Of a DNA stretch of 64,000 nucleotides, positions 1 to 64,000 are shown in pieces (the stretch's first letter is position 1; every line of letters begins with the position of its first letter). The position numbers and the translations under genes are program-made. The notes beneath the pieces are model-generated. The model saw only the letters and a program-made list of their open reading frames with translations. It was not told the DNA's origin and made no database searches. The stretch is from positions 51,372,797 to 51,436,796 of the forward strand of contig NC_083571.1 in assembly GCF_027579695.1 (NCBI RefSeq), written 5' to 3'. The DNA is from Neoarius graeffei. Taxonomy: Eukaryota; Chordata; Actinopteri; Siluriformes; Ariidae.

Positions 1-304
1 GAGTGTCTGGCCCTTTCTGGTCTCTGTAGACTTTTTCTTCTAGTTCTAGGTTAAAGTCTGCTTCACTGGGCTTTCCATCTTTGTCATAGACATACTTCCT
101 TCCTTCCTTCCTTCCTTTATCTGTCCACTTCTAACTCTAGGGCGTTGTGGGGAGGTGGAGATATCGGTCCTTTGCTAGCTGCGTGGCCCGCTGCAGTGTC
201 ATTCCATGTTTCTGGAGAATGTCTCTGACTCCGTCTATCCATCTGCGGCGGGGCCTCCCTCTGGCTCTGTAGCCAGACTACCTGGTGTTATAGGCCCGCA
301 GGGC
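1..304 (-). pseudogene. LINE reverse-transcriptase ORF, C-terminal tail fragment
   Basis: Read on the minus strand, this stretch encodes a basic tail (GRPRRRWIDGVRD followed by a short helix-like segment) of the kind that ends the single pol ORF of RTE-like non-LTR retrotransposons. It is one half of an element whose RT part lies at 1941-2390; the hAT at 313-1940 separates the two. A short TTCC run lies at 103-117. The clade is uncertain. The copy is not functional. Confidence 0.6.
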
Positions 305-312
305 TGGCTGCA

Positions 313-1940
313 TACCTGTCAACTTTGAGGTTTGAAAAAAAGGGATATTTCCCAGATTTTTAACTCAAAATAAGGGAAAATTTCGGAAAGTCGGTAATCG
401 AACTGACTTTTCTTCACAAAATTAAATTCATCCTGCCATTTGGGCAAGTAGCGGCAATACACCGTTTTTGGTTTTGCCTCGCTCCTTTCTTTATTCATGT
501 CTCTAGTCTCGCCGTCTACTGAAACTCGCTCCCTGAGGACAGTGCTTGAAGTGGAAAAAAAGAAGTGCAGGAACCCTGATTTTCTGACAATGCCATCCCG
601 GTCATTCAAATAAGTTCAAATCAAGTTCAAATTTTTTAATTAAAAACTTCACAGTTTTTGTATTGCCTTCACGCATTTTGCAAAACTTGGCTCATAAGGA
701 CAATGCTCTACTCTTTTCATCTGTTGTTGTGCTACAGTATTTGTTGTTTGAACAGATGTGTTTTCACAATGACTCTCTGAGATATTATTTTTGAACGAAG
801 TGTCTTAGTTTGTAGACAGCTGGAGTAAAAACAAATCAGAACTAAGAACCACAACCATATTGTCAAGTTGTGTATGATTTTCCCCAGTTTTGTGCCCCAA
901 CTTCAAAAGAGCTTTGGTCACACAAGGAACACTCAGTTTTTCCTCTTTTTTGTTTTTTATTGAAGTTCAAAGGTGATGAAGGGGTTGATTAGGGCTTGAT
1001 TAGGTTGATAACCTTAAGAACAACAGAAAAACATTGCATCATATTAAGTTTAAACTAATAAAAACAAGTCATCACAACATTACTTTAAGTTTCAAAAATA
1101 AAAAAATGAGTAATTAGTGCACGTATTGCACTAAAAGAAAAGCAAAAGAAGGTTTAACACCTTTAAGTTTACTAATCACATACATAAACACCTTTAAGTT
1201 TAACTAAGTTCACTAATCACCAAACCGCTCTCACGGTGCGCTCACTGGATGCGACCCAGCGCACGGAAAGGACGCGGCCAATAACAAGAAGGCGCTGCTC
1301 AACACGCTGCGCACAGCTGCTCAGCTCGCGCTGATTTTTTGGCGAAGCGTGATAAAGGCTGTACAGCTTGTTGAAGAAGATCTTAAAGTTGTTCATGCCA
1401 TTGATCTGCTTTAAAACATCCCCAACTGCTAATTCAAGCCTGTGGTTGAGGCAGTGCCAGACAAACAAATGGGGAAACTTCGCACACAACTGCGCTGCCA
1501 CTCCGGTGAAAATAAAGAAGTGCAGGAACGCAGTTCCGGTGCGTTCCGGCCCACTTCAAGCCCTGCCTGAGGAAAGAATAACGACCATCTTTTAGTTTTG
1601 TGAGAAGTTCCGAGCAGTGACCTTGGTCAGACTAGCGCTATGGTTCTGACAGTCTTCTTCACAGACATGCAATTAAAATCAATGTGTAATTACTAGACTG
1701 CCACCTGCTGTACTGGAGAGGGCGGGGACGTGAATTCATGGCCCGACTTCCTGCTGTAAACTCCGGTCAGAGGCGCGTCATGAATTCTGGACCTACCGAC
1801 TTTTTTATATTGTGAAAATACGGGACTTTTATATAATGTGAAAATACGGGATATTTTCGGGAAAATAAAAAAACGGGAAGACAGCGGGAAATAAGTCAAA
1901 ATAAGGGATTTCCCGGGAAAAACGGGAGGGTTGACAGGTA
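313..1940. mobile_element. hAT DNA transposon with 8-bp target duplication
   Basis: The ends are inverted copies of TACCTGTCAAC. The flanks are TGGCTGCA (305-312) and TGGCTGGC (1941-1948), a 6/8 match of the size expected for hAT. Sub-terminal DNA is rich in short 'aaaatacggga' motifs near the right end. The element carries a transposase fragment on the minus strand and has inserted into a LINE. Two related stretches near 553-590 and 1503-1530 ('aagaagtgcaggaac') suggest internal rearrangement. It is probably non-autonomous. Confidence 0.75.
1217..1501 (-). pseudogene. hAT transposase fragment (KIAA1586/ZMYM-like type)
   Basis: The 94-residue frame contains WHCLNHRLELAV and, near its end, SVRWVASSERTVRAVW. 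Both match the conserved CxxH-type motif and the 'RW..S..R' block of vertebrate hAT transposases in the KIAA1586/ZMYM-like group. The N-terminal DNA-binding domain and the C-terminal dimerisation domain are not visible. It lies inside the TIR-bounded hAT at 313-1940. Family recognition is from memory. Confidence 0.6.
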
Positions 1941-2390
1941 TGGCTGGCTGGTTGGGTGGTGTTCTCATCAAGTGTCCGAACCATCTGAGCTGCTGCTGTG
2001 CTATATACTGGCTGACAGGAGTGGCACCAACCGTCTTCCTTATTTCTTCATTCCTGATGTTATCCATTCTGGGTTTTTCGGCTGCCCTCCGGAGGCATCG
2101 CATCTCGCATACTGTGAGTTTTCTCTGCTGGGCCTTGTTTAGAGTCCACTTTAAACCAGTCTGTGAGTCCACATGTGGTCCGCACTGCACTTTGACTGTT
2201 GTTGTAAATCACTCTGATGTTGTCAAGGAGTTGTCCTTTCACACCATACCATTCCAATGTCCCCCAAAGCTTGTTTCTGTCCACTCTATAGAATGCCTTC
2301 TCTTGATCTACGAAGACCAGATGTAGTTGTTTTTGGTACTCACAAGCTGTAGTAGTATGCTGTAGTATGCTCTGGCCCCATCCCAATGTG
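1941..2390 (-). pseudogene. LINE reverse-transcriptase fragment (RTE-like)
   Basis: On the minus strand the frame reads LVFVDQEKAFYRVDRNKLW then VRTTCGLTDWFKV, matching the 'F.D.EKAFDRV' motif and following region of non-LTR RT palms. Nearer the hAT, a second frame gives QQQLRWFGHLMRTP, the usual C-terminal block. Frames are broken between the two and the catalytic YADD is not present, so the copy is internally deleted. It continues at 1-304 across the hAT insertion. Confidence 0.65.
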
Positions 2391-2989
2391 GCGTGGCGAT
2401 GTAGCTTACAGCAGGTTATGGTTGCTGAACTGCTGGTTGTCCAGGTGGTGCTCTGAAAACAGTGTGGGCTTTATAGATAACTGGGCTAATTTTGAGGGCA
2501 CTGCTGGCCTGTTAGGGTGGGACGGTATCCATCCCACTCGGGAAGGTGCTGCTCTCATTTCCTGTAGCATAGGTCATAGTCTCAGAACAGGCCTAATTAA
2601 TTTCTGACCATCCAGAGCCAAGGCCAGGGAGCAGACGACCAGGCTAAACTGACTGTCTGCTAGCTGCACAGAGTCGTCACTCAGGGTCCACTACATCGAG
2701 ACTGTGTCTGTTCCCCGAGCTCAACAAAAAAGTAGAAATATTCAGAGAGTTTGTTCCAGTAACCTAATCAATATAAAATTAGATCATACTGACTGTACAG
2801 CCGCTGCCAGCACCTTTGATCTAAAGGTTGGGCTATTAAATATTAGATCGCTTACATCTAAAGTGCAAATGGTTAATGAACTTATTACTGATCAGGAGCT
2901 TAATGTACTTTGTTTAACTGAAACATGGATTGAGCCAAATGAATATATAGCATTAAATGAAGCGAGTCCTCCTGGATACAGTTATATAC
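2391..2989 (+). pseudogene. CR1/L2-type LINE, ORF1 end and ORF2 start
   Basis: The first part encodes GWDGIHPTREGAALIS, the last block of the esterase-like (SGNH) domain found in ORF1 of some CR1/L2 LINEs. After stop codons, a second frame (about 2704 on) gives KVGLLNIRSLTSKV then LNVLCLTETWIEPNE, the start of the apurinic endonuclease domain of ORF2. The element breaks off near 2989, where sequence homologous to the other end of the window begins. This is a 3'-truncated relic. Confidence 0.7.
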
Positions 2990-3622
2990 GAATCGATGTG
3001 AATAGCAAGCAGAATAAGATGATACGAATTAATATCTGCCCAGCCAATTGTAGTTATTTGAAGTTAATTAAAACACAATAATTATAATTTCCATGAAGAC
3101 AATGTGAAAACCTCCATAAAGCACATGAAATTAATTCTACTGTACACACATTTTTGACACAATTAAAAAAAAAAACATCTCAAGCATCCCCTAATCCCAA
3201 ATTAAGCCATCTCCCTGTCCTATGATTAACTAAAAATTTTAAATGTAGACATAATCCCAGTCACTAAAGAAGAATAAATACTGTATGTGCAGAATAATAA
3301 TAAAATCTTAAAAATTCAAAGCAGGATTTTGATGGAAATTTATATTCAATCTTGGCTATGAGGGAGCTTAAGTTCCACTGGTGCAAATATCTGCTGTAAT
3401 ATTTGCTATGTTGTATTGTAGACAGTTACAATGACCAAAAATAAAAAAGACTCTTTCCTGGTGTTGCTGTTGTTTGATATGTCATAGAGTTTTCACTTCT
3501 GTTTTCATTTACAAACTGCCATTTTATCCACAATTCTCAAGACAATAGCTGCCTGATGATGACAACCAGAAGGACATTTCTGGCATTTTCTGATATCTTC
3601 ATATAACACTCGGGTCTTCACC

Positions 3623-4693
3623 TCAAACTGATCTCTGATCAGTGTTCATGTCTGTGTGAGTTTGCTGTTTATGAACCCTGAGCTGCTCCTTACAGACCAG
3701 TACACACAGCAGGGGGTCCGAGATCACTCTGATCAAATAGACTGAGAGATGTGACTCTGGTTCATCAAAGTAAAATCCATCAGAGGTATTTTTGAAGATA
3801 AGCACAAGGCCAGCTGTTGTGCAGAAAGTGATAAGTGTGAATGTGGAAACGATCAGCACTGCTGAGCTGGGAATGATGTGGTCAGATGCAGGAGAGGCTT
3901 TGCAAGTGAGTATGCATGTGATGACTAAAATGCAACAAGGCAAAAAGCTAAAAATCACATTGAACCACATATTTATGAACTGCAATCCGAAGACAATCAG
4001 CCACAGAATGATGCAGGAAATGGTGGAGCAGAGAGGAGAGAAGACATGAGCAGAGCGAAGCTGGTGTTTGAGCGAAAGCACGCTCTTCAGAGCCACAAGC
4101 TGGTGGAGGAAAAGACCACAGATTCTACATGTAATAAATAAACGAACAAAAATCCTGATATCTGTAAATAAAATACGCTTCAATGGAAGAATTGAAAGAT
4201 CTTGTAGCACTGGACTTTACAAGGCTGTCTATTAAATATGATGCTATAATTGCACTCAGGAGCAGCTCAGCCAAGTCATTGATGATGCTGAGGATGATGA
4301 AGGTTGAAATTTGGCCTCCTTGTTTGTGGAGAGTGTAAAGAACAAGAAAAGCCCAAATGAAAAACGGCAGGCTTACACACACACCAGCGACGAGGGAGAT
4401 GCTGATCATCAAGCCATCATAATAAACAAGAGGACGAATGGTCAAATATGGTCCCCCAATATATCTGTAGTTACTTGAGTTATAATAGTCCTCAGAATAT
4501 CTGACATCCATGATCACAGAGTATGAAGTGGTATCGTACCGTAGCAGAGCAGCCTTGAAAAACAAATCACAGTGAGACAGAGTGTGTACTGTGTAGTTTA
4601 TGGGTGTGTAAAGTGCAAGGTTTCTACAAGTTTATAACGGCCACTTACTAAAGTCACAGACAAGCCACTGAGATGAAAATCTGCTGAAGCCAT
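3623..4693 (-). pseudogene. Seven-transmembrane receptor, two exons, frameshifted copy
   Basis: Exon 1 is 4649-4693: an ATG followed by 14 codons, ending at a GTAAGT donor. Exon 2 starts at 4553 after a pyrimidine-rich tract ending in AAG, joins in phase 0, and runs to the stop at 3623-3625. The product is a rhodopsin-like seven-helix protein without a classical DRY, with SDPLLCVLVC where NPxxY usually lies. Compared with the intact copy at 59191-60075, the region near 4160-4170 has a net 4-base gain between helices 2 and 3, which shifts the frame. It may still be transcribed. The receptor subfamily is not recognised. Confidence 0.75.
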
Positions 4694-4909
4694 GAGAAGG
4701 ATGTACCACAAGGAAACCTAGATGAAAATGACATGGGAGAAAATGTTGCTCTTAGAATTTTACATTTTATGTCATGTAAAATTTTACATTCCATGCCTTT
4801 TCTGGCTGAGTTAAAATAAATAAGCAGTTGGACAAATGATTATTAACAAAACTATTATGGTCTACTACAGAAAGCATTCAGGCTTCTACACATGAAAAAC
4901 TGTTAAAGT

Positions 4910-5520
4910 CAGGGGCGATTTCTCAGAGACAACAAGGGAAGCCGAGCTTCCCCTAAAATTCTCTCCCCAAACTGCGGCGTCTACGACGTTGAATTCTCAT
5001 TAAAACAATAACTTGCATAACATAATATATGCCAAAGATTGTATTTATGTTCATATTACTATCCTGTGACTTATTTGAGTGATGTCTGACGAACTTGCAG
5101 TTCGCTACGAGAATCACCTTTGCTGCCAGGCTGTAACCTTTCTTATTTCAATGGGCTCTATGGACTGGCAGCAGTGTTGCCAGATTGGGCGGTTTTAAGT
5201 GCATTTTGGCGGGTTTTGAACATATTTTGGGATGGAAAACGTCAGCAGTATCTGGCAACACTGACTGGCAGCCATTGCAGTCTACGAGACGGCTCTGAAC
5301 AGTCAATTTTGGCTAGTTGTTATTGGTTAAAATCAACAAAATCGTCACTTCCAGGGAAGCCGGGCTTCTCTGGGACTAAACGAGACAGTGGGAGGGACAA
5401 GAAGCCGGGCTGATAAAGGATTATTGGAGGTAGTGTTTGAAAGACATGAGGAGGGCGGTACTTCGGTGAGGAACACAGAAGTATGATCAGTCAGTCCCTA
5501 GCGGATGTCGAGAAAGTGTA
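4910..5520. mobile_element. Truncated hAT fragment (CAGGGGCGATT end)
   Basis: It begins with CAGGGGCGATTTCTC and 'agggaagccgagcttcccc', closely resembling the left end of the complete element at 12385-14873. No matching right terminus is seen. Homology with the other inverted arm stops at the left edge and resumes near 5520, so this piece replaced about 860 bp of ancestral sequence. It contains a separate 92-bp MITE. No coding frame of note. Confidence 0.6.
5172..5263. mobile_element. 92-bp miniature hAT-like element
   Basis: The ends are perfect 14-bp inverted copies of CAGTGTTGCCAGAT, and ACTGGCAG is duplicated exactly on both sides (5164-5171 and 5264-5271). An 8-bp duplication and CAG...CTG ends fit a hAT-driven MITE. 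A related copy lies at 12954-13065. Confidence 0.8.
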
Positions 5521-6154
5521 GTACAACATATCACTTCGAATCATGAATGGTTTGAAGTTTTCTCTTACCTGAATTCAGTGGTGAGTGGTAGAAATTAACA
5601 CACGCTTCTTTTCTCTCTTGCAATTTCCTAGTTAATGTAAGTACATCAACACCATGACTACGATCTGCAACATGAGTTACCTATTTATTTTATTTTATTT
5701 TTTGAAAGTGCACCAATACATGCACTCTTAGACACTTGTGTATGTGAAAAATGATTGGAGGTAATAAAGAGAGGGGTATATGTGTCTGGGTGTATTGAAT
5801 TTTGCAGCGTGTATCTACATGGCTTGTACACAGCTGAAATGCTGCCACACAAAGACCTCCCTTCCAGATGCACACACCTTTTTCTCTGAAGTCATACAGG
5901 AATATCTTGCTCCTATACAGTCATCAAACAAAGTGGTATAAAACATGTAACTCTATTAAAAAGAAAAGAGCATAATTTCTGTTAAATTTCCCCTGATTCT
6001 TCATCAGAGGTCAGTGTCGAAGCACAGCATCACTCCTGACTGGATATTTTTGTTTGTGGATTGTTTCTCAGCTCAGCCATAACACTGAAGATAAAAATCT
6101 CAGATTCACTTGTACCAGTGCCACATCCATTAACATTCAAATAACTTGTCAGTG
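5521..6154. other. Non-coding part of the left duplicated arm
   Basis: This stretch matches 57265-57935 of the opposite arm. Overlapping 61-62 codon open frames near 5685-5875 recur there, but they show no domain, have no flanking splice logic, and follow from the high identity of the arms. No gene is called. Confidence 0.5.
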
Positions 6155-6709
6155 TCACTGATGTGTTAAGAAATATCCACCATGAAAATAATATCTAGTC
6201 AGCTGTGATGGTTCCTTTCCACTGTTGGACAGGAAGAAGGTGGGTGACAAATACTGCAGAGCAATAGATCCATTACAGTCAGTAACTGTACACTTAAAAA
6301 GCACACCAGGTATAACTGTAAACTGGCAAATGAGTATAAATACAAGGTGTTCTATAAAAACTAAGATAAATATATCTTTTACTTGCAATAAAATAGTATT
6401 ATACAGTGGCCTATTAAATGTATAGTTGCCCAAATTTAGGCTACACTCTCTACTGTTAAGTACAATTTGTTGCTCTGAGCATTTCCTCTCATCTGACAGC
6501 ATTAGACATCTTAAACCAGTGTCGGTGTGGAAGTACTCGACTCTGCCTTTTGCATGGTGGCGCAAAGAGATGAAGTTTATGTTTGAATGGTGAATGTATA
6601 TATCACAAGTAAACGGGGTTGTTTTCTTTGCTGAATACAGGCCAATAATTTGACCCTTCTGAAACACAGTAACATCTTTTCCATGAGCAAGGGATACATT
6701 TTCCCACAC
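6155..6709 (-). other. 184-codon open frame of unknown nature in the duplicated arm
   Basis: The frame starts MWENVSLAHGKDVTVFQKGQ, which faintly recalls the N-terminus of Tc1-type transposases, but the next 150 residues match nothing I know. The homologous stretch at about 53765-54260 is interrupted by an early TAG, so the frame is not conserved as protein. It could be an old transposase remnant run into non-coding DNA, or a chance frame. Confidence 0.25.
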
Positions 6710-6756
6710 GTTTGTTCATGAAATGCTCACTGCATCAGTTCAGGTGCATATATATA

Positions 6757-9195
<2,439 letters not shown>

Positions 9196-10176
9196 CAGTA
9201 TATATATGGACTAATATATGGACTATATATATATATATTAGTGCTGTCAAGCGATTAAAATATTTAATCGCGATTAATGTCGCGACTGTCATAGTTAACT
9301 CGCGATTAATCACAATTTAATCGCACATTTTTGTCACATGAAAAACCATTGTAATTCTCTTATCAGCATAAAAAAGTGAATGGGCTTGCTTTGTACCAAT
9401 TTTTTTTTTTTTTAATTGCAGAGCATAACACGTCTTGTCACAGCCACTGACATCCATAACTTCCATATTATATGAGAAAACCAAGGGATGAAAAATAAAG
9501 TGCATATCACTGTGAAAATAATTTTTTTTTTTACTTTACTCAGTTTCTTTTGAAGAGAAGTATTTGCCATAAAAGAAGAAAAAAAACAGATAACAAAAAA
9601 ATATGTAGGCACAAAAGCAGCCCCTTAAAAAGGCTGATACAAAATGAAAAGTGTCCTTTGAGTGGAGCAGTACAGCCCTACTGCTGCAATTTTTCAACAA
9701 AGGCTTACCAACTCAGCCTCTTGAATCTTGAACATGAACAAACTTCTCTCCTCCCAGAAGATCAGACACATATCTGCAACAATGTACAAAAGCTCTTTAA
9801 TGTCATAATTCTCTCTGCTGAAAAGGTTTCCTTGAACTTGATCATGTACGCTGGGTCGTCCTCGGTGATGTCCATCACTCGGGACAGGTGACATAATGCT
9901 GGCAGCACCACTGAGCAAGAAACAAACTTCTCTCCTCCCAGAAGATCAGACACATATCTGCAACAATGTACAAACGCTCTTTAATGTCATAATTCTCTCT
10001 GTCACACACATACAGGCACGAGAATCAGTTACAGTGATAGAGGGGGACAGAAGAGGGATCACACACATACACCCTACATTTACAATAGTGTGTGGGACAC
10101 ACACACACACCAGACAGATAGCCTACATTTGCAGCAGTAGAAGGGAGAGAGGTCATACTGAGACATATAAAATTAA

Positions 10177-10791
10177 TTACCTGCAATGCTCCAACGCAGC
10201 TTCGAGCTTCTTTGTTTTCTCCAGCTCAATTGCTGTTGGCATGGTGACTTTGGTTGAGTTTAAAGCCAGTGCCCCTCTCAGAGGTTCAACATTCCGGTTG
10301 ACACGCTTAATCATTTCAAGGGTACTATTCCATCTTGTTGCCACCTCCTGCGTGAGCGCTTCTTTTTTCTGCTTGTGTGCAATTTGTTGCTGCTCGAGCT
10401 CCAGGGCATTCGCTGGGCTGTGCTTGAAGTGTCCCACAAGTTTTCAGCATTTTGCCAATGCACTATCGAATGGGCTGTTATGCAGAGAAACCGTGATTGC
10501 ACGGTGCATACTGTGTACGACGCACGGCATGTGTTCAAAGGGGAGCTCTCTGGCCGCTGCCATCATATTGCGTGCACTATCTGTGGTCAGTGAGACAACT
10601 TTTTTTTCGATGTTCCACTCTCTGGCTACTTTCATAAAGTGCTCAGCAATGGTATCAGCGAAGTGCCTCTCTTCTGTCTTCATAACAGTCAAAGCATGGG
10701 ACTGAAGTTCCCACTGTGGAGTGAAATAATGTGCTGTGACCCCGAGGTAGTTCTCATTACTGAGTGACGTCCAATAATCTCCTGTTAGCAC
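10177..10791 (-). pseudogene. hAT (ZBED1-like) transposase fragment
   Basis: Two overlapping minus-strand frames (10791-10444 and 10437-10177) contain VVSLTTDSARNMMAAAREL, HMPCVVHSMHRAITVSL and QEVATRWNSTLEMIKRVNR. This is the RNase H-like catalytic core of Ac-type hAT transposases. The 'TTD.A.NM' aspartate and the 'TRWNST' block are intact. A one-base slip joins the frames. The N-terminal BED finger is cut off by the insertion at 10798 and no C-terminal dimerisation block is visible. Confidence 0.75.
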
Positions 10792-10797
10792 GACTAT

Positions 10798-12049
10798 TGG
10801 CCCTTTTCCACTACCTTTTTTCAGCTCACTTCAGCTCACTTCAGCCCGACACGGCTCGCGTTTCGACTACCAAAAACCAGCACGACTCAGCTCGTTTCAG
10901 CCCTGCTTAGCCCCTAAAACTCGCACCGTTTTGGAGTGGGGCTGAAGCGAGCCAAACCGTGCCGAGTGAGGTTGGGGGCGTGAGCAGACACTCTCCTGTG
11001 CACTGATTGGTGAGGAGGAGTGTCCTCACATGCCCACACACGCCCCGCGAGCACGCTGGGATCTGTAAACACCGTAAACCCGGAAGAAGAATAATTACGA
11101 ATTGCGAGAATTTCTGAAGCCTTATGCACCTCGCCTCATCTATACACTCTTGCCAGTATCTGTTGGCGTTGTCGGTGACAGCAAGCCACAGAACCAAGAC
11201 CAGCAACACTAACGACTCCATGTCCTCCATGTTTATTGTTTACTATTCGGGTCGTGAGACTACCGCTTAAAAGCTCACTGAATCAGTGACATAAAGAGCA
11301 TCGTGGACGAGTTCGCGGAGCGCAAGGCTCGTCGTATGCCCTTCAAATAATGCGCGCAGTAGGCTATTGATGTTTTATTATGAGCCATGTACAGTATGTC
11401 GCCTAATGTTTTTTTGTTTCTGAGTTACATGTTCGTTTGAAGGACTTAATGTACAAAATAACATAGTTGCACCCCGTAGTGTTGAAATTGGTAAACACAG
11501 TGCATTCAGTGAGGTTTGCACCGCCCTCCTTTTATTTCTGACTCTTCCTGTCACCACTCTGAGCGCTCATTCGTATGCCCTTCAAATAATGTGCGCAGTA
11601 TAGGCTATTGATGTTTTATTATGAGCCATGTACAGTATCCTAATGTTTTTTGTTTCTGAGTTACATGTTCGTTTGAAGGACTTGATGTACTAAATAACAT
11701 ATAGTTGCACCCGGTAGTGTTGAAATTGGTAAACACCGCAGTTGCGGACATTTTGTAGCCTAAAATGATGTTATGATAAGCTTTAATAAAGGGCCCAGTC
11801 ATTTGCCCCGCCCCCGGCCCGGCTCTGACTTGTTCCGCCACTGTCACTGATGTCACTGTTTGCGCTGCTTAACGACATCACGTGACGTCCACCCACTTTC
11901 GCTAACTCCACCCAATGTGTCCACCCACTTCCAGCCAGCACGGTTCAGCGCGGTTGTAGTCGAAATGCAACTCCAACAGCCCCGCTCAGCTCGACTCAGC
12001 TCGACTCGGCACGGCACGGCTCAGCCGCGTTTGTAGTGGAAAAGCGGCA
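10798..12049. mobile_element. Harbinger-like element (GGCCCTTTTCCACTAC ends)
   Basis: The ends are imperfect inverted repeats: TGGCCCTTTTCCACTAC at the left and GTAGTGGAAAAGCGGCA at the right. The flanks are TAT and TAA, not a clean target duplication. Sub-terminal DNA is made of short 'cagctcacttcag' and 'cacggctc' motifs. A minus-strand frame near 11230-11080 (YWQECIDEARCIRLQKF) may be the start of a Harbinger nuclease gene, but this is weak. A 170-bp block is duplicated (11334-11505 and 11571-11742). It sits inside the hAT transposase. Confidence 0.5.
11334..11742. repeat. Tandem-like duplication of a 170-bp block
   Basis: The block beginning 'tatgcccttcaaataatg' and ending 'gttgaaattggtaaacac' occurs twice about 237 bp apart, with few differences. 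Confidence 0.8.
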
Positions 12050-12311
12050 TAAGAGTGAATGGCCAAAGGAACTGTAGTGGTTGTAGACCTGGACCAGTCA
12101 AATAAGCACTAAACATCTAGCTCGGCTCAGAAGAGAGGTAGGCTCACACAAAAAGTTAAAGGAGTTTATAACTTGACAATTTTTTTGCTTATCCCAATAA
12201 TAGTGCAACTTACACTGCATTAAACATACAAGAAATGAAATAAACAAAAGGAAGAGCTCTTAAAAATTAGAAACAAACATAAAAAAAAGGTTTTAGTTCA
12301 GTCCTTTTCCC

Positions 12312-12313
<2 letters not shown>

Positions 12314-12365
<52 letters not shown>
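12314..12365. repeat. (TG)n microsatellite
   Basis: An uninterrupted run of about 26 TG units lies just before the hAT insertion site. Confidence 0.95.
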
Positions 12366-12366
<1 letters not shown>

Positions 12367-12953
12367 GGTTTTTATGGTTTGGCCCACGGGCGATTGCTCT
12401 AAGACAACGAGGGAGGCTCAGCCTCCTCTAAAAATGACGAACATCGTGTAGGATGAATTGTGCTAGGCTTATGTTACAGCCGACCTTATAACATTGCTAT
12501 TTCAGATCCAGAATCATAGAAATATATGTGCTCAACCCAACTACAGTGCGAAATCATTCCATTATAACTTTCCCCAGTTCGCCTAATGTGCGCGTGAGTT
12601 TTTCCCCCTCGTGACAGCGCGATGCAGCCCAGCCTCAGTGGATTGGGAGCTATGTGCTTGTCAATCTCAAAATGCAAGACGATTATTGGACAAATACTGC
12701 GAAAACGCCCGCCCACGGAGTCACACGGACTCCCAGCCTCAGTGCACTTCAACGGCATTTGGGAGCTATACGCTTTTCAATCTCAAAATGCAAGACGGTT
12801 ATTGGACAAATACTGCGAAAATGCCCGCCCACGGACTCCGAGCCTCACATGGGAGGGACATGGCAGTTTCCGCGAGGAGACTGGTGATTGGTGAAAGCGG
12901 CCGGATATTTTCTTTGATTGACAGCTCGTTTCAAATATAGACAGGCAGCGGTA

Positions 12954-13065
12954 CAGTGTTGCCAGATTGGGGGTTACCCCCCCAACTGGGCGGTTTTAAG
13001 TGCATTTTGGTGGATTTTGAACATATTTTGGGCTGGATAACGTCAGCAGTATCTGGCAACATCAG
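12954..13065. mobile_element. Second copy of the CAGTGTTGCCAGAT MITE, with an 18-bp insertion
   Basis: It shares 'gggcggttttaagtgcatt' and 'gtcagcagtatctggcaac' with the 92-bp element at 5172. It carries an extra C-rich patch near the left end and a degraded right terminus. No clear target duplication is seen. Confidence 0.6.
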
Positions 13066-13689
13066 TTCAGTCCCATGCGGATTCGCAAGTGCTGTGGTGT
13101 ATTGTAAGAGATCAGCTTACATTTCGATTTCATTCATTACATACGGTTTCTACCAGCTTTTTTAGTTTGTATATATTTTCATTGTAAATAAAGTGTAAAT
13201 ATAGTGTTGTCAAGTTTGCTGTCTTAGTTCCAGAAATTTCGTTTATTTGAGTGACTGAACTTGAACTTGAGGGGGCTAGTCAGCTAGCAAGAAAGCTGCG
13301 CACGGATGCCAAGCATTGCTGATTTAATTTTGGCGAAGCCATTTGCCAGTCTTCCTTTCGAGGAAAAAATTAAAATTAAAGAGCAGGGTAGACCAACGCC
13401 TCAAATTGACTTGGTGAAAACGGTAGGGAATAATACTCGTTCCTTTCAGCTCTCCTGGTATGAGAAAGTGAATTGGCTAACAGCAAGTGACCCACATCAA
13501 CAACAGTAAATAGGCTACTTTAGTAATATGTCATGGATGGACCAAAAATATAGAATCTATTTAAAATGTTTATGCTGAGTATATTATATTGGAATACAGT
13601 GAACCCTCGCTATAACGCGGTTCATCTTTCGCGGCTTCGCTGTTTCGCGGATTTTTTTTTTTTTACAGTGCATTGTGTTCAGAACACTG

Positions 13690-13934
13690 AACTTCAGCGA
13701 GTGGCACAAGAATGGGACCCGTTGATGTGTCGCTCGTTACAGTTTTCAAATATAATCGAAGGTGGCATGTCTGTTTACAAGAATCTTCTTGCCCAGAAGA
13801 AAAAAGAGTGCCAGCAACTACCCATAACTATGTTCTTCTCTCGGAAAAAGACACCTGCACCACAGCCTTCAGCAGAAAATGACGCTACAGCGGAGCGGAG
13901 TCAGGACGAAGAGGCACAGTCAGAGGGACTGTGA
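13690..13934 (+). pseudogene. Tigger transposase C-terminal remnant
   Basis: The frame gives LQRVAQEWDPLMCRS and ITMFFSRKKTPAPQPSAEN before a stop at 13932-13934. Such a proline-rich tail after a short 'FF..KK' motif resembles the C-terminus of TIGD1-like pogo transposases. The CENP-B-like DNA-binding domain and the DDE core have been lost. Confidence 0.5.
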
Positions 13935-13974
13935 AATACGCGTGAGTCGCAATGTGTCTAACCTCGTATTCATT

Positions 13975-14302
13975 CATCTCATCTCATTATCTCTAGCCGC
14001 TTTATCCTTCTACAGGGTCGCAGGCAAGCTGGAGCCTATCCCAGCTGACTACGGGCGAAAGACGGGGTACACCCTGGACAAGTCGCCAGGTCATCACAGG
14101 GCTGACACATAGACACAGACAACCATTCACACTCACATTCACACCTACGGTCAATTTAGAGTCACCAGTTAACCTAACCTGCATGTCTTTGGACTGTGGG
14201 GGAAACCGGAGCACCCGGAGGAAACCCACGCGGACACGGGGAGAACATGCAAACTCCGCACAGAAAGGCCCTCGCCGGCCCCGGGGCTCGAACCCAGGAC
14301 CT
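13975..14302 (-). mobile_element. tRNA-derived SINE, 5'-truncated, with 12-bp target duplication
   Basis: It matches the other SINE copies in reverse orientation, starting from the tail (CATCTCATCTCATTATCTC). The tRNA-like head is missing. CTCGTATTCATT is duplicated at 13963-13974 and 14303-14314. A 100-codon open frame across it is non-coding read-through. Confidence 0.85.
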
Positions 14303-14881
14303 CTCGTATTCATTATTAAAAATATTATTTTACAGTATTATTACAGTATTATTATTTTAAAAGTATTAAAAACTGTCATAGTTATTTGCAAGAACGTTTT
14401 TTTAAATTTCTTAAACAAATGCTTTACATTTGTATTGTATAATAGTTGTAAAAAAATAAAGTTGACTATTTCACGGATTTCGCCTATCGCGGGTCCTTTT
14501 TGGAACGTAACCCCCGCGATAAACGAGGGTTCACTGTATATGTTTTTCTGGATATGAATTAAACACCGCTACAATTTGGAAAACATTTTTAAACCAAAAC
14601 ACAGCTGAGGTCAATTTTTAAACAACATGCCACAATTTTAAAATATAAAATGTTAAAATATACCCCCCCCCCCCTCAACACCACCATCATGTATATTGGA
14701 CAGTAGGCTAATGGGCCAAAAGAACCTGTTATTTCACAGTTTGTGACCCTGCCAACAATCAGCCAGATCAGAGGCAAGAGTATGGGCACAATTGATGTGT
14801 TTTTTTCTTTTAAAATCTGGAAATATCGTAACCGACCAGCCTCCCCTGCTTGAAAGACTACCAGCCGCCACTGGTTTGGCC

Positions 14882-15296
14882 GGACTTTACACCTGACTTC
14901 GTACTGACTCTACACAGACCTGAGGGGATTATGAGGACCATGCCGATGTCCACGTAATTCAAAGAGCGAATTCGGGTTCAGCAGTGTCTAAATAGCTGTT
15001 TTTCTCTGAAAGTCCCTTTTTACCGCTAACCTGATTTTTGAGTGTATCCCAGTGTATAACACAGCGGACCCTAGAGGTGGTGGCTGAATTACACTTTCAT
15101 ACACATTTCTGATACACACGGGGCATTTTTGGCGCGCTTCGTTGTGATTGGTTAGTTTTCGGATGTGGGCGGTACCCACTGGGCTGCATGTGGACCTCCG
15201 CCCAGACGTCATCATTAAAGGACTTAATGTTTCGCTGGGTGATTAACACGCACAGGTAAGTCAAGTCAAGTTTATTGTCAAATATGTTATACGGTA
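14882..15296. other. No gene seen
   Basis: Unique-looking sequence between the hAT and the next SINE. The last 45 bases (tcaagtcaagtttattgtc) are a common teleost repeat fragment also found at 49045. Confidence 0.5.
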
Positions 15297-15671
15297 GGCG
15301 GCACGGTGGTGTAGTGGTTAGCGCTGTCGCCTCACAGCAAGAAGGTCCTGGGTTCGAGCCCCGGGGCCGGCGAGGGCCTTTCTGTGCGGAGTTTGCATGT
15401 TCTCCCCGTGTCCGCGTGGGTTTCCTCCGGGTGCTCCGGTTTCCCCCACAGTCCAAAGACATGCAGGTTAGGTTAACTGGTGACTCTAAATTGACCGTAG
15501 GTGTGAATGTGAGTGTGAATGGTTGTCTGTGTCTATGTGTCAGCCCTGTGATGACCTGGCGACTTGTCCAGGGTGTACCCCGCCTTTCGCCCGTAGTCAG
15601 CTGGGATAGGCTCCAGCTTGCCTGCGACCCTGTAGAAGGATAAAGCGGCTAGAGATAATGAGATGAGATGA
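15297..15671 (+). mobile_element. tRNA-derived SINE, full length
   Basis: The head GGCGGCACGGTGGTGTAGTG contains an A-box-like TAGTGGTTAGC. A B-box-like GGGTTCGAGCCC follows about 45 bases later, giving an internal pol III promoter. The body ends in an L2-like tail (gataggctccagcttgcc) and a TGAGATGAGATGA simple repeat. It presumably relies on a LINE partner sharing that tail. Confidence 0.9.
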
Positions 15672-15812
15672 AGTGTTTTTGCAAGTAACAGCAACTTATT
15701 GTTGTAAATGAAGTGTTATCATTTGGTCGGAGAGCCAGCGAGAGGAGATGAGGCAGAGTGCGGCAGGTTATGAGAGGCGAGGCCCGGCTCGTTAAGCCTC
15801 GTTAAAGACTTA

Positions 15813-15970
15813 TAGTGCAGCAGATTAAGTCAATATTCCAGAAGAATTGTGCACTTTACGATACAAGCACCAAATTTGGCATGAACAATGATTAGGACCC
15901 ACTTTTTTATTAAAGCCCGTTAGCCGCCTGAAAATCCAAGAGGGTGGCCCCTTTTAAAGATGGCCACCAT
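15813..15970. repeat. Left terminal inverted repeat of the TTA element
   Basis: It matches the reverse complement of 27777-27913 in blocks, for example TAGTGCAGCAGATTA, 'gatacaagca' and 'aagcccgttagcc'. It is divergent between the blocks. Confidence 0.7.
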
Positions 15971-16699
15971 ATTAAATGGAAAGTAAAGGTTTTCAGTATA
16001 GAAATTGAGTGTATGGACATACTGTGACGTTCTGGACATCACATTATATACAATTTGGCATGACACACTCATTAGTGCCAAAGCAAATCCAAGACGACAG
16101 GTATTTTAAACTCAAATTCTCAGTTTCCATCATAAGTTGATTAGAAATGCGATTTTAAAAAGTAGTAACAGTCCAAGGTCCAAATGATCTTTATCCACGT
16201 AAAAATACTGTAATCAATCTCAATTGCTGTTCTTTTTATAAGAGAGTGGTGTCAAAGCACAACCAGGGCACACTGGTGACATCATTGCTGTGAGACTCAG
16301 CATGGGGTTCGGTGTCAGCTAAGTACTATACTCACTAGTTGTAGTGTACTAACTGTAGGACTCACTGTAGTTACAGTATAGTGTAGTGTCCCAAATGCTA
16401 TCTAATCAGCCCTGTATATACACCAACTAGTAGGCCTAGTCTAGATAGTTGTAGTATTGTAGTTAGATAGCCGCACCTGAATTGACAGGATGTGCCAGCG
16501 CGGGATAGCCGAGCCAAGGGTAATGGGGCTTTAATTACCCAGATGGTGTACAGATCGCACGGGACTTAAATGGCACTGGATGAACGATCGGGCTAGGTGT
16601 AGAGCACTGATGTTTGAACCTAGTTGTATCCCATACTTCAATGTGCTTAGGTATTTTCACAGTTTTTTATGGTTGGGTGGTAAAAGGATAGCCCCTCGG

Positions 16700-17770
16700 C
16701 CTAAACCGTCACACAAAATGCCCACTTCCAATCTGCTGAGTGGTGTATCTCAAACTGACTGGACAAAATGTAGTCTTTGTCAGACAGATAAAAAGAAAGA
16801 ATTGAGAACTCCTCCAACACATTATCCTTGCAGTCTTGATGGTTATTCTATGATTGCCACAAATTTACCACTCTTTCAAGCAATTAATCAGCTGCCAATC
16901 AGGTTAGATGTGTCACGATTGGATGATGGAGGTGGTACTGAAGACACACTGCGAAGGAATAATGCAAAATATCACCAAAGCTGCCGTTTGATGTTCAGTA
17001 ACAGCAAGCTTGAGCGTGCGAGAAAAAGGGCAGCAGGCATCCAGAATGACCCTGGTGAGGGACACTCAAAAATGTGAAGAACTACCCTTGAAGTGCAGCA
17101 GTGTTTCCTTTGTGAAAAGATGGAACCTGTGTCTGAACTACGGCAGGCAATGACCATGCAGCTGAATGACAGACTCAATAAATGTGCTCGTAACCTGAGT
17201 GATGGTAAACTTCTCATGATGAGATGTTGTGTCAGCCTTTCGTGGCAAAGGTAAAAAGACTGCATGGCAAACCTGGGAGTTATGCCCTGAAGTGTCTCAT
17301 GTCTTTCAGAAACTCAGCCAGTACCCACCAGTAACAGATGACGCAGATCTCAACATGCTTGAGAAATTTGTCATCACTATGTACAACAAGAACAGCACTG
17401 CTGATGGGGTTGATGATGCAAGACTTGACGTTTGCCCGGAAGCAACGGTCTTATGATGCCATTCCACCCACAAGGGCATCCCTTGTACAGCATGTGAAGC
17501 GTGCCACTTATCAAGCTGCCTGCATCTGGGCCCAAGCAACTTTATGTCAAATGCATACAGAGAGCCCAGCCAACTGGGGTTGGCGAAAAGAAGGTGAAAT
17601 TTTGAAAATAGTTTGGACAACACTCCCACCAATTGCCTAGAGCTGTCAACAGTTGACAAATGCAGGTGCAAGACTGAATGCTTTGGAAGGTGCAAACGCT
17701 ACCGCTTTGGCCTTAGATGTACACACCTGTGTGCCTGCAAATGTGATGATTCATTTTAGTTGCAATCTAT
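16700..17770 (+). pseudogene. CXC-tailed protein of a transposon-associated family, internally deleted
   Basis: The plausible start (about 16719) gives MPTSNLLSGVSQTDW, then CSLCQTDKKKEL, NLPLFQAINQLPIRLDVSRL and KYHQSCRLMFS, i.e. a Cys/His pattern. After a stop a second cysteine pair appears (QQCFLCEKM). Another frame from about 17230 gives AFRGKGKKTAWQTWELCPEV and, after a slip, FARKQRSYDAIPPTRASLVQ and EGEILKIVWTTLPPIA. The end is a cysteine-rich CRCKTECFGRCK...CTHLCACKC tail. I recall this order from large multi-copy proteins of unknown function in fish and cnidarians. The middle is missing and the relic is not functional. Confidence 0.55.
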
Positions 17771-18099
17771 GCAATTTGCCATTCCAAGACAATACTCTAC
17801 CACCTAGCCCGATATCGTGTCAAATTCAGTGCCAAAATACACTATTTATGCAATTCATTTGTTTTTTATCTTCATAATATATCACAATTTAGAATTTCTA
17901 AATGCAGAACTGAATTACCCATACTCAAAAACCTATTTTTAGACACCAAGATCATTAAAAATGGATTATCCATTCATAATGGAGACAGAAAACACATAGA
18001 AGGGCGTATGTAGTGAAAATTCATTATGTCTGATTATTATAACTATTCTTTAAGTTCGTTTCTTAAGACACGTTATCATGGACACTAATCAATATGAAA

Positions 18100-19095
18100 A
18101 ACAAATGAATGAAATGCTCACGGACCCATACACATATGAAATACTCAAAAAGACCCGACAGAGGAAAAGAAAAAAAGACTAAAACTATTACTCAAACCGT
18201 TAATGGACGACAACAAAATCGATAAACAAACATACAACCACTTCATCCCCACAGCAGACATCACCCCCCCGGATATACGGCACACCAAAAATTCATAAAC
18301 CTGGAGCACCACTAAGACCCATAGTAGACAGTATAGGATCAGTTACTTACAACCTTTCCAAGACACTGGCAGACATAATTAAACCACTCCTCGGACTCAA
18401 GGAATACCACTGCAAAAACTCAAAACAACTAGCGAAAGAACTAAAGGAAATCAAGATAAAAAAGGATGAAATCTTTGTATCACATGACGTCATATCCCTC
18501 TTTACAAAAACACTGGTCACAAACACTCTCAACATAGTAGAAAACCGGTTAAAAGCAGACAGAACCCTGAAAAAACGTACAAAACTTACAGCACAGGACA
18601 TAACAAAACTATTACATTTCATTTCCACGTCCACATATTTCCAATTCAGAGGTACAATCTACAGACAAAAAGAGGGATTTGCAATGGGGGACCCGCTATC
18701 TGCCACTCTATGCAACTTTTTTTATGGAGGATCTGGAAACCCGAGCCATAGAAACAGCACCGGATGAATGCAAACCTATCTTCTGGAAAAGATACGTTGA
18801 TGACATTCTTGAAATAACCAAAACAGGCCACACACACACACACACACACACAACAACAACTCACGGATCATTTAAACTCCATAGACAAGACAGGCAACAT
18901 CAAATTCACACACGAAGAGGAAACGGACAAGACAATAGCGTTTCTGGACCTAAAAATACACCACACAGAAGAAGGTAATATCAGAATTACAACATACAGA
19001 AAACCTACACATTATCTTATCTGACCAATATCTTATCTGGACATCTGAACATCCCATCGCACACAAAATGTCAGTAATCAGAACATTATACGACC
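18100..19095 (+). pseudogene. Penelope-like element, reverse-transcriptase domain
   Basis: Recognisable blocks in order are KPLMDDNKIDKQTYNHFIP, VSHDVISLFT, then GDPLSATLCNFF and WKRYVDDILEITK, which carries the YVDD catalytic motif of PLE reverse transcriptases. The reading frame slips at a run of seven C near 18266 and a T-run near 18717. A (CA)n tract at 18830-18853 lies just after YVDD. The frame is cut at 19095 by the retroviral LTR and continues at 26877. It is not functional. Confidence 0.8.
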
Positions 19096-19540
19096 TGTAA
19101 TGGAAATTTCTAATAAACACTTCAGAGCGCTTAACAGTTGTCTTTTCAGTCATTTATTATAGTAGATCATATAAAGATATATAAAATAGGATAGGAAAGA
19201 GAAGAATAGAAGAAGACATCACTTCTGATGATGCCGAGAGTACTCGCACTCTGAGTTGTGTTTTAGGAATGTTATCTATTATACTCTGAAAGCATTCGCT
19301 CACTGCTTGTGTCTTCACGTGATTGGCTCAAGATTTTCTATGAAGCTTTGTTAGAGCGTGCACCTGGCGTGCGGGTGGATGCGTAGTTATGAGAACTCAG
19401 GCACCCTGCTTATCACCACCAAGGTCACAGAAAAGCGATTACAACATAGGAAAAAACATCTTTCTCAGTATAGGCCACTTGAGCTCAACACACAGAAACA
19501 CAGAGAATAATAATGTTCATCCATTAAAAATTCCCTCACA
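19096..19540 (-). repeat. 3' LTR of the endogenous retrovirus (minus-strand sense)
   Basis: 445 bp, starting TGTAATGGAAA and ending CCCTCACA on the plus strand, identical to 26428-26872. An AATAAA-type signal appears on the minus strand near 19150. Confidence 0.95.
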
Positions 19541-19555
19541 TTCCCCCCTTTTTAT
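19541..19555 (-). promoter_or_regulatory. Polypurine tract of the endogenous retrovirus
   Basis: On the minus strand AAAAAGGGGGGAA lies immediately before the LTR start, the expected place for plus-strand priming. Confidence 0.85.
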
Positions 19556-19765
19556 CCTATAGGATAAATTACTAAAAGGAAAGAAAAGAACTGTACACAG
19601 TTTCAGTGATAAGAGTTCTCAGAGAGATTCAACTTAACACGTCATTGAGTGTACAGGGATAATGCTAAGGCTGTTTTTATAAGACAGACATCTTAAATAA
19701 ATGCTAGCAAGCCATATACATAGATCAGGAATAATAGAACAGGAAACAATCATAATGAAAGTGTT

Positions 19766-20020
19766 TTAAGTCAGGACTAGTTTCATGTCAACTGTGCTGA
19801 TGTCATCGAACGGTGGGTTATAGTCTTCGTGTGAGTTTGGAGGCCAGTCAGGCAAGTCGTCTGAGTCTATTTTCACGATCTGGTAACCAATATTTGTCAG
19901 CTGCCTCTGAAACACAGACATACAACATTGACAGAAAACAGGGAGCAAACATAGCATCACAATCGCTAAGCCTAGGATCGGTACGGTGGATAGAATCAGA
20001 GTCTTCCATCCACTGAACTA
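19766..20020 (-). pseudogene. Retroviral env remnant: membrane anchor and tail
   Basis: A minus-strand frame ending at 19766 encodes a hydrophobic stretch of about 25 residues, a short cysteine cluster and a roughly 45-residue hydrophilic, acidic tail ending just before the 3' LTR region. Position and composition fit the anchor and cytoplasmic tail of a retroviral transmembrane subunit. Only about 250 bp remain between this piece and the integrase end, so the surface subunit and most of the ectodomain are gone. It cannot make an envelope protein. Confidence 0.55.
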
Positions 20021-20234
20021 ACACGATCAGCTGTCTTCAACTCCTCCATGTTCATCTGCTTATGATTGTTCAGCAACCTTGCGCATCTTGTTCAGTGCCT
20101 CAATGATGTTACCGAGTTAACCCTTGCCCTTCTTGACGTGTATTGGTGCTCAGAGGGCGGGCACGCCCTATCAGCCCTCGTCCCACCTCACCGGGACTTG
20201 GAGGAAACTCAAAACCCTAAGACTTGTCTATCGG

Positions 20235-21408
20235 CTAGACACTGAAATACTCTTCCCTATTGAGGGTGCGTACGTGATTGATGTGATACTCGCACTGTTC
20301 CATGCAGTGATGCCTTTCTTCCTCACGAGCTTTAGTCAGCGTCTGGTCACTTAGGCCTTCCTTTTCCTCCTGCTCAGCCGGTTCAGGAACCCTCCTGCAG
20401 TGGCTAGCATGGATCCACATCACTCTGCCTGTGACTTTCACTGCCGTTGGGGTCATGAGCAGGACCTGGAATGGGCTATTCCACCGTGGCTTGTTCCACT
20501 TGGTTCGTTGGAAGTCCTTTACCACGATCCAATCCCCTGGTTGTAGATCCCTCAGTGGGTTTGGGAAGTGCTTCTTTTACCTGTTTGTGGATAGATTTCA
20601 AAGCAGAGGACAACATTGCACAGTAATTCAACACTGCATCATCACACAGTGTGGTGTCCGGCAGTGTTCCTTGAGCTGGCCCTATCCCCATGTTGGGTAC
20701 TCGTCCAAACAGAATTTCGAATGGGCTTAACCCATGTTTAGGCCTAGTTTGCATCCTCATTTGTGTGAGTACTACAGGAAGGACCTTTGTCCATCCTAGC
20801 CCTGTTTCTGCACAAGCTTTGCTTAGTTTATTTTTAAGGGACCCATTTTCCCTCTCTACTGCTCCTGCACTGGCAGGATGATGGGCACAATGTTGTTTCA
20901 GGTCTATCCCTAGGAATGCTCCTATTTTCTTTAGGGCTGCATTAACAAATGGTGTTCCACTGTCACTTGAGATTTTGCTAGGTATACCCCACCTAGGAAT
21001 TACATCTCTCAGGAGTGCTTTGACTACCGCCTCTGAGTCTTGTTTAGCTGTGGGGAATACTTCTACCCATTTTGAAAACATGTCAACTATTACCAGGCAG
21101 TACCTTTTCCCTTCACTAGGTGTCAGTTCAATAAAGTCCATTTGGAGGTGATCAAATGGTTTGTCTGGTATTGGGTGTGCTGCTTGAGTTAGTCTGATAC
21201 CTTGACCTGCATTATGTTGTGCACATATCAAGCATTGCTTGCAAAATTTCGCAGCATAATTTGAAAACCCCTCTGTGAACCATCTCTTTGTTACTTCTGC
21301 TACCATCCCCCCTTTTGACACATGGGTGAGCCCATGTGCCAATTTTGAATAGAAAGGGAACATGTATTTTGGTAGACAGGGACAGCCCGAGGGACAAACC
21401 CAGACCAA
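20235..21408 (-). pseudogene. Retroviral integrase (DD35E), frameshifted near its end
   Basis: The 310-codon frame 21408-20476 contains a CKQCLICAQ zinc half-site, the catalytic aspartates in MDFIELTPSEG and SSDSGTPF, and the glutamate in AVERENGSL. 35 residues lie between the second Asp and the Glu. A second frame (20525-20235) carries the C-terminal domain. The catalytic triad survives even though the proviral RT is deleted. The C-terminal domain resembles that of class I (gamma/epsilon-like) fish retroviruses. Confidence 0.85.
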
Positions 21409-21429
21409 GTTTGCAAGGATACAGCCTGC

Positions 21430-21990
21430 CTATTTCCAGACTCGTCTCTCGTCCTGGATGGCAGTGCTCTGAAGGTCCGCTAGCTGTAAACAAGGGGTAG
21501 AAGCCTGAGGAAAGGCAAGGTTAGAGGGTGAACTGGAAGCCGAGGCTGCACACTTAGCTGCCACGTCCGCCCTGGCATTCCCTTGAGACACAAGATCAGT
21601 ATTGTTAGTATGGGCAGCACACTTACACACAGCAATAGCTCTAGGGAGTAGAACAGCATCCAACAACTCAGAGACCAGTTTATGATGTGCAATGGGAGAT
21701 CCTGTGCTAGTGAGAAAATTTCTATGTTTCCAAATGGTGCCAAAATCGTGCACAACGCCAAATGCATACCTACTGTCTGTAAAAATATTGACAGATTGCC
21801 CTGCCACCAATTTGCATGCCTCAATGAGGGCACAGAGCTCTACGGCCTGTGCTGACAGGTTTGAGGGCAGACACGACGCCTTGAGGACCTCGTGATCTGA
21901 GACTATGGCAAAACCTACTTTCTTCTTTCCCGTCTCTGGGTCTCTGGAGGCTGAACCATCCACATAGAGGACCATGTCTGGATTTTCCAA
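21430..21990 (-). pseudogene. Retroviral RNase H domain
   Basis: The 186-codon open frame starts MENPDMVLYVDGSASRD and continues with ALIEACKLVAG and NIFTDSRYAFGVVHDFG. These are the D, E and D blocks of retroviral RNase H, all present. It is separated by stops from the connection domain upstream (22146-22640) and is followed directly by integrase. Function in isolation is unlikely. Confidence 0.8.
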
Positions 21991-22145
21991 AGGGTCACTC
22001 TAAGTCTGCCCTGGGGGAACAAAAATCATTAGTGAGAGCAACACAGTCATGTGGCTCTCCATCGTCCTCTGTAGGGAGAAGAGAGGCAGAATTCAGAACA
22101 GAACAACATTTCACAATGATGTTAGGCATATCAAGTATGACAGTG

Positions 22146-22640
22146 TTATACTTCAATCATCTCTGTGCTGACAGATGTGACATCTTTTTTTTTTCCCAAC
22201 AGAAGTAGGGAGACAGCATGTGGGACCAAAAGGGTGAGGTTAGAATACCCCACAATATTTCTGGAGGCAGTTACCGCCTTTTTAGCTGCAGCAACTGCAC
22301 GCAGGCAAACAGGAAGTCCAGCCGCCACTGGATCCAGCCTGCTGGAGAAGTAGGCTACAGGTCTCAATCTATCCCCGTGTTTCTGTAAAAGAGCAGAGGT
22401 CATAAAACCCTTCTTTTCATCTACAGTTTGAACAAATGGTTTATTGGGGTCAGGCAGTCCCAGAGTGGGTGTGGTCTGCAGAGCACTCTTTAGGGACGTC
22501 AGGCGTGTGCGGGACAGCCGCAGCATTGACTGCTTGCAGATCTTGGACAAACCTCCACTCATCGGGCTGGGACGGTTTTCTTGCCTTCTTAATTGGAAAA
22601 ATAGGAGTGCGCACTGGAGAGTCCTGGCAAGGGACAATTA
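22146..22640 (-). pseudogene. Retroviral RT connection region, palm deleted
   Basis: The frame begins with a short unrelated lead, then gives PTLGLPDPNKPFVQTVDEKK and RPVAYFSSRLDPVA, typical of the RT connection domain. The palm blocks expected upstream, including the YxDD motif, are absent: the N-terminal RT piece at 22450-23322 ends shortly after DEWRFVQDLQAVNAA. The deletion removed the catalytic core. Confidence 0.75.
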
Positions 22641-23322
22641 CATCTGCCTTCAGCAACGAATCAAAGACCAGTTTTATACCTGCAATTGCTTCTGGTTTGA
22701 GTGGGTACTGGGTCTGTTTAGGACTGAAATCTGATTTGGGGGTGATCACCACTGGTTCAGCATTCTTTATTAGGCCCACATCACGTTTACCCTTTGCCCA
22801 AACGGAATTTGGAACTCCCGCCAATTTGGGGTGCACCTCTGCTGGAGTTATGCCTGTGGAAACAGAGACAAACAGGCCAGTATGGCCGAGGTCCCCAGGA
22901 CCCTGGTCATCAGTGGCTAATATTACGCTGCGCTTAACATACACACACATAGCATGACTTTGTTTGTAGACCCCAAGCCTTTGACAAAACAACACACTAG
23001 GGTCCTCTGTTTGGGACCATTCATTGCCATCGACTGCACACTTCCTGACCCACTTCCCCACGTCTTTCCAATGGGCGGCTCGTGGCCTTGCTAATGAGAC
23101 ATGGGGAATAGAATTAATGATGTCTAAGAAATCATGTTGGCAGCAGTCAACCTCAAAGTCCTCTGACACGAGGCCGCGTATAACATGTTTGAGAACACTG
23201 CGATGAACATTGATGCAGCTGTTTGGACAACGAGTAAAATGGACCTGCACAGCGCAATAATGTTTAGACCAATATATAGTTTTGAGGGTCAATCTTTCAC
23301 GTGCATGGGGTCTGCAAACCAA
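22450..23322 (-). pseudogene. Protease-RT linker and RT N-terminus
   Basis: The long minus-strand frame overlaps the protease frame at its start and ends with PIFPIKKARKPSQPDEW and RFVQDLQAVNAA, the first fingers blocks of retroviral RT. It then runs into foreign-looking residues at the deletion point near 22500. Confidence 0.75.
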
Positions 23323-23963
23323 GTCTTTTCAAACTCTACATCTTGCCCTTGGTGAACATGTGCTGTACAATGCAAATCTTTCTCTTTCATATAATCTGTG
23401 TCAACTGATGAGGTGTTCAAGTATGCGAGCTGTACAAGGTGTTTGGGAGTTTGTGTGAGCTGATCTGAGCAGAGCTGCCAGACATACACATACAGGGGGC
23501 TTCCAAACCCATACTGCACACCGCACATTTCACTTACTTCAATAGTTAGTCCATCTGGAGTGGATGTGAGATTTACTTCTAATTTGCACATTAAATCATG
23601 TGCTAACAAATTTACTGGACATGTATGTGAGATGAGGAATGAGTGGGACGTAACTATTCCTCCCTCGCTTTTACATGGGAGGTTGACTGAGAAAGTTTCG
23701 GTTACAGGTCGTCCTGAGATGCCCATCGTCTGAATAGAATTTGAGCTGAGCGGTGGGTCTACTGGAAGTACCCCATGTTGTATCACTGAGTGTCCTGCTC
23801 CAGAATCTACTAAACAGGTTAACACATGCCCACACACAGTGAGGGGCATACAAGGGAGTTTAGAAAAGGGAGTAGTTGTGTATTTTAACAAACTTAATGC
23901 AACTTCAGGTGTATTTATTTGGACTGGTATATCGGGCATTTCTGTGTAGTCTTGCTGTTGCAT
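23289..23963 (-). pseudogene. Retroviral aspartic protease region
   Basis: The frame contains LVDSGAGHSVIQ, the active-site DSG motif of a retroviral protease. Homodimeric folding is inferred from the family. The reading frame is open for 224 codons and leads into the RT frame. Confidence 0.8.
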
Positions 23964-24089
23964 GCAGGTGCTGCTACTAATGTGTTTAACATTATGTGAA
24001 TGCTCCTGTCTATGTGTATGTGTATCATCAGGTGAGTGTGTGTTACCTCCCCTGTTCTCTGTGTGGGGCCCGTTCCCGGAGTCCGCCCA

Positions 24090-25592
24090 TCAGTCTGCTT
24101 TGCTGTACTCCTCACGGGGCTTCTGCCTGTTACTGTGGAGACAATTTCGAGCAATGTGTCCCTTTTGATTGCAGTTGTAGCAGGTTGCACCTTTTATCCA
24201 GGACGAGTCACTCCAGGTTGTCCTGTCTCGGCCCCTACTTTGACCTCTTCCTCCTCTTGTTCCTTTTTCTCCAGGCTGAACAGTCTGGAAAGAGTGAGAG
24301 TGGCGGCGTGTAGATCTTGGTCTCTTTGTGTCGACTTTGTCTTCTCCTTCTCTTTCAGCAGCTTTTCTGCATGCACAGCGTACTGCTCGATCTTGGTGAG
24401 GCTCAGGAGTGCCCTCCACTGCAGCCAGGTTCACGGGTCTGGTCAGGCCACTGTTTTCTCGTGCGTGGCGGTGAGACGGGTGAGAAATGCTGACACCACT
24501 TCTCCATCTTCTTGCTTACACATACTGATCTTAGTCATGTCTATGTTCAAAGGAAAAGCACTATCCAGACGAGCACAGAGAGCAGTGATGGTATCTCTAT
24601 ACTCACTGTTGCCAGCCGCGCTCCAGTCTGGTGTAGTCATTCGCTGGTCAGCTTCCGGCCACTCTTTGGAAACTTTGTTCCAATCTATACCCATCTTGGT
24701 CATGATTAGGCAGCGAAGTTCATGGGTGGTCGGTCGGAATTCTCTGCAAAATATCAACAGTTCGTTACCAAATCTCTTTCCTCCTACCTCTCTCACATTG
24801 GGAAGAGAAGCCATGCTTTCCTTGATATCAGCTGTCATCCAGGGTCTGTGGACTAAAAGCACGCCGTCAGCTCCAGCCACTTCCATCATTGGAAGATGAA
24901 GGACTTCAGACTTTAGGTTACAGCCTTGTGGACCCACTGGTGAGCACGTGGTCAGGTCCAGGAGGGTGTCTTTTCCATCGCCATATGTAAGACCGGATCT
25001 CATGTGTGATGGAGAAGCGAGGGGAGGTGCTGATGCTGGAGGCAGCTGGTAGGCTGGGGGAGATTCCAGAGGCTCAGTTTTTTTTCTTCTTCTCAACTTC
25101 TCCCCCTTTCTGTGGGTGAAGCGCTTGTGGGAATGATGTTCCGCCTTGCTGAGGAGGCAGTGTGTGTTGGGGTGGTGGGGCAGACTCCAGGTCAGGGTCC
25201 ATCTGAAATTTCAAACACTGAGAAGAGGGTGAGAGCCCTGCCTGTCGTTTCTCTCTTTTGTACTCTCTCTTAAGTGTTTCTTCTTTCCATGCAGAAAACG
25301 CCCTCCAGTCCCCTAAGAACTTAACATTATCTGCAGACTCTTCTTTTTCCTTCTGTTTCAACTTTTCTTCTAACTGTCCTATCTGTCTGGGACTAAAACT
25401 GCCCTTCTCAGGGAATTCTAAGTCCTTTACCCATATGTCAAACTGTGCCAAACAATCCTCGCCATACAAGGTTTTCATAAACTGGATGTTTGGGCTGTCA
25501 TAGGAACAGCCAATTCTTATTATAGCACATGTAGCTTCACACTTACTTGCTTTTTTCTTTTCTTTCCCTAACTTACTGTTTCTGTTCCTCAT
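24090..25592 (-). pseudogene. Retroviral gag (three frames)
   Basis: Three consecutive minus-strand frames, 25592-25074, 25096-24443 and 24434-24090, cover gag. The first is charged and ends in a proline-rich stretch. The second contains the capsid-like segment. The third ends with CYNCNQKGHIARNC, a single CCHC zinc knuckle of nucleocapsid. The breaks between frames are small slips, so full-length Gag is not encoded without correction. Confidence 0.75.
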
Positions 25593-26407
25593 TGTACACT
25601 GTTATATCAATAGGTTATGACAACAATGGCTGAGTTTTTATTAGGATCACAAGAAGAACAGGTTGGACTATGTCCAAAAATGCGACACAATAATCCTTTA
25701 GGTGTGTTCTTATTAGTAAACAATTTATCTGACATTTGCCTTAAGCTAAAGTAGGCATCATTTAACACAACAACCTCAAAGACAACTTGCACATGTGTAC
25801 AAAATCTGTTTCTCTGTTTCAGAATTTGGAGGAGGACAGTACTCTGTTAATTCATCAATATTTTGCATGCACACCGGTGTGTCTTTGCGTTTTCGCGATC
25901 GAACCTCTCTATCCCGTTCCCCAGACGGGCCAGTTGTTCACACAGAACAAAGGGAGCAAGATTCAATTCCCACGAATCGCTGAACGTGAATCCGTCGAAA
26001 CACGCACCCGTACTTCCCCTCCTCAAGTAGGCGAGCGATTACCCAGTCGTCACTTAGGCGGATAATTCTCTAACACAACCCAATAAACTACTCGCAGTTT
26101 ATTGTCTCAAAATTGTGTTTTATCCGTTGTCTGCAAACATATTGATGGTACCACAGTTTAGCAGTCCTCCTGGGCTCGGACAAACTTCTGTCCGTCTCTT
26201 ATATCAGTCTTCCTTGACTGGGACAATCTCTGTCCATCTCTTATATCAGTCTTTAAATACTGTTTCCACTAATTTCTTTACACAAGAATGCAAAGTTATC
26301 ACTTACTGGTTCGGTGAGCCCTGACGGTCTGGTCTCTCGTCCGAGTTCTCAGCTCCGCACCGTAGCCTTGGGAGTGTTCCGTCGTCCGAGGATCAGACGC
26401 ATAGGGC

Positions 26408-26427
26408 CCACCCAGGGGACGCCAAAT
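26408..26427 (-). promoter_or_regulatory. Primer-binding site region of the endogenous retrovirus
   Basis: Just inside the 5' LTR (minus-strand sense) lies TGGCGTCCCCTGGGTGGG, a TGG-initial 18-mer after a 3-base gap. It partly resembles an arginine tRNA 3' end, but I cannot assign the tRNA with confidence. Confidence 0.6.
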
Positions 26428-26872
26428 TGTAATGGAAATTTCTAATAAACACTTCAGAGCGCTTAACAGTTGTCTTTTCAGTCATTTATTATAGTAGATC
26501 ATATAAAGATATATAAAATAGGATAGGAAAGAGAAGAATAGAAGAAGACATCACTTCTGATGATGCCGAGAGTACTCGCACTCTGAGTTGTGTTTTAGGA
26601 ATGTTATCTATTATACTCTGAAAGCATTCGCTCACTGCTTGTGTCTTCACGTGATTGGCTCAAGATTTTCTATGAAGCTTTGTTAGAGCGTGCACCTGGC
26701 GTGCGGGTGGATGCGTAGTTATGAGAACTCAGGCACCCTGCTTATCACCACCAAGGTCACAGAAAAGCGATTACAACATAGGAAAAAACATCTTTCTCAG
26801 TATAGGCCACTTGAGCTCAACACACAGAAACACAGAGAATAATAATGTTCATCCATTAAAAATTCCCTCACA
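26428..26872 (-). repeat. 5' LTR of the endogenous retrovirus (minus-strand sense)
   Basis: 445 bp, identical to 19096-19540; followed by the GACC duplication. Confidence 0.95.
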
Positions 26873-26876
26873 GACC

Positions 26877-27570
26877 GAACACAGAACATCACGGAGGAGA
26901 AAGACAGACAGGAAGAGGAACAACACATCCAACAGGCATTAAAAAACTGCCAATATCCACCATGGGCAATTCAAACAGGAAAATTACAGACACAAAAAAA
27001 GGAAAAAACAAACAAACAAGAAAAAACAGAAAAAACAAACCGGGGCTTTGTCACATTACCATACATAAAAGGAGTTACAGAACGCATCCAACGATCCATG
27101 AGGAAATACCACATCAACACCCCGGTCAAACCATACAAGAACCTCCGACAGCTGCTAGTTCACCCCAAAGACAAAATACAACTGGGCAATAAATGCAATG
27201 TCATATATGAAATCCCTTGCCATTCATGCAATAAAGTCTATATTGGTGAAACGGGCAAATGCTTCCACACTTGCAGGAAAGAACACCAATTAGAATGTGA
27301 AAAAGAAACAACAAAAAGACTCACAAGATCCGAAAAAGAAAAAGCAAACCAAGAAAACTTAAAATCAGCCATTTCAGACCACTGCAAATGGCAAAATCAT
27401 ATTATGAATTGGGAAGAGGCCAGAGTCATTCGCGCTGAAGAGAATAGATACCAGCGTTGGATTTTGGAGGCAGTGGAGATACGTAAGCGGGCGCAGAGGA
27501 CTATGAACCGGAATGAGGGAGCGTACGCGCTGTCACACACCTGGAGCGCAGTCCTGGGGCAGCGACCTGA
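26877..27570 (+). pseudogene. Penelope-like element, GIY-YIG endonuclease end
   Basis: Continues the RT frame cut at 19095. After a linker (RGFVTLPYIKGVTERIQ), the frame 27098-27625 gives CNVIYEIPCHSC and NKVYIGETGKCFHTC, the GIY-YIG core with its cysteine pattern. It then continues with DHCKWQNHIMNWEEARVI and NRYQRWILEAVEIRK. This is the endonuclease domain used by Penelope-like elements to nick the target. Confidence 0.85.
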
Positions 27571-27674
27571 CAGCAGGAGGCGTGGACTACCTGTCAAATT
27601 GGGCGGGACGTTCACGCCTCCATAGAGTACATCAGCTGATAAGGCATGTCACCACTCGACATCTGGTGACTGTT

Positions 27675-27707
27675 TTGAAGAAGGTGGAAGTGTTCACCGA
27701 AACTGTC
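27675..27707 (+). ncRNA. Hammerhead-ribozyme-like motif at the Penelope-like 3' end
   Basis: The core order TTGAAGA - GGTG..CACC hairpin - GAAAC - TGTC corresponds to the hammerhead core CUGANGA / stem II / GAAA / cleavage triplet known from Penelope-like terminal repeats. The first core C is T here, which should impair cleavage. Seen by eye only; stems I and III were not verified. Confidence 0.4.
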
Positions 27708-27776
27708 AACAAACGAGGTAACATCCTAAAAAATACGTGTCTTAAGAAACGAACTTAAAGAATACATAGAAGGGCG

Positions 27777-27913
27777 GCCATCTTGGAAAATGGCGGCTTT
27801 TTTTTTTTTGCGTGGCTAACGGGCTTTTTGGGTAAAGTAGGTCTAGAAGATTTGTGCCAAATTTCATGCTTGTATCACAAAGTGAATGATTCTTACACTA
27901 ATCTGCTGCACTA
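27777..27913. repeat. Right terminal inverted repeat of the TTA element
   Basis: Reverse complement of the left terminus in conserved blocks; ends CTGCTGCACTA before TTA. A T-run at 27799-27810 adds length. Confidence 0.7.
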
Positions 27914-27916
27914 TTA

Positions 27917-28147
27917 CACTCTTGGCTGTTAAGAGGACAGCAGGTAGAGAAGGCAACAGAGGCAATATTACTGTGCAGCTCAGGTTTGGTTTTCTAGATT
28001 GAAGAAGAAAAATAAGAAAGGAAATATAATATAGCACAGCTGTTTTTCTTGCTTGTGATAAGCTAGCTAGGCTAAGTCTAAGAAAAACTGAAGCAAGATG
28101 TTTTACACCTGTAGTTTACAGGTTTTATAAATGATATCAACTGGCCT
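27917..28147. other. No gene seen
   Basis: AT-rich unique-looking DNA between the TTA element and the SINE, ending in the SINE's target duplication. Confidence 0.5.
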
Positions 28148-28526
28148 AGGGGCGGCACGGTGGTGTAGTGGTTAGCGCTGTCGCCTCACAGCAAGAAGGT
28201 CCTGGGTTCGAGCCCCGGGGCCGGCGAGGGCCTTTCTGTGTGGAGTTTGCATGTTCTCCCCGTGTCCGCGTGGGTTTCCTCCGGGTGCTCCGGTTTCCCC
28301 CACAGTCCAAAGACATGCAGGTTAGGTTAACTGGTGACTATAAATTGACCGTAGGTGTGAATGTGAGTGTGAATGGTTGTCTGTGTCTATGTGTCAGCCC
28401 TGTGATGACCTGGCGACTTGTCCAGGGTGTACCCCGCCTTTCGCCCGTAGTCAGCTGGGATAGGCTCCAGCTTGCCTGCGACCCTGTAGAAGGATAAAGC
28501 GGCTACAGATAATGAGATGAGATGAG
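28148..28526 (+). mobile_element. tRNA-derived SINE with 12-bp target duplication
   Basis: Same family as the copy at 15297, with head, A- and B-box-like motifs, L2-like tail and TGAGA repeats. ATCAACTGGCCT is duplicated at 28136-28147 and 28527-28538. Confidence 0.9.
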
Positions 28527-28538
28527 ATCAACTGGCCT

Positions 28539-29127
28539 GTGTATATCAAGTATACACAGTATATTAAGCACTATGGTGTAGTCGATGTAGATTTCCATGT
28601 AAAGATGCACAACTGTTTTAGTGACACAGGTTGGAAAGGATAACATTAATACCAGTGTGCAACTTTGATGCATTCATGTAATTTCCTAAATGTCATCAAT
28701 AAGATCTTTTTGTAGGTCTGCTAGTGTACATAACTAAATAAGTAAGATGACAGCCTGTTCCACATAGGTTATTTGCCTGATATTGGTATTATAAACCTAT
28801 CAGCATAAAAGTAAGGGGAAACAATGCTACAGGTATCTGGTGTAATGCAGAGTGTTAGTTATCTGCTTATGCAAGTCTGTAAACTGTATTAACTGAGGAC
28901 TGGGGCAGAATTGTGAGCATGTGGTTTTTTTTGTTACACAGTGTTAAATCAAATATAAATAATACAGTTATGAGCACATCATCTGGCTTCTGTCCAGATG
29001 TTCCTTGTAGATAACTATGTTTAAAAGTTATAGTCCTTTTCTGTTCCCATCATCTTTGTCTTACAAATGAACTTAATAATAATGACGGTCATTTACGTTG
29101 GTAATAAATGCTTTTGTCACATGCCAG
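28539..29127. other. Upstream region of the SET gene; no exon recognised
   Basis: AT-rich DNA with no convincing exon. It may be an intron or 5' flank, since a splice acceptor (cacatgccag) follows at 29118-29127. Confidence 0.4.
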
Positions 29128-29830
29128 GAAAACATGAAAAGGTGAAGACGCATTAATCCAAAAGAAGATGCAAAATTTTATGTGAGCAATGGAAGGGACA
29201 AAGTGGGACTCGATGTAAAATACATTAATGTCTTCAAAGGTCAGTTGAATCCTCTGATTTTTTCATTCATGACAAAACTTTAAATATGTCACCTTACTTT
29301 TTGTGAGTTATTTGTTGTGTGTGTTAACTAGGTCATGGCATCTTCACTACCACTCCATTTGCAAAAGGTGACTTCCTGTTGGAGTATCGAAGTGAACTAA
29401 TAAGCAAGCAGACAAGCGAGAGGAGACGGAGAATATACCATGACTGCCTTAAGGTGTTCATGTTCGAGTTCCAATTTAATGGGACACTGTGGTGGTGTGT
29501 TTTATGTTATTATTTCATCCAATCAGAATTAAATGTCATGTTGCTCTTGGTTTACTGAAAATGCAAGTGTTGTTGACAGAAGGCTCTTAATTTAGGCTAA
29601 TTAATACTGCCCAACTATGTGTTACTTGTGCTTTTGTAGTGTTGATGCAGCCAGTGAGGATGGGTCTCTTGGAAGACTTGTTAATGATGACCATATAAAC
29701 CCTAATGCCAAGATGAAGTACTTGAGTGGAAGGGAAGCCCCATCTGTGTCTATTTGCTATAAGAGACACAAGTCCAGGGGAGGAGATCACCTATAATTAC
29801 GGAGACTCAGACTGGCCATGGAGATGCAAG
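29128..29830 (+). pseudogene. KMT5A-like SET methyltransferase domain (three exons, frameshifted)
   Basis: Exons 29128-29239, 29332-29491 and 29640-29830 have GT/AG borders. In frame they encode NPKEDAKFYVSNGRDKVG, HGIFTTTPFAKGDFLLEYR, VFMFEFQFNG, CVDAASEDGSLGRLVNDDH and, in a shifted frame, HLCLFAIRDTSPGEEITYN and YGDSDWPWRCK. These are the SET blocks of KMT5A (SETD8)-type lysine methyltransferases, including the RLVND and EEITYNYGD cofactor and active-site segments. Near 29722-29728 the sequence lacks two bases (or gains one), breaking the frame. Upstream of RRINPKED an in-frame TGA follows ATGAAAAGG, so the start is also unclear. Confidence 0.75.
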
Positions 29831-30627
29831 GTGATCAGATGTTTACTTTGTGGAATTGATAGTTCTTGTATTAGATTTATTTGTACTTAATGTCATTGGC
29901 CTGATGTTTGTCAATAAATTCTTCAGAAACCAGGAGGAATGTCCACAGAGGGTCAACATGGAGAGGTACCACATACATCAGAGCTTTCTAGGAGTGCTCA
30001 GAAGGTATCAGCAAGTCGGCGGCAAAAAAAGGCATCTACTGGTGCATCAGCTGGTTGTCTAAAAGGCTTCGATAGAGTAAGTGACATTTTCATACAAGAT
30101 AAACGCAGCTGCACTGTCGCATGCATGAAACAGAAATGACGTGTTTGGTGGGTTGTAGAACTACATCTACTGGATCTGTTAGTTTAATGTGTATAGTAAG
30201 TTGTATATAGTAAGTCAAAATTACAAGCTTATAGTTTTCGTGGTCATTTGACCTGTTGAGTGCCTAAAACAGTGTTTTTTCCCCACATAATATTACACAG
30301 GGAACAACATGTCTTCAAGATATTTATGATATCTTATTTTTCTTTAATGCAGGGTCTTGATGAGGAAATGCCTCAGCAAGGTTCTGAGACCACAAATTCC
30401 CCATCAAAAGCTGAAGATTTTGAGGTATGTGTATAATAAGTTATGTTACATCTGATGGTTGGGGACCCAGTCACTCGTAGATATAGTAGGTATATCTTCA
30501 TAAAAGAGAGATTCTCCTCAGTATTTTGCATTCTGTATCTTAATAAATTATCTAATGAGGATCAAAGCAAACTTTTCCTCTCATAATTTTTGTGAAAAGG
30601 TGGATTCTTAGTTTATTCAATTCTTAA

Positions 30628-31225
30628 AGGAAAACTCTGGAGTGAAATGCTTTTTAGGTCCATTTTTGCATTACTGGCAGTGCATACGTTGAGTTGCTAC
30701 CACAATCACGTCAATCGGATGTGTTTTGAGAAAATTCGTTTTTTGTGATTTCAACCGGAAAGCACTAACACGGCAGTGCCCGGGGCATGTCTTTTTGCCG
30801 ATACGATTCCCACTGGAAATGCACAATGGGCTCGACACTTGACTTTTACGGACTGTCCACTGAAGATGGCGTCTGAGGAAGCCCAACTTCAGGTAAGGTC
30901 ACTGGCTTTGTATTTACTCTTCTACACACACTATCCGTGCACTTGCAGAGCCAGGGACACTTCGTTTTGTTTGTAGGAACCCTCTGCTCACTTCCACAGA
31001 ACTGTCATGTTGTTTTGAGCTTTGCAATGGTTTTAAAACTAGCGTTTTGTATCGGCAAAAAGACATGCCCCGGGCACTGTTGTGTTAGCGCTTTCCGGTT
31101 GAAATCACAAAATACGAATTTTCTCAAAACACATCCGATTGACGTGATTGTGGTAGCAACTCAACGTATGCACTGCCAATAATGCGAAAATAGACCTAAA
31201 AAGCATTTCACTCCGGAGTTTTCCT
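30628..31225. mobile_element. Palindromic MITE with TTAA duplication
   Basis: Inverted arms of about 175 bp (30628-30801 and 31045-31225) begin AGGAAAACTC and end GAGTTTTCCT. TTAA flanks both sides (30624-30627 and 31226-31229), as for piggyBac or Kolobok elements. The 240-bp centre contains ATGGCGTCTGAGGAAGCCC followed by CAG/GTAAGG, which looks like a short first coding exon with a donor. Confidence 0.85.
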
Positions 31226-31430
31226 TTAAATATACTCTTAAGTGGTACATTGCCAGTACCTGTGTATTTATTGTCCCTCTCCTCCATGGTTTATCTGCTT
31301 CAGATGATGACTGAGGGGAACCAGATTCAGACAGCTGAGGGGAACCAGATTCAGACAAGTTCAGTACTTAGTCCACTTGGCAGAGTTGGAAAGGTAAATT
31401 AAATTCAATGTGCAGATTAATGACAATACT

Positions 31431-31432
<2 letters not shown>

Positions 31433-31502
<70 letters not shown>

Positions 31503-31588
31503 GTTACCTGAGTGTGATATGATTTATATGGACAATGGTATGGAAGGACATCCTCATCACATACTTCTCAAAGTGTAGGTCACTGCAA

Positions 31589-31657
<69 letters not shown>
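31433..31657. repeat. Two (TG)n microsatellites
   Basis: TG runs at 31433-31499 and 31590-31657, within an intron. Confidence 0.95.
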
Positions 31658-31659
<2 letters not shown>

Positions 31660-32155
31660 CAAGCTGTGAACCACCCAAATGTGACTTAGGAGGTCCATAC
31701 AGTTAATTAGGACCTTCCTGGTGGGGTCGATGGTGGCATTACTTTAGTTTTTAAGAATACCTGGACACCCTGCATTTGATCTGTGTTAGTTTAATGTGTA
31801 TAATAAGTTATGTTACATCTGATGGTTGGGGACCCAGTCACTAGTACAACCCCGATTCCAAAAAAGTTGGGACAAAGTACAAATTGTAAATAAAAACGAA
31901 ATGCAATACTTTACAAATCTCAAAAACTGATATTGTATTCACAATAGAACATAGACAACATATCAAATGTCGAAAGTGAGACATTTTGAAATTTCATGCC
32001 AAATATTGGCTCATTTGAAATTTCATGACAGCAACACATCTCAAAAAAAGTTGGGACAGGGGCAATAAGAGGCTGGAAAAGTTAAAGGTACAAAAAAGGA
32101 ACAGCTGGAGGACCAAATTGCAACTCATTAGGTCAATTGGCAATAGGTCATTAAC

Positions 32156-34823
32156 ATGACTGGGTATAAAAAGAGCATCTTGGAGTGGCAGCAGCTCTCA
32201 GAAGTAAAGATGGGAAGAGGATCACCAATCCCCCTAATTCTGCGCCGACAAATAGTGGAGCAATATCAGAAAGGAGTTCGACAGTGTAAAATTGCAAAGA
32301 GTTTGAACGTCTCATCTACAGTGCATAATATCAAAAGATTCAGAGAATCTGGAAGAATCTCTGTGCGTAAGGGTCAAGGCGGGAAAACCATACTGGGTGC
32401 CCGTGATCTTCGGGCCCTTAGACGGCACTGCATCACATACAGGCATGCTTCTGTATTGGAAATCACAAAATGGGCTCAGGAATATTTCCAGAGAACATTA
32501 TCTGTGAACACAATTCACCATGCCATCCGCCGTTGCCAGCTAAAACTCTATAGTTCAAAGAAGAAGCCATATCTAAACATGATCCAGAAGCGCGGACGTC
32601 TTCTCTGGGCCAAGGCTCATTTAAAATGGACTGTGGCAAAGTGGAAAACTGTTCTGTGGTCAGACGAATCAAAATTTGAAGTTCTTTATGGAAATCAGAG
32701 ACGCCGTGTCATTCGGACTAAAGAGGACAAGGATGACCCAAGTTGTTATCAGCGCTCAGTTCAGAAGCCTGCATCTCTGATGGTATGGGGTTGCATTAGT
32801 GCGTGTGGCATGGGCAGCTTACACATCTGGAAAGACACCATCAATGCTGAAAGGTATATCCAGGTTCTAGAGCAGAGGTCACCAACCCGTCGATCGCGAT
32901 CGACTGGTCGATCTCGGAGGCTTTCCCAGTCGATGTTGGGGGATGAGGAAAGAAATTGGAAGATTATACAGAAATACACTGCAGTATATCTGATTGGCGT
33001 TCATATTACATGTCTTCCGATAGGCCCACTACAGCTTCCCCCTCTGTGTCGCAGGGTTCTTTTTTTTTTTTTAACTCCTGCTGCTTACGTCTTGCGTCTC
33101 TGAGCGTCGTCACCATGGTGATAGCCTCGCAATACAGTTCAGGGTTCTCCACGAGGGGTTTTAGAGGTGCGGGCCGCCCCCCTTTCTGTGATTCCCGCCC
33201 CCATTTAATTTCTGCCGCCCCTTTACAAAAGGAAGCATGATATTGCCTATAAAACTGTGAGGATATAACCTGGCTGTCAGTGTTACTGTAGCTCTTGAAG
33301 TGTTTCCGCGGAGTGGTGGATCGGACTCGAGCCTGGCATGAACCGCTCCGACGCGCTATAATGACACCAATCTATCACCAGCCAATCAGGAGACTTAATC
33401 AAACGCATCCCCCGCCCACCAATCTATCACCAGCCAATCAGGAGACTTAATCAAACACATCCCCCGCCCACTCGTGTCCGCGTCTGAGACGTTGAATTTT
33501 CACAGAAGTAGGGGAGAACATGACTGAGGTAAGACTGTGTGATAAATTAACGAACAAGAGAGGAATTTCAACATATAGGGCTCAAGTTTGTTACCGTTAA
33601 ATAAGCATTGCTTGTACAGTAACGTTATGTTGTTACAACGCTGACCCACTTTTAACGTGCCGAGTACCGACTGTAGCCGCTAACATGCTAATTAGCTTGC
33701 TGTCAAGTTTTTCCTTTGTCGAGCTTTAAGCGTAAGGTCATGGATGTTACTGCTGCTTGTTCCTGCCGTAATATGATACGTGATATGAACCTAACTATAA
33801 GGCACTCACTGACCGTGTTCAGTCACAGCCATCACATTGACTTGAGTTGCGTGATGAACTGTAACCTCTGTAGCATGACAGCAGTCATTGGTAGTAGCAT
33901 CACTGCAAGTTCATATTTGTCTTTATTGTGTATGTATGGTTAAAGAAAATCAGTTCATGTTGAATTGAAGTTGTCATTTTGTCACTTAAGTTACAATTTG
34001 TGATATATCATCACTGTTGTGTTGTAATTTCAGTTGACAATTTCCATTTTATGTTGCTGTGAAATTAATTAATTTAGTGTTACAATACAAACAAGACAGT
34101 GCAACTGATGTTAACAGTTCAGCTTTCTCATTACAATATTATTAATTGATTAATAACAATCTGAGACATTGGTAGTTCATTCATTCTGCTCACTACTGAT
34201 ATAGGCCTATATATTTTTTGTGTATAGTTAATTTCCATTGTATGTTGTACTGAAATTAAGTCATTTAGTCAGCTCTCACAAGAAATTAAAAAGTTGGACC
34301 AGGGTCTTAAATCTTATTCAGTTAAAATTAGGCTAAATAAAAAGCCTCAACTTGAAACAGTCTAGTCTGGATTTCTTTTTCTGTCAACGCTTCAAAGGGT
34401 AGATCTTGCTTGCCATCTAGGCAGAGGTTAGGGATCTCGGGCATAAAAAGGTTGGTGACCACTGTTCTAGAGCAACATGTGCTCCCGTCCAGACGACGTC
34501 TCTTTCAGGGAAGACCTTGCATTTTCCAACATGACAATGCCAAACCACATACTGCATTAATTACAGCATCATGGCTGCGTAGAAGAAGGGTCCGGGTACT
34601 GAACTGGCCAGCCTGCAGTCCAGATCTTTCACCCATAGAAAACATTTGGCGCATCATAAAACGGAAGATACGACAAAGACCTAAGACAGTCGAGCAACTA
34701 GAATCCTACATTAGACAAGAATGGGTTAACATTCCTATCCCTAAACTTGAGCAACTTGTCTCCTCAGTCCCCAGACGTTTACAGACTGTTGTAAAGAGAA
34801 AAGGGGATGTCTCACAGTGGTAA
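32156..34823 (+). pseudogene. Tc1 transposase, DD34E, split by hAT
   Basis: A start at 32210 gives MGRGSPIPLILRRQIVEQYQ, followed by the HTH region and LWSDESKF (first Asp). The frame is interrupted at 32872 by a hAT and resumes at 34473 with FQHDNAKPHTALITASW (second Asp) and SPIENIWRIIK (Glu). The spacing between second Asp and Glu is 34 residues. After removing the hAT and one 8-bp duplicate, the frame looks open to the stop at 34821. The insertion is therefore probably the main inactivating event. Confidence 0.85.
32873..34464. mobile_element. hAT element with perfect 8-bp target duplication inside Tc1
   Basis: Ends CAGAGGTCACCAACC and GGTTGGTGACCACTG are inverted partners. TTCTAGAG is duplicated at 32865-32872 and 34465-34472. 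Sub-terminal 'gtcgatcgcgatcgactgg' is typical of this family. A 51-bp unit ('caatctatcaccagccaatc...') is tandemly duplicated at about 33369-33470. No transposase is recognised, so it is probably non-autonomous. Confidence 0.9.
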
Positions 34824-36394
34824 ACATGGCCTTGTCCCAACTTTTTTGAGATGTTGTCATGAAATTTAAAATCACCTAATTTTTCTCTTTAAATGATAAA
34901 TTTTCTCAGTTTAAACATTTGATATGTCATCTATGTTCTATTCTGAATAAAATATGGAATTTTGAAACTTCCACATCATTGCATTCCGTTTTTATTTACA
35001 ATTTGTACTTTGTCCCAGCTTTTTTTAAATCGGGGCTGTAGATATCGTAAGTATATCTTCATAAAAGATAGATTATCCTTAACATTTTGCATTCTGTGTC
35101 TTACTAAATTGTCTAATGAGGATCAAAGCAAACTTTTCCTCTCCTAATTTTTGTGAAAAGGTGGATTCTTAGTTCATTCAATCCTCAAATATACTCTTAA
35201 GTGGTGCATTTCCAGTGCCTGTGTATTTATTGTCCCTTTCCTCCATGGTTTATTTGCTTCAAATGATGACTGAGGGGAACCCGATTCAGGCCGCTGAGGG
35301 GAACCCGATTCAGGCCGCTGAGGAGAACAAGATTCGCCTCAGCAGAGATGGAAAGGTAAATCAAGTTCCAAATCTGGGAGATCAGCGGGTCTAGTTCCAA
35401 AGCTAGCTTCAGCTCAATCAGCTGATCTCTGGAGTAAACAATGCGAGCAGCATATCCGATGGGAAGTGGAAGTGAAAGTAGACCTTCCAACATGAAAAGT
35501 AAATAAAAACTCTCTCTACGACCAACTTTAGAGAGGGCATGGCTTCAAAAAGTTACTACAGTACTTTCAGAGGGGAAAAAAGGAAGAAAGTTGTATAAAA
35601 GTAAGAAAAAGACGCGAAACAAGCCAGAGCAACTGCAACAGGCTGCGTGCATGGTGCCTAATGCTGCCTAATGACAATACTTGTGGCAAAATTTGAAGTT
35701 CCAGAGGTTCTGAGACCACAAATTTCCAAATATTTTGAAGAGGTATATCCTCATGAAAGATAGATTTTCATCAGTGCAATCTGTATCTTTTTTGAAAGTG
35801 ACTGCTAGTTAACATCTTATTGTGCCACATTTGAGTCACTGTTTCATACTCGTTCCGTTGTCTGACAACAGTAACTGAAAAACAAACAGATTAAGACATT
35901 CTTCATAGAATTTTAAAAGTTATCTTGCTGCATCTAGAAAAGTTCTTTTCTTGATTTAACAACATCTAAAATAAAACAGACAGTAATCACTGTGGTATTT
36001 TTTTAAATTGTCTGCTCTTGTTATCTATTTTAGATAACTGAAAATAACCAGAATCAGTTCACTAGTCCAAGTGAAATGGATCCAGTTGTCAACAGTGGAA
36101 AGGTAAATTGCTTGTCACGTTGATATTGGATTGAAATGTATTGGCTCTTCTAGGACTGTGTAGATGTCAAAATGTGAATGTGAAATATTCTGCCACTAAA
36201 ACTGTTTCACAAAAAATTAATGTTGCCATAAAATTTTGCCATCAGTGTCAAAATCATCGCCTTGTGTGCACAACAGTATCCTCCTTGGACAAGTGCATTC
36301 AGTGCATAGGACCTGTATCCTCCTTCAAGTGGCTTGGCTATAAATGCAAAGGTGAGATATTCAGTGAATTTGTACAGTGTGCAGCTAAGGGCAG

Positions 36395-36970
36395 TGGGTG
36401 GATATACACTCATTTGGCAGTTCATTAACAAAACCTAGCTAAAACTAATGCAGTCTAATACAGCAGTCCTGCAGTAAATTCTCTTTCATGAAGGTTAGTG
36501 TTTTTGCTGAAACAGTTTTAGAGAGTTTCAACTGTGTGATTATTTTAGAGGACAGCATTTGTATTGTGCTGTATTGTGTTATACTGACAGGTGTTTATTA
36601 CTTTGCCTAATCCATTTACATCAACTAGTGCAGGGCCCGGTCAAAACGTGTCTTTTATCTCACTAATAGTTCAGCATTCAATTTGATAACTATCACCATC
36701 TAATTTCCATATTTCATGAAATTTCCATTTCCACAAATCTAAAAGGATTGTTGTGTCACATTGACTTGCCAGTGTATTAGGTACACCTAACTAAAACTAA
36801 TGAGGTATAACAGAACGGGCCTGTAATAAACCTCCCTTTGTGAGGATCAAAATACAGTTTTTATTGGATCTGTTTGACAGAGGTTTCTGTTTATTTTAAT
36901 GGTTATTTTAGAGGCTCTTGAACTCTACTGGTATACTGGGGTGTGTTCCTAATATTTTGTTAACCTTATT
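36395..36970. repeat. Two neighbouring copies of a TATTAGGTACACC repeat family
   Basis: A left copy (about 36395-36605) and a right copy (about 36766-36965) share 'cctaactaaaactaatg' type starts. The right copy ends near 'ggtgtgttcctaatatttt', the inverse of its start. A short DNA element is likely; class undetermined. Confidence 0.5.
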
Positions 36971-37384
36971 TAATATAAATGGGATGGACAAAATCTACCG
37001 CTATTAAACAGATTCATTAAAAACTTAACAGTGGGATCTGTGAGGTTGCCATGCTTGAGGTTTTCCTGAATCTACCTTTGAATTACTCTTATGCAAACAT
37101 TCATATCAATTATGTATCTCTTTAACAGTGATTTTTTTTTTTTTGCTGTTTTGTTTATTCCAAATTACTGCCAACTTAAATAGACCAACAGAGTTAAAAA
37201 TAATATATTCAAATGTGTTACAGTTTGTTCAGGCATCTGGCATAAATCCTGCCTCAGACAAATTACGAATGAGAACTTCCACCACCTGTCACAGGTGAGT
37301 ATCCACTTAAGGGTTCTTGAATTTCTAAACTGTCTATAAAGTGTCCATCACTAGCTAAAATAATTTGTTTTCTCAACATTTCAG

Positions 37385-40300
37385 GAGCAACAGCTTTCTA
37401 AGGCTACATCCACACGACAACGGCAACGAGATTTTTTTTTTTTTAATATCGCGTCCACATGGGCAACGGATCAGTAAAATTTCAGGTACATATGGCAACG
37501 CAACACTTGCTGAAAATGATGCAATACACATGCCACACCTCTAGGTGCGCTGTAAGACGGTCCCGTCGGAGACACCAGAACAATAGAAGAAGGGGTTTAC
37601 GCATGCGCATAAACCCCTTTTTCTGTAGCATCAGCCACTTAAAGTTTTGATTATTAATCAGTAGCGTAAAATAGTATCTATTGTCTAAGACACTTATTTA
37701 TATTTAATATTAAAACGTCTATGTAAATTAATACATAGAAAGCCTGGCCAGGCGCTGAACATTCTTCTGCCTTCACTTTAAGAGAAATTCAGGGCGAGCA
37801 TGAGCCTAGCTTCTTCCGTGTCACTCACCCTGTCACTGTCACACGCACACACCTTCTGCTCGTTTTTTGAATGGAGACGCGGAAAGAGGAATGAATGGGG
37901 ATAGATGGAAGCCGGTACGCCAACATTCTGATATCCTCCAGAATTCTTTAATGGTCCAGAATAAATTGAATGCTACACGTTGATGGATTACTTTGTTGTT
38001 CTACGCCCTTTTTGAGGAATGTATTGTCGGACTTAAACCAACATCTGAAGAGGTGAGATCGCTCCTTTTTTTTTCTCCTTTTTTTCCTTTTTATTTGTTG
38101 ACAACTCGCATCAAGTTCGTTACACTTCTACCCGGCGTGAAGCACTCACAGTCATGTGGTTGTGACATCATCGTAAACAAATCCGTTCTACTCATCCAGA
38201 TGAGTTCGCAACGGCACCGTTGCCAGATTTTTCCACTCTGGAACCCGTTCTCAAAAGATTTCATTTTGGGGCACCCAAAACGCCGGTGCCGTGTGGACGC
38301 CAGGTCGAAATGATAAACAATTTTATCAGATTCACCTGAATCCGTTGCCATGTGGACAGGGCCTAAATGTTCTGGGGATGAACCTCTGTCAGATCAGGAT
38401 AGCGCATCACATTCAGAACTGGATCACGTATCAGATGATCTTCGGAACGTGTTCTGATGAGGATTGCATACCAGACTCTGAGTCAGAAAATGAGGACAAT
38501 GAAGATTCAGATGCAAGCATCCCCTTTCTGCCTCATCAGATGAAAGCTAAACAGATTCACATAAAACCAGTAATACCAGATGATGGGACATCTTATGGGT
38601 CAGATACAAGCATCTCAGTTGTGCACAGCACAACTCTTGAAGATCACATGGTTTTCAGTGCTGCTGAAACATCAGAATCATCAAATTCTATCAAAAAGTT
38701 ATCAAAGGAAAAGCCACAGGATTGAGCAGAGCGTAATAACCAAGAATCAGCATATCTGACAAGTAATAGAAATTACTGTTACATTTGTGGTAAGCCACAA
38801 AGTAAGATTTCCCACCACTTGAAAACACACACTACACATGCTGAAATTGTACATGCTTTTACACTCCCTGAATGCTCAAAAGAGCGTAAAATATTATTAG
38901 AGAAAATGAGGAATAAGGGAAACTTTAAACATAACACTGCAGTTTTACAAGGTGGAACGGGATCACTGAAAGTGAAGAGAAGACCAAAGGCTAAAGCAGT
39001 GGGAGGAAGGTTTATTCACTGTATACACTGCCAAGGGATGTACCTTCGGAAAGAGCTCTGGAGACATGTCCGCAGATGCCCCTGCAAGCCAGAAAATGAA
39101 GATTTGACTAAAGAACCTGGGAGAACCAAAGTACTGGGTTTGGCTGCTGCTCTAGAGTCTGCATCCTGTCATCAGATCTCAAGTGGAGTGTGGAAGCTCC
39201 TCACTGCCATGAAACAGGATGAGGTTGCTTCAGTTGTGCGAAATGACTTTTCTGTTATTCAGTTTGCCCAGTCACTGTACAACAAACAGGGACAAGACCC
39301 TACAAAGTATGAATACATGTGACAGAAGCTCCGTGAAGTTGGGCGTTTGTTGCTATGTCTGCGCACAGAATTCTCAGTTCATAACGTGGAAGAGGCTGTT
39401 AAACCTGCTAACTTCCAGAGAGTTGTGCAAGCAGTGAAGAAAGTTTCAGGTTTTGATGAGGAAAAACATTCCTACACAACAAAAAGCCTTGCACTGAAAT
39501 TAGGACATACACTACACAAACTCTGTGACATCATCCATTGTCGGGCCCTCATGGCAGAAGATGAAGAACTGATCAAGTCCACTGATGTATTCAAGAAATT
39601 GTACAGTTCCAAGTGGTCCGAGTTGGTGTCTCACAGTGCCTTGAACACACTGAGCGATGCAAAGTACAACAAGCCATCAACATTACCCTTCACTGAAGAT
39701 GTTCAGATTCTTCACCGGTACCTTAAGGAAGCTGCAGAAAGTGCCTTTTGCAACTTGAAGGAGGAAGCCACTGCTCAGAACTACGCTCAACTTGCAAAAG
39801 TTACACTTGCTCAAATCATTGTGTTCAATCGGAGACGTGCTGGGGAAGTTTCAAAAATGCGCCTCAGAAGTTTTTATGAAAGAGACAACACAAAGCTCCA
39901 TGAAGATGTTGCCATGGGGTTGTCAAAGACACTGCAACTATTTCAGCCGTGTCAAAATCATGGGAAAAAGGGGAAGAAAGGTTGCAGTTCTGCTCACCCC
40001 AAGCATGGTGGATGCTCTCTCACTACTGACCAGTAAAAGGACTGAGTGTGGTGTTTGTGAGACAAATGTCTTCCTGTTTGCAAGACCCAAATCAGTGACC
40101 AATTACAGAGGACAAGATTGTTTGCGTGTTCATGCAAACCAGTGTGGGGCAAAGCACCCTGAGCGCCTGAGGTCGACACAACTTCGGAAACATGTGGCCA
40201 CACTCTCAAGTCCTTAATTTAAAAAATAACGAACTTGACCAGGTTGCAGATTTCCTGGGTCACGACATCCGTGTTCACCGCGATTTCTACAGATTACCAG

Positions 40301-40405
40301 TTCCCACAACACAGCTGGCCAAGATTTCCAAGCTGCTTTTGTCAGTGGAGAAAGGACATCTTTCCAGCCTGCAGGGGAAATCACTGGATGAGATTGAAAT
40401 TGAAG
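37385..40405 (+). pseudogene. Zinc-binding and tyrosine-recombinase domains of the SET-recombinase unit
   Basis: The exon begins at 37385 and is split at once by a Harbinger-like MITE (37402-38363). It then encodes an acidic stretch (SDEDCIPDSESENEDNED), CYICGKPQSKISHHLKTH and IHCIHCQGMYLRKELWRHV (two zinc-like motifs), and a recombinase core. That core has an RRRAGEVSKMRL box-I arginine, LRSTQLRKHVAT box II and LGHDIRVHRDFYRLP with the GH and probable nucleophilic Tyr. Breaks: a frameshift near 38450, a TGA at 39320-39322 (probably from an Arg codon), a slip near 39947 and a one-base loss near 40207. It ends at donor 40405|GT. Confidence 0.7.
37402..38363. mobile_element. Harbinger-like MITE with TAA duplication, inserted in an exon
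   Basis: GGCTACATCCACACGACAAC at the left is partnered by GTTGCCATGTGGACAGGGCC at the right. TAA is duplicated at 37399-37401 and 38364-38366. It is 962 bp with no transposase, and interrupts the recombinase-unit exon 14 bases after its splice acceptor. Confidence 0.8.
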
Positions 40406-40936
40406 GTTTGTGCAGAAATTAGCGCTTGCAGATATTTTCTGAGAATATTTATTTGTTTTTTTCTGAATATTAATTTAGAGGCACATGGATGCTTTAGAAC
40501 AGTGATCACCAAACTTTTCCAAGCAAACAAAAGGTCCAAATAAAAGCCAAAGTCTACAGCTCAGAAATACAAACATAAAAGCCTATAATAAGATTGGGCA
40601 AAAATTCAACATTATGGTTTAATGGCTCTCAGTTGTATTGTGTTAACAGCATCATACTGTGTAATAATTTTACTAATGTTATTGTTATCCAGATTAATAT
40701 TTCAATTGTAATGACCCAAATTATAGAGCCATCGAAGTCCTGATATTTTTATGATGTTAATCTGTGTGCACAAATGATTAAATCCTATCTTGTCCACACA
40801 ACATAATGACAGGTCAATCACAAGTGGACAACATTACGTATACTACATAGATTGGGCTAAAATACTATTGCCAATATTAAGTTATGAATTTTTTTGCTAA
40901 GCTGTTCATGTGAATTGTACTAATGCCATTTCCTAG

Positions 40937-42418
40937 ACGAAATTCCATTCAGTGACACTGACGCCAAGGAAGTGAGAGCGAATCCGATGACAGTGGCACA
41001 GCATTCACGGCATCAGAGTGTGGGACTAGTGAACCTGTGGATGCTCCCTCACACTCTATCACAGAGCAAGTCCATGACATGAGTGATTTTGGTAAGTTAC
41101 CTCACTTTATAGTTGTGTTTCTGTTGATAATTTTTTGCTCATTAAAAAAACTTTTGTCAAATTATGTGTTTGGCAGGAACAGTGTCATCTGTTACATCGA
41201 CAGTAACTGAGACTGTCCCTCTGTCTGAAGGTAAGGCAAGTTTGATTGTAAAGCACCTTTACAGAAGACACAAAAAGATAATATTAAAAGCAAAATGCAA
41301 ATAGAAATTGCAAAAAGGATAAAAGATAAAAATAATGTAAAATGGAATAAATATAGGACTAGAAAACAATATTGCAGTTTCAGTACAGTGTATGATATAT
41401 ATATACAGTATATGGGTGCCCCAATTGTCTTCTACTTAAAACACATCACAATACAGCCTCCTAAACTAAAATTTTAATTTAATTTGAAAAAAAAAAAAAA
41501 GGCAGTAGCAAACCACACCACATCTGTACAACAAGTGATCCCAATTAATAAAGTAGATGACTGTCAAACTGTCAAAAAAGATTTTGGCACTTTAGATGTT
41601 TAGGTTCTTATCCATCATGCAGTACCATCAGTGAGGTGTCTTGTATGACAGCAGCCCCAAACATACAGCCAGATTCATAAAGCATCATCAATCTGGGATT
41701 ACATGACGAGACACAGTGCAGAGACACAGCTGTGCAACTTCTAGAGGTACCTGAAAACTGTGTGCAGGTGTACTAAGGAGAACTGATGCTGCTGTAGTGG
41801 TGCCAGAGATTGGTTTATAGGTCTTTTTCTGCTTACTGCACCTTGTATAGAATTAAGTGTTGAATTAAAAACTACATGCTATGCATTGTTTTTGAAAGCA
41901 TCCTCACTGTACTTTAAGAGCTTTGTACAGTGCTTAATGTACAGTACTTGTATACCTTAAAGTCAGCTGCAGCTAATATGAAGACAGCCACATCTAGGTG
42001 TAAAATCAATAAAGTGAGTAGTCAACTGAAAATTAAAAATAAAAAAAATCACAGAAACAAGTTAACAGAAATCTGTGGCATTAGTTCAACTAAGGTTGTG
42101 ATTGCTCCAACTGGCCAACTCATTGTGTTTTGTGTGATATTTTTTCACTTTGTGTATTTACCAGGACAAGACACTGGTCAAGAACATGAGTCCAGAAGAT
42201 TGCCAAAGAAACCGTGGTCTAAGGCTGAGGTTGCTGCAGTCATGCGGTATTTCAGGGATCACATAAGTAAAGGAAAACTGGCCACAAAAAACGAATGTAG
42301 TCATTGTAAGCTGGCAGAAGACCCTGTTTTAGAACAACAAACAGTGCAAAATATAAGGGACTTTGTCAGAAACCGAGGAATAGCTGCAAAGAGGCAGTCA
42401 CAGAAACAAAAGCTGTAA
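40937..42418 (+). pseudogene. C-terminal exons of the SET-recombinase unit
   Basis: Three exons, 40937-41091, 41177-41230 and 42165-42418, with GT/AG borders in phase 1, encode an acidic/Ser-rich stretch and then KKPWSKAEVAAVMRYFRD, ECSHCKLAEDPVLEQ and NIRDFVRNRGIAAKRQ up to a TAA at 42416. I recall this last module as a conserved C-terminus of fish proteins with the recombinase-like domain; its function is unknown. A single slip near 40972 breaks the frame of the first exon. Confidence 0.6.
41231..42164. other. Intron; no other feature
   Basis: AT-rich sequence between the last two exons, with an A-run at 41487-41500. No repeat family recognised. Confidence 0.5.
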
Positions 42419-43943
42419 CTCCACTGGGAATCCACTCTGGGTTTTTTGTATACATGTTGTGATTATGTTGATGGAGTCACTCATTTTATAAATCCATCTG
42501 TTTCCAACATGGGTTTTCTAAATTAGTTAAGGATCTGATTTTCATTGGAAAACTTGTGGGTTTTAAAAGGTTTTGTTGTGTAGCTGTTAGTCACTATCAC
42601 TCCCTAACAAAATGATGTTTCTGCATCAAACAAATACACCTTTAAAATGAAACTGCTTGACTTTGGCAATTGGCTGTATGAAAAATTTCCATATGTAGCC
42701 GGATAACTTTTAAATGTTCATGCAAAAGGGCAGTCAAAAACTACTGCTGTAAACATATAGTTTGTTCTTTTTGTTGGGGTTGTGTTGATGCCTTAAGGTT
42801 TTATCAACCTTTGCATCCATTGTTCTAAAATGGGTCTTTGCAAGTTCGATAATAATGGGGTATTGGCAGGAAAGTTAATGTGAGCGTTCAAAGTTGTGAC
42901 TGTGGTTGACTGTCTGTGTAACTACAGTTCAGTTTAACGTTCATTTTAACATAATTCAATTGGCATTGCAAAAACATCATATATGCAGCCAGATAATTAA
43001 TAGAATTACAAAGTGCAGTTATTTTTATACATATTTTTGTTTATATGCTGATACATTTTAGTGTATACGTGCTGAATATTTCAAGTTTAAGAGCACTTTA
43101 TAGTTAATAAAATAACTGTTCCAGTAATGCTTTGTGCTGTCAGGTGTGTGTATTTATGTTAATGATCAGCTATTTAAAAGTGATGTCACTGTCCCTTTAA
43201 AGACCCAAAAGTGTTTTGTTTTGTCCTCATAAGTCACACATTTGTCAAAAAGAGAACTGTCGGCATAAACCACAATACGATTGGGGTGCTGTGTATGAAG
43301 TTGTGTAGCTCGTACGTGAATGCTGAAGTGACCTAAATTTTTTTTCAGATTTTTTGCAATGTTTTAATCCAACTCCCAATTGCTCTAGGACCTCAGGAAA
43401 GGGTAGTCCATGTAAACCACCACCGGGCCTGTGCAGAGAAAAAGTCCGTCTAATCCATATAAACCCGTGTGTGTGTGTGTTTATTTCCAAAGAGGAATCA
43501 GTTCCGCAAATCTTGTGTGTATTGACTCCAAAGAGTTCAGTTCCTCAAACAAGTGTGTGCGTACTGATTCCAAAATTTCAGTTCCTTGAACATGGACAGG
43601 ATGTACTCTTATGACTATTCTACCTGTTGTAGAGTCAACAGTATGAATACGCTTATCTGATATCTTGATGAACGAATCAACAAGTCAGGTTCCTTCTCTG
43701 GGACAGGTGGCACGGTTGGCCACACCTCTTCCATGATCGTCCAGTCTCACTGGGCTGGGCTCACCATCTTGGATCCAAATTCTATCTAGTCATTGAAAAA
43801 ACCAATCAGAGTTCCAATGACTGAAAAACTCAACAAAACTGCTTCACCTTCATGCTCACAGCTGAATTTCTGGCAGAGGGTAAACTGAGAAGTACAGCGA
43901 AATGAAAATAATTTAATTTATGTTCTTTATAATTTCATTACAG
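42419..43943. other. 3' flank of the recombinase unit; no gene seen
   Basis: AT-rich DNA that may include the 3' UTR. At 43468-43600 three imperfect units of about 50 bp (tgtgtgt...actccaaag..tcagttcct) form a minisatellite. Confidence 0.5.
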
Positions 43944-44318
43944 AAACCAGGAGCTGATTAAAGGCATGTTCACGGGAAAAAAGATTCAAGTGGAAGAGAG
44001 AGTGCAGAGGAAGCGCATACTTGAAAGATGCTCTACTCTGAGATGCATAATGTGCCCTCTATAGGAAGTTGCATACCACTACATCTATATTAGTCGCCCT
44101 ATTGTCATAGGGGTTACAGAATTCACAGAACTGTTGATGGTAACAATACCAAAGGTGAGGAATACCCTAGAATCCAAAGAGAATAGAACGATGGCATTAA
44201 TTGTACATGCATCTAAGATCATGCTGCGTATATTGAAAAGAAGGGCAGAAACAAAAGCAATGAGTTACATCGGGATGACAGTTTGGGTTCAAGAAAGGAT
44301 GTGGGACTTGAGAAGTAA
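43944..44318 (+). pseudogene. LINE pol fragment, upstream half of a split element
   Basis: The 3' portion (44134-44328 frame) ends RILKRRAETKAMSYIG and RMWDLRSNR, matching the region before the RT palm of RTE-like elements. The palm follows at 50724 after the gypsy insertion; TAGGT is duplicated at the junctions. Family placement of the first 200 bp is uncertain. Confidence 0.5.
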
Positions 44319-44323
44319 TAGGT

Positions 44324-44626
44324 TGTAGCAGTTCATAGGGGTGGAGCACAGAAAAGACGGCAGGCCAGAATTAAGTTCAACAAGAAAACTCTTTATTTAG
44401 TACTTTTCAGTAACGATATTCACTCTCTCTCACACACACACGAGTCGTCAGGTCAGGGAGAGAGCTTCCTTCCTCTGCTCTCTCTCTCCTTATATAGGGC
44501 GCGGTCACTGGGGAAGAGACACAAACATAGATTAACCAACATCAGGTGCAGTGATTCTGCCACTTACCTTCCCTGACTCCGCCCTCCGGTCACAGACCGA
44601 TGCTTGACCACGCCCCCGCTGCCACA
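44324..44626 (-). repeat. 3' LTR of the Gmr1-like element
   Basis: 303 bp, TGTAGCAG...GCCACA. A minus-strand TATA box (CTATATAAGG) lies near 44492-44501. On the internal side, a purine-rich GGGCGGTGGGGGGTA (minus strand, 44627-44641) is the likely polypurine tract. Confidence 0.9.
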
Positions 44627-44639
44627 TACCCCCCACCGC

Positions 44640-46174
44640 CCGACTCAGGCCGGGCAGCTGTCCGGCCTGCAGCTGACTCCCCCCCCGATGGGAGAGGAAG
44701 TCCGCCACAACCATCTGCGCCCCTGGCCTGTGGACCACCTTGAAGTTAAAGGGCTGGAGTGCCAGATACCAACGGGTCATCCACACATTGGCATCCTTCA
44801 TGCGGTGGAGCCACTGGAGGGGCGCGTGGTCTGAACAGAGGGTGAAAGAGCACCCCAGGAGGTAGTAGTGGAGGGCGAGGACCACCCACTTGATCACCAG
44901 GCACTCCTTTTCAATGCTGCTGTAGCACCCCTCACGCACAAACAGCTTCCTGCTTATGTACAAGACGGGGCGGTCCTCCACCTCCTGGGACAGAACGGCC
45001 CCCAGCCCTCTGTCCAACGCGTCCGTCTGCAATGTAAAGGGGAGAGAAAAGTCAGGGGAGTGTAACAGTGGCCCCCCGCACAGTGTAGCCTTCTCCTCAG
45101 AGAAAGCCCACTGGCATTGCTCCGTCCACTGGACCGGATCTGGTGCCCCCTTTTTAGTCAGATCAGTCAGCGGGCTGGTGACATCCGAATAATTAGGTAT
45201 AAACCTACGATAGTAGCCAGCCAGCCCCAGGAACTGTCTCACCTGCTTTTTGGTCTTGGGCCTTGGGCAGGCCACAATTGCTGCTGTCTTGTTAATTTGG
45301 GGACGCACCTGCCCGTTGCCCAAGTGGAAGCCCAGATACCGTGCTTCCACCCACCCAATCGCACACTTCTTCGGGTTGGCTGTGAGACCCGCCTGTCTCA
45401 GCGACCTAAGGATGGCCCTCAGGTGTTGCAGGTGCCGCTGCCAGTCATTACTATAAATAATGATGTCGTCTAGGTACGCGGCGGCATAGGTGGTGTGGGG
45501 GTGGAGGACCCTATCCATCAGTCACTGAAACGTAGCGGGCGCCCCAAACAGCCCAAAAGGAAGTGTGACAAACTGGTGTAAGCCGAACGGTGTGGAAAAG
45601 GCCATTTTTTTTCTCGGGATAATGGAGTCAAGGGGATCTGCCAATGACCCTTTGTCAAATCCAGTGTTGAGTAAAAGCAAGCCGTGCCTAGTTGATCAAG
45701 TAACTCATCAATACGAGGCATTGGGTACGCGTCGAATTTAGACACCGCGTTGACTTTTCTATAGTCCACACAGAACCGGACCGACCCGTCGGTCTTGGGT
45801 ACCAAGACCACTGGGCTGCTCCAGTCACTGTGGGACTCCTCGACGATGCCCCTTTCGAGCATGGCCTTGAGTTCTTCCCGAACCACTTTTTTCTTGTGTT
45901 CAGGTAACCTGTAAGGGTCGGTGCGGCCGGGCAGGGGTGAGAACACGTCCGAAAACTCGGTCTGCAACTGGGCGACCTCCACAAGTTGGGTCGGGGAGAG
46001 GTGGTCTCCACAGGGGACCGGAGAGGTACGCGATGCCAGTGTTCCCTTTTGAATCTCTGGCCCCAGCTCCGCCTTCTCCGGAACCACTGACACCAACGCC
46101 ACGGGGACCTCCTCATTCCAGAGTTTGAGCAGATTGAGGTGGTAAATCTGTAGCGCCCCACCCTGTCCCTTCAC
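44640..46174 (-). pseudogene. Gypsy RT and RNase H
   Basis: Frame 46174-45518 encodes a linker (YHLNLLKLWNEEVP), an aspartate-rich approach (TEFSDVFSPLPGRTD) and RT blocks SDWSSPVVLVPKTDGS, RFCVDYRKVNAVSKFD and YSTLDLTKGHWQIPL. A slip near 45605 and a TGA at about 45523 follow. Frame 45518-44532 then gives AAYLDDIIIYSND (YLDD catalytic motif), FLGLAGYYRRFIPNYS and RNase H blocks LQTDALDRGLGAVLSQ and SSIEKECLVIKW. The enzyme is recognisable along its whole length but broken. Confidence 0.9.
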
Positions 46175-46751
46175 CTCACCTTGTAGTCAACGTCCCCGAC
46201 TCGCCGTGTGACCTCAAAGGGTCTTTGCCACTTGGCGATTAATTTGGAGCTCGATGTGGGCAACAGTACAAGAACTTTATCTCCCGGTGCGAACTCCCTA
46301 AGGCGCATACCCCTGTCGTACAGGCGGGTTTGCCGTTCTTGGGCCTGCCGCAAATTCTCCTGGGTTAGGTGTGTGAGTGTGTGGAGTTTTGCATGCAGGT
46401 CCATAACATATTGAATTTGATTTTTACTGGGTGAAGGTCCCTCCTCCCAATTTTCTCGCAGCACATCTAGAATGCTGCGTGGCTTACGCCCATATAACAA
46501 TTCAAATGGGGAGAACCCCGTAGAGGCTTGGGGGACCTCTCGCACTGCAAATAACAAGGGTTCGAGACATTTATCCTAATTACGTGCATACTCACTTATG
46601 AATTTTTTAATTATATTCTTGAGGGTGTGATTGAACCGTTAAACTAAACCGTCCGTTTGTGGGTGATAAACGCTGGTGCAGATCGGCTTAATAACCCATA
46701 TAGTTCGTTCAGTGAACGTGACATAAACGAGGTGCCTTGGTCAGTCAGAAT

Positions 46752-47782
46752 TAGACGTCTGCGCAGGACAGAATTTTCAGTTCCGCTCCCACCCGCGCCT
46801 GCCATATTTTGTCCCGCTCCCGCCCGCAAATCCCGCATGATGCAGACGTTCACGTTATTTCTCATGAAAGTTCTTGTCATTGGCTTGGGGAATTAAACAT
46901 GCTGAGCTTAGCTGAGCTCTCCACTGACCGATCCTTCACCTAGCGCACGTAGCGAGGGTGCGCGTTGCCAGGCGGCATGCGCAGCTGAGGCTTTACAGAG
47001 ATACCCAACACACCTACCAAAATCTACAGTGGATATTAAGAATATTGTACATTGCACGTAGCTTATGTCACTCCTCACATTTACATTCTAGGAAATACAA
47101 CTAGGCCTATAAGAAATTAAGATAATTTAAAGACACAGCGTGATGGTGCCCTGCCCCCTACTTTTCTTTTTAAAGCAGCACTTACTTCTGAAGCACTATG
47201 AGCTTCACTAGAAGAGCTCTGCTCTTCTGCCATGATCGGAGATCTCAAACACGGAAGAGCGGAAAGGAATCAGAAACGTACGCGAGATTAGACCACATCC
47301 GCAAATTTAGGCATCTTAAAATGTTTTTATTAATGCCAAATAAAATATCCAGCACAAATTATATATGATAGACTGGCAGCGGGGGCATGGCCAAGCAGCA
47401 GTCTGTGAATGGAGGGCGGGGTCGGGGAAGGTAAGTGGTGAGGTCATTGACACCTGATGTCAATTTGTGTGTGTGTGTGTGTGTGTTTGTTGCAGGGATG
47501 GAGTATAAAGGGAGGGGGAGAGGAGAGAAGAAGCTCTCCCTGACCACAACACTTGTGTGAGTGAGTGAGATAGAGAGAAAGAAAGAAAGCTGAAAAGCCG
47601 AATAAAGTGCGTGTGTGTAAATGCAAACTCTCGCCTGCCGTGCTTCTGTGCTCCACCCACACCGGGGTTTACTACAGTGGTGCTGAAACCGGGGACTGTA
47701 GTAAACCCCGGTGTGGGTGGAGCACAGAAGCACAGCAGGCGAGAGTTTGTGTTTACACACACGCACTTTATTCGGCTTTTCA

Positions 47783-47823
<41 letters not shown>

Positions 47824-48188
47824 CTCTCTCTCACGCAAGTGTTGTGGTCGGGGAGAGCTTCTTCTCTCCTCTCCCCCTCCCTTTATACTCCATCCCTGCA
47901 ACAAACACGCATACAAATTGACATCAGGTGTAATGACCTAGCCACTTACCTTCCCCGACCCCACCCTCCATTCACAGACTGCTGCTTGGCCACGCCCCCG
48001 CTTCCACATACACATAAAATTTTATAAATTATTAATTTATTTTAAACACGTTTTTAGTTAGCGGGACTGCAGCTTATCACCTCTCCCGCCCGCTCCCGCA
48101 TTGTGCACTCCCCCTCCTGCCCATGCCCGCAATGAGCTTTCAAAATTTGTCCCGTGCCGCGGGACTCCCGCGGGAGTGCAGGGCTCTA
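46752..48188. mobile_element. hAT element with perfect 8-bp target duplication
   Basis: GTCAGAAT is duplicated at 46744-46751 and 48189-48196. The ends are TAGACGTCTGC and GCAGGGCTCTA, followed inward by 'cccgctcccgcccgc' repeats on both sides. No transposase is recognised. It hosts the inverted LTR pair at 47374-48008. Confidence 0.75.
47374..48008. repeat. Inverted LTR pair joined through a primer-binding site
   Basis: LTR 1 (47374-47676, plus sense, TGGCAGCGG...TTTACTACA) has a TATAAA box near 47512. It is followed by G, then TGGTGCTGAAACCGGGGA (47678-47695), then C, then LTR 2 in reverse (47697-48008). The flanks TAGAC (47369-47373) and TACAC (48009-48013) look like a 5-bp target duplication with one change. 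The LTRs are related to those of the Gmr1-like element (shared 'gcgggggc.tgg.caagc'). A (TC)n tract at 47787-47832 lies in LTR 2. Confidence 0.8.
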
Positions 48189-49044
48189 GTCAGAATCTCT
48201 TTCGGGATTCCAACTCGGGAGATGATGCGGAAGAGCACTTCCGCAATACTGCGTGCTGAGATATTGCGAAGAGGCACTGCTTCCGGGTAGCGTGTTGCAT
48301 AGTCCACCAGAACTAAAATAAAGCGGTACCCTCGTGTTGACCGATCTAATGGCCCGACGAGATCCATCCCAATTAATGGGAGAGGGCGCAAAGGCGCTTT
48401 TGGAATGGCCGCTGGATTTACAAACTGGCATTCGCGGCACGCCGTACACCACCTACGGACATCGCCGCAAATCCTTGGCCAATAGAACCAGGCCATTAGT
48501 CGGGCTAGTGTCTTATCCTGCCCTAAGTGTCCAGCCATGGGATTAAAGTGCGCTGCCTGGAATACCAACTCCTGGCGGCTCTTTGGAATCAAAAGCTGCG
48601 TGACTTGCTCTTTAGTCTGAGTGTCCTGTGTCACTCAGTATAACCTATCCTTCATGATAGAAAAATAGAGGAAGGACGGGGTGGCGTTTGGCTGGAGCAT
48701 TTGACCATCGATTACTCTCACTTGGTCAAACGCATGCCGCAGAGACTCGTCTCACGATTGCTCTAACGGAAAATCCACAAGGAATTCCCTGAGAGAGGGA
48801 GGAGGAGCCTGCTGCTCCTCACTCTGACGCAGAGATGACGTAGACGGCTCTGTGACAGCTGCTCCCGCCAAAGCGACACCGGGACCTCCCCCTGCTAAAC
48901 TACGGCAGGACCCACTCTTCACTAGATGGCTCATTAACTCCCCGAATCCCGGCCAATCAGTCCCCAAAATTATCGAGTGGGTGAGGCGAGGATTAACCGC
49001 TGCCTTTACTCAAGTTTTCCCCTCGAAAAATAATGTGGACCGAC

Positions 49045-49225
49045 ACCAAGTCAAGTCAACTTTATTGTCAAATATGCTGTACATGCTCGACATACAGCAC
49101 AGATGAAAGTTCAGTCCTCTCTGACCCATGGTGCAAACAGGCAATGCAATAAATAAAAATAGAATAATTGAAAAAAACAAACAAAATAAACAGTATAAAC
49201 ACTCTAGATAGGAACAGGTAAGTGT
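49045..49225. repeat. Dispersed teleost repeat inside the gypsy element
   Basis: It begins 'caccaagtcaagtcaacttt' and includes 'attgtcaaatatgctgtaca'; a short relative lies at 15257-15290. It interrupts the region downstream of protease. Confidence 0.6.
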
Positions 49226-49229
49226 AGCT

Positions 49230-50367
49230 GTGAACGTCCCCGTGCACACACAACACCTTCACCCCCTGTGCTCCCCCCAATGCCTCGTCTTGCACCAGGC
49301 TTTGGTGAATTGAGGTCTGATTACAGCCAGAGTCCATCAAAGCCTGATACGTATCCCCTTGGATACTCACCAGTATGTGATACGCTCCAGCCCGATTGAG
49401 GGCGGCTCCTGGCGCGTCGGGGAGCCGAACCACCGCGCCCACTTCCATTGCCGAGCACTGCTTTTGGAGGTGGCCCGGCAACGGCGCAGCGCCAGCAAAC
49501 CGGCCCGGGCTTCCTCTCTGCACCGGCGCTCTGGGGCTCACTCACCTGGGGGGGAGACAGACACAGAAGGGAAAAACGGGCCGGCACCGCGGGTGGGGCC
49601 GGCCCCCGCCTCCGCGGTGGGGGAATGGGGCGAGGACAGAGGGGGAGAGAGAGAGAAGAGGGAAGAAGAGGATGTCCGCTGTCCTGCCGTCGGAACAGCC
49701 GCCAAATGGTCCTCTGCCAACTCAGCGGCCTGATCCAGCGACGCCGGGCGGTGGCACTGGACCCACTCCGCGGTTCCCTCTGGTTAGTGGGCAATGAACG
49801 GCTTCAGTACCACCTGATCAATGATCCCCTTGGCGTCGCGGTTGTCAGCCCTCAACCACCGCCAGCAGGCGTCCCGGAGCTGCTGGCCAAATGCGAACAG
49901 CCGGTCGACTTCCTCCAGACACAGAGCGTGGAAGCACTGTTGCTGTTGTTCAGGGGTGCGCCCCACCTGCTGGAGGACGGCTCGGCGAAGGTCCGCGTAG
50001 ACCAGTCGGCGGGGAGCTGTAGCACGGCCAGCTGCGCCTCGCCCATTAGCAGGGGGAGGAGGCGCACCGTGCGCTGTTCCACCGGCCAGTCCGAGGCCTC
50101 TGCTGCCTGCTCGAAGAGCGTGAGGAAGGCCTCAGGGTCGTCATGCGGGACCATCTTAGTGAGGGTGAGGGGAGAAGGGCCCGTGGAGGTGGTGGACCCC
50201 GCCGACGCGAGGAGGTGCTGGAATGCCTGTCGGTCTTCCTGCTGCACCAGCACCAGGGCCTTGAACTGGTGCTCCTGCTCCTTGCGGAGGGTGACTAGCA
50301 CCGGGTGCTGGCTCTGCTGGGCTGTGGCGAGGGCGTGGACCAGGTCCGCGAAGGGGGATGACTCCAT
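49230..50367 (-). pseudogene. Gypsy gag and protease
   Basis: The ATG at 50365-50367 starts MESSPFADLVHALATAQQSQ. The gag body follows (EAFLTLFEQAAEASDWPVEQ, then, after a slip near 49970, CFHALCLEEVDRLFAFGQQL). A proline/serine-rich stretch leads to GPVCWRCAVAGPP, perhaps a degenerate zinc knuckle. The protease frame (49541-49068) has YQALMDSGCNQTSIHQS with the DSG active-site motif. Several frame slips separate these blocks. Confidence 0.7.
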
Positions 50368-50394
50368 GGGGCTGTTCTTTTTCCTGTGCTCGAA

Positions 50395-50412
50395 TCCCGG
50401 GTTTCGGCACCA
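50395..50412 (-). promoter_or_regulatory. tRNA-Phe primer-binding site
   Basis: The plus strand reads TCCCGGGTTTCGGCACCA, equal to the 3' end of vertebrate tRNA-Phe with CCA added. One base separates it from the LTR (50414), and CGAA upstream extends similarity into the T-arm. The site primes minus-strand synthesis. Confidence 0.85.
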
Positions 50413-50413
50413 C

Positions 50414-50718
50414 TGTAGCAGTTCGTAGGGGGGGAGCACAGAAAAGACGGCAGGCCAGAATTAAGTTCCACAAGAAAACTCTCTTTATTTAGTACTTTTC
50501 AGTAACTATATTCACTCTCTCAGCCGCACACACGAGTCGTCAGGTCAGGGAGAGAGCTTCCTTCCTCTACACTCTCTCTCCTTATATAGGGCGCGGTCAC
50601 TGGGGAAGAGACACAAACATAGATTAACCAACATCAGGTGCAGTGATTCTGCCACTTACCTTCCCTGCCTCCACCCTCTGGTCACAGACCGACGCTTGAC
50701 CACGCCCCCGCTGCCACA
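50414..50718 (-). repeat. 5' LTR of the Gmr1-like element
   Basis: 305 bp, about 15 differences from 44324-44626 by eye; minus-strand TATA box near 50581-50590. Confidence 0.9.
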
Positions 50719-50723
50719 TAGGT

Positions 50724-51828
50724 ATTATGAGAAGAGTATGTGAAAGATCATCAGAACATGACAATGACATCTATGCTTTGTTGATTTTGAAAAAGCTTTC
50801 GACAGAGTGAACTGGGTCCAAATGATGGAAGTATTAAAAAGAAATTGGGATTGACTGGAAGGATAGACAGATGATCATGAAACTATCCCTTGACCAGAGT
50901 GCAAGAGTAAAAGTGGGAGGAGAAGTATCACAACCACGCAGTGTAAGCTGAGGAGTGAGACAGGGCTGCTTGTTGTGACCATTGTTATTTTCAATTGATG
51001 CTTAAACAAAAAGATGAACGAGTTACTTGAAAAGTTGAAAATGAGTTTGATGGAATTAAGGTAGGTGGCAGAGTACTAACAGATGTGAGATTTGCTGATG
51101 AGCAGGCAATGTTAGCAACATCAGAAGAGGGGTTACAAAGAATCATGAATGCATTAATGATGTGGCCAACAGATGGGGCATGAAGATTAACATCAAGAAA
51201 ACAAACGGAATGAATGTGTCGAGACAGTGGTGGCACACTGAACATCTACATAGAGAAAGAGAACGTGGAACAAGCAAGTTCAAATACATAGGAGCACTAA
51301 TGACAGATGATGGAAAATGTGAAGAAGAAATCAGCAAGAATTGCCATGGCAAATAATGCATTTACAAAGAGAAAGGAACAACTAACTAAAGGTCTGAGTA
51401 TGAAGTTAAAGAAAAGAATGGTAAAAACACTAGTGTGGAGTGTATTACTGTATGGTGCAGAGACTTGGCCCTTGAGGAAAGCAGATATCAAACAGCTGAA
51501 GGCTTTTGAAATGTGGGTTTGGAGATGAATGGGGAAATCAGCTAGAAGACCAATGAGGAGGTGCTACATATGGTAGATAAAAAGAGAACTATGTGAGAAT
51601 AAGTAGAAAGAAACTGGGTGGGACATATCCTAAGAGGAAACGGACTATTAAAAAAAAAAGTGATTGAAGGTAGAACGACAGGCAAAAATCCCAGAGGAGA
51701 GAAAAGACTTAGAATGCTGGATGTGATAAAGGAAAACATCTACAGTGAAATGAAAAGGAAGGCAGAAGATAGAAAAGGATGGAGAGAATGGATGCCATGG
51801 ACCTGCCATCAGGCATAACGCTAAAGAA
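50724..51828 (+). pseudogene. LINE reverse transcriptase and C-terminal region
   Basis: Blocks in order: DFEKAFDRVNWVQMMEVL, ARVKVGGEVSQPRS, GVRQGCLL, RFADEQAMLA (a degraded FADD), NRWGMKINIKKTNGMN, FKYIGALMTDDGKCEEE, KTLVWSVLLYGAETWPL, KAFEMWVWR and WMPWTCHQA at the end. This is the RT palm, thumb and C-terminal module of an RTE-like non-LTR element. Stops and slips are scattered throughout. It continues the fragment ending at 44318. Confidence 0.8.
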
Positions 51829-52864
51829 GAAGACATGCATGGCCAGTGTATGGGAATAGTCATGTGAAATGCGTTTTCAGGTATGTTATTATGGATGAAG
51901 ATTATTTCTAGTACAAAGCTAAAATACTCATTTGGACGGAGATCCTTTTCATTTTAAAATGCCATTTTAATTACAGCATACAAGTATGGACATAACCTAT
52001 GTGTTTTCCTCCTAACCTTACTTGTCAGAATCACAAACATGGTCATTTGTAGCTTTGAGATCTAAGATCTTGTTTAAAATAAAGGGGGGGGGGGGGGTGT
52101 CATAAAGATATAACTATAACTGGTTATGGGATTATGGGACTACTTCAGAACAAGTGTAACAGTTCTGGACAAAAGCATATGTGATTCAAAAACTGTTGCT
52201 GTTTTTGTTTGTTTGTTTTGCTTTTTTACCAAAGATACAATTTTTAATGTTGCTCACATACCTCAGTGGAAATCATTATATGGTGTGGAATATGTCATAG
52301 GATAATCCACTACTTTCTTCTTGAACATGTTTAACTGCCTCTGGGTGATCTGTACTGTAAAAAAGCAATACAGCTTCCATCTTCTATCATTGTGGGTGCA
52401 AAACCAGCAATGTAACTGAGAAATCATTAAATAGCTGTACTTATTCTTGTGAACAATAAATGAATCACTGTTATGACTCAGTCTTACAAGATGATTTATC
52501 ATCAGGCTGACATTAAAAGGAAATGAGAACACAATTAAATGGACAGGATAAATAACCAAAACAAATAGAAGAGTGTCCCATCAGCCTATGATATCACACC
52601 TTCTAGTCAGCAGAGGTCACTCTTACCTTAGTATGAAGTGAGATGAGTATGAATGATGGCCTGCACTCATCCCTCCACCTGTCCTGCAGCTGCAGGGTTC
52701 TTCTTTGTGGGGAAAAAAGGACAGAGACTGCAGTAACAGTGAAGTACAGGTATCGATGGCCAGTGGTTCCATCAGCTCTCGAACAGATAAGAAGTGCTAT
52801 CTTTGTAAAGTTACACATAGGAGGTTCATATAAAACATCACAGAGAGGAATGAGTGAGAGCCTT
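51829..52864. other. No gene seen; G-homopolymer
   Basis: AT-rich sequence with a G-run at 52083-52098. No recognised repeat family or exon. Confidence 0.5.
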
Positions 52865-53275
52865 CATTCCTACTTTCAGGCACTATGAATGTCAAGCAAT
52901 GTCTCATGTTCTGACCAACGCCCCTTCCATCATCCAGGCTTTTGTGAATTCCTGAATGACCTTGGCATGACATATGATTTTATGGTCATCTTATCCATTG
53001 AGCAAGAATACACAAATCATGTATCAGAGAGGGGAAATGTGAATTTTCCACGCTTCAGTGAGTGGAGCTCAACCAAACAAAGGAAGAAGCAGTAATTGCA
53101 TGGCCACAACCTGAAAAATGTTTTTGTTTTGATCATCACTGATCACAGAAACCTTGAATGCATTAAATTATTAAAGACACTAAATCCAAGAATCATGAAT
53201 CTGAATGTCTTCATTAACTCAAGCTGGGGTCCAAGAACACCAAAACTGATGCCTTGTTGAGACTCCATAATGGCC
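52865..53275 (+). pseudogene. Decayed Ty3/gypsy RT-RNase H fragment
   Basis: Short islands align with gypsy pol: LTNAPSIIQAFVN (RT block before YxDD), TNHVSERG, TDHRNLECIK (RNase H), LNPR and SKNTK.DAL.RL near 53230-53260. The frame is heavily broken. It is a different, much older lineage than the Gmr1-like element. Confidence 0.6.
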
Positions 53276-53682
53276 CCAAAGGACACCAAGCTGAACAAAC
53301 AAATAGGCTGTGCCCGAATAAGCATACCTACATACTATTAGCACGTAAAAAGCACAATGAAGGGTGTCTTAATATCCAGTAGGCATTTAATAGTAGCTGA
53401 ATGGTACCTGGATGATCCATGACATCCACAGTATGCAAATGTACCACACTATGCTATAGCATCCATCTATTCATCCATTAGCCATAACTGCTTATTCTGT
53501 GCAGGGTCACAGGCAAGCTGGAGCCTATCCCAAGTGACTATGGGTGAGAGGCGGGGTACACCCTGGACAAATCACCAGCTCATCGCAGATATCCTATAGC
53601 ATGCTATCCCATCTTCCAGCTGGAGCCTCTGAATAATGAAAGAAAAATTCCACTCATAAAAATAATGCATCAGGAATTGTTT

Positions 53683-53714
<32 letters not shown>
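53276..53714. other. No gene; SINE-tail fragment and (AC)n
   Basis: 53490-53590 resembles the L2-like tail of the window's SINE family in reverse ('caggcaagctggagcctatc'). 53683-53714 is an AC repeat bordering the right duplicated arm. Confidence 0.6.
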
Positions 53715-53718
<4 letters not shown>

Positions 53719-54466
53719 GCACCCAAACTGATGCAGTGAGTAGCTTCTCATTTCATGAACAAACATGTGGGAAAACGTATCCCTTGCTCATGGAAAAGAT
53801 GTTACTGTGTTTTAGAAGAGTCATATTATTGGCCTGCATTAAGCAAAGAAAACAACCCCATTTACTCGTGATATATACATTCACCACTCAAGCATAAACT
53901 TCATCTCTTTGCGCCACCATGCAAAGGGCAGAGTCGAGTACTTCCACACCGACACTGGTTTAAGATGTCTAATGCTGTCAGATGAGAGGAAATGCTCAGA
54001 GCAACAAATTGTATTTGACAGTAGAGTGTAGCCTAAATTTGGGCAACTATACATTTAATAGGCCACTGTATAATACTATTTTATTGCAAGTAAAACATAT
54101 CCTTATCTTAGTTTTTATATAACACCTTGTAATTATACTCATTCGCCAGTTTACAGTTATACCTGGTGTGCTTTGTAAGTGTACAGTTACTGACTGTAAT
54201 GGATCTATTGCTCTGCAGTATTTGTCACCCACCTTCTTCCTGTCCAACAGTGGAAAGGAACCACCACCAGGGCCGTAACCAGGATTTTTCAAATACCGAG
54301 GTCAAACATTGCGATACATATTATTTGCCAAAAAAAAAAAGTCCTAATATGGTGACTTTTCATACATTTTGGAAACGAGTCAAAATCACAAGCCCAACAA
54401 GATGAACATGTAAGTGAACATGTTTATTTTAACAATTTAAAAACTGCACGATCACAAAAGTATTTT

Positions 54467-54690
54467 GTGTGTGTGTGTGTGTGTGTGTGCGTGCGTGAGC
54501 GTGAGTGAGTGAGTGAGGGTGAGTTAGTGAGTGAGTGAAAGAGTGAGTGAGTGAGAGTGTGAGTGAGCGAGAGAGAATGTGAGTGAGTGATGGAGTGTGA
54601 GTGAGTGAGAGAGAGAGTGTGAGTGAGTGATGGAGTGTGAGTGAGTGAGAGAGAGAGAGTGTGAGTGAGTGAGTGAGTGAGTGTGACAAT
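54467..54690. repeat. (GT)n / (GAGT)n low-complexity tract
   Basis: Simple repeats; the serine/threonine/leucine-rich frames across it are artefacts. Confidence 0.95.
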
Positions 54691-55795
54691 GCAATCTAGC
54701 CGACCCTGAATGGACTTCAATTGCTTTTTAAAAAATATCTGCCCTTTTCAATAGCAAACTACTAGACGGTTATTGGACAAAACCGACTAAAACGCTCCAT
54801 TCGGAGACTGAGCCTCACTGGAGATGGGAGTCAATAAGAGGGGCGGGACAAGACTTCCCGAGAGGAGGCTCATCTCCAGCTGCTGATTGGAGGAGGAGCT
54901 GTGAACGCGGCTGGGCTGCTCATGATTGACAGAAAGCAGTCAGAGGTGGTACATCATGTTGTAAATAAAATGTGAACATAAGTTTGCTACCCGTTTTCAT
55001 TTCCGTTCGAAAATACAACCAATGATCAAAACAATAATGTCCTGTGTTCACGTTAGGCAAGGCAAGTTTATTTATATAGCAGATTTCATACACAGTGGCA
55101 GTTCAATGTGCTTTACAGAAGTAAAAGCAAAACAGTAAGCAATAGAAAATAAAATTACATGAAATAAATGGGGAATAAAAATAAGAATTAAACAATAGTA
55201 GAAATAAAATAAAATGAAATAAAAGTTCAATTAAAAAAAAGCCTATAGTCTGGTAAGTTAGCAAAATAGCTCAAGTCTCGTCAGTACCAATAACTTCATA
55301 AACAACAGGTCACGACTGTCCAGGCTTTTCTGATCTGAAACGCACCAAATCAAATCGAGACGAGAGAGAATAAAAGAGTTTGTGCCGCCTGGAAAACGAA
55401 AATCCTATCTAGCTAAGTGGCTTCGACTGTTGTTGCTTGATTACAGGGGCGTAGCACCAAATTTGGGGCCCCAGGAACCACCAATTCCGTGGACCCCCCC
55501 TCCCCCCTCCCCGCTGCAATTGCATTGATTCCTCAGAAAATATTGCACATGTACAGTTTTTTGTTTCATTTTCTTTATTCATAATATATAAAATTAACAA
55601 CACCAGAGGCAGTACAACATTGAAGTGGGGACTCCTCAAAAAAGAACAAACGGCAGTCTGATTTCCACAATCATGAAAAGCTTTTTACAGCACAATTAAA
55701 GATAAGAAATAATGATTAAACTGACTGATCTTTTTTCTTTGAGAACATGGAAAAACAGAAAACAGGCTTTCACAAGTTGTAGGAAAAATTGTAAT

Positions 55796-56143
55796 TTATA
55801 TTCCACTAAATGCCCACTGACGGGTCTTCTTGGTGGTAAAATCACAGATGAGGTGCTTAAAGTCCAGTTGTCTTGCTAATTCACTTTCAATGGAGGGAAG
55901 GGCAAGGCTGTTTAATCTCTCCTGGCTCATTGTTGACCTTAAATAATTTTTCACCAGTTTCATCTTGCTGAATGCTCTCTCACCACCAGCAACAGTAACA
56001 GGCAGTGTACAGAAGATCCTTAATGCAATGCATATTTCACCAAAAATGCTTTGTAGCTGCAGGTTATATATCAAATTAAGGAGTTGAAGAGGGGACAGAT
56101 TTGGAGGAAATGTGGCCCCATATACTGCGTGCAGGTGTAGCAT
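55796..56143 (-). pseudogene. hAT transposase C-terminal dimerisation domain (ZMYM1-like)
   Basis: The frame contains TLPVTVAGGERAFSKMKLVK, NYLRSTMSQERLNSLALPSI and ESELARQLDF, the hATC dimerisation signature. It stops at 55796. The catalytic core between it and the N-terminal exon (56348-56456) is missing. Confidence 0.85.
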
Positions 56144-56347
56144 CTCATTTTCAAATTCACCCGAGAGGTCTTTTGGGTATATTCTTGCCAGAGCTCTGCT
56201 TGTCAGTTTGATTCTATCACAGTATCATAGCCTACAAAACGACAGATTATTTCATTTCGAATTATTTGATTTATGCCACTATCACGGTGGTATGCAATTG
56301 AATGGGATAACCAGTTAGCTGTTGTTAATTTTCACATTTGGGCTCAC

Positions 56348-56456
56348 CTTTCTTGGGAAAGAAATCAGTAAGCAGTTGCTTTCCTTCATCTTGTTTCCTC
56401 TGCCTTTCTTGCCTTTCTTTTCTTTTCTTAAAGCCTGATTTCTTCTTTGACGACAT
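56348..56456 (-). pseudogene. hAT transposase first exon
   Basis: ATG at 56454-56456 begins MSSKKKSGFKKRKERQERQR, leads to LLTDFFPKK and a GTGAGC donor at 56347. Lysine-rich starts ending in 'FF.KK' are typical of ZMYM1-like hAT transposases. It lies in the proper place relative to the C-terminal exon. Confidence 0.6.
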
Positions 56457-57264
56457 GATCCTTGTTAGCTAAGAACTGTCTGCTGCGTTTCATGCCGAAG
56501 CATGAAAAAATCCGTTGCGCATACAATCAAAAGTCCGCGAGAGGGCGGACTAAACCAATGTGCATTGATAATGGGGGTGTCTGATATAGGTACTATTTGC
56601 AGGCTGGGACATACATTTCAACCGATGCATTCCCAGAGAACATTGAATTTGCATGAAATACCAACATATATTGACATTATTGAGAAAAAAAAACGAAAGG
56701 GGAAAAAATAGACTCCTTTTGGGGATGCTAATTAAAATTGCACTGTTAATGATCATAAGCATTCCGGCACATAACTGTCAGTGACTGGCAAAATTAACTC
56801 CCCTTCTTCCCTCTTTCTTTTTCTCTCACTTGCTGACTTTCCAGAGCTGAGTTTGGTTTGTTTTAGTGTAGTAGACTTCTTCATCTTATGTCAATTTTCA
56901 GATTCCACGACTAATTGACAAACTGCCTGGCTGCGGAGTCGGACCTTGATGAGAACACTTCTCAGCTCTTATGTATCCCGCGGTGCTTAGCTGACTATCG
57001 CGAGGCTGCCGAATATGAAATGTTTCCAATGTCGGATATTTCAGCTTCGTTTAAAAATGATTATGTGGACTATTATTTTTAGACAAACAAATGAGAACAG
57101 GGGGATGCAAGCTGAATTTAGAATTTTCCACCGATCAAAGTCAGAACGATTTTCATCATATATTAATTTCACATTTCTGAGTGAAAAAAAAAAATACCGT
57201 GGGAAAAAAATGCCGAGGACATGACCTCGGTGTCCTCAATGGTAGTTACGGCCCTGACCACCAC

Positions 57265-59012
57265 AGCTGACTAGATATTATTTTCATGGTGGATATTTCT
57301 TAACACATCAGTGACACTGACAAGTTATTTGAATGTTAATGGATGTGGCACTGCTACAAGTGAATCTGAGATTTTTAACTTCAGTGTTATGGTTGAGCTG
57401 AGAAACAATCCACAAACAAAAATATCTGGTCAGGAGTGATGCTGTGCTTCGACACTGACCTCTGATGAAGAATCAGGGGAAATTTAACATAAATTATGCT
57501 CTTTTCTTCTTAATATAGTTGCATGTTTTATACCACTTTGTTTTATGACTGTATGGGAGCAAGATATTCCTGTATGACCTCAGAGATAAAGGTGTGTGCA
57601 TCTGGAAGGGAGGTCTTTGTGTGGCAGCATTTCAGCTGCGTACAAGCCATGTAGATACACGCTGCAAAATTCAATACACCCAGACACATATACCCCTCTC
57701 TTTATTACCTCCAGTCATTTTTCACATACACAAGTGTCTAAGAGTGCACGTATTGGTGCACTTTCAAAAAATAAAATAAAATAAATAGGTAACTCATGTT
57801 ACTGATAGTAGTCATGGTGTTGATGTACTTACATTAACTAGGAAATTGCAAGTGAGAAAAGGAAGTGTGTGTTAATTTCTACCACTCACCACTGAATTCA
57901 GGTAAGAGAAAACTTCAAACCATTCATGATTCAAAATGTGTTGTATTTTTCTGAATATAAATATTTACTTAAATTAATTTAAAAATAATCATTTTTTATA
58001 TTTTTCAATATTTTTGTTATAATGAAAGCTTATTTAGGCTTTGTAATAATTATTTCACTGATTCAATTTACCTCAATTTACCTTGCATTTTAATGAACAA
58101 ATTTACTCAAATCTAATATTCTGGGAATCTAAATATTATAGACAAAGGATTTATTTATATTTTCTGAAATTATGTCGCAAATCTTGCTGATTGTGAAACA
58201 AAGAACAACATCGAGTTTATTTCAGTCCGCTAATTTGATTGGATAAGTGCCATTCCATAGATGCTGGTATTTAGTACAACAGCACTGTTACATTTCACTG
58301 TTTGTGTCACTCAGCTTGTCTGTTCCCCACATACATTTCCAATTATAGCAAAAGATCTTTACATTGAAACTGATAATACACTCACTATGGGCTGTTAGTC
58401 ACTCTTAGCATCTCATGGCAATCTGCAACAACCTATCCAGCTGTGGCTTCATTGGGAAATATTTTAGCTGACGTAGCAAAAATAAACAAAATATTTAGCC
58501 ATATTGTGTCTGAAATGTAAGTTACTGAATAATAAGTTCTTGTTTTGAGAACTTTTCTATCAAAGCAACATCACATTCACAACAATGCTGTTGTACTGAG
58601 TATTCACACGGCTGATTACCTGCAGCGAAATCACAGTCACACTGTGTCATATTCAGTACAACAGCACTCTTTTTCATGTGATATTACTTAATTCACTGGT
58701 TAGTGTGAATGCAGTTTGATAGCATTTTACCAAAATGTTATGAACTGAATGTTTCTTAAATATGTTTCATTGTGTCATGTCAAATAACCATCGATGACTT
58801 TAACAGTTTTTAATGTGTAGAAGCCTTTATGCTTTCTGTAGTAGACCATAATAGTTTTGTTAATAATCATTTGTCCATTTACTTATTTATTTTAACTCAG
58901 CCAGGAAAGGCATGTAATGTAAAATTTTACATGACATAATATGTAAAATTCAAAGAGCAGCATTTTTCCCCATGTCAATTTCATCTAGGTTTCCTTGTGG
59001 TGCATCCTTCTC
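57265..59012. other. Non-coding part of the right duplicated arm
   Basis: Matches the left arm except for 57936-58795, which is AT-rich sequence lost from the left arm. No gene recognised. The region just upstream of exon 1 (58981-59012) is conserved between the arms. Confidence 0.5.
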
Positions 59013-59057
59013 GTGGCTTCAGCAGATTTTCATCTCAGTGGCCTGTCTGTGACTTTA
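59013..59057 (+). other. Exon-1 counterpart of the receptor gene, start codon changed to GTG
   Basis: Aligned to the left-arm exon 1, the initiator ATG is GTG here. The rest of the 15 codons and the GTAAGT donor (59058) are kept. In the other arm this exon supplies the natural start. Confidence 0.6.
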
Positions 59058-59190
59058 GTAAGTGGCCGTTATAAACTTGTAGAAACCTTGCACTTTATAC
59101 ACCCATAAACTACACAGTACACACTCTGTCTCACTGTGATTTTGTTTTTCAAGGCTGTTCTGCTACGATACCACTTCACACCTTGTGATC

Positions 59191-60075
59191 ATGGACGTCA
59201 GATATTCTGAGGACTATTATAACCCAAGTAACTACAGATATCCTGGGGCACCGTATTCAACCATTCGTCCTCCTGTTTATTATGATGCCCTGATGATCAG
59301 CATCTCCCTCGTCGCTGGTGTGTGTGTAAGCCTGCCAGCTTTGATTTGGGCTCTTCATGTTCTTTACACTCTCCACAAACAAGGAGGCCAAATTTCAACC
59401 TTCATCATCCTCCTCATCATCAATGACTTGGCTGAGCTGCTCACGAGTGCAATTATATCAACATATTTAATAGACAGCCTTGTAAAGTCCAGTGCTACAA
59501 GATCTTTCAATTCTTCCATTGAAGCGTATTTGACAGATATCAGGATTTTTATTCATTTATTTATTACATTTAGAATCTGTGGTCTTTTCCTCCACCAACT
59601 TGTGGCTCTGAAGAGCGTGCTTTCTCTCAAACACCAGCTCTGCTCTGCTCATGTCTTCTCTCCTCTCTGCTCCACCATTTCCTGCATCATTCTGTGGCTG
59701 ATTGTCTTTGGATTGCAGTTCATAAATATGTGGTTCAATGTGATTTTTAGCTTTTTGCCTTGTTGCATTTTAGTCATCACATGCATACTCACTTGCAAAG
59801 CCTCTCCTGCATCTGACCACATCAAGCCCAGCTCAGCAGTGCTGATCGTTTCCACATTCACACTTATCACTTTCTGCACAACAGCTGGCCTTGTGCTTAT
59901 CTTCAAATTTAACTCTGGTCCATTTTACTTTTATAAACCAGAGTCACATCTCTCAGTCTATTTGATCAGAGTGATCTCAGACCCCCTGCTGTGTGTACTG
60001 GTCTGTAAGGAGCAGCTCAGGGTTCATAAACAGCAAACTCACACAGACATGAACACTGATCAGAGATCAGTTTGA
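59191..60075 (+). CDS. Seven-transmembrane receptor, rhodopsin-like, orphan
   Basis: The ATG at 59191 opens a 294-codon frame to the TGA at 60073-60075. Seven hydrophobic segments are evident, e.g. LMISISLVAGVCVSLPALIW (TM1), STFIILLIINDLAELLTSAI (TM2), CGLFLHQLVALKSVLSL (end of TM3), SCIILWLIVFGLQFINMWF (TM4), VLIVSTFTLITFCTTAGLVL (TM6) and VYLIRVISDPLLCVLVC (TM7). A Tyr/Asn-rich N-terminus with possible N-glycosylation precedes TM1. The DRY motif is absent and NPxxY reads DPLLC, as in some divergent fish receptor expansions. Upstream exon-2 sequence is shifted relative to the other copy and exon 1 lacks its ATG, so translation would have to use this internal ATG. Ligand unknown. Confidence 0.75.
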   Translation: MDVRYSEDYYNPSNYRYPGAPYSTIRPPVYYDALMISISLVAGVCVSLPALIWALHVLYTLHKQGGQISTFIILLIINDLAELLTSAIISTYLIDSLVKSSATRSFNSSIEAYLTDIRIFIHLFITFRICGLFLHQLVALKSVLSLKHQLCSAHVFSPLCSTISCIILWLIVFGLQFINMWFNVIFSFLPCCILVITCILTCKASPASDHIKPSSAVLIVSTFTLITFCTTAGLVLIFKFNSGPFYFYKPESHLSVYLIRVISDPLLCVLVCKEQLRVHKQQTHTDMNTDQRSV

Positions 60076-60246
60076 GGTGAAGACCTGAGTCGATGAAGAT
60101 ATCAGAAAATACCAGAAATGTTCTTATGGTTGTCATCATCAGGCAGCTACCTTCTTGAGAATTGTGGATAAAATGGCAGTTTGTAAATGAAAAGAGAAGT
60201 GAAAAATCTATGACATATCAAACAACAGCAACACCAGGAAAGAATC

Positions 60247-60248
<2 letters not shown>

Positions 60249-60286
<38 letters not shown>
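60249..60286. repeat. (GT)n microsatellite
   Basis: Present in the right arm only; absent at the matching site of the left arm (about 3445). Confidence 0.95.
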
Positions 60287-60725
60287 TTGTAACTGTCTAC
60301 ATTACAACATTGCAAATATTACAGCAGATATTTGCACCACTGGAACTTAAGCTCCCTCAGAGCCAAGATTGAATATAAATTTCCATCAAAATACTGCTTT
60401 TAATTTTTAAAATTTTATTATTCTGCACATACAGTATTTATTCTTCCTCAGTGACTGGGATTATATCTACATTAAATTTTTTTAGTTAATCATAGGGCAG
60501 GGAGATGGCTTAATTTGGGATTAGGGGACTCTTGATATGTTTTTTTAATTGTGTCAACAATGTGTGTACAGTAGAATTAATTCCATGTGCTTTATGGAAA
60601 TTTTCACATTACCTTCATGGAAATTATGATTATTGTGTTTTAATTAACTTCAATTAACCACAATTGCCTGGCCAGATATTAATTCTTATAATCTTATTCT
60701 GCTTGCTATTCACACCGATTAATAG

Positions 60726-62046
60726 CAGTCCTTAGTGCTTTTAGGAACAGCATTTTCTTTCATCATTTGCAATTCTTCCTCACTTATAGTGACCGAGCGA
60801 TTGGCCAACATTTTACTGAGTTGCTTGAGGTGATTATTGAGAAATAGTCTGAATTTCTCAGTCAGTGCACACAATCTTCTTTTATCGCTTGTGTATTTCT
60901 ACTAACACCAATTAATTTGATGTGGATGCCAAAAAATAAACATTTTATTTTACGATAGCGATGTATTTTTTATCACTGTAAGACGTGGCTTACTCCTTCT
61001 AACACAGTTATACCAACTCCCCCTGATTATTGCTTTCAAAAAGATGTGGAATTGTAACAAAAATAGATTTGCTCATTGGGGGATAAATGTTGATATTTCA
61101 CATCAAAAATAAAATCAGAAAATGTATAGAAGAGGATTGTATATTCAATGCTTGTGTAAATTGCTGCTGTTATGAAGGACATCCAGTCAATAAACTGCTG
61201 TGTAAAAATGGTGTTGCACTTGAAGAAACCTGAACTAATTTTACTGATGTGTTGAAATTATTATTTGCTCAGGACACAATGCCAGAAAAGATTCACCAAT
61301 TACAGTCATTACATCTTGGAAAAAAAGGGGAAAAAAGTTTCACAGGTTTGTCACATTGGACTGCACTGGTAGCTCAGAGATTTACGTTCAAACTTAACAA
61401 GGTTTTTAACTCTCAGCCGCTCAGTTCTATTCTTGATGGTATTGTACCACACGTAAGTTGTTTGTGATAAAATCATCTTCTGAATAAATAAACATTAGCT
61501 GTTGCTCAAGAGCATAAAGAGGTTACAGTGATCCCCAGAACACAACAAGACACAGAAGAGTTAAAAAAGTGTATTTTATATAAAAAGGAGAAGAGATGTA
61601 AAAGTAGAAAAACAAAACCAAACAAACAAACAAAAACAACAAAGTAATTGAGTCAGGTTTGGCTATAATTTTCGAGCAGTTGTCGTGTGGTTCAGTGAGG
61701 GACCAATAGGCTTTGGATCAACTGCAAAAAAGTAGCAACTGAAGATTATTTTTATTATTATTATTATTCCCACTGCATTACTAGTTATTCTCTTTTGTTC
61801 TGAGTGTTTTAAAATGCATCAATGACAACAGCTCTTCGCAACATTATAATCATTTACCATTTAATGTCACTGATGCAAAGGGCAGATTAATGACGGTGTT
61901 TTATTTGAAACATAAACCCACAAATTCAGCAAGTATTTCATGCAGTAAATACCACATTACATTAAAAAATATATTTTAAAACTTAAATGAATTTAAAATA
62001 AATTAATTTTGCAGAAATGGAAGTTGATAAATGAATAAAATAACAC
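60726..62046. other. No gene seen
   Basis: AT-rich DNA outside the duplicated arm. A 72-codon frame at 61249-61467 has no recognisable domain. Confidence 0.5.
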
Positions 62047-62058
62047 ATGGATAATAAT

Positions 62059-62420
62059 CTCATCTCATTATCTGTAGCCGCTTTATCCTTCTACAGGGTC
62101 GCAGGCAAGCTGGAGCCTATCCCAGCTGACTACGGGCGAAAGGCGGGGTACACCCTGGACAAGTCGCCAGGTCATCACAGGGCTGACACATAGACAACCA
62201 TTCACACTCACACCTACGGTCAATTTAGAGTCACCAGTTAACCTAACCTGCATGTCTTTGGACTGTGGGGGAAACCGGAGCACCCGGAGGAAACCCACGC
62301 GGACACGGGGAGAACATGCAAACTCCACACAGAAAGGCCCTCGCCGGCCCCGGGGCTTGAACCCAGGACCTTCTTGCTGTGAGGCGACAGCGCTAACCAC
62401 TACACCACCGTGCCGCCGGT
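62059..62420 (-). mobile_element. tRNA-derived SINE with 12-bp target duplication
   Basis: Same family as 15297, in reverse, near full length with head and tail. ATGGATAATAAT is duplicated at 62047-62058 and 62421-62432, followed by an ATA repeat. Confidence 0.9.
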
Positions 62421-62616
62421 ATGGATAATAATAATAATAATAATAATTGTTGTCTTCATTGTCATCATCATTTCCATTGCATATTTTTCACCCTCAAGTC
62501 TAAGGCTTTAATAAGTGTTTAAAAAATGATCATAAGTATTTTGATAAACATCATCAGCACTTATACCTCTGAAAAAAAGAACACAACAACAAAATAAAAC
62601 TATGTTTAATTGATTA

Positions 62617-62660
<44 letters not shown>
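62617..62660. repeat. (TA)n microsatellite
   Basis: About 20 TA units. Confidence 0.95.
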
Positions 62661-62664
<4 letters not shown>

Positions 62665-62797
62665 CTTGGATTAGACTCTAATACACTGATACTGTATATC
62701 AGTTTATATAAAAGTGTGAGTAAAATGAAATATTTCGAAAAACACCACGATTTCACAAAAGTTGAATCACAGAATCAGCAGTTTAAAGACATGTGGT

Positions 62798-63000
62798 TAA
62801 GTTAACATGGGGCAGCCTTCGGCTGAGGCGCCCTTGAGTGAGGCACCTAACCCCAACTGCTCCCCGGGCCCTGTTAGCATGGCTGCCCACTGCTCTGGGT
62901 ATGTGTGAGTGTGTGTGTTCACTGCTTCAGATGGGTTAAATGCAGAGAGGAATTTCACAAGTATACATGCGATGAATAAAGTTCTTTTTCTTTCTGACCA
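62798..63000 (+). repeat. Dispersed teleost repeat with LINE-like tail
   Basis: Contains 'ctgcccactgctctgggta' and 'cagatgggttaaatgcagag', a very common fish repeat ending in a T-rich simple tail. Class not assigned. Confidence 0.6.
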
Positions 63001-63728
63001 ATAGGATTCAAGAATTCAGCAGTGGTGTGGTATAAATGACACATGATACCATCTTTCTCTTTTCCTCTTTCAAATTTTTATTCCATCTTCTACAGGCTTT
63101 CACTCACAGATGAAACATTCTGTTCGGTTTAAGTTCAATCCAGGTTACCAGAGTTCTGCACAAAACTGTGAGTTATTTCACATAACAGTGATTTTTTAAA
63201 TGAATGACTATTTGTAGACAGGATATCAAATCCTGATTAATTATTTTCAGAAATATGTTGCAAACAGTATTGATGAAATTGCATTGTGTTGATGTTTCGA
63301 ATGCCAGATTTTTTCAGCTATTAGAAAACAACTTTTGATTTGTCCAGCTCCATTTGTACTTAGTTACATTATGAAGGTTTCATTGGTCTGCTTGTGTAGT
63401 GTGATGTGAATGTGGAGGTGAAGTGTTTGGAAGTTATGCAAAACAATTTATTTTAAATGACAAAAAAATAAACTACTTTTAAATGAATGCTCTTATTCTG
63501 GAACATTAAAAAACATGGGCGTTTTGACTAATATATACACACACATTTGGACACACCTTGTAATTCATTGTTTTTTTTCTCTTTATATTCATTAAAAGAC
63601 ACTTCATGTTTTAAAATTAGACTGTCATTTCTCTTTATTTAGTTGAGCGGCTCTTGACGACATAAAAATTAATGCCGTTGTGGAACAGGGCTATTTACTG
63701 GATTTTATTATTTACTATTTATTAACCG
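63001..63728. other. No gene seen
   Basis: AT-rich sequence between the repeat and the last SINE. Confidence 0.5.
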
Positions 63729-64000
63729 GGCGGCACGGTGGTGTAGTGGTTAGTGCTGTCGCCTCACAGCAAGAAGGTCTGGGTTCGAGCCCCGTGGCCG
63801 GCGAGGGCCTTTCTGTGCGGAGTTTGCATGTTCTCCCCGTGTCCGCGTGGGTTTCCTCCGGGTGCTCCGGTTTCCCCCACAGTCCAAAGACATGCAGGTT
63901 AGGTTAACTGGTGACTCTAAATTGACCGTAGGTGTGAATGTGAGTCTGTGTCTATGTGTCAGCCCTGTGATGGCCTGGCGACTTGTCCAGGGTGTACCCC
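63729..64000 (+). mobile_element. tRNA-derived SINE, cut by the window end
   Basis: Head GGCGGCACGGTGGTGTAGTG with A- and B-box-like motifs. The copy lacks a short 'gtgaatggttgtctg' segment found in other copies. It continues beyond the window. Confidence 0.9.

What the first reader, a model, noticed from the sequence alone, without database searches (positions are those of the whole stretch)
29128..42418. One transcription unit joins a KMT5A-like SET domain to a tyrosine recombinase
Seen: about a dozen exons in one orientation with matching phases encode KMT5A-type SET blocks, a disordered linker, two zinc-like motifs, a tyrosine recombinase core (box-I Arg, box-II Arg/His, LGHDIRVH and FYRLP) and a conserved basic C-terminus. 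Known: KMT5A methylates histone H4 Lys20; tyrosine recombinases drive Crypton and related transposons. Inference: this may be a mobile or domesticated system in which a chromatin-marking enzyme is physically linked to a DNA recombinase, for example to target or silence its own insertion sites. I know of no described system with this pairing, but I could not search.
Basis: partly seen in the sequence, partly recalled or inferred. Interest (0 to 1): 0.9.

Follow-up and report, generated by a model that had tools for sequence, protein, structure and literature searches.

The report
Histone methyltransferase fused to DNA recombinase
A broken fish gene joins a histone-marking enzyme to a DNA recombinase; related predicted proteins from many fishes and one frog keep both parts, and some genomes hold near-identical copies, which suggests a mobile DNA family that carries its own chromatin enzyme.

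Summary
Window 29128-42418 carries one spliced gene: KMT5A-like SET, repeat linker, C1-like zinc module, zinc finger, tyrosine recombinase (YR), basic C-terminus. This copy is dead: three stops, five frameshifts, a ~0.96-kb insertion. The pairing is real: 53 of the 120 best YR homologues listed carry SET and YR in one predicted protein, from 33 teleost species by hand count, and one frog protein does too. In 55 full-length fusions the SET Asn and two Tyr, and the YR Lys and nucleophile Tyr, are invariant. SET and YR distances correlate (r 0.80). A homologue's YR model matches XerH, Cre and topoisomerase IB. Vanacampus has near-identical full-length copies on three contigs. Best reading: a YR transposon family with a built-in lysine methyltransferase, often annotated 'KMT5A-A-like' or 'uncharacterized'. 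Ends, empty sites, transcripts and enzyme activity are not shown. Transposon-borne SET enzymes are in print for oomycetes (cited in PMC12730594), so this is a new variant of a known kind; ten paper searches found no SET-YR pairing, but Repbase was not searchable.

The parts
29128..29239 (+). Exon 1: N-terminal part of the SET region; TGA in frame at 29143-29145
29332..29494 (+). Exon 2: first half of SET domain
   Evidence: Pfam SET 4.4e-5 on the ORF; splice sites
29640..29830 (+). Exon 3: second half of SET with GEEITYNYGD; frameshift near 29724
   Evidence: Pfam SET 6.2e-6 on the ORF
29927..30076 (+). Exon 4: linker
   Evidence: matches P0130 linker, 94.7% over 76 aa together with exon 5
30353..30424 (+). 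Exon 5: linker, repeat-type exon
31228..31354 (+). Linker-like sequence, one of two duplicated copies (resembles the repeat unit of P0001 by eye)
   Evidence: direct repeat D3
35187..35313 (+). Linker-like sequence, second copy, 92% alike
   Evidence: direct repeat D3
36034..36102 (+). Exon 6: linker
36246..36351 (+). Exon 7: first half of C1-like zinc module; ends in phase 1
   Evidence: with exon 8 78% identical to P0001 over 59 aa; Pfam C1_1 only below cut-off in homologues
37224..37294 (+). Exon 8: second half of C1-like module
37385..40405 (+). Exon 9: acidic stretch, zinc-finger-like region, tyrosine recombinase; broken by an insertion, two TGA and three frameshifts
   Evidence: 88% to P0001 over the YR part
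37402..38363 (.). 962-bp insertion inside exon 9, flanked by TAA on both sides
38771..39090 (+). Zinc-finger-like region (CxxC...HxxxH; CxxC...HxxxxC)
   Evidence: sequence; profile ZF
39827..39847 (+). YR box I (NRRRAGE)
   Evidence: conserved in fusions
39966..39968 (+). YR Lys (GKRGRK)
   Evidence: 55 of 55 in fusions
40185..40193 (+). YR box II Arg-Lys-His (LRKHVAT)
   Evidence: Arg 54 of 55, His 52 of 55 in fusions
40255..40290 (+). YR LGHDIRVHRDFY with nucleophile Tyr at 40288-40290
   Evidence: Tyr 55 of 55 in fusions
40937..41091 (+). Exon 10: acidic linker, phase-1 start, frameshift near 40961
41177..41230 (+). Exon 11: linker
42165..42418 (+). Exon 12: conserved basic C-terminal domain (CT) and stop
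   Evidence: 83% to P0008 over 84 aa

Best explanation
The locus is a dead copy of a mobile DNA family whose single spliced gene encodes a KMT5A-like SET lysine methyltransferase, zinc modules and a tyrosine recombinase in one protein. Shown: the fusion in many predicted proteins, joint divergence of its parts, a tyrosine-recombinase fold in the model, conserved active-site residues, near-identical copies on different contigs. Inferred: the zinc-finger and C-terminal parts bring the protein to the element's own DNA; the recombinase Tyr cuts and rejoins DNA and moves the element, probably through a circle as proposed for Cryptons; the SET domain methylates a nearby histone, or the complex itself, so that chromatin at the donor or target permits the step. 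A predicted form that skips exons 8-9 would give SET without recombinase and could regulate movement (guess).
Against: No ends, target duplications or empty sites of the element were seen; no DNA of any relative was available; the fusions are pipeline predictions. 67 of the 120 YR hits lack SET, and 91 of 120 SET hits have SET or SET-C1 only (the length filter of that search shut most fusions out). The nearest known relative of the window, P0130, is a 239-aa model without YR. Nearest neighbours in SET and YR agree in only 21 of 33, and several branches are weak. The SET NHS His is Asp (55 of 55) and the YR HxxR His is Thr (54 of 55). Model confidence is moderate (pLDDT 71.5, pTM 0.39).
Confidence: 0.72

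Rival explanations
1. A host gene family: a KMT5A-like gene captured a recombinase once, and fishes kept and duplicated it for a host function, without self-mobility.
For: Long-lasting, intron-bearing, conserved full-length proteins in many species; many copies are annotated as genes.
Against: Recombinase residues are kept, whereas the Crypton-derived host genes lost theirs (PMC3212892 passages); diverged lineages coexist in one species beside near-identical copies on several contigs; some copies carry names of unrelated genes, NCK2a and PAK1; the window copy has decayed.
Confidence: 0.18
2. A mobile YR family in which the SET domain is only a passenger or a protein-binding module, not an active methyltransferase.
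For: The NHS His is Asp in 55 of 55; no activity data exist here.
Against: SET N105, Y142 and Y144 are invariant in 55 of 55 although SET domains of different lineages are only about 53-68% alike.
Confidence: 0.25
3. Artefact: two adjacent genes joined by gene-prediction programs.
For: All fusions are predicted proteins; transcripts were not seen.
Against: The same order and junction in 53 proteins of 33 species (species by hand count), matching phases in the window, joint divergence.
Confidence: 0.03

Closest known systems
Crypton transposons (PMC3212892; passages read)
   Same: A tyrosine recombinase gene without reverse transcriptase in the unit; animal members; Crypton-like YR can end up in vertebrate genes
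   Different: SET, C1 and zinc modules in the same protein; tetrad His replaced by Thr; no Pfam DUF3504 match at E<=5 in 11 proteins scanned; ends unknown
HarbingerS and MuDR transposons of oomycetes with a SET methyltransferase (cited in PMC12730594, passage; Repbase Reports not seen)
   Same: Transposons that carry a SET histone methyltransferase
   Different: Other transposase type and hosts; whether SET is fused there was not seen
SETMAR/Metnase (abstracts in the listing)
   Same: SET domain joined to a transposition enzyme in one protein
   Different: Mariner transposase, a host gene of anthropoid primates; here a tyrosine recombinase in a multi-copy family
KMT5A/SETD8
   Same: Best PDB match of the SET part, E 2e-24
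   Different: Asp for the NHS His; fused to YR; long branch from human KMT5A
Retrotransposons with DNA methyltransferases (PMC5890265; abstract and outline)
   Same: Mobile element with an epigenetic enzyme of host origin
   Different: DNA methylation and retrotransposons of dinoflagellates and charophytes

Membership tests
Tyrosine recombinase superfamily | Fold of the catalytic domain | tested here: met
Tyrosine recombinase superfamily | Nucleophile Tyr, box-II Arg, Lys, LGH His | tested here: met
   Y1022 55/55, R987 54/55, K914 55/55, H1013 54/55; positions assigned by motif, not by superposition
Tyrosine recombinase / Crypton R-H-R-Y tetrad | His of HxxR | tested here: not met
   Thr in 54 of 55; position assigned by motif
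Crypton | YR clusters with Crypton YRs | tested here: inconclusive
   No DUF3504 or integrase family among Pfam matches at E<=5; no Crypton sequences at hand for a tree
Crypton | Short terminal direct repeats where present, no terminal inverted repeats | not tested
   Only one DNA copy; the genome search did not complete
DNA transposon | Dispersed near-identical copies | tested here: met
   Vanacampus three contigs, Metynnis two contigs; protein level only
DNA transposon | Defined ends and empty sites | not tested
   No DNA of relatives
KMT5A-type SET methyltransferase | SET sequence nearest KMT5A | tested here: met
   PDB search: KMT5A 2e-24, next 4ldg 2.5e-17, KMT2A 1.7e-13
KMT5A-type SET methyltransferase | NHS motif | tested here: not met
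   N-D in 55 of 55
KMT5A-type SET methyltransferase | H4K20 monomethylation | not testable with these tools
   needs an assay
SETMAR | SET joined to mariner transposase | tested here: not met
   Partner is a tyrosine recombinase by fold; the Tc1-like remnants lie in an intron (by eye)

The most novel reading that the evidence does not exclude
A vertebrate transposon lineage shared by fishes and frogs, passed between distant hosts as a whole SET-recombinase unit, carries an active lysine methyltransferase that it needs for movement: the SET marks chromatin at the element or the target, for instance tying excision and insertion to replication, and a recombinase-less splice form regulates it.
Probability: 0.3. 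Interest if true: 0.92.

Novelty: new variant of a known kind. Interest (0 to 1): 0.76.

Why it matters
If right, a vertebrate mobile element carries a chromatin-writing enzyme in the same protein as its DNA-joining enzyme, so it becomes directly testable whether a transposon rewrites chromatin in order to move. It would also explain a set of fish genes now named 'KMT5A-A-like', 'SETD5-like' or 'uncharacterized', which can mislead work on fish epigenetics and gene counts. Natural copies with every module predicted, for example in Centropristis or Pungitius, are available for tests.

Tried and rejected
DNA of relatives: viral contigs was scanned with P0001; 5 stretches matched a pattern, none encoded a relative. 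One genome search was sent eight times and never answered, so copy number in the window's own genome, ends and empty sites are untested. Pfam, NCBIfam and PDB sequence searches gave no family for the YR part; NCBIfam showed only matches far below cut-off between the SET part and a model of a SET-bearing bacterial protein, taken as shared domain. Rfam: no match in the window.

Horizontal transfer is a lead only. Paramormyrops P0057 is as close to Carassius P0060 (SET 84%, linker 72%, YRN 89%, YRC 92%) as Leuciscus is to Carassius (86, 67, 89, 93.5), while Brachyhypopomus and Clarias are further apart (72, 31, 72, 85). But P0057 has no contig listed, and the five other mormyrid copies compared (Brienomyrus P0036, P0051, P0146, P0147 and Paramormyrops P0064) are not like it, so contamination or old paralogy remain possible.

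The regulator idea rests on two clear predicted junctions (P0124, P0144); I looked at 12 of the 16 SET-CT proteins without YR, and the others look broken or differently joined. Host: the nearest protein is from the catfish Neoarius graeffei (SET 93%, linker 95%), so the window is probably that fish or a near relative; not proven. Whether the gibel-carp gene setdm belongs here was not testable: I saw only its title in a reference list (PMC9945428), the paper is not held and PMC9439954 does not name it.

Literature: 10 of 10 searches used. Crypton+KMT5A 0 papers; KMT5A+transposon+teleost 0; the rest gave papers on other subjects or reviews, of which I opened those named in the report. Repbase and most subscription papers are outside the library.

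Rows dropped: one search used 37 of the 53 fusions from the YR list, chosen by hand to leave out isoforms, and 33 of them in the correlation; one search used 36 of the 39 non-redundant fusions (P0032, P0062, P0093 left out) plus the window. Species and contig labels were typed by hand from the tables. Nothobranchius and Pimephales pairs may be two assemblies of one locus and are not used; the identical medaka SET copies are on models without YR.
Full report
What is there. The window is fish DNA with many transposon remnants. On the + strand from 29128 to 42418 twelve exons with fitting splice sites and phases encode, in order: a KMT5A-like SET domain (exons 1-3), a linker (exons 4-6, with duplicated linker-like sequence at 31228-31354 and 35187-35313), a C1-like zinc module split over exons 7 and 8, a long exon 9 with an acidic stretch, a zinc-finger-like region and a tyrosine recombinase (YR), linkers (exons 10-11) and a basic C-terminal domain (exon 12). 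I call the conserved blocks SET, C1, ZF, YRN, YRC and CT.

The copy is dead. TGA codons stand at 29143-29145, 38723-38725 and 39320-39322; frames shift near 29724, 38455, 39946, 40207 and 40961; a 962-bp insertion (37402-38363, TAA on both sides) splits exon 9; Tc1-like remnants, recognised by eye, lie at 32147-34823 in the intron after exon 5. Function has to be judged from relatives.

The fusion is real. A search with the YR part scored 7992 candidates and found 816 proteins at E<=1e-3; the best 120 were listed and all 120 were examined. With profiles built from 27 aligned fusions, 53 of the 120 have SET and YR in one predicted protein, 48 of them SET-C1-ZF-YRN-YRC-CT in full; 67 lack SET, 39 of these showing only ZF-YRN-YRC. 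The 27 are among the 53, so the counts describe this set and are no independent test. By hand count the 53 come from 33 species, from Paramormyrops to percomorphs. The best match, Centropristis P0001 (1213 aa, 88%), has the window's exon 8/9 junction peptide. A search with the SET part, which admits only proteins of about 223-710 aa, listed 120 of 281: 91 with SET or SET-C1 only, 16 with CT but no YR, 9 with some YR. A third search, from a frog SET domain, gave more fusions, among them an eel (P0241, 1062 aa) and a frog, Ranitomeya variabilis (P0243, 950 aa), both SET-ZF-YRN-YRC-CT without a detected C1. C1 is detected in 45 of 55 full-length fusions.

One unit, old and probably mobile. SET and YR distances correlate: r 0.845 for 33 fusions (largest of 2000 permutations 0.41) and 0.801 for 37 rows (0.37). 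Shared host history adds to this; the nearest neighbour agrees in only 21 of 33, and some branches are weak. Diverged lineages occur in one species: Vanacampus P0039 and P0078 are 64% (SET) and 59% (YR) alike, with similar pairs in Nothobranchius and Parambassis. Vanacampus also has near-identical copies (SET 100%, YRN >=99.5%, YRC >=99.1%) on contigs of 25.9, 31.4 and 18.7 Mb, one annotated as NCK2a; Metynnis has two contigs with YRN and YRC 100%; medaka has SET 100% on three contigs, in models without YR. This is what a recently active mobile family would leave, at the protein level only.

How it most likely works. Shown: predicted proteins that join a probable lysine methyltransferase and a probable DNA recombinase. 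Inferred: ZF and CT, with C1 in most members, bring it to element DNA and chromatin; the recombinase cuts and rejoins through its Tyr; SET methylates histones or the complex nearby. The linker holds repeated units in varying number (P0001 two, P0013 five of a double unit). Exon 7 ends and exon 10 starts in phase 1, so skipping exons 8-9 keeps the frame; P0124 (Sander) and P0144 (Maylandia) have that junction, seen among 12 of 16 such proteins looked at. A SET product without recombinase could regulate movement; this is a guess.

Relation to what is known. Cryptons are transposons built on a YR; PMC3212892 (passages) has no hit for SET domain or methyltransferase and reports that the vertebrate genes derived from Cryptons lost the catalytic Tyr and second Arg, unlike these proteins. 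I do not file this family as Crypton: ends untested, tetrad His changed, no Crypton sequence for a tree. It may still work like one. SET enzymes in transposons are in print for oomycete HarbingerS and MuDR (introduction of PMC12730594, passage; Repbase Reports not seen). SETMAR is known from abstracts in the listing, retrotransposon DNA methyltransferases from the abstract of PMC5890265. A zebrafish survey of 58 SET genes (PMC2200798; 12 passages) lists setd8a and setd8b; the passages seen do not mention this family. My ten searches found no SET-YR pairing.

Verdict. This copy is a fossil; what the SET domain is for is open.

Noticed in passing
P0180 (Dendropsophus) and P0198 (Hyla), frogs: The same kind of SET domain stands in front of a P2RX7_C domain, in P0180 also behind a KRAB box: another architecture for this SET clade.
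   Followed up: partly
P0242 (Xyrichtys novacula, 729 aa): SET-C1-ZF and part of the YR run into a tail carrying PF13359 (by recall a DDE transposase family), perhaps a nested transposon in the gene model.
   Followed up: no
window 37402-38363: 962-bp insertion in exon 9 with TAA on both sides and partly complementary ends; a MITE-like element, TAA fitting Harbinger-type targets by recall.
   Followed up: partly
window 59140-60075 (+) and 3623-4631 (-): Two copies of a 7TM-receptor-like gene by eye: one open over 311 aa, one in overlapping pieces.
   Followed up: no
window 20235-25601 (-), 44532-50460 (-), 26846-27625 (+), 7211-8001 (+), 32147-34823 (+): ORFs that look by eye like LTR-element genes, a GIY-YIG-type retroelement end and Tc1-like transposases; only described.
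   Followed up: no
window 28150-28497, 14002-14337, 15097-15648, 62078-62487: The same dispersed repeat in both orientations, giving look-alike ORFs.
   Followed up: no
window 30624-30804 and 31049-31229: 181-nt arms, 96% complementary, 244 nt apart, beside the duplicated linker sequence.
   Followed up: no
PMC9945428, reference 83: A male-specific SET gene, setdm, on extra microchromosomes of gibel carp; possibly related to this family, untested.
   Followed up: partly
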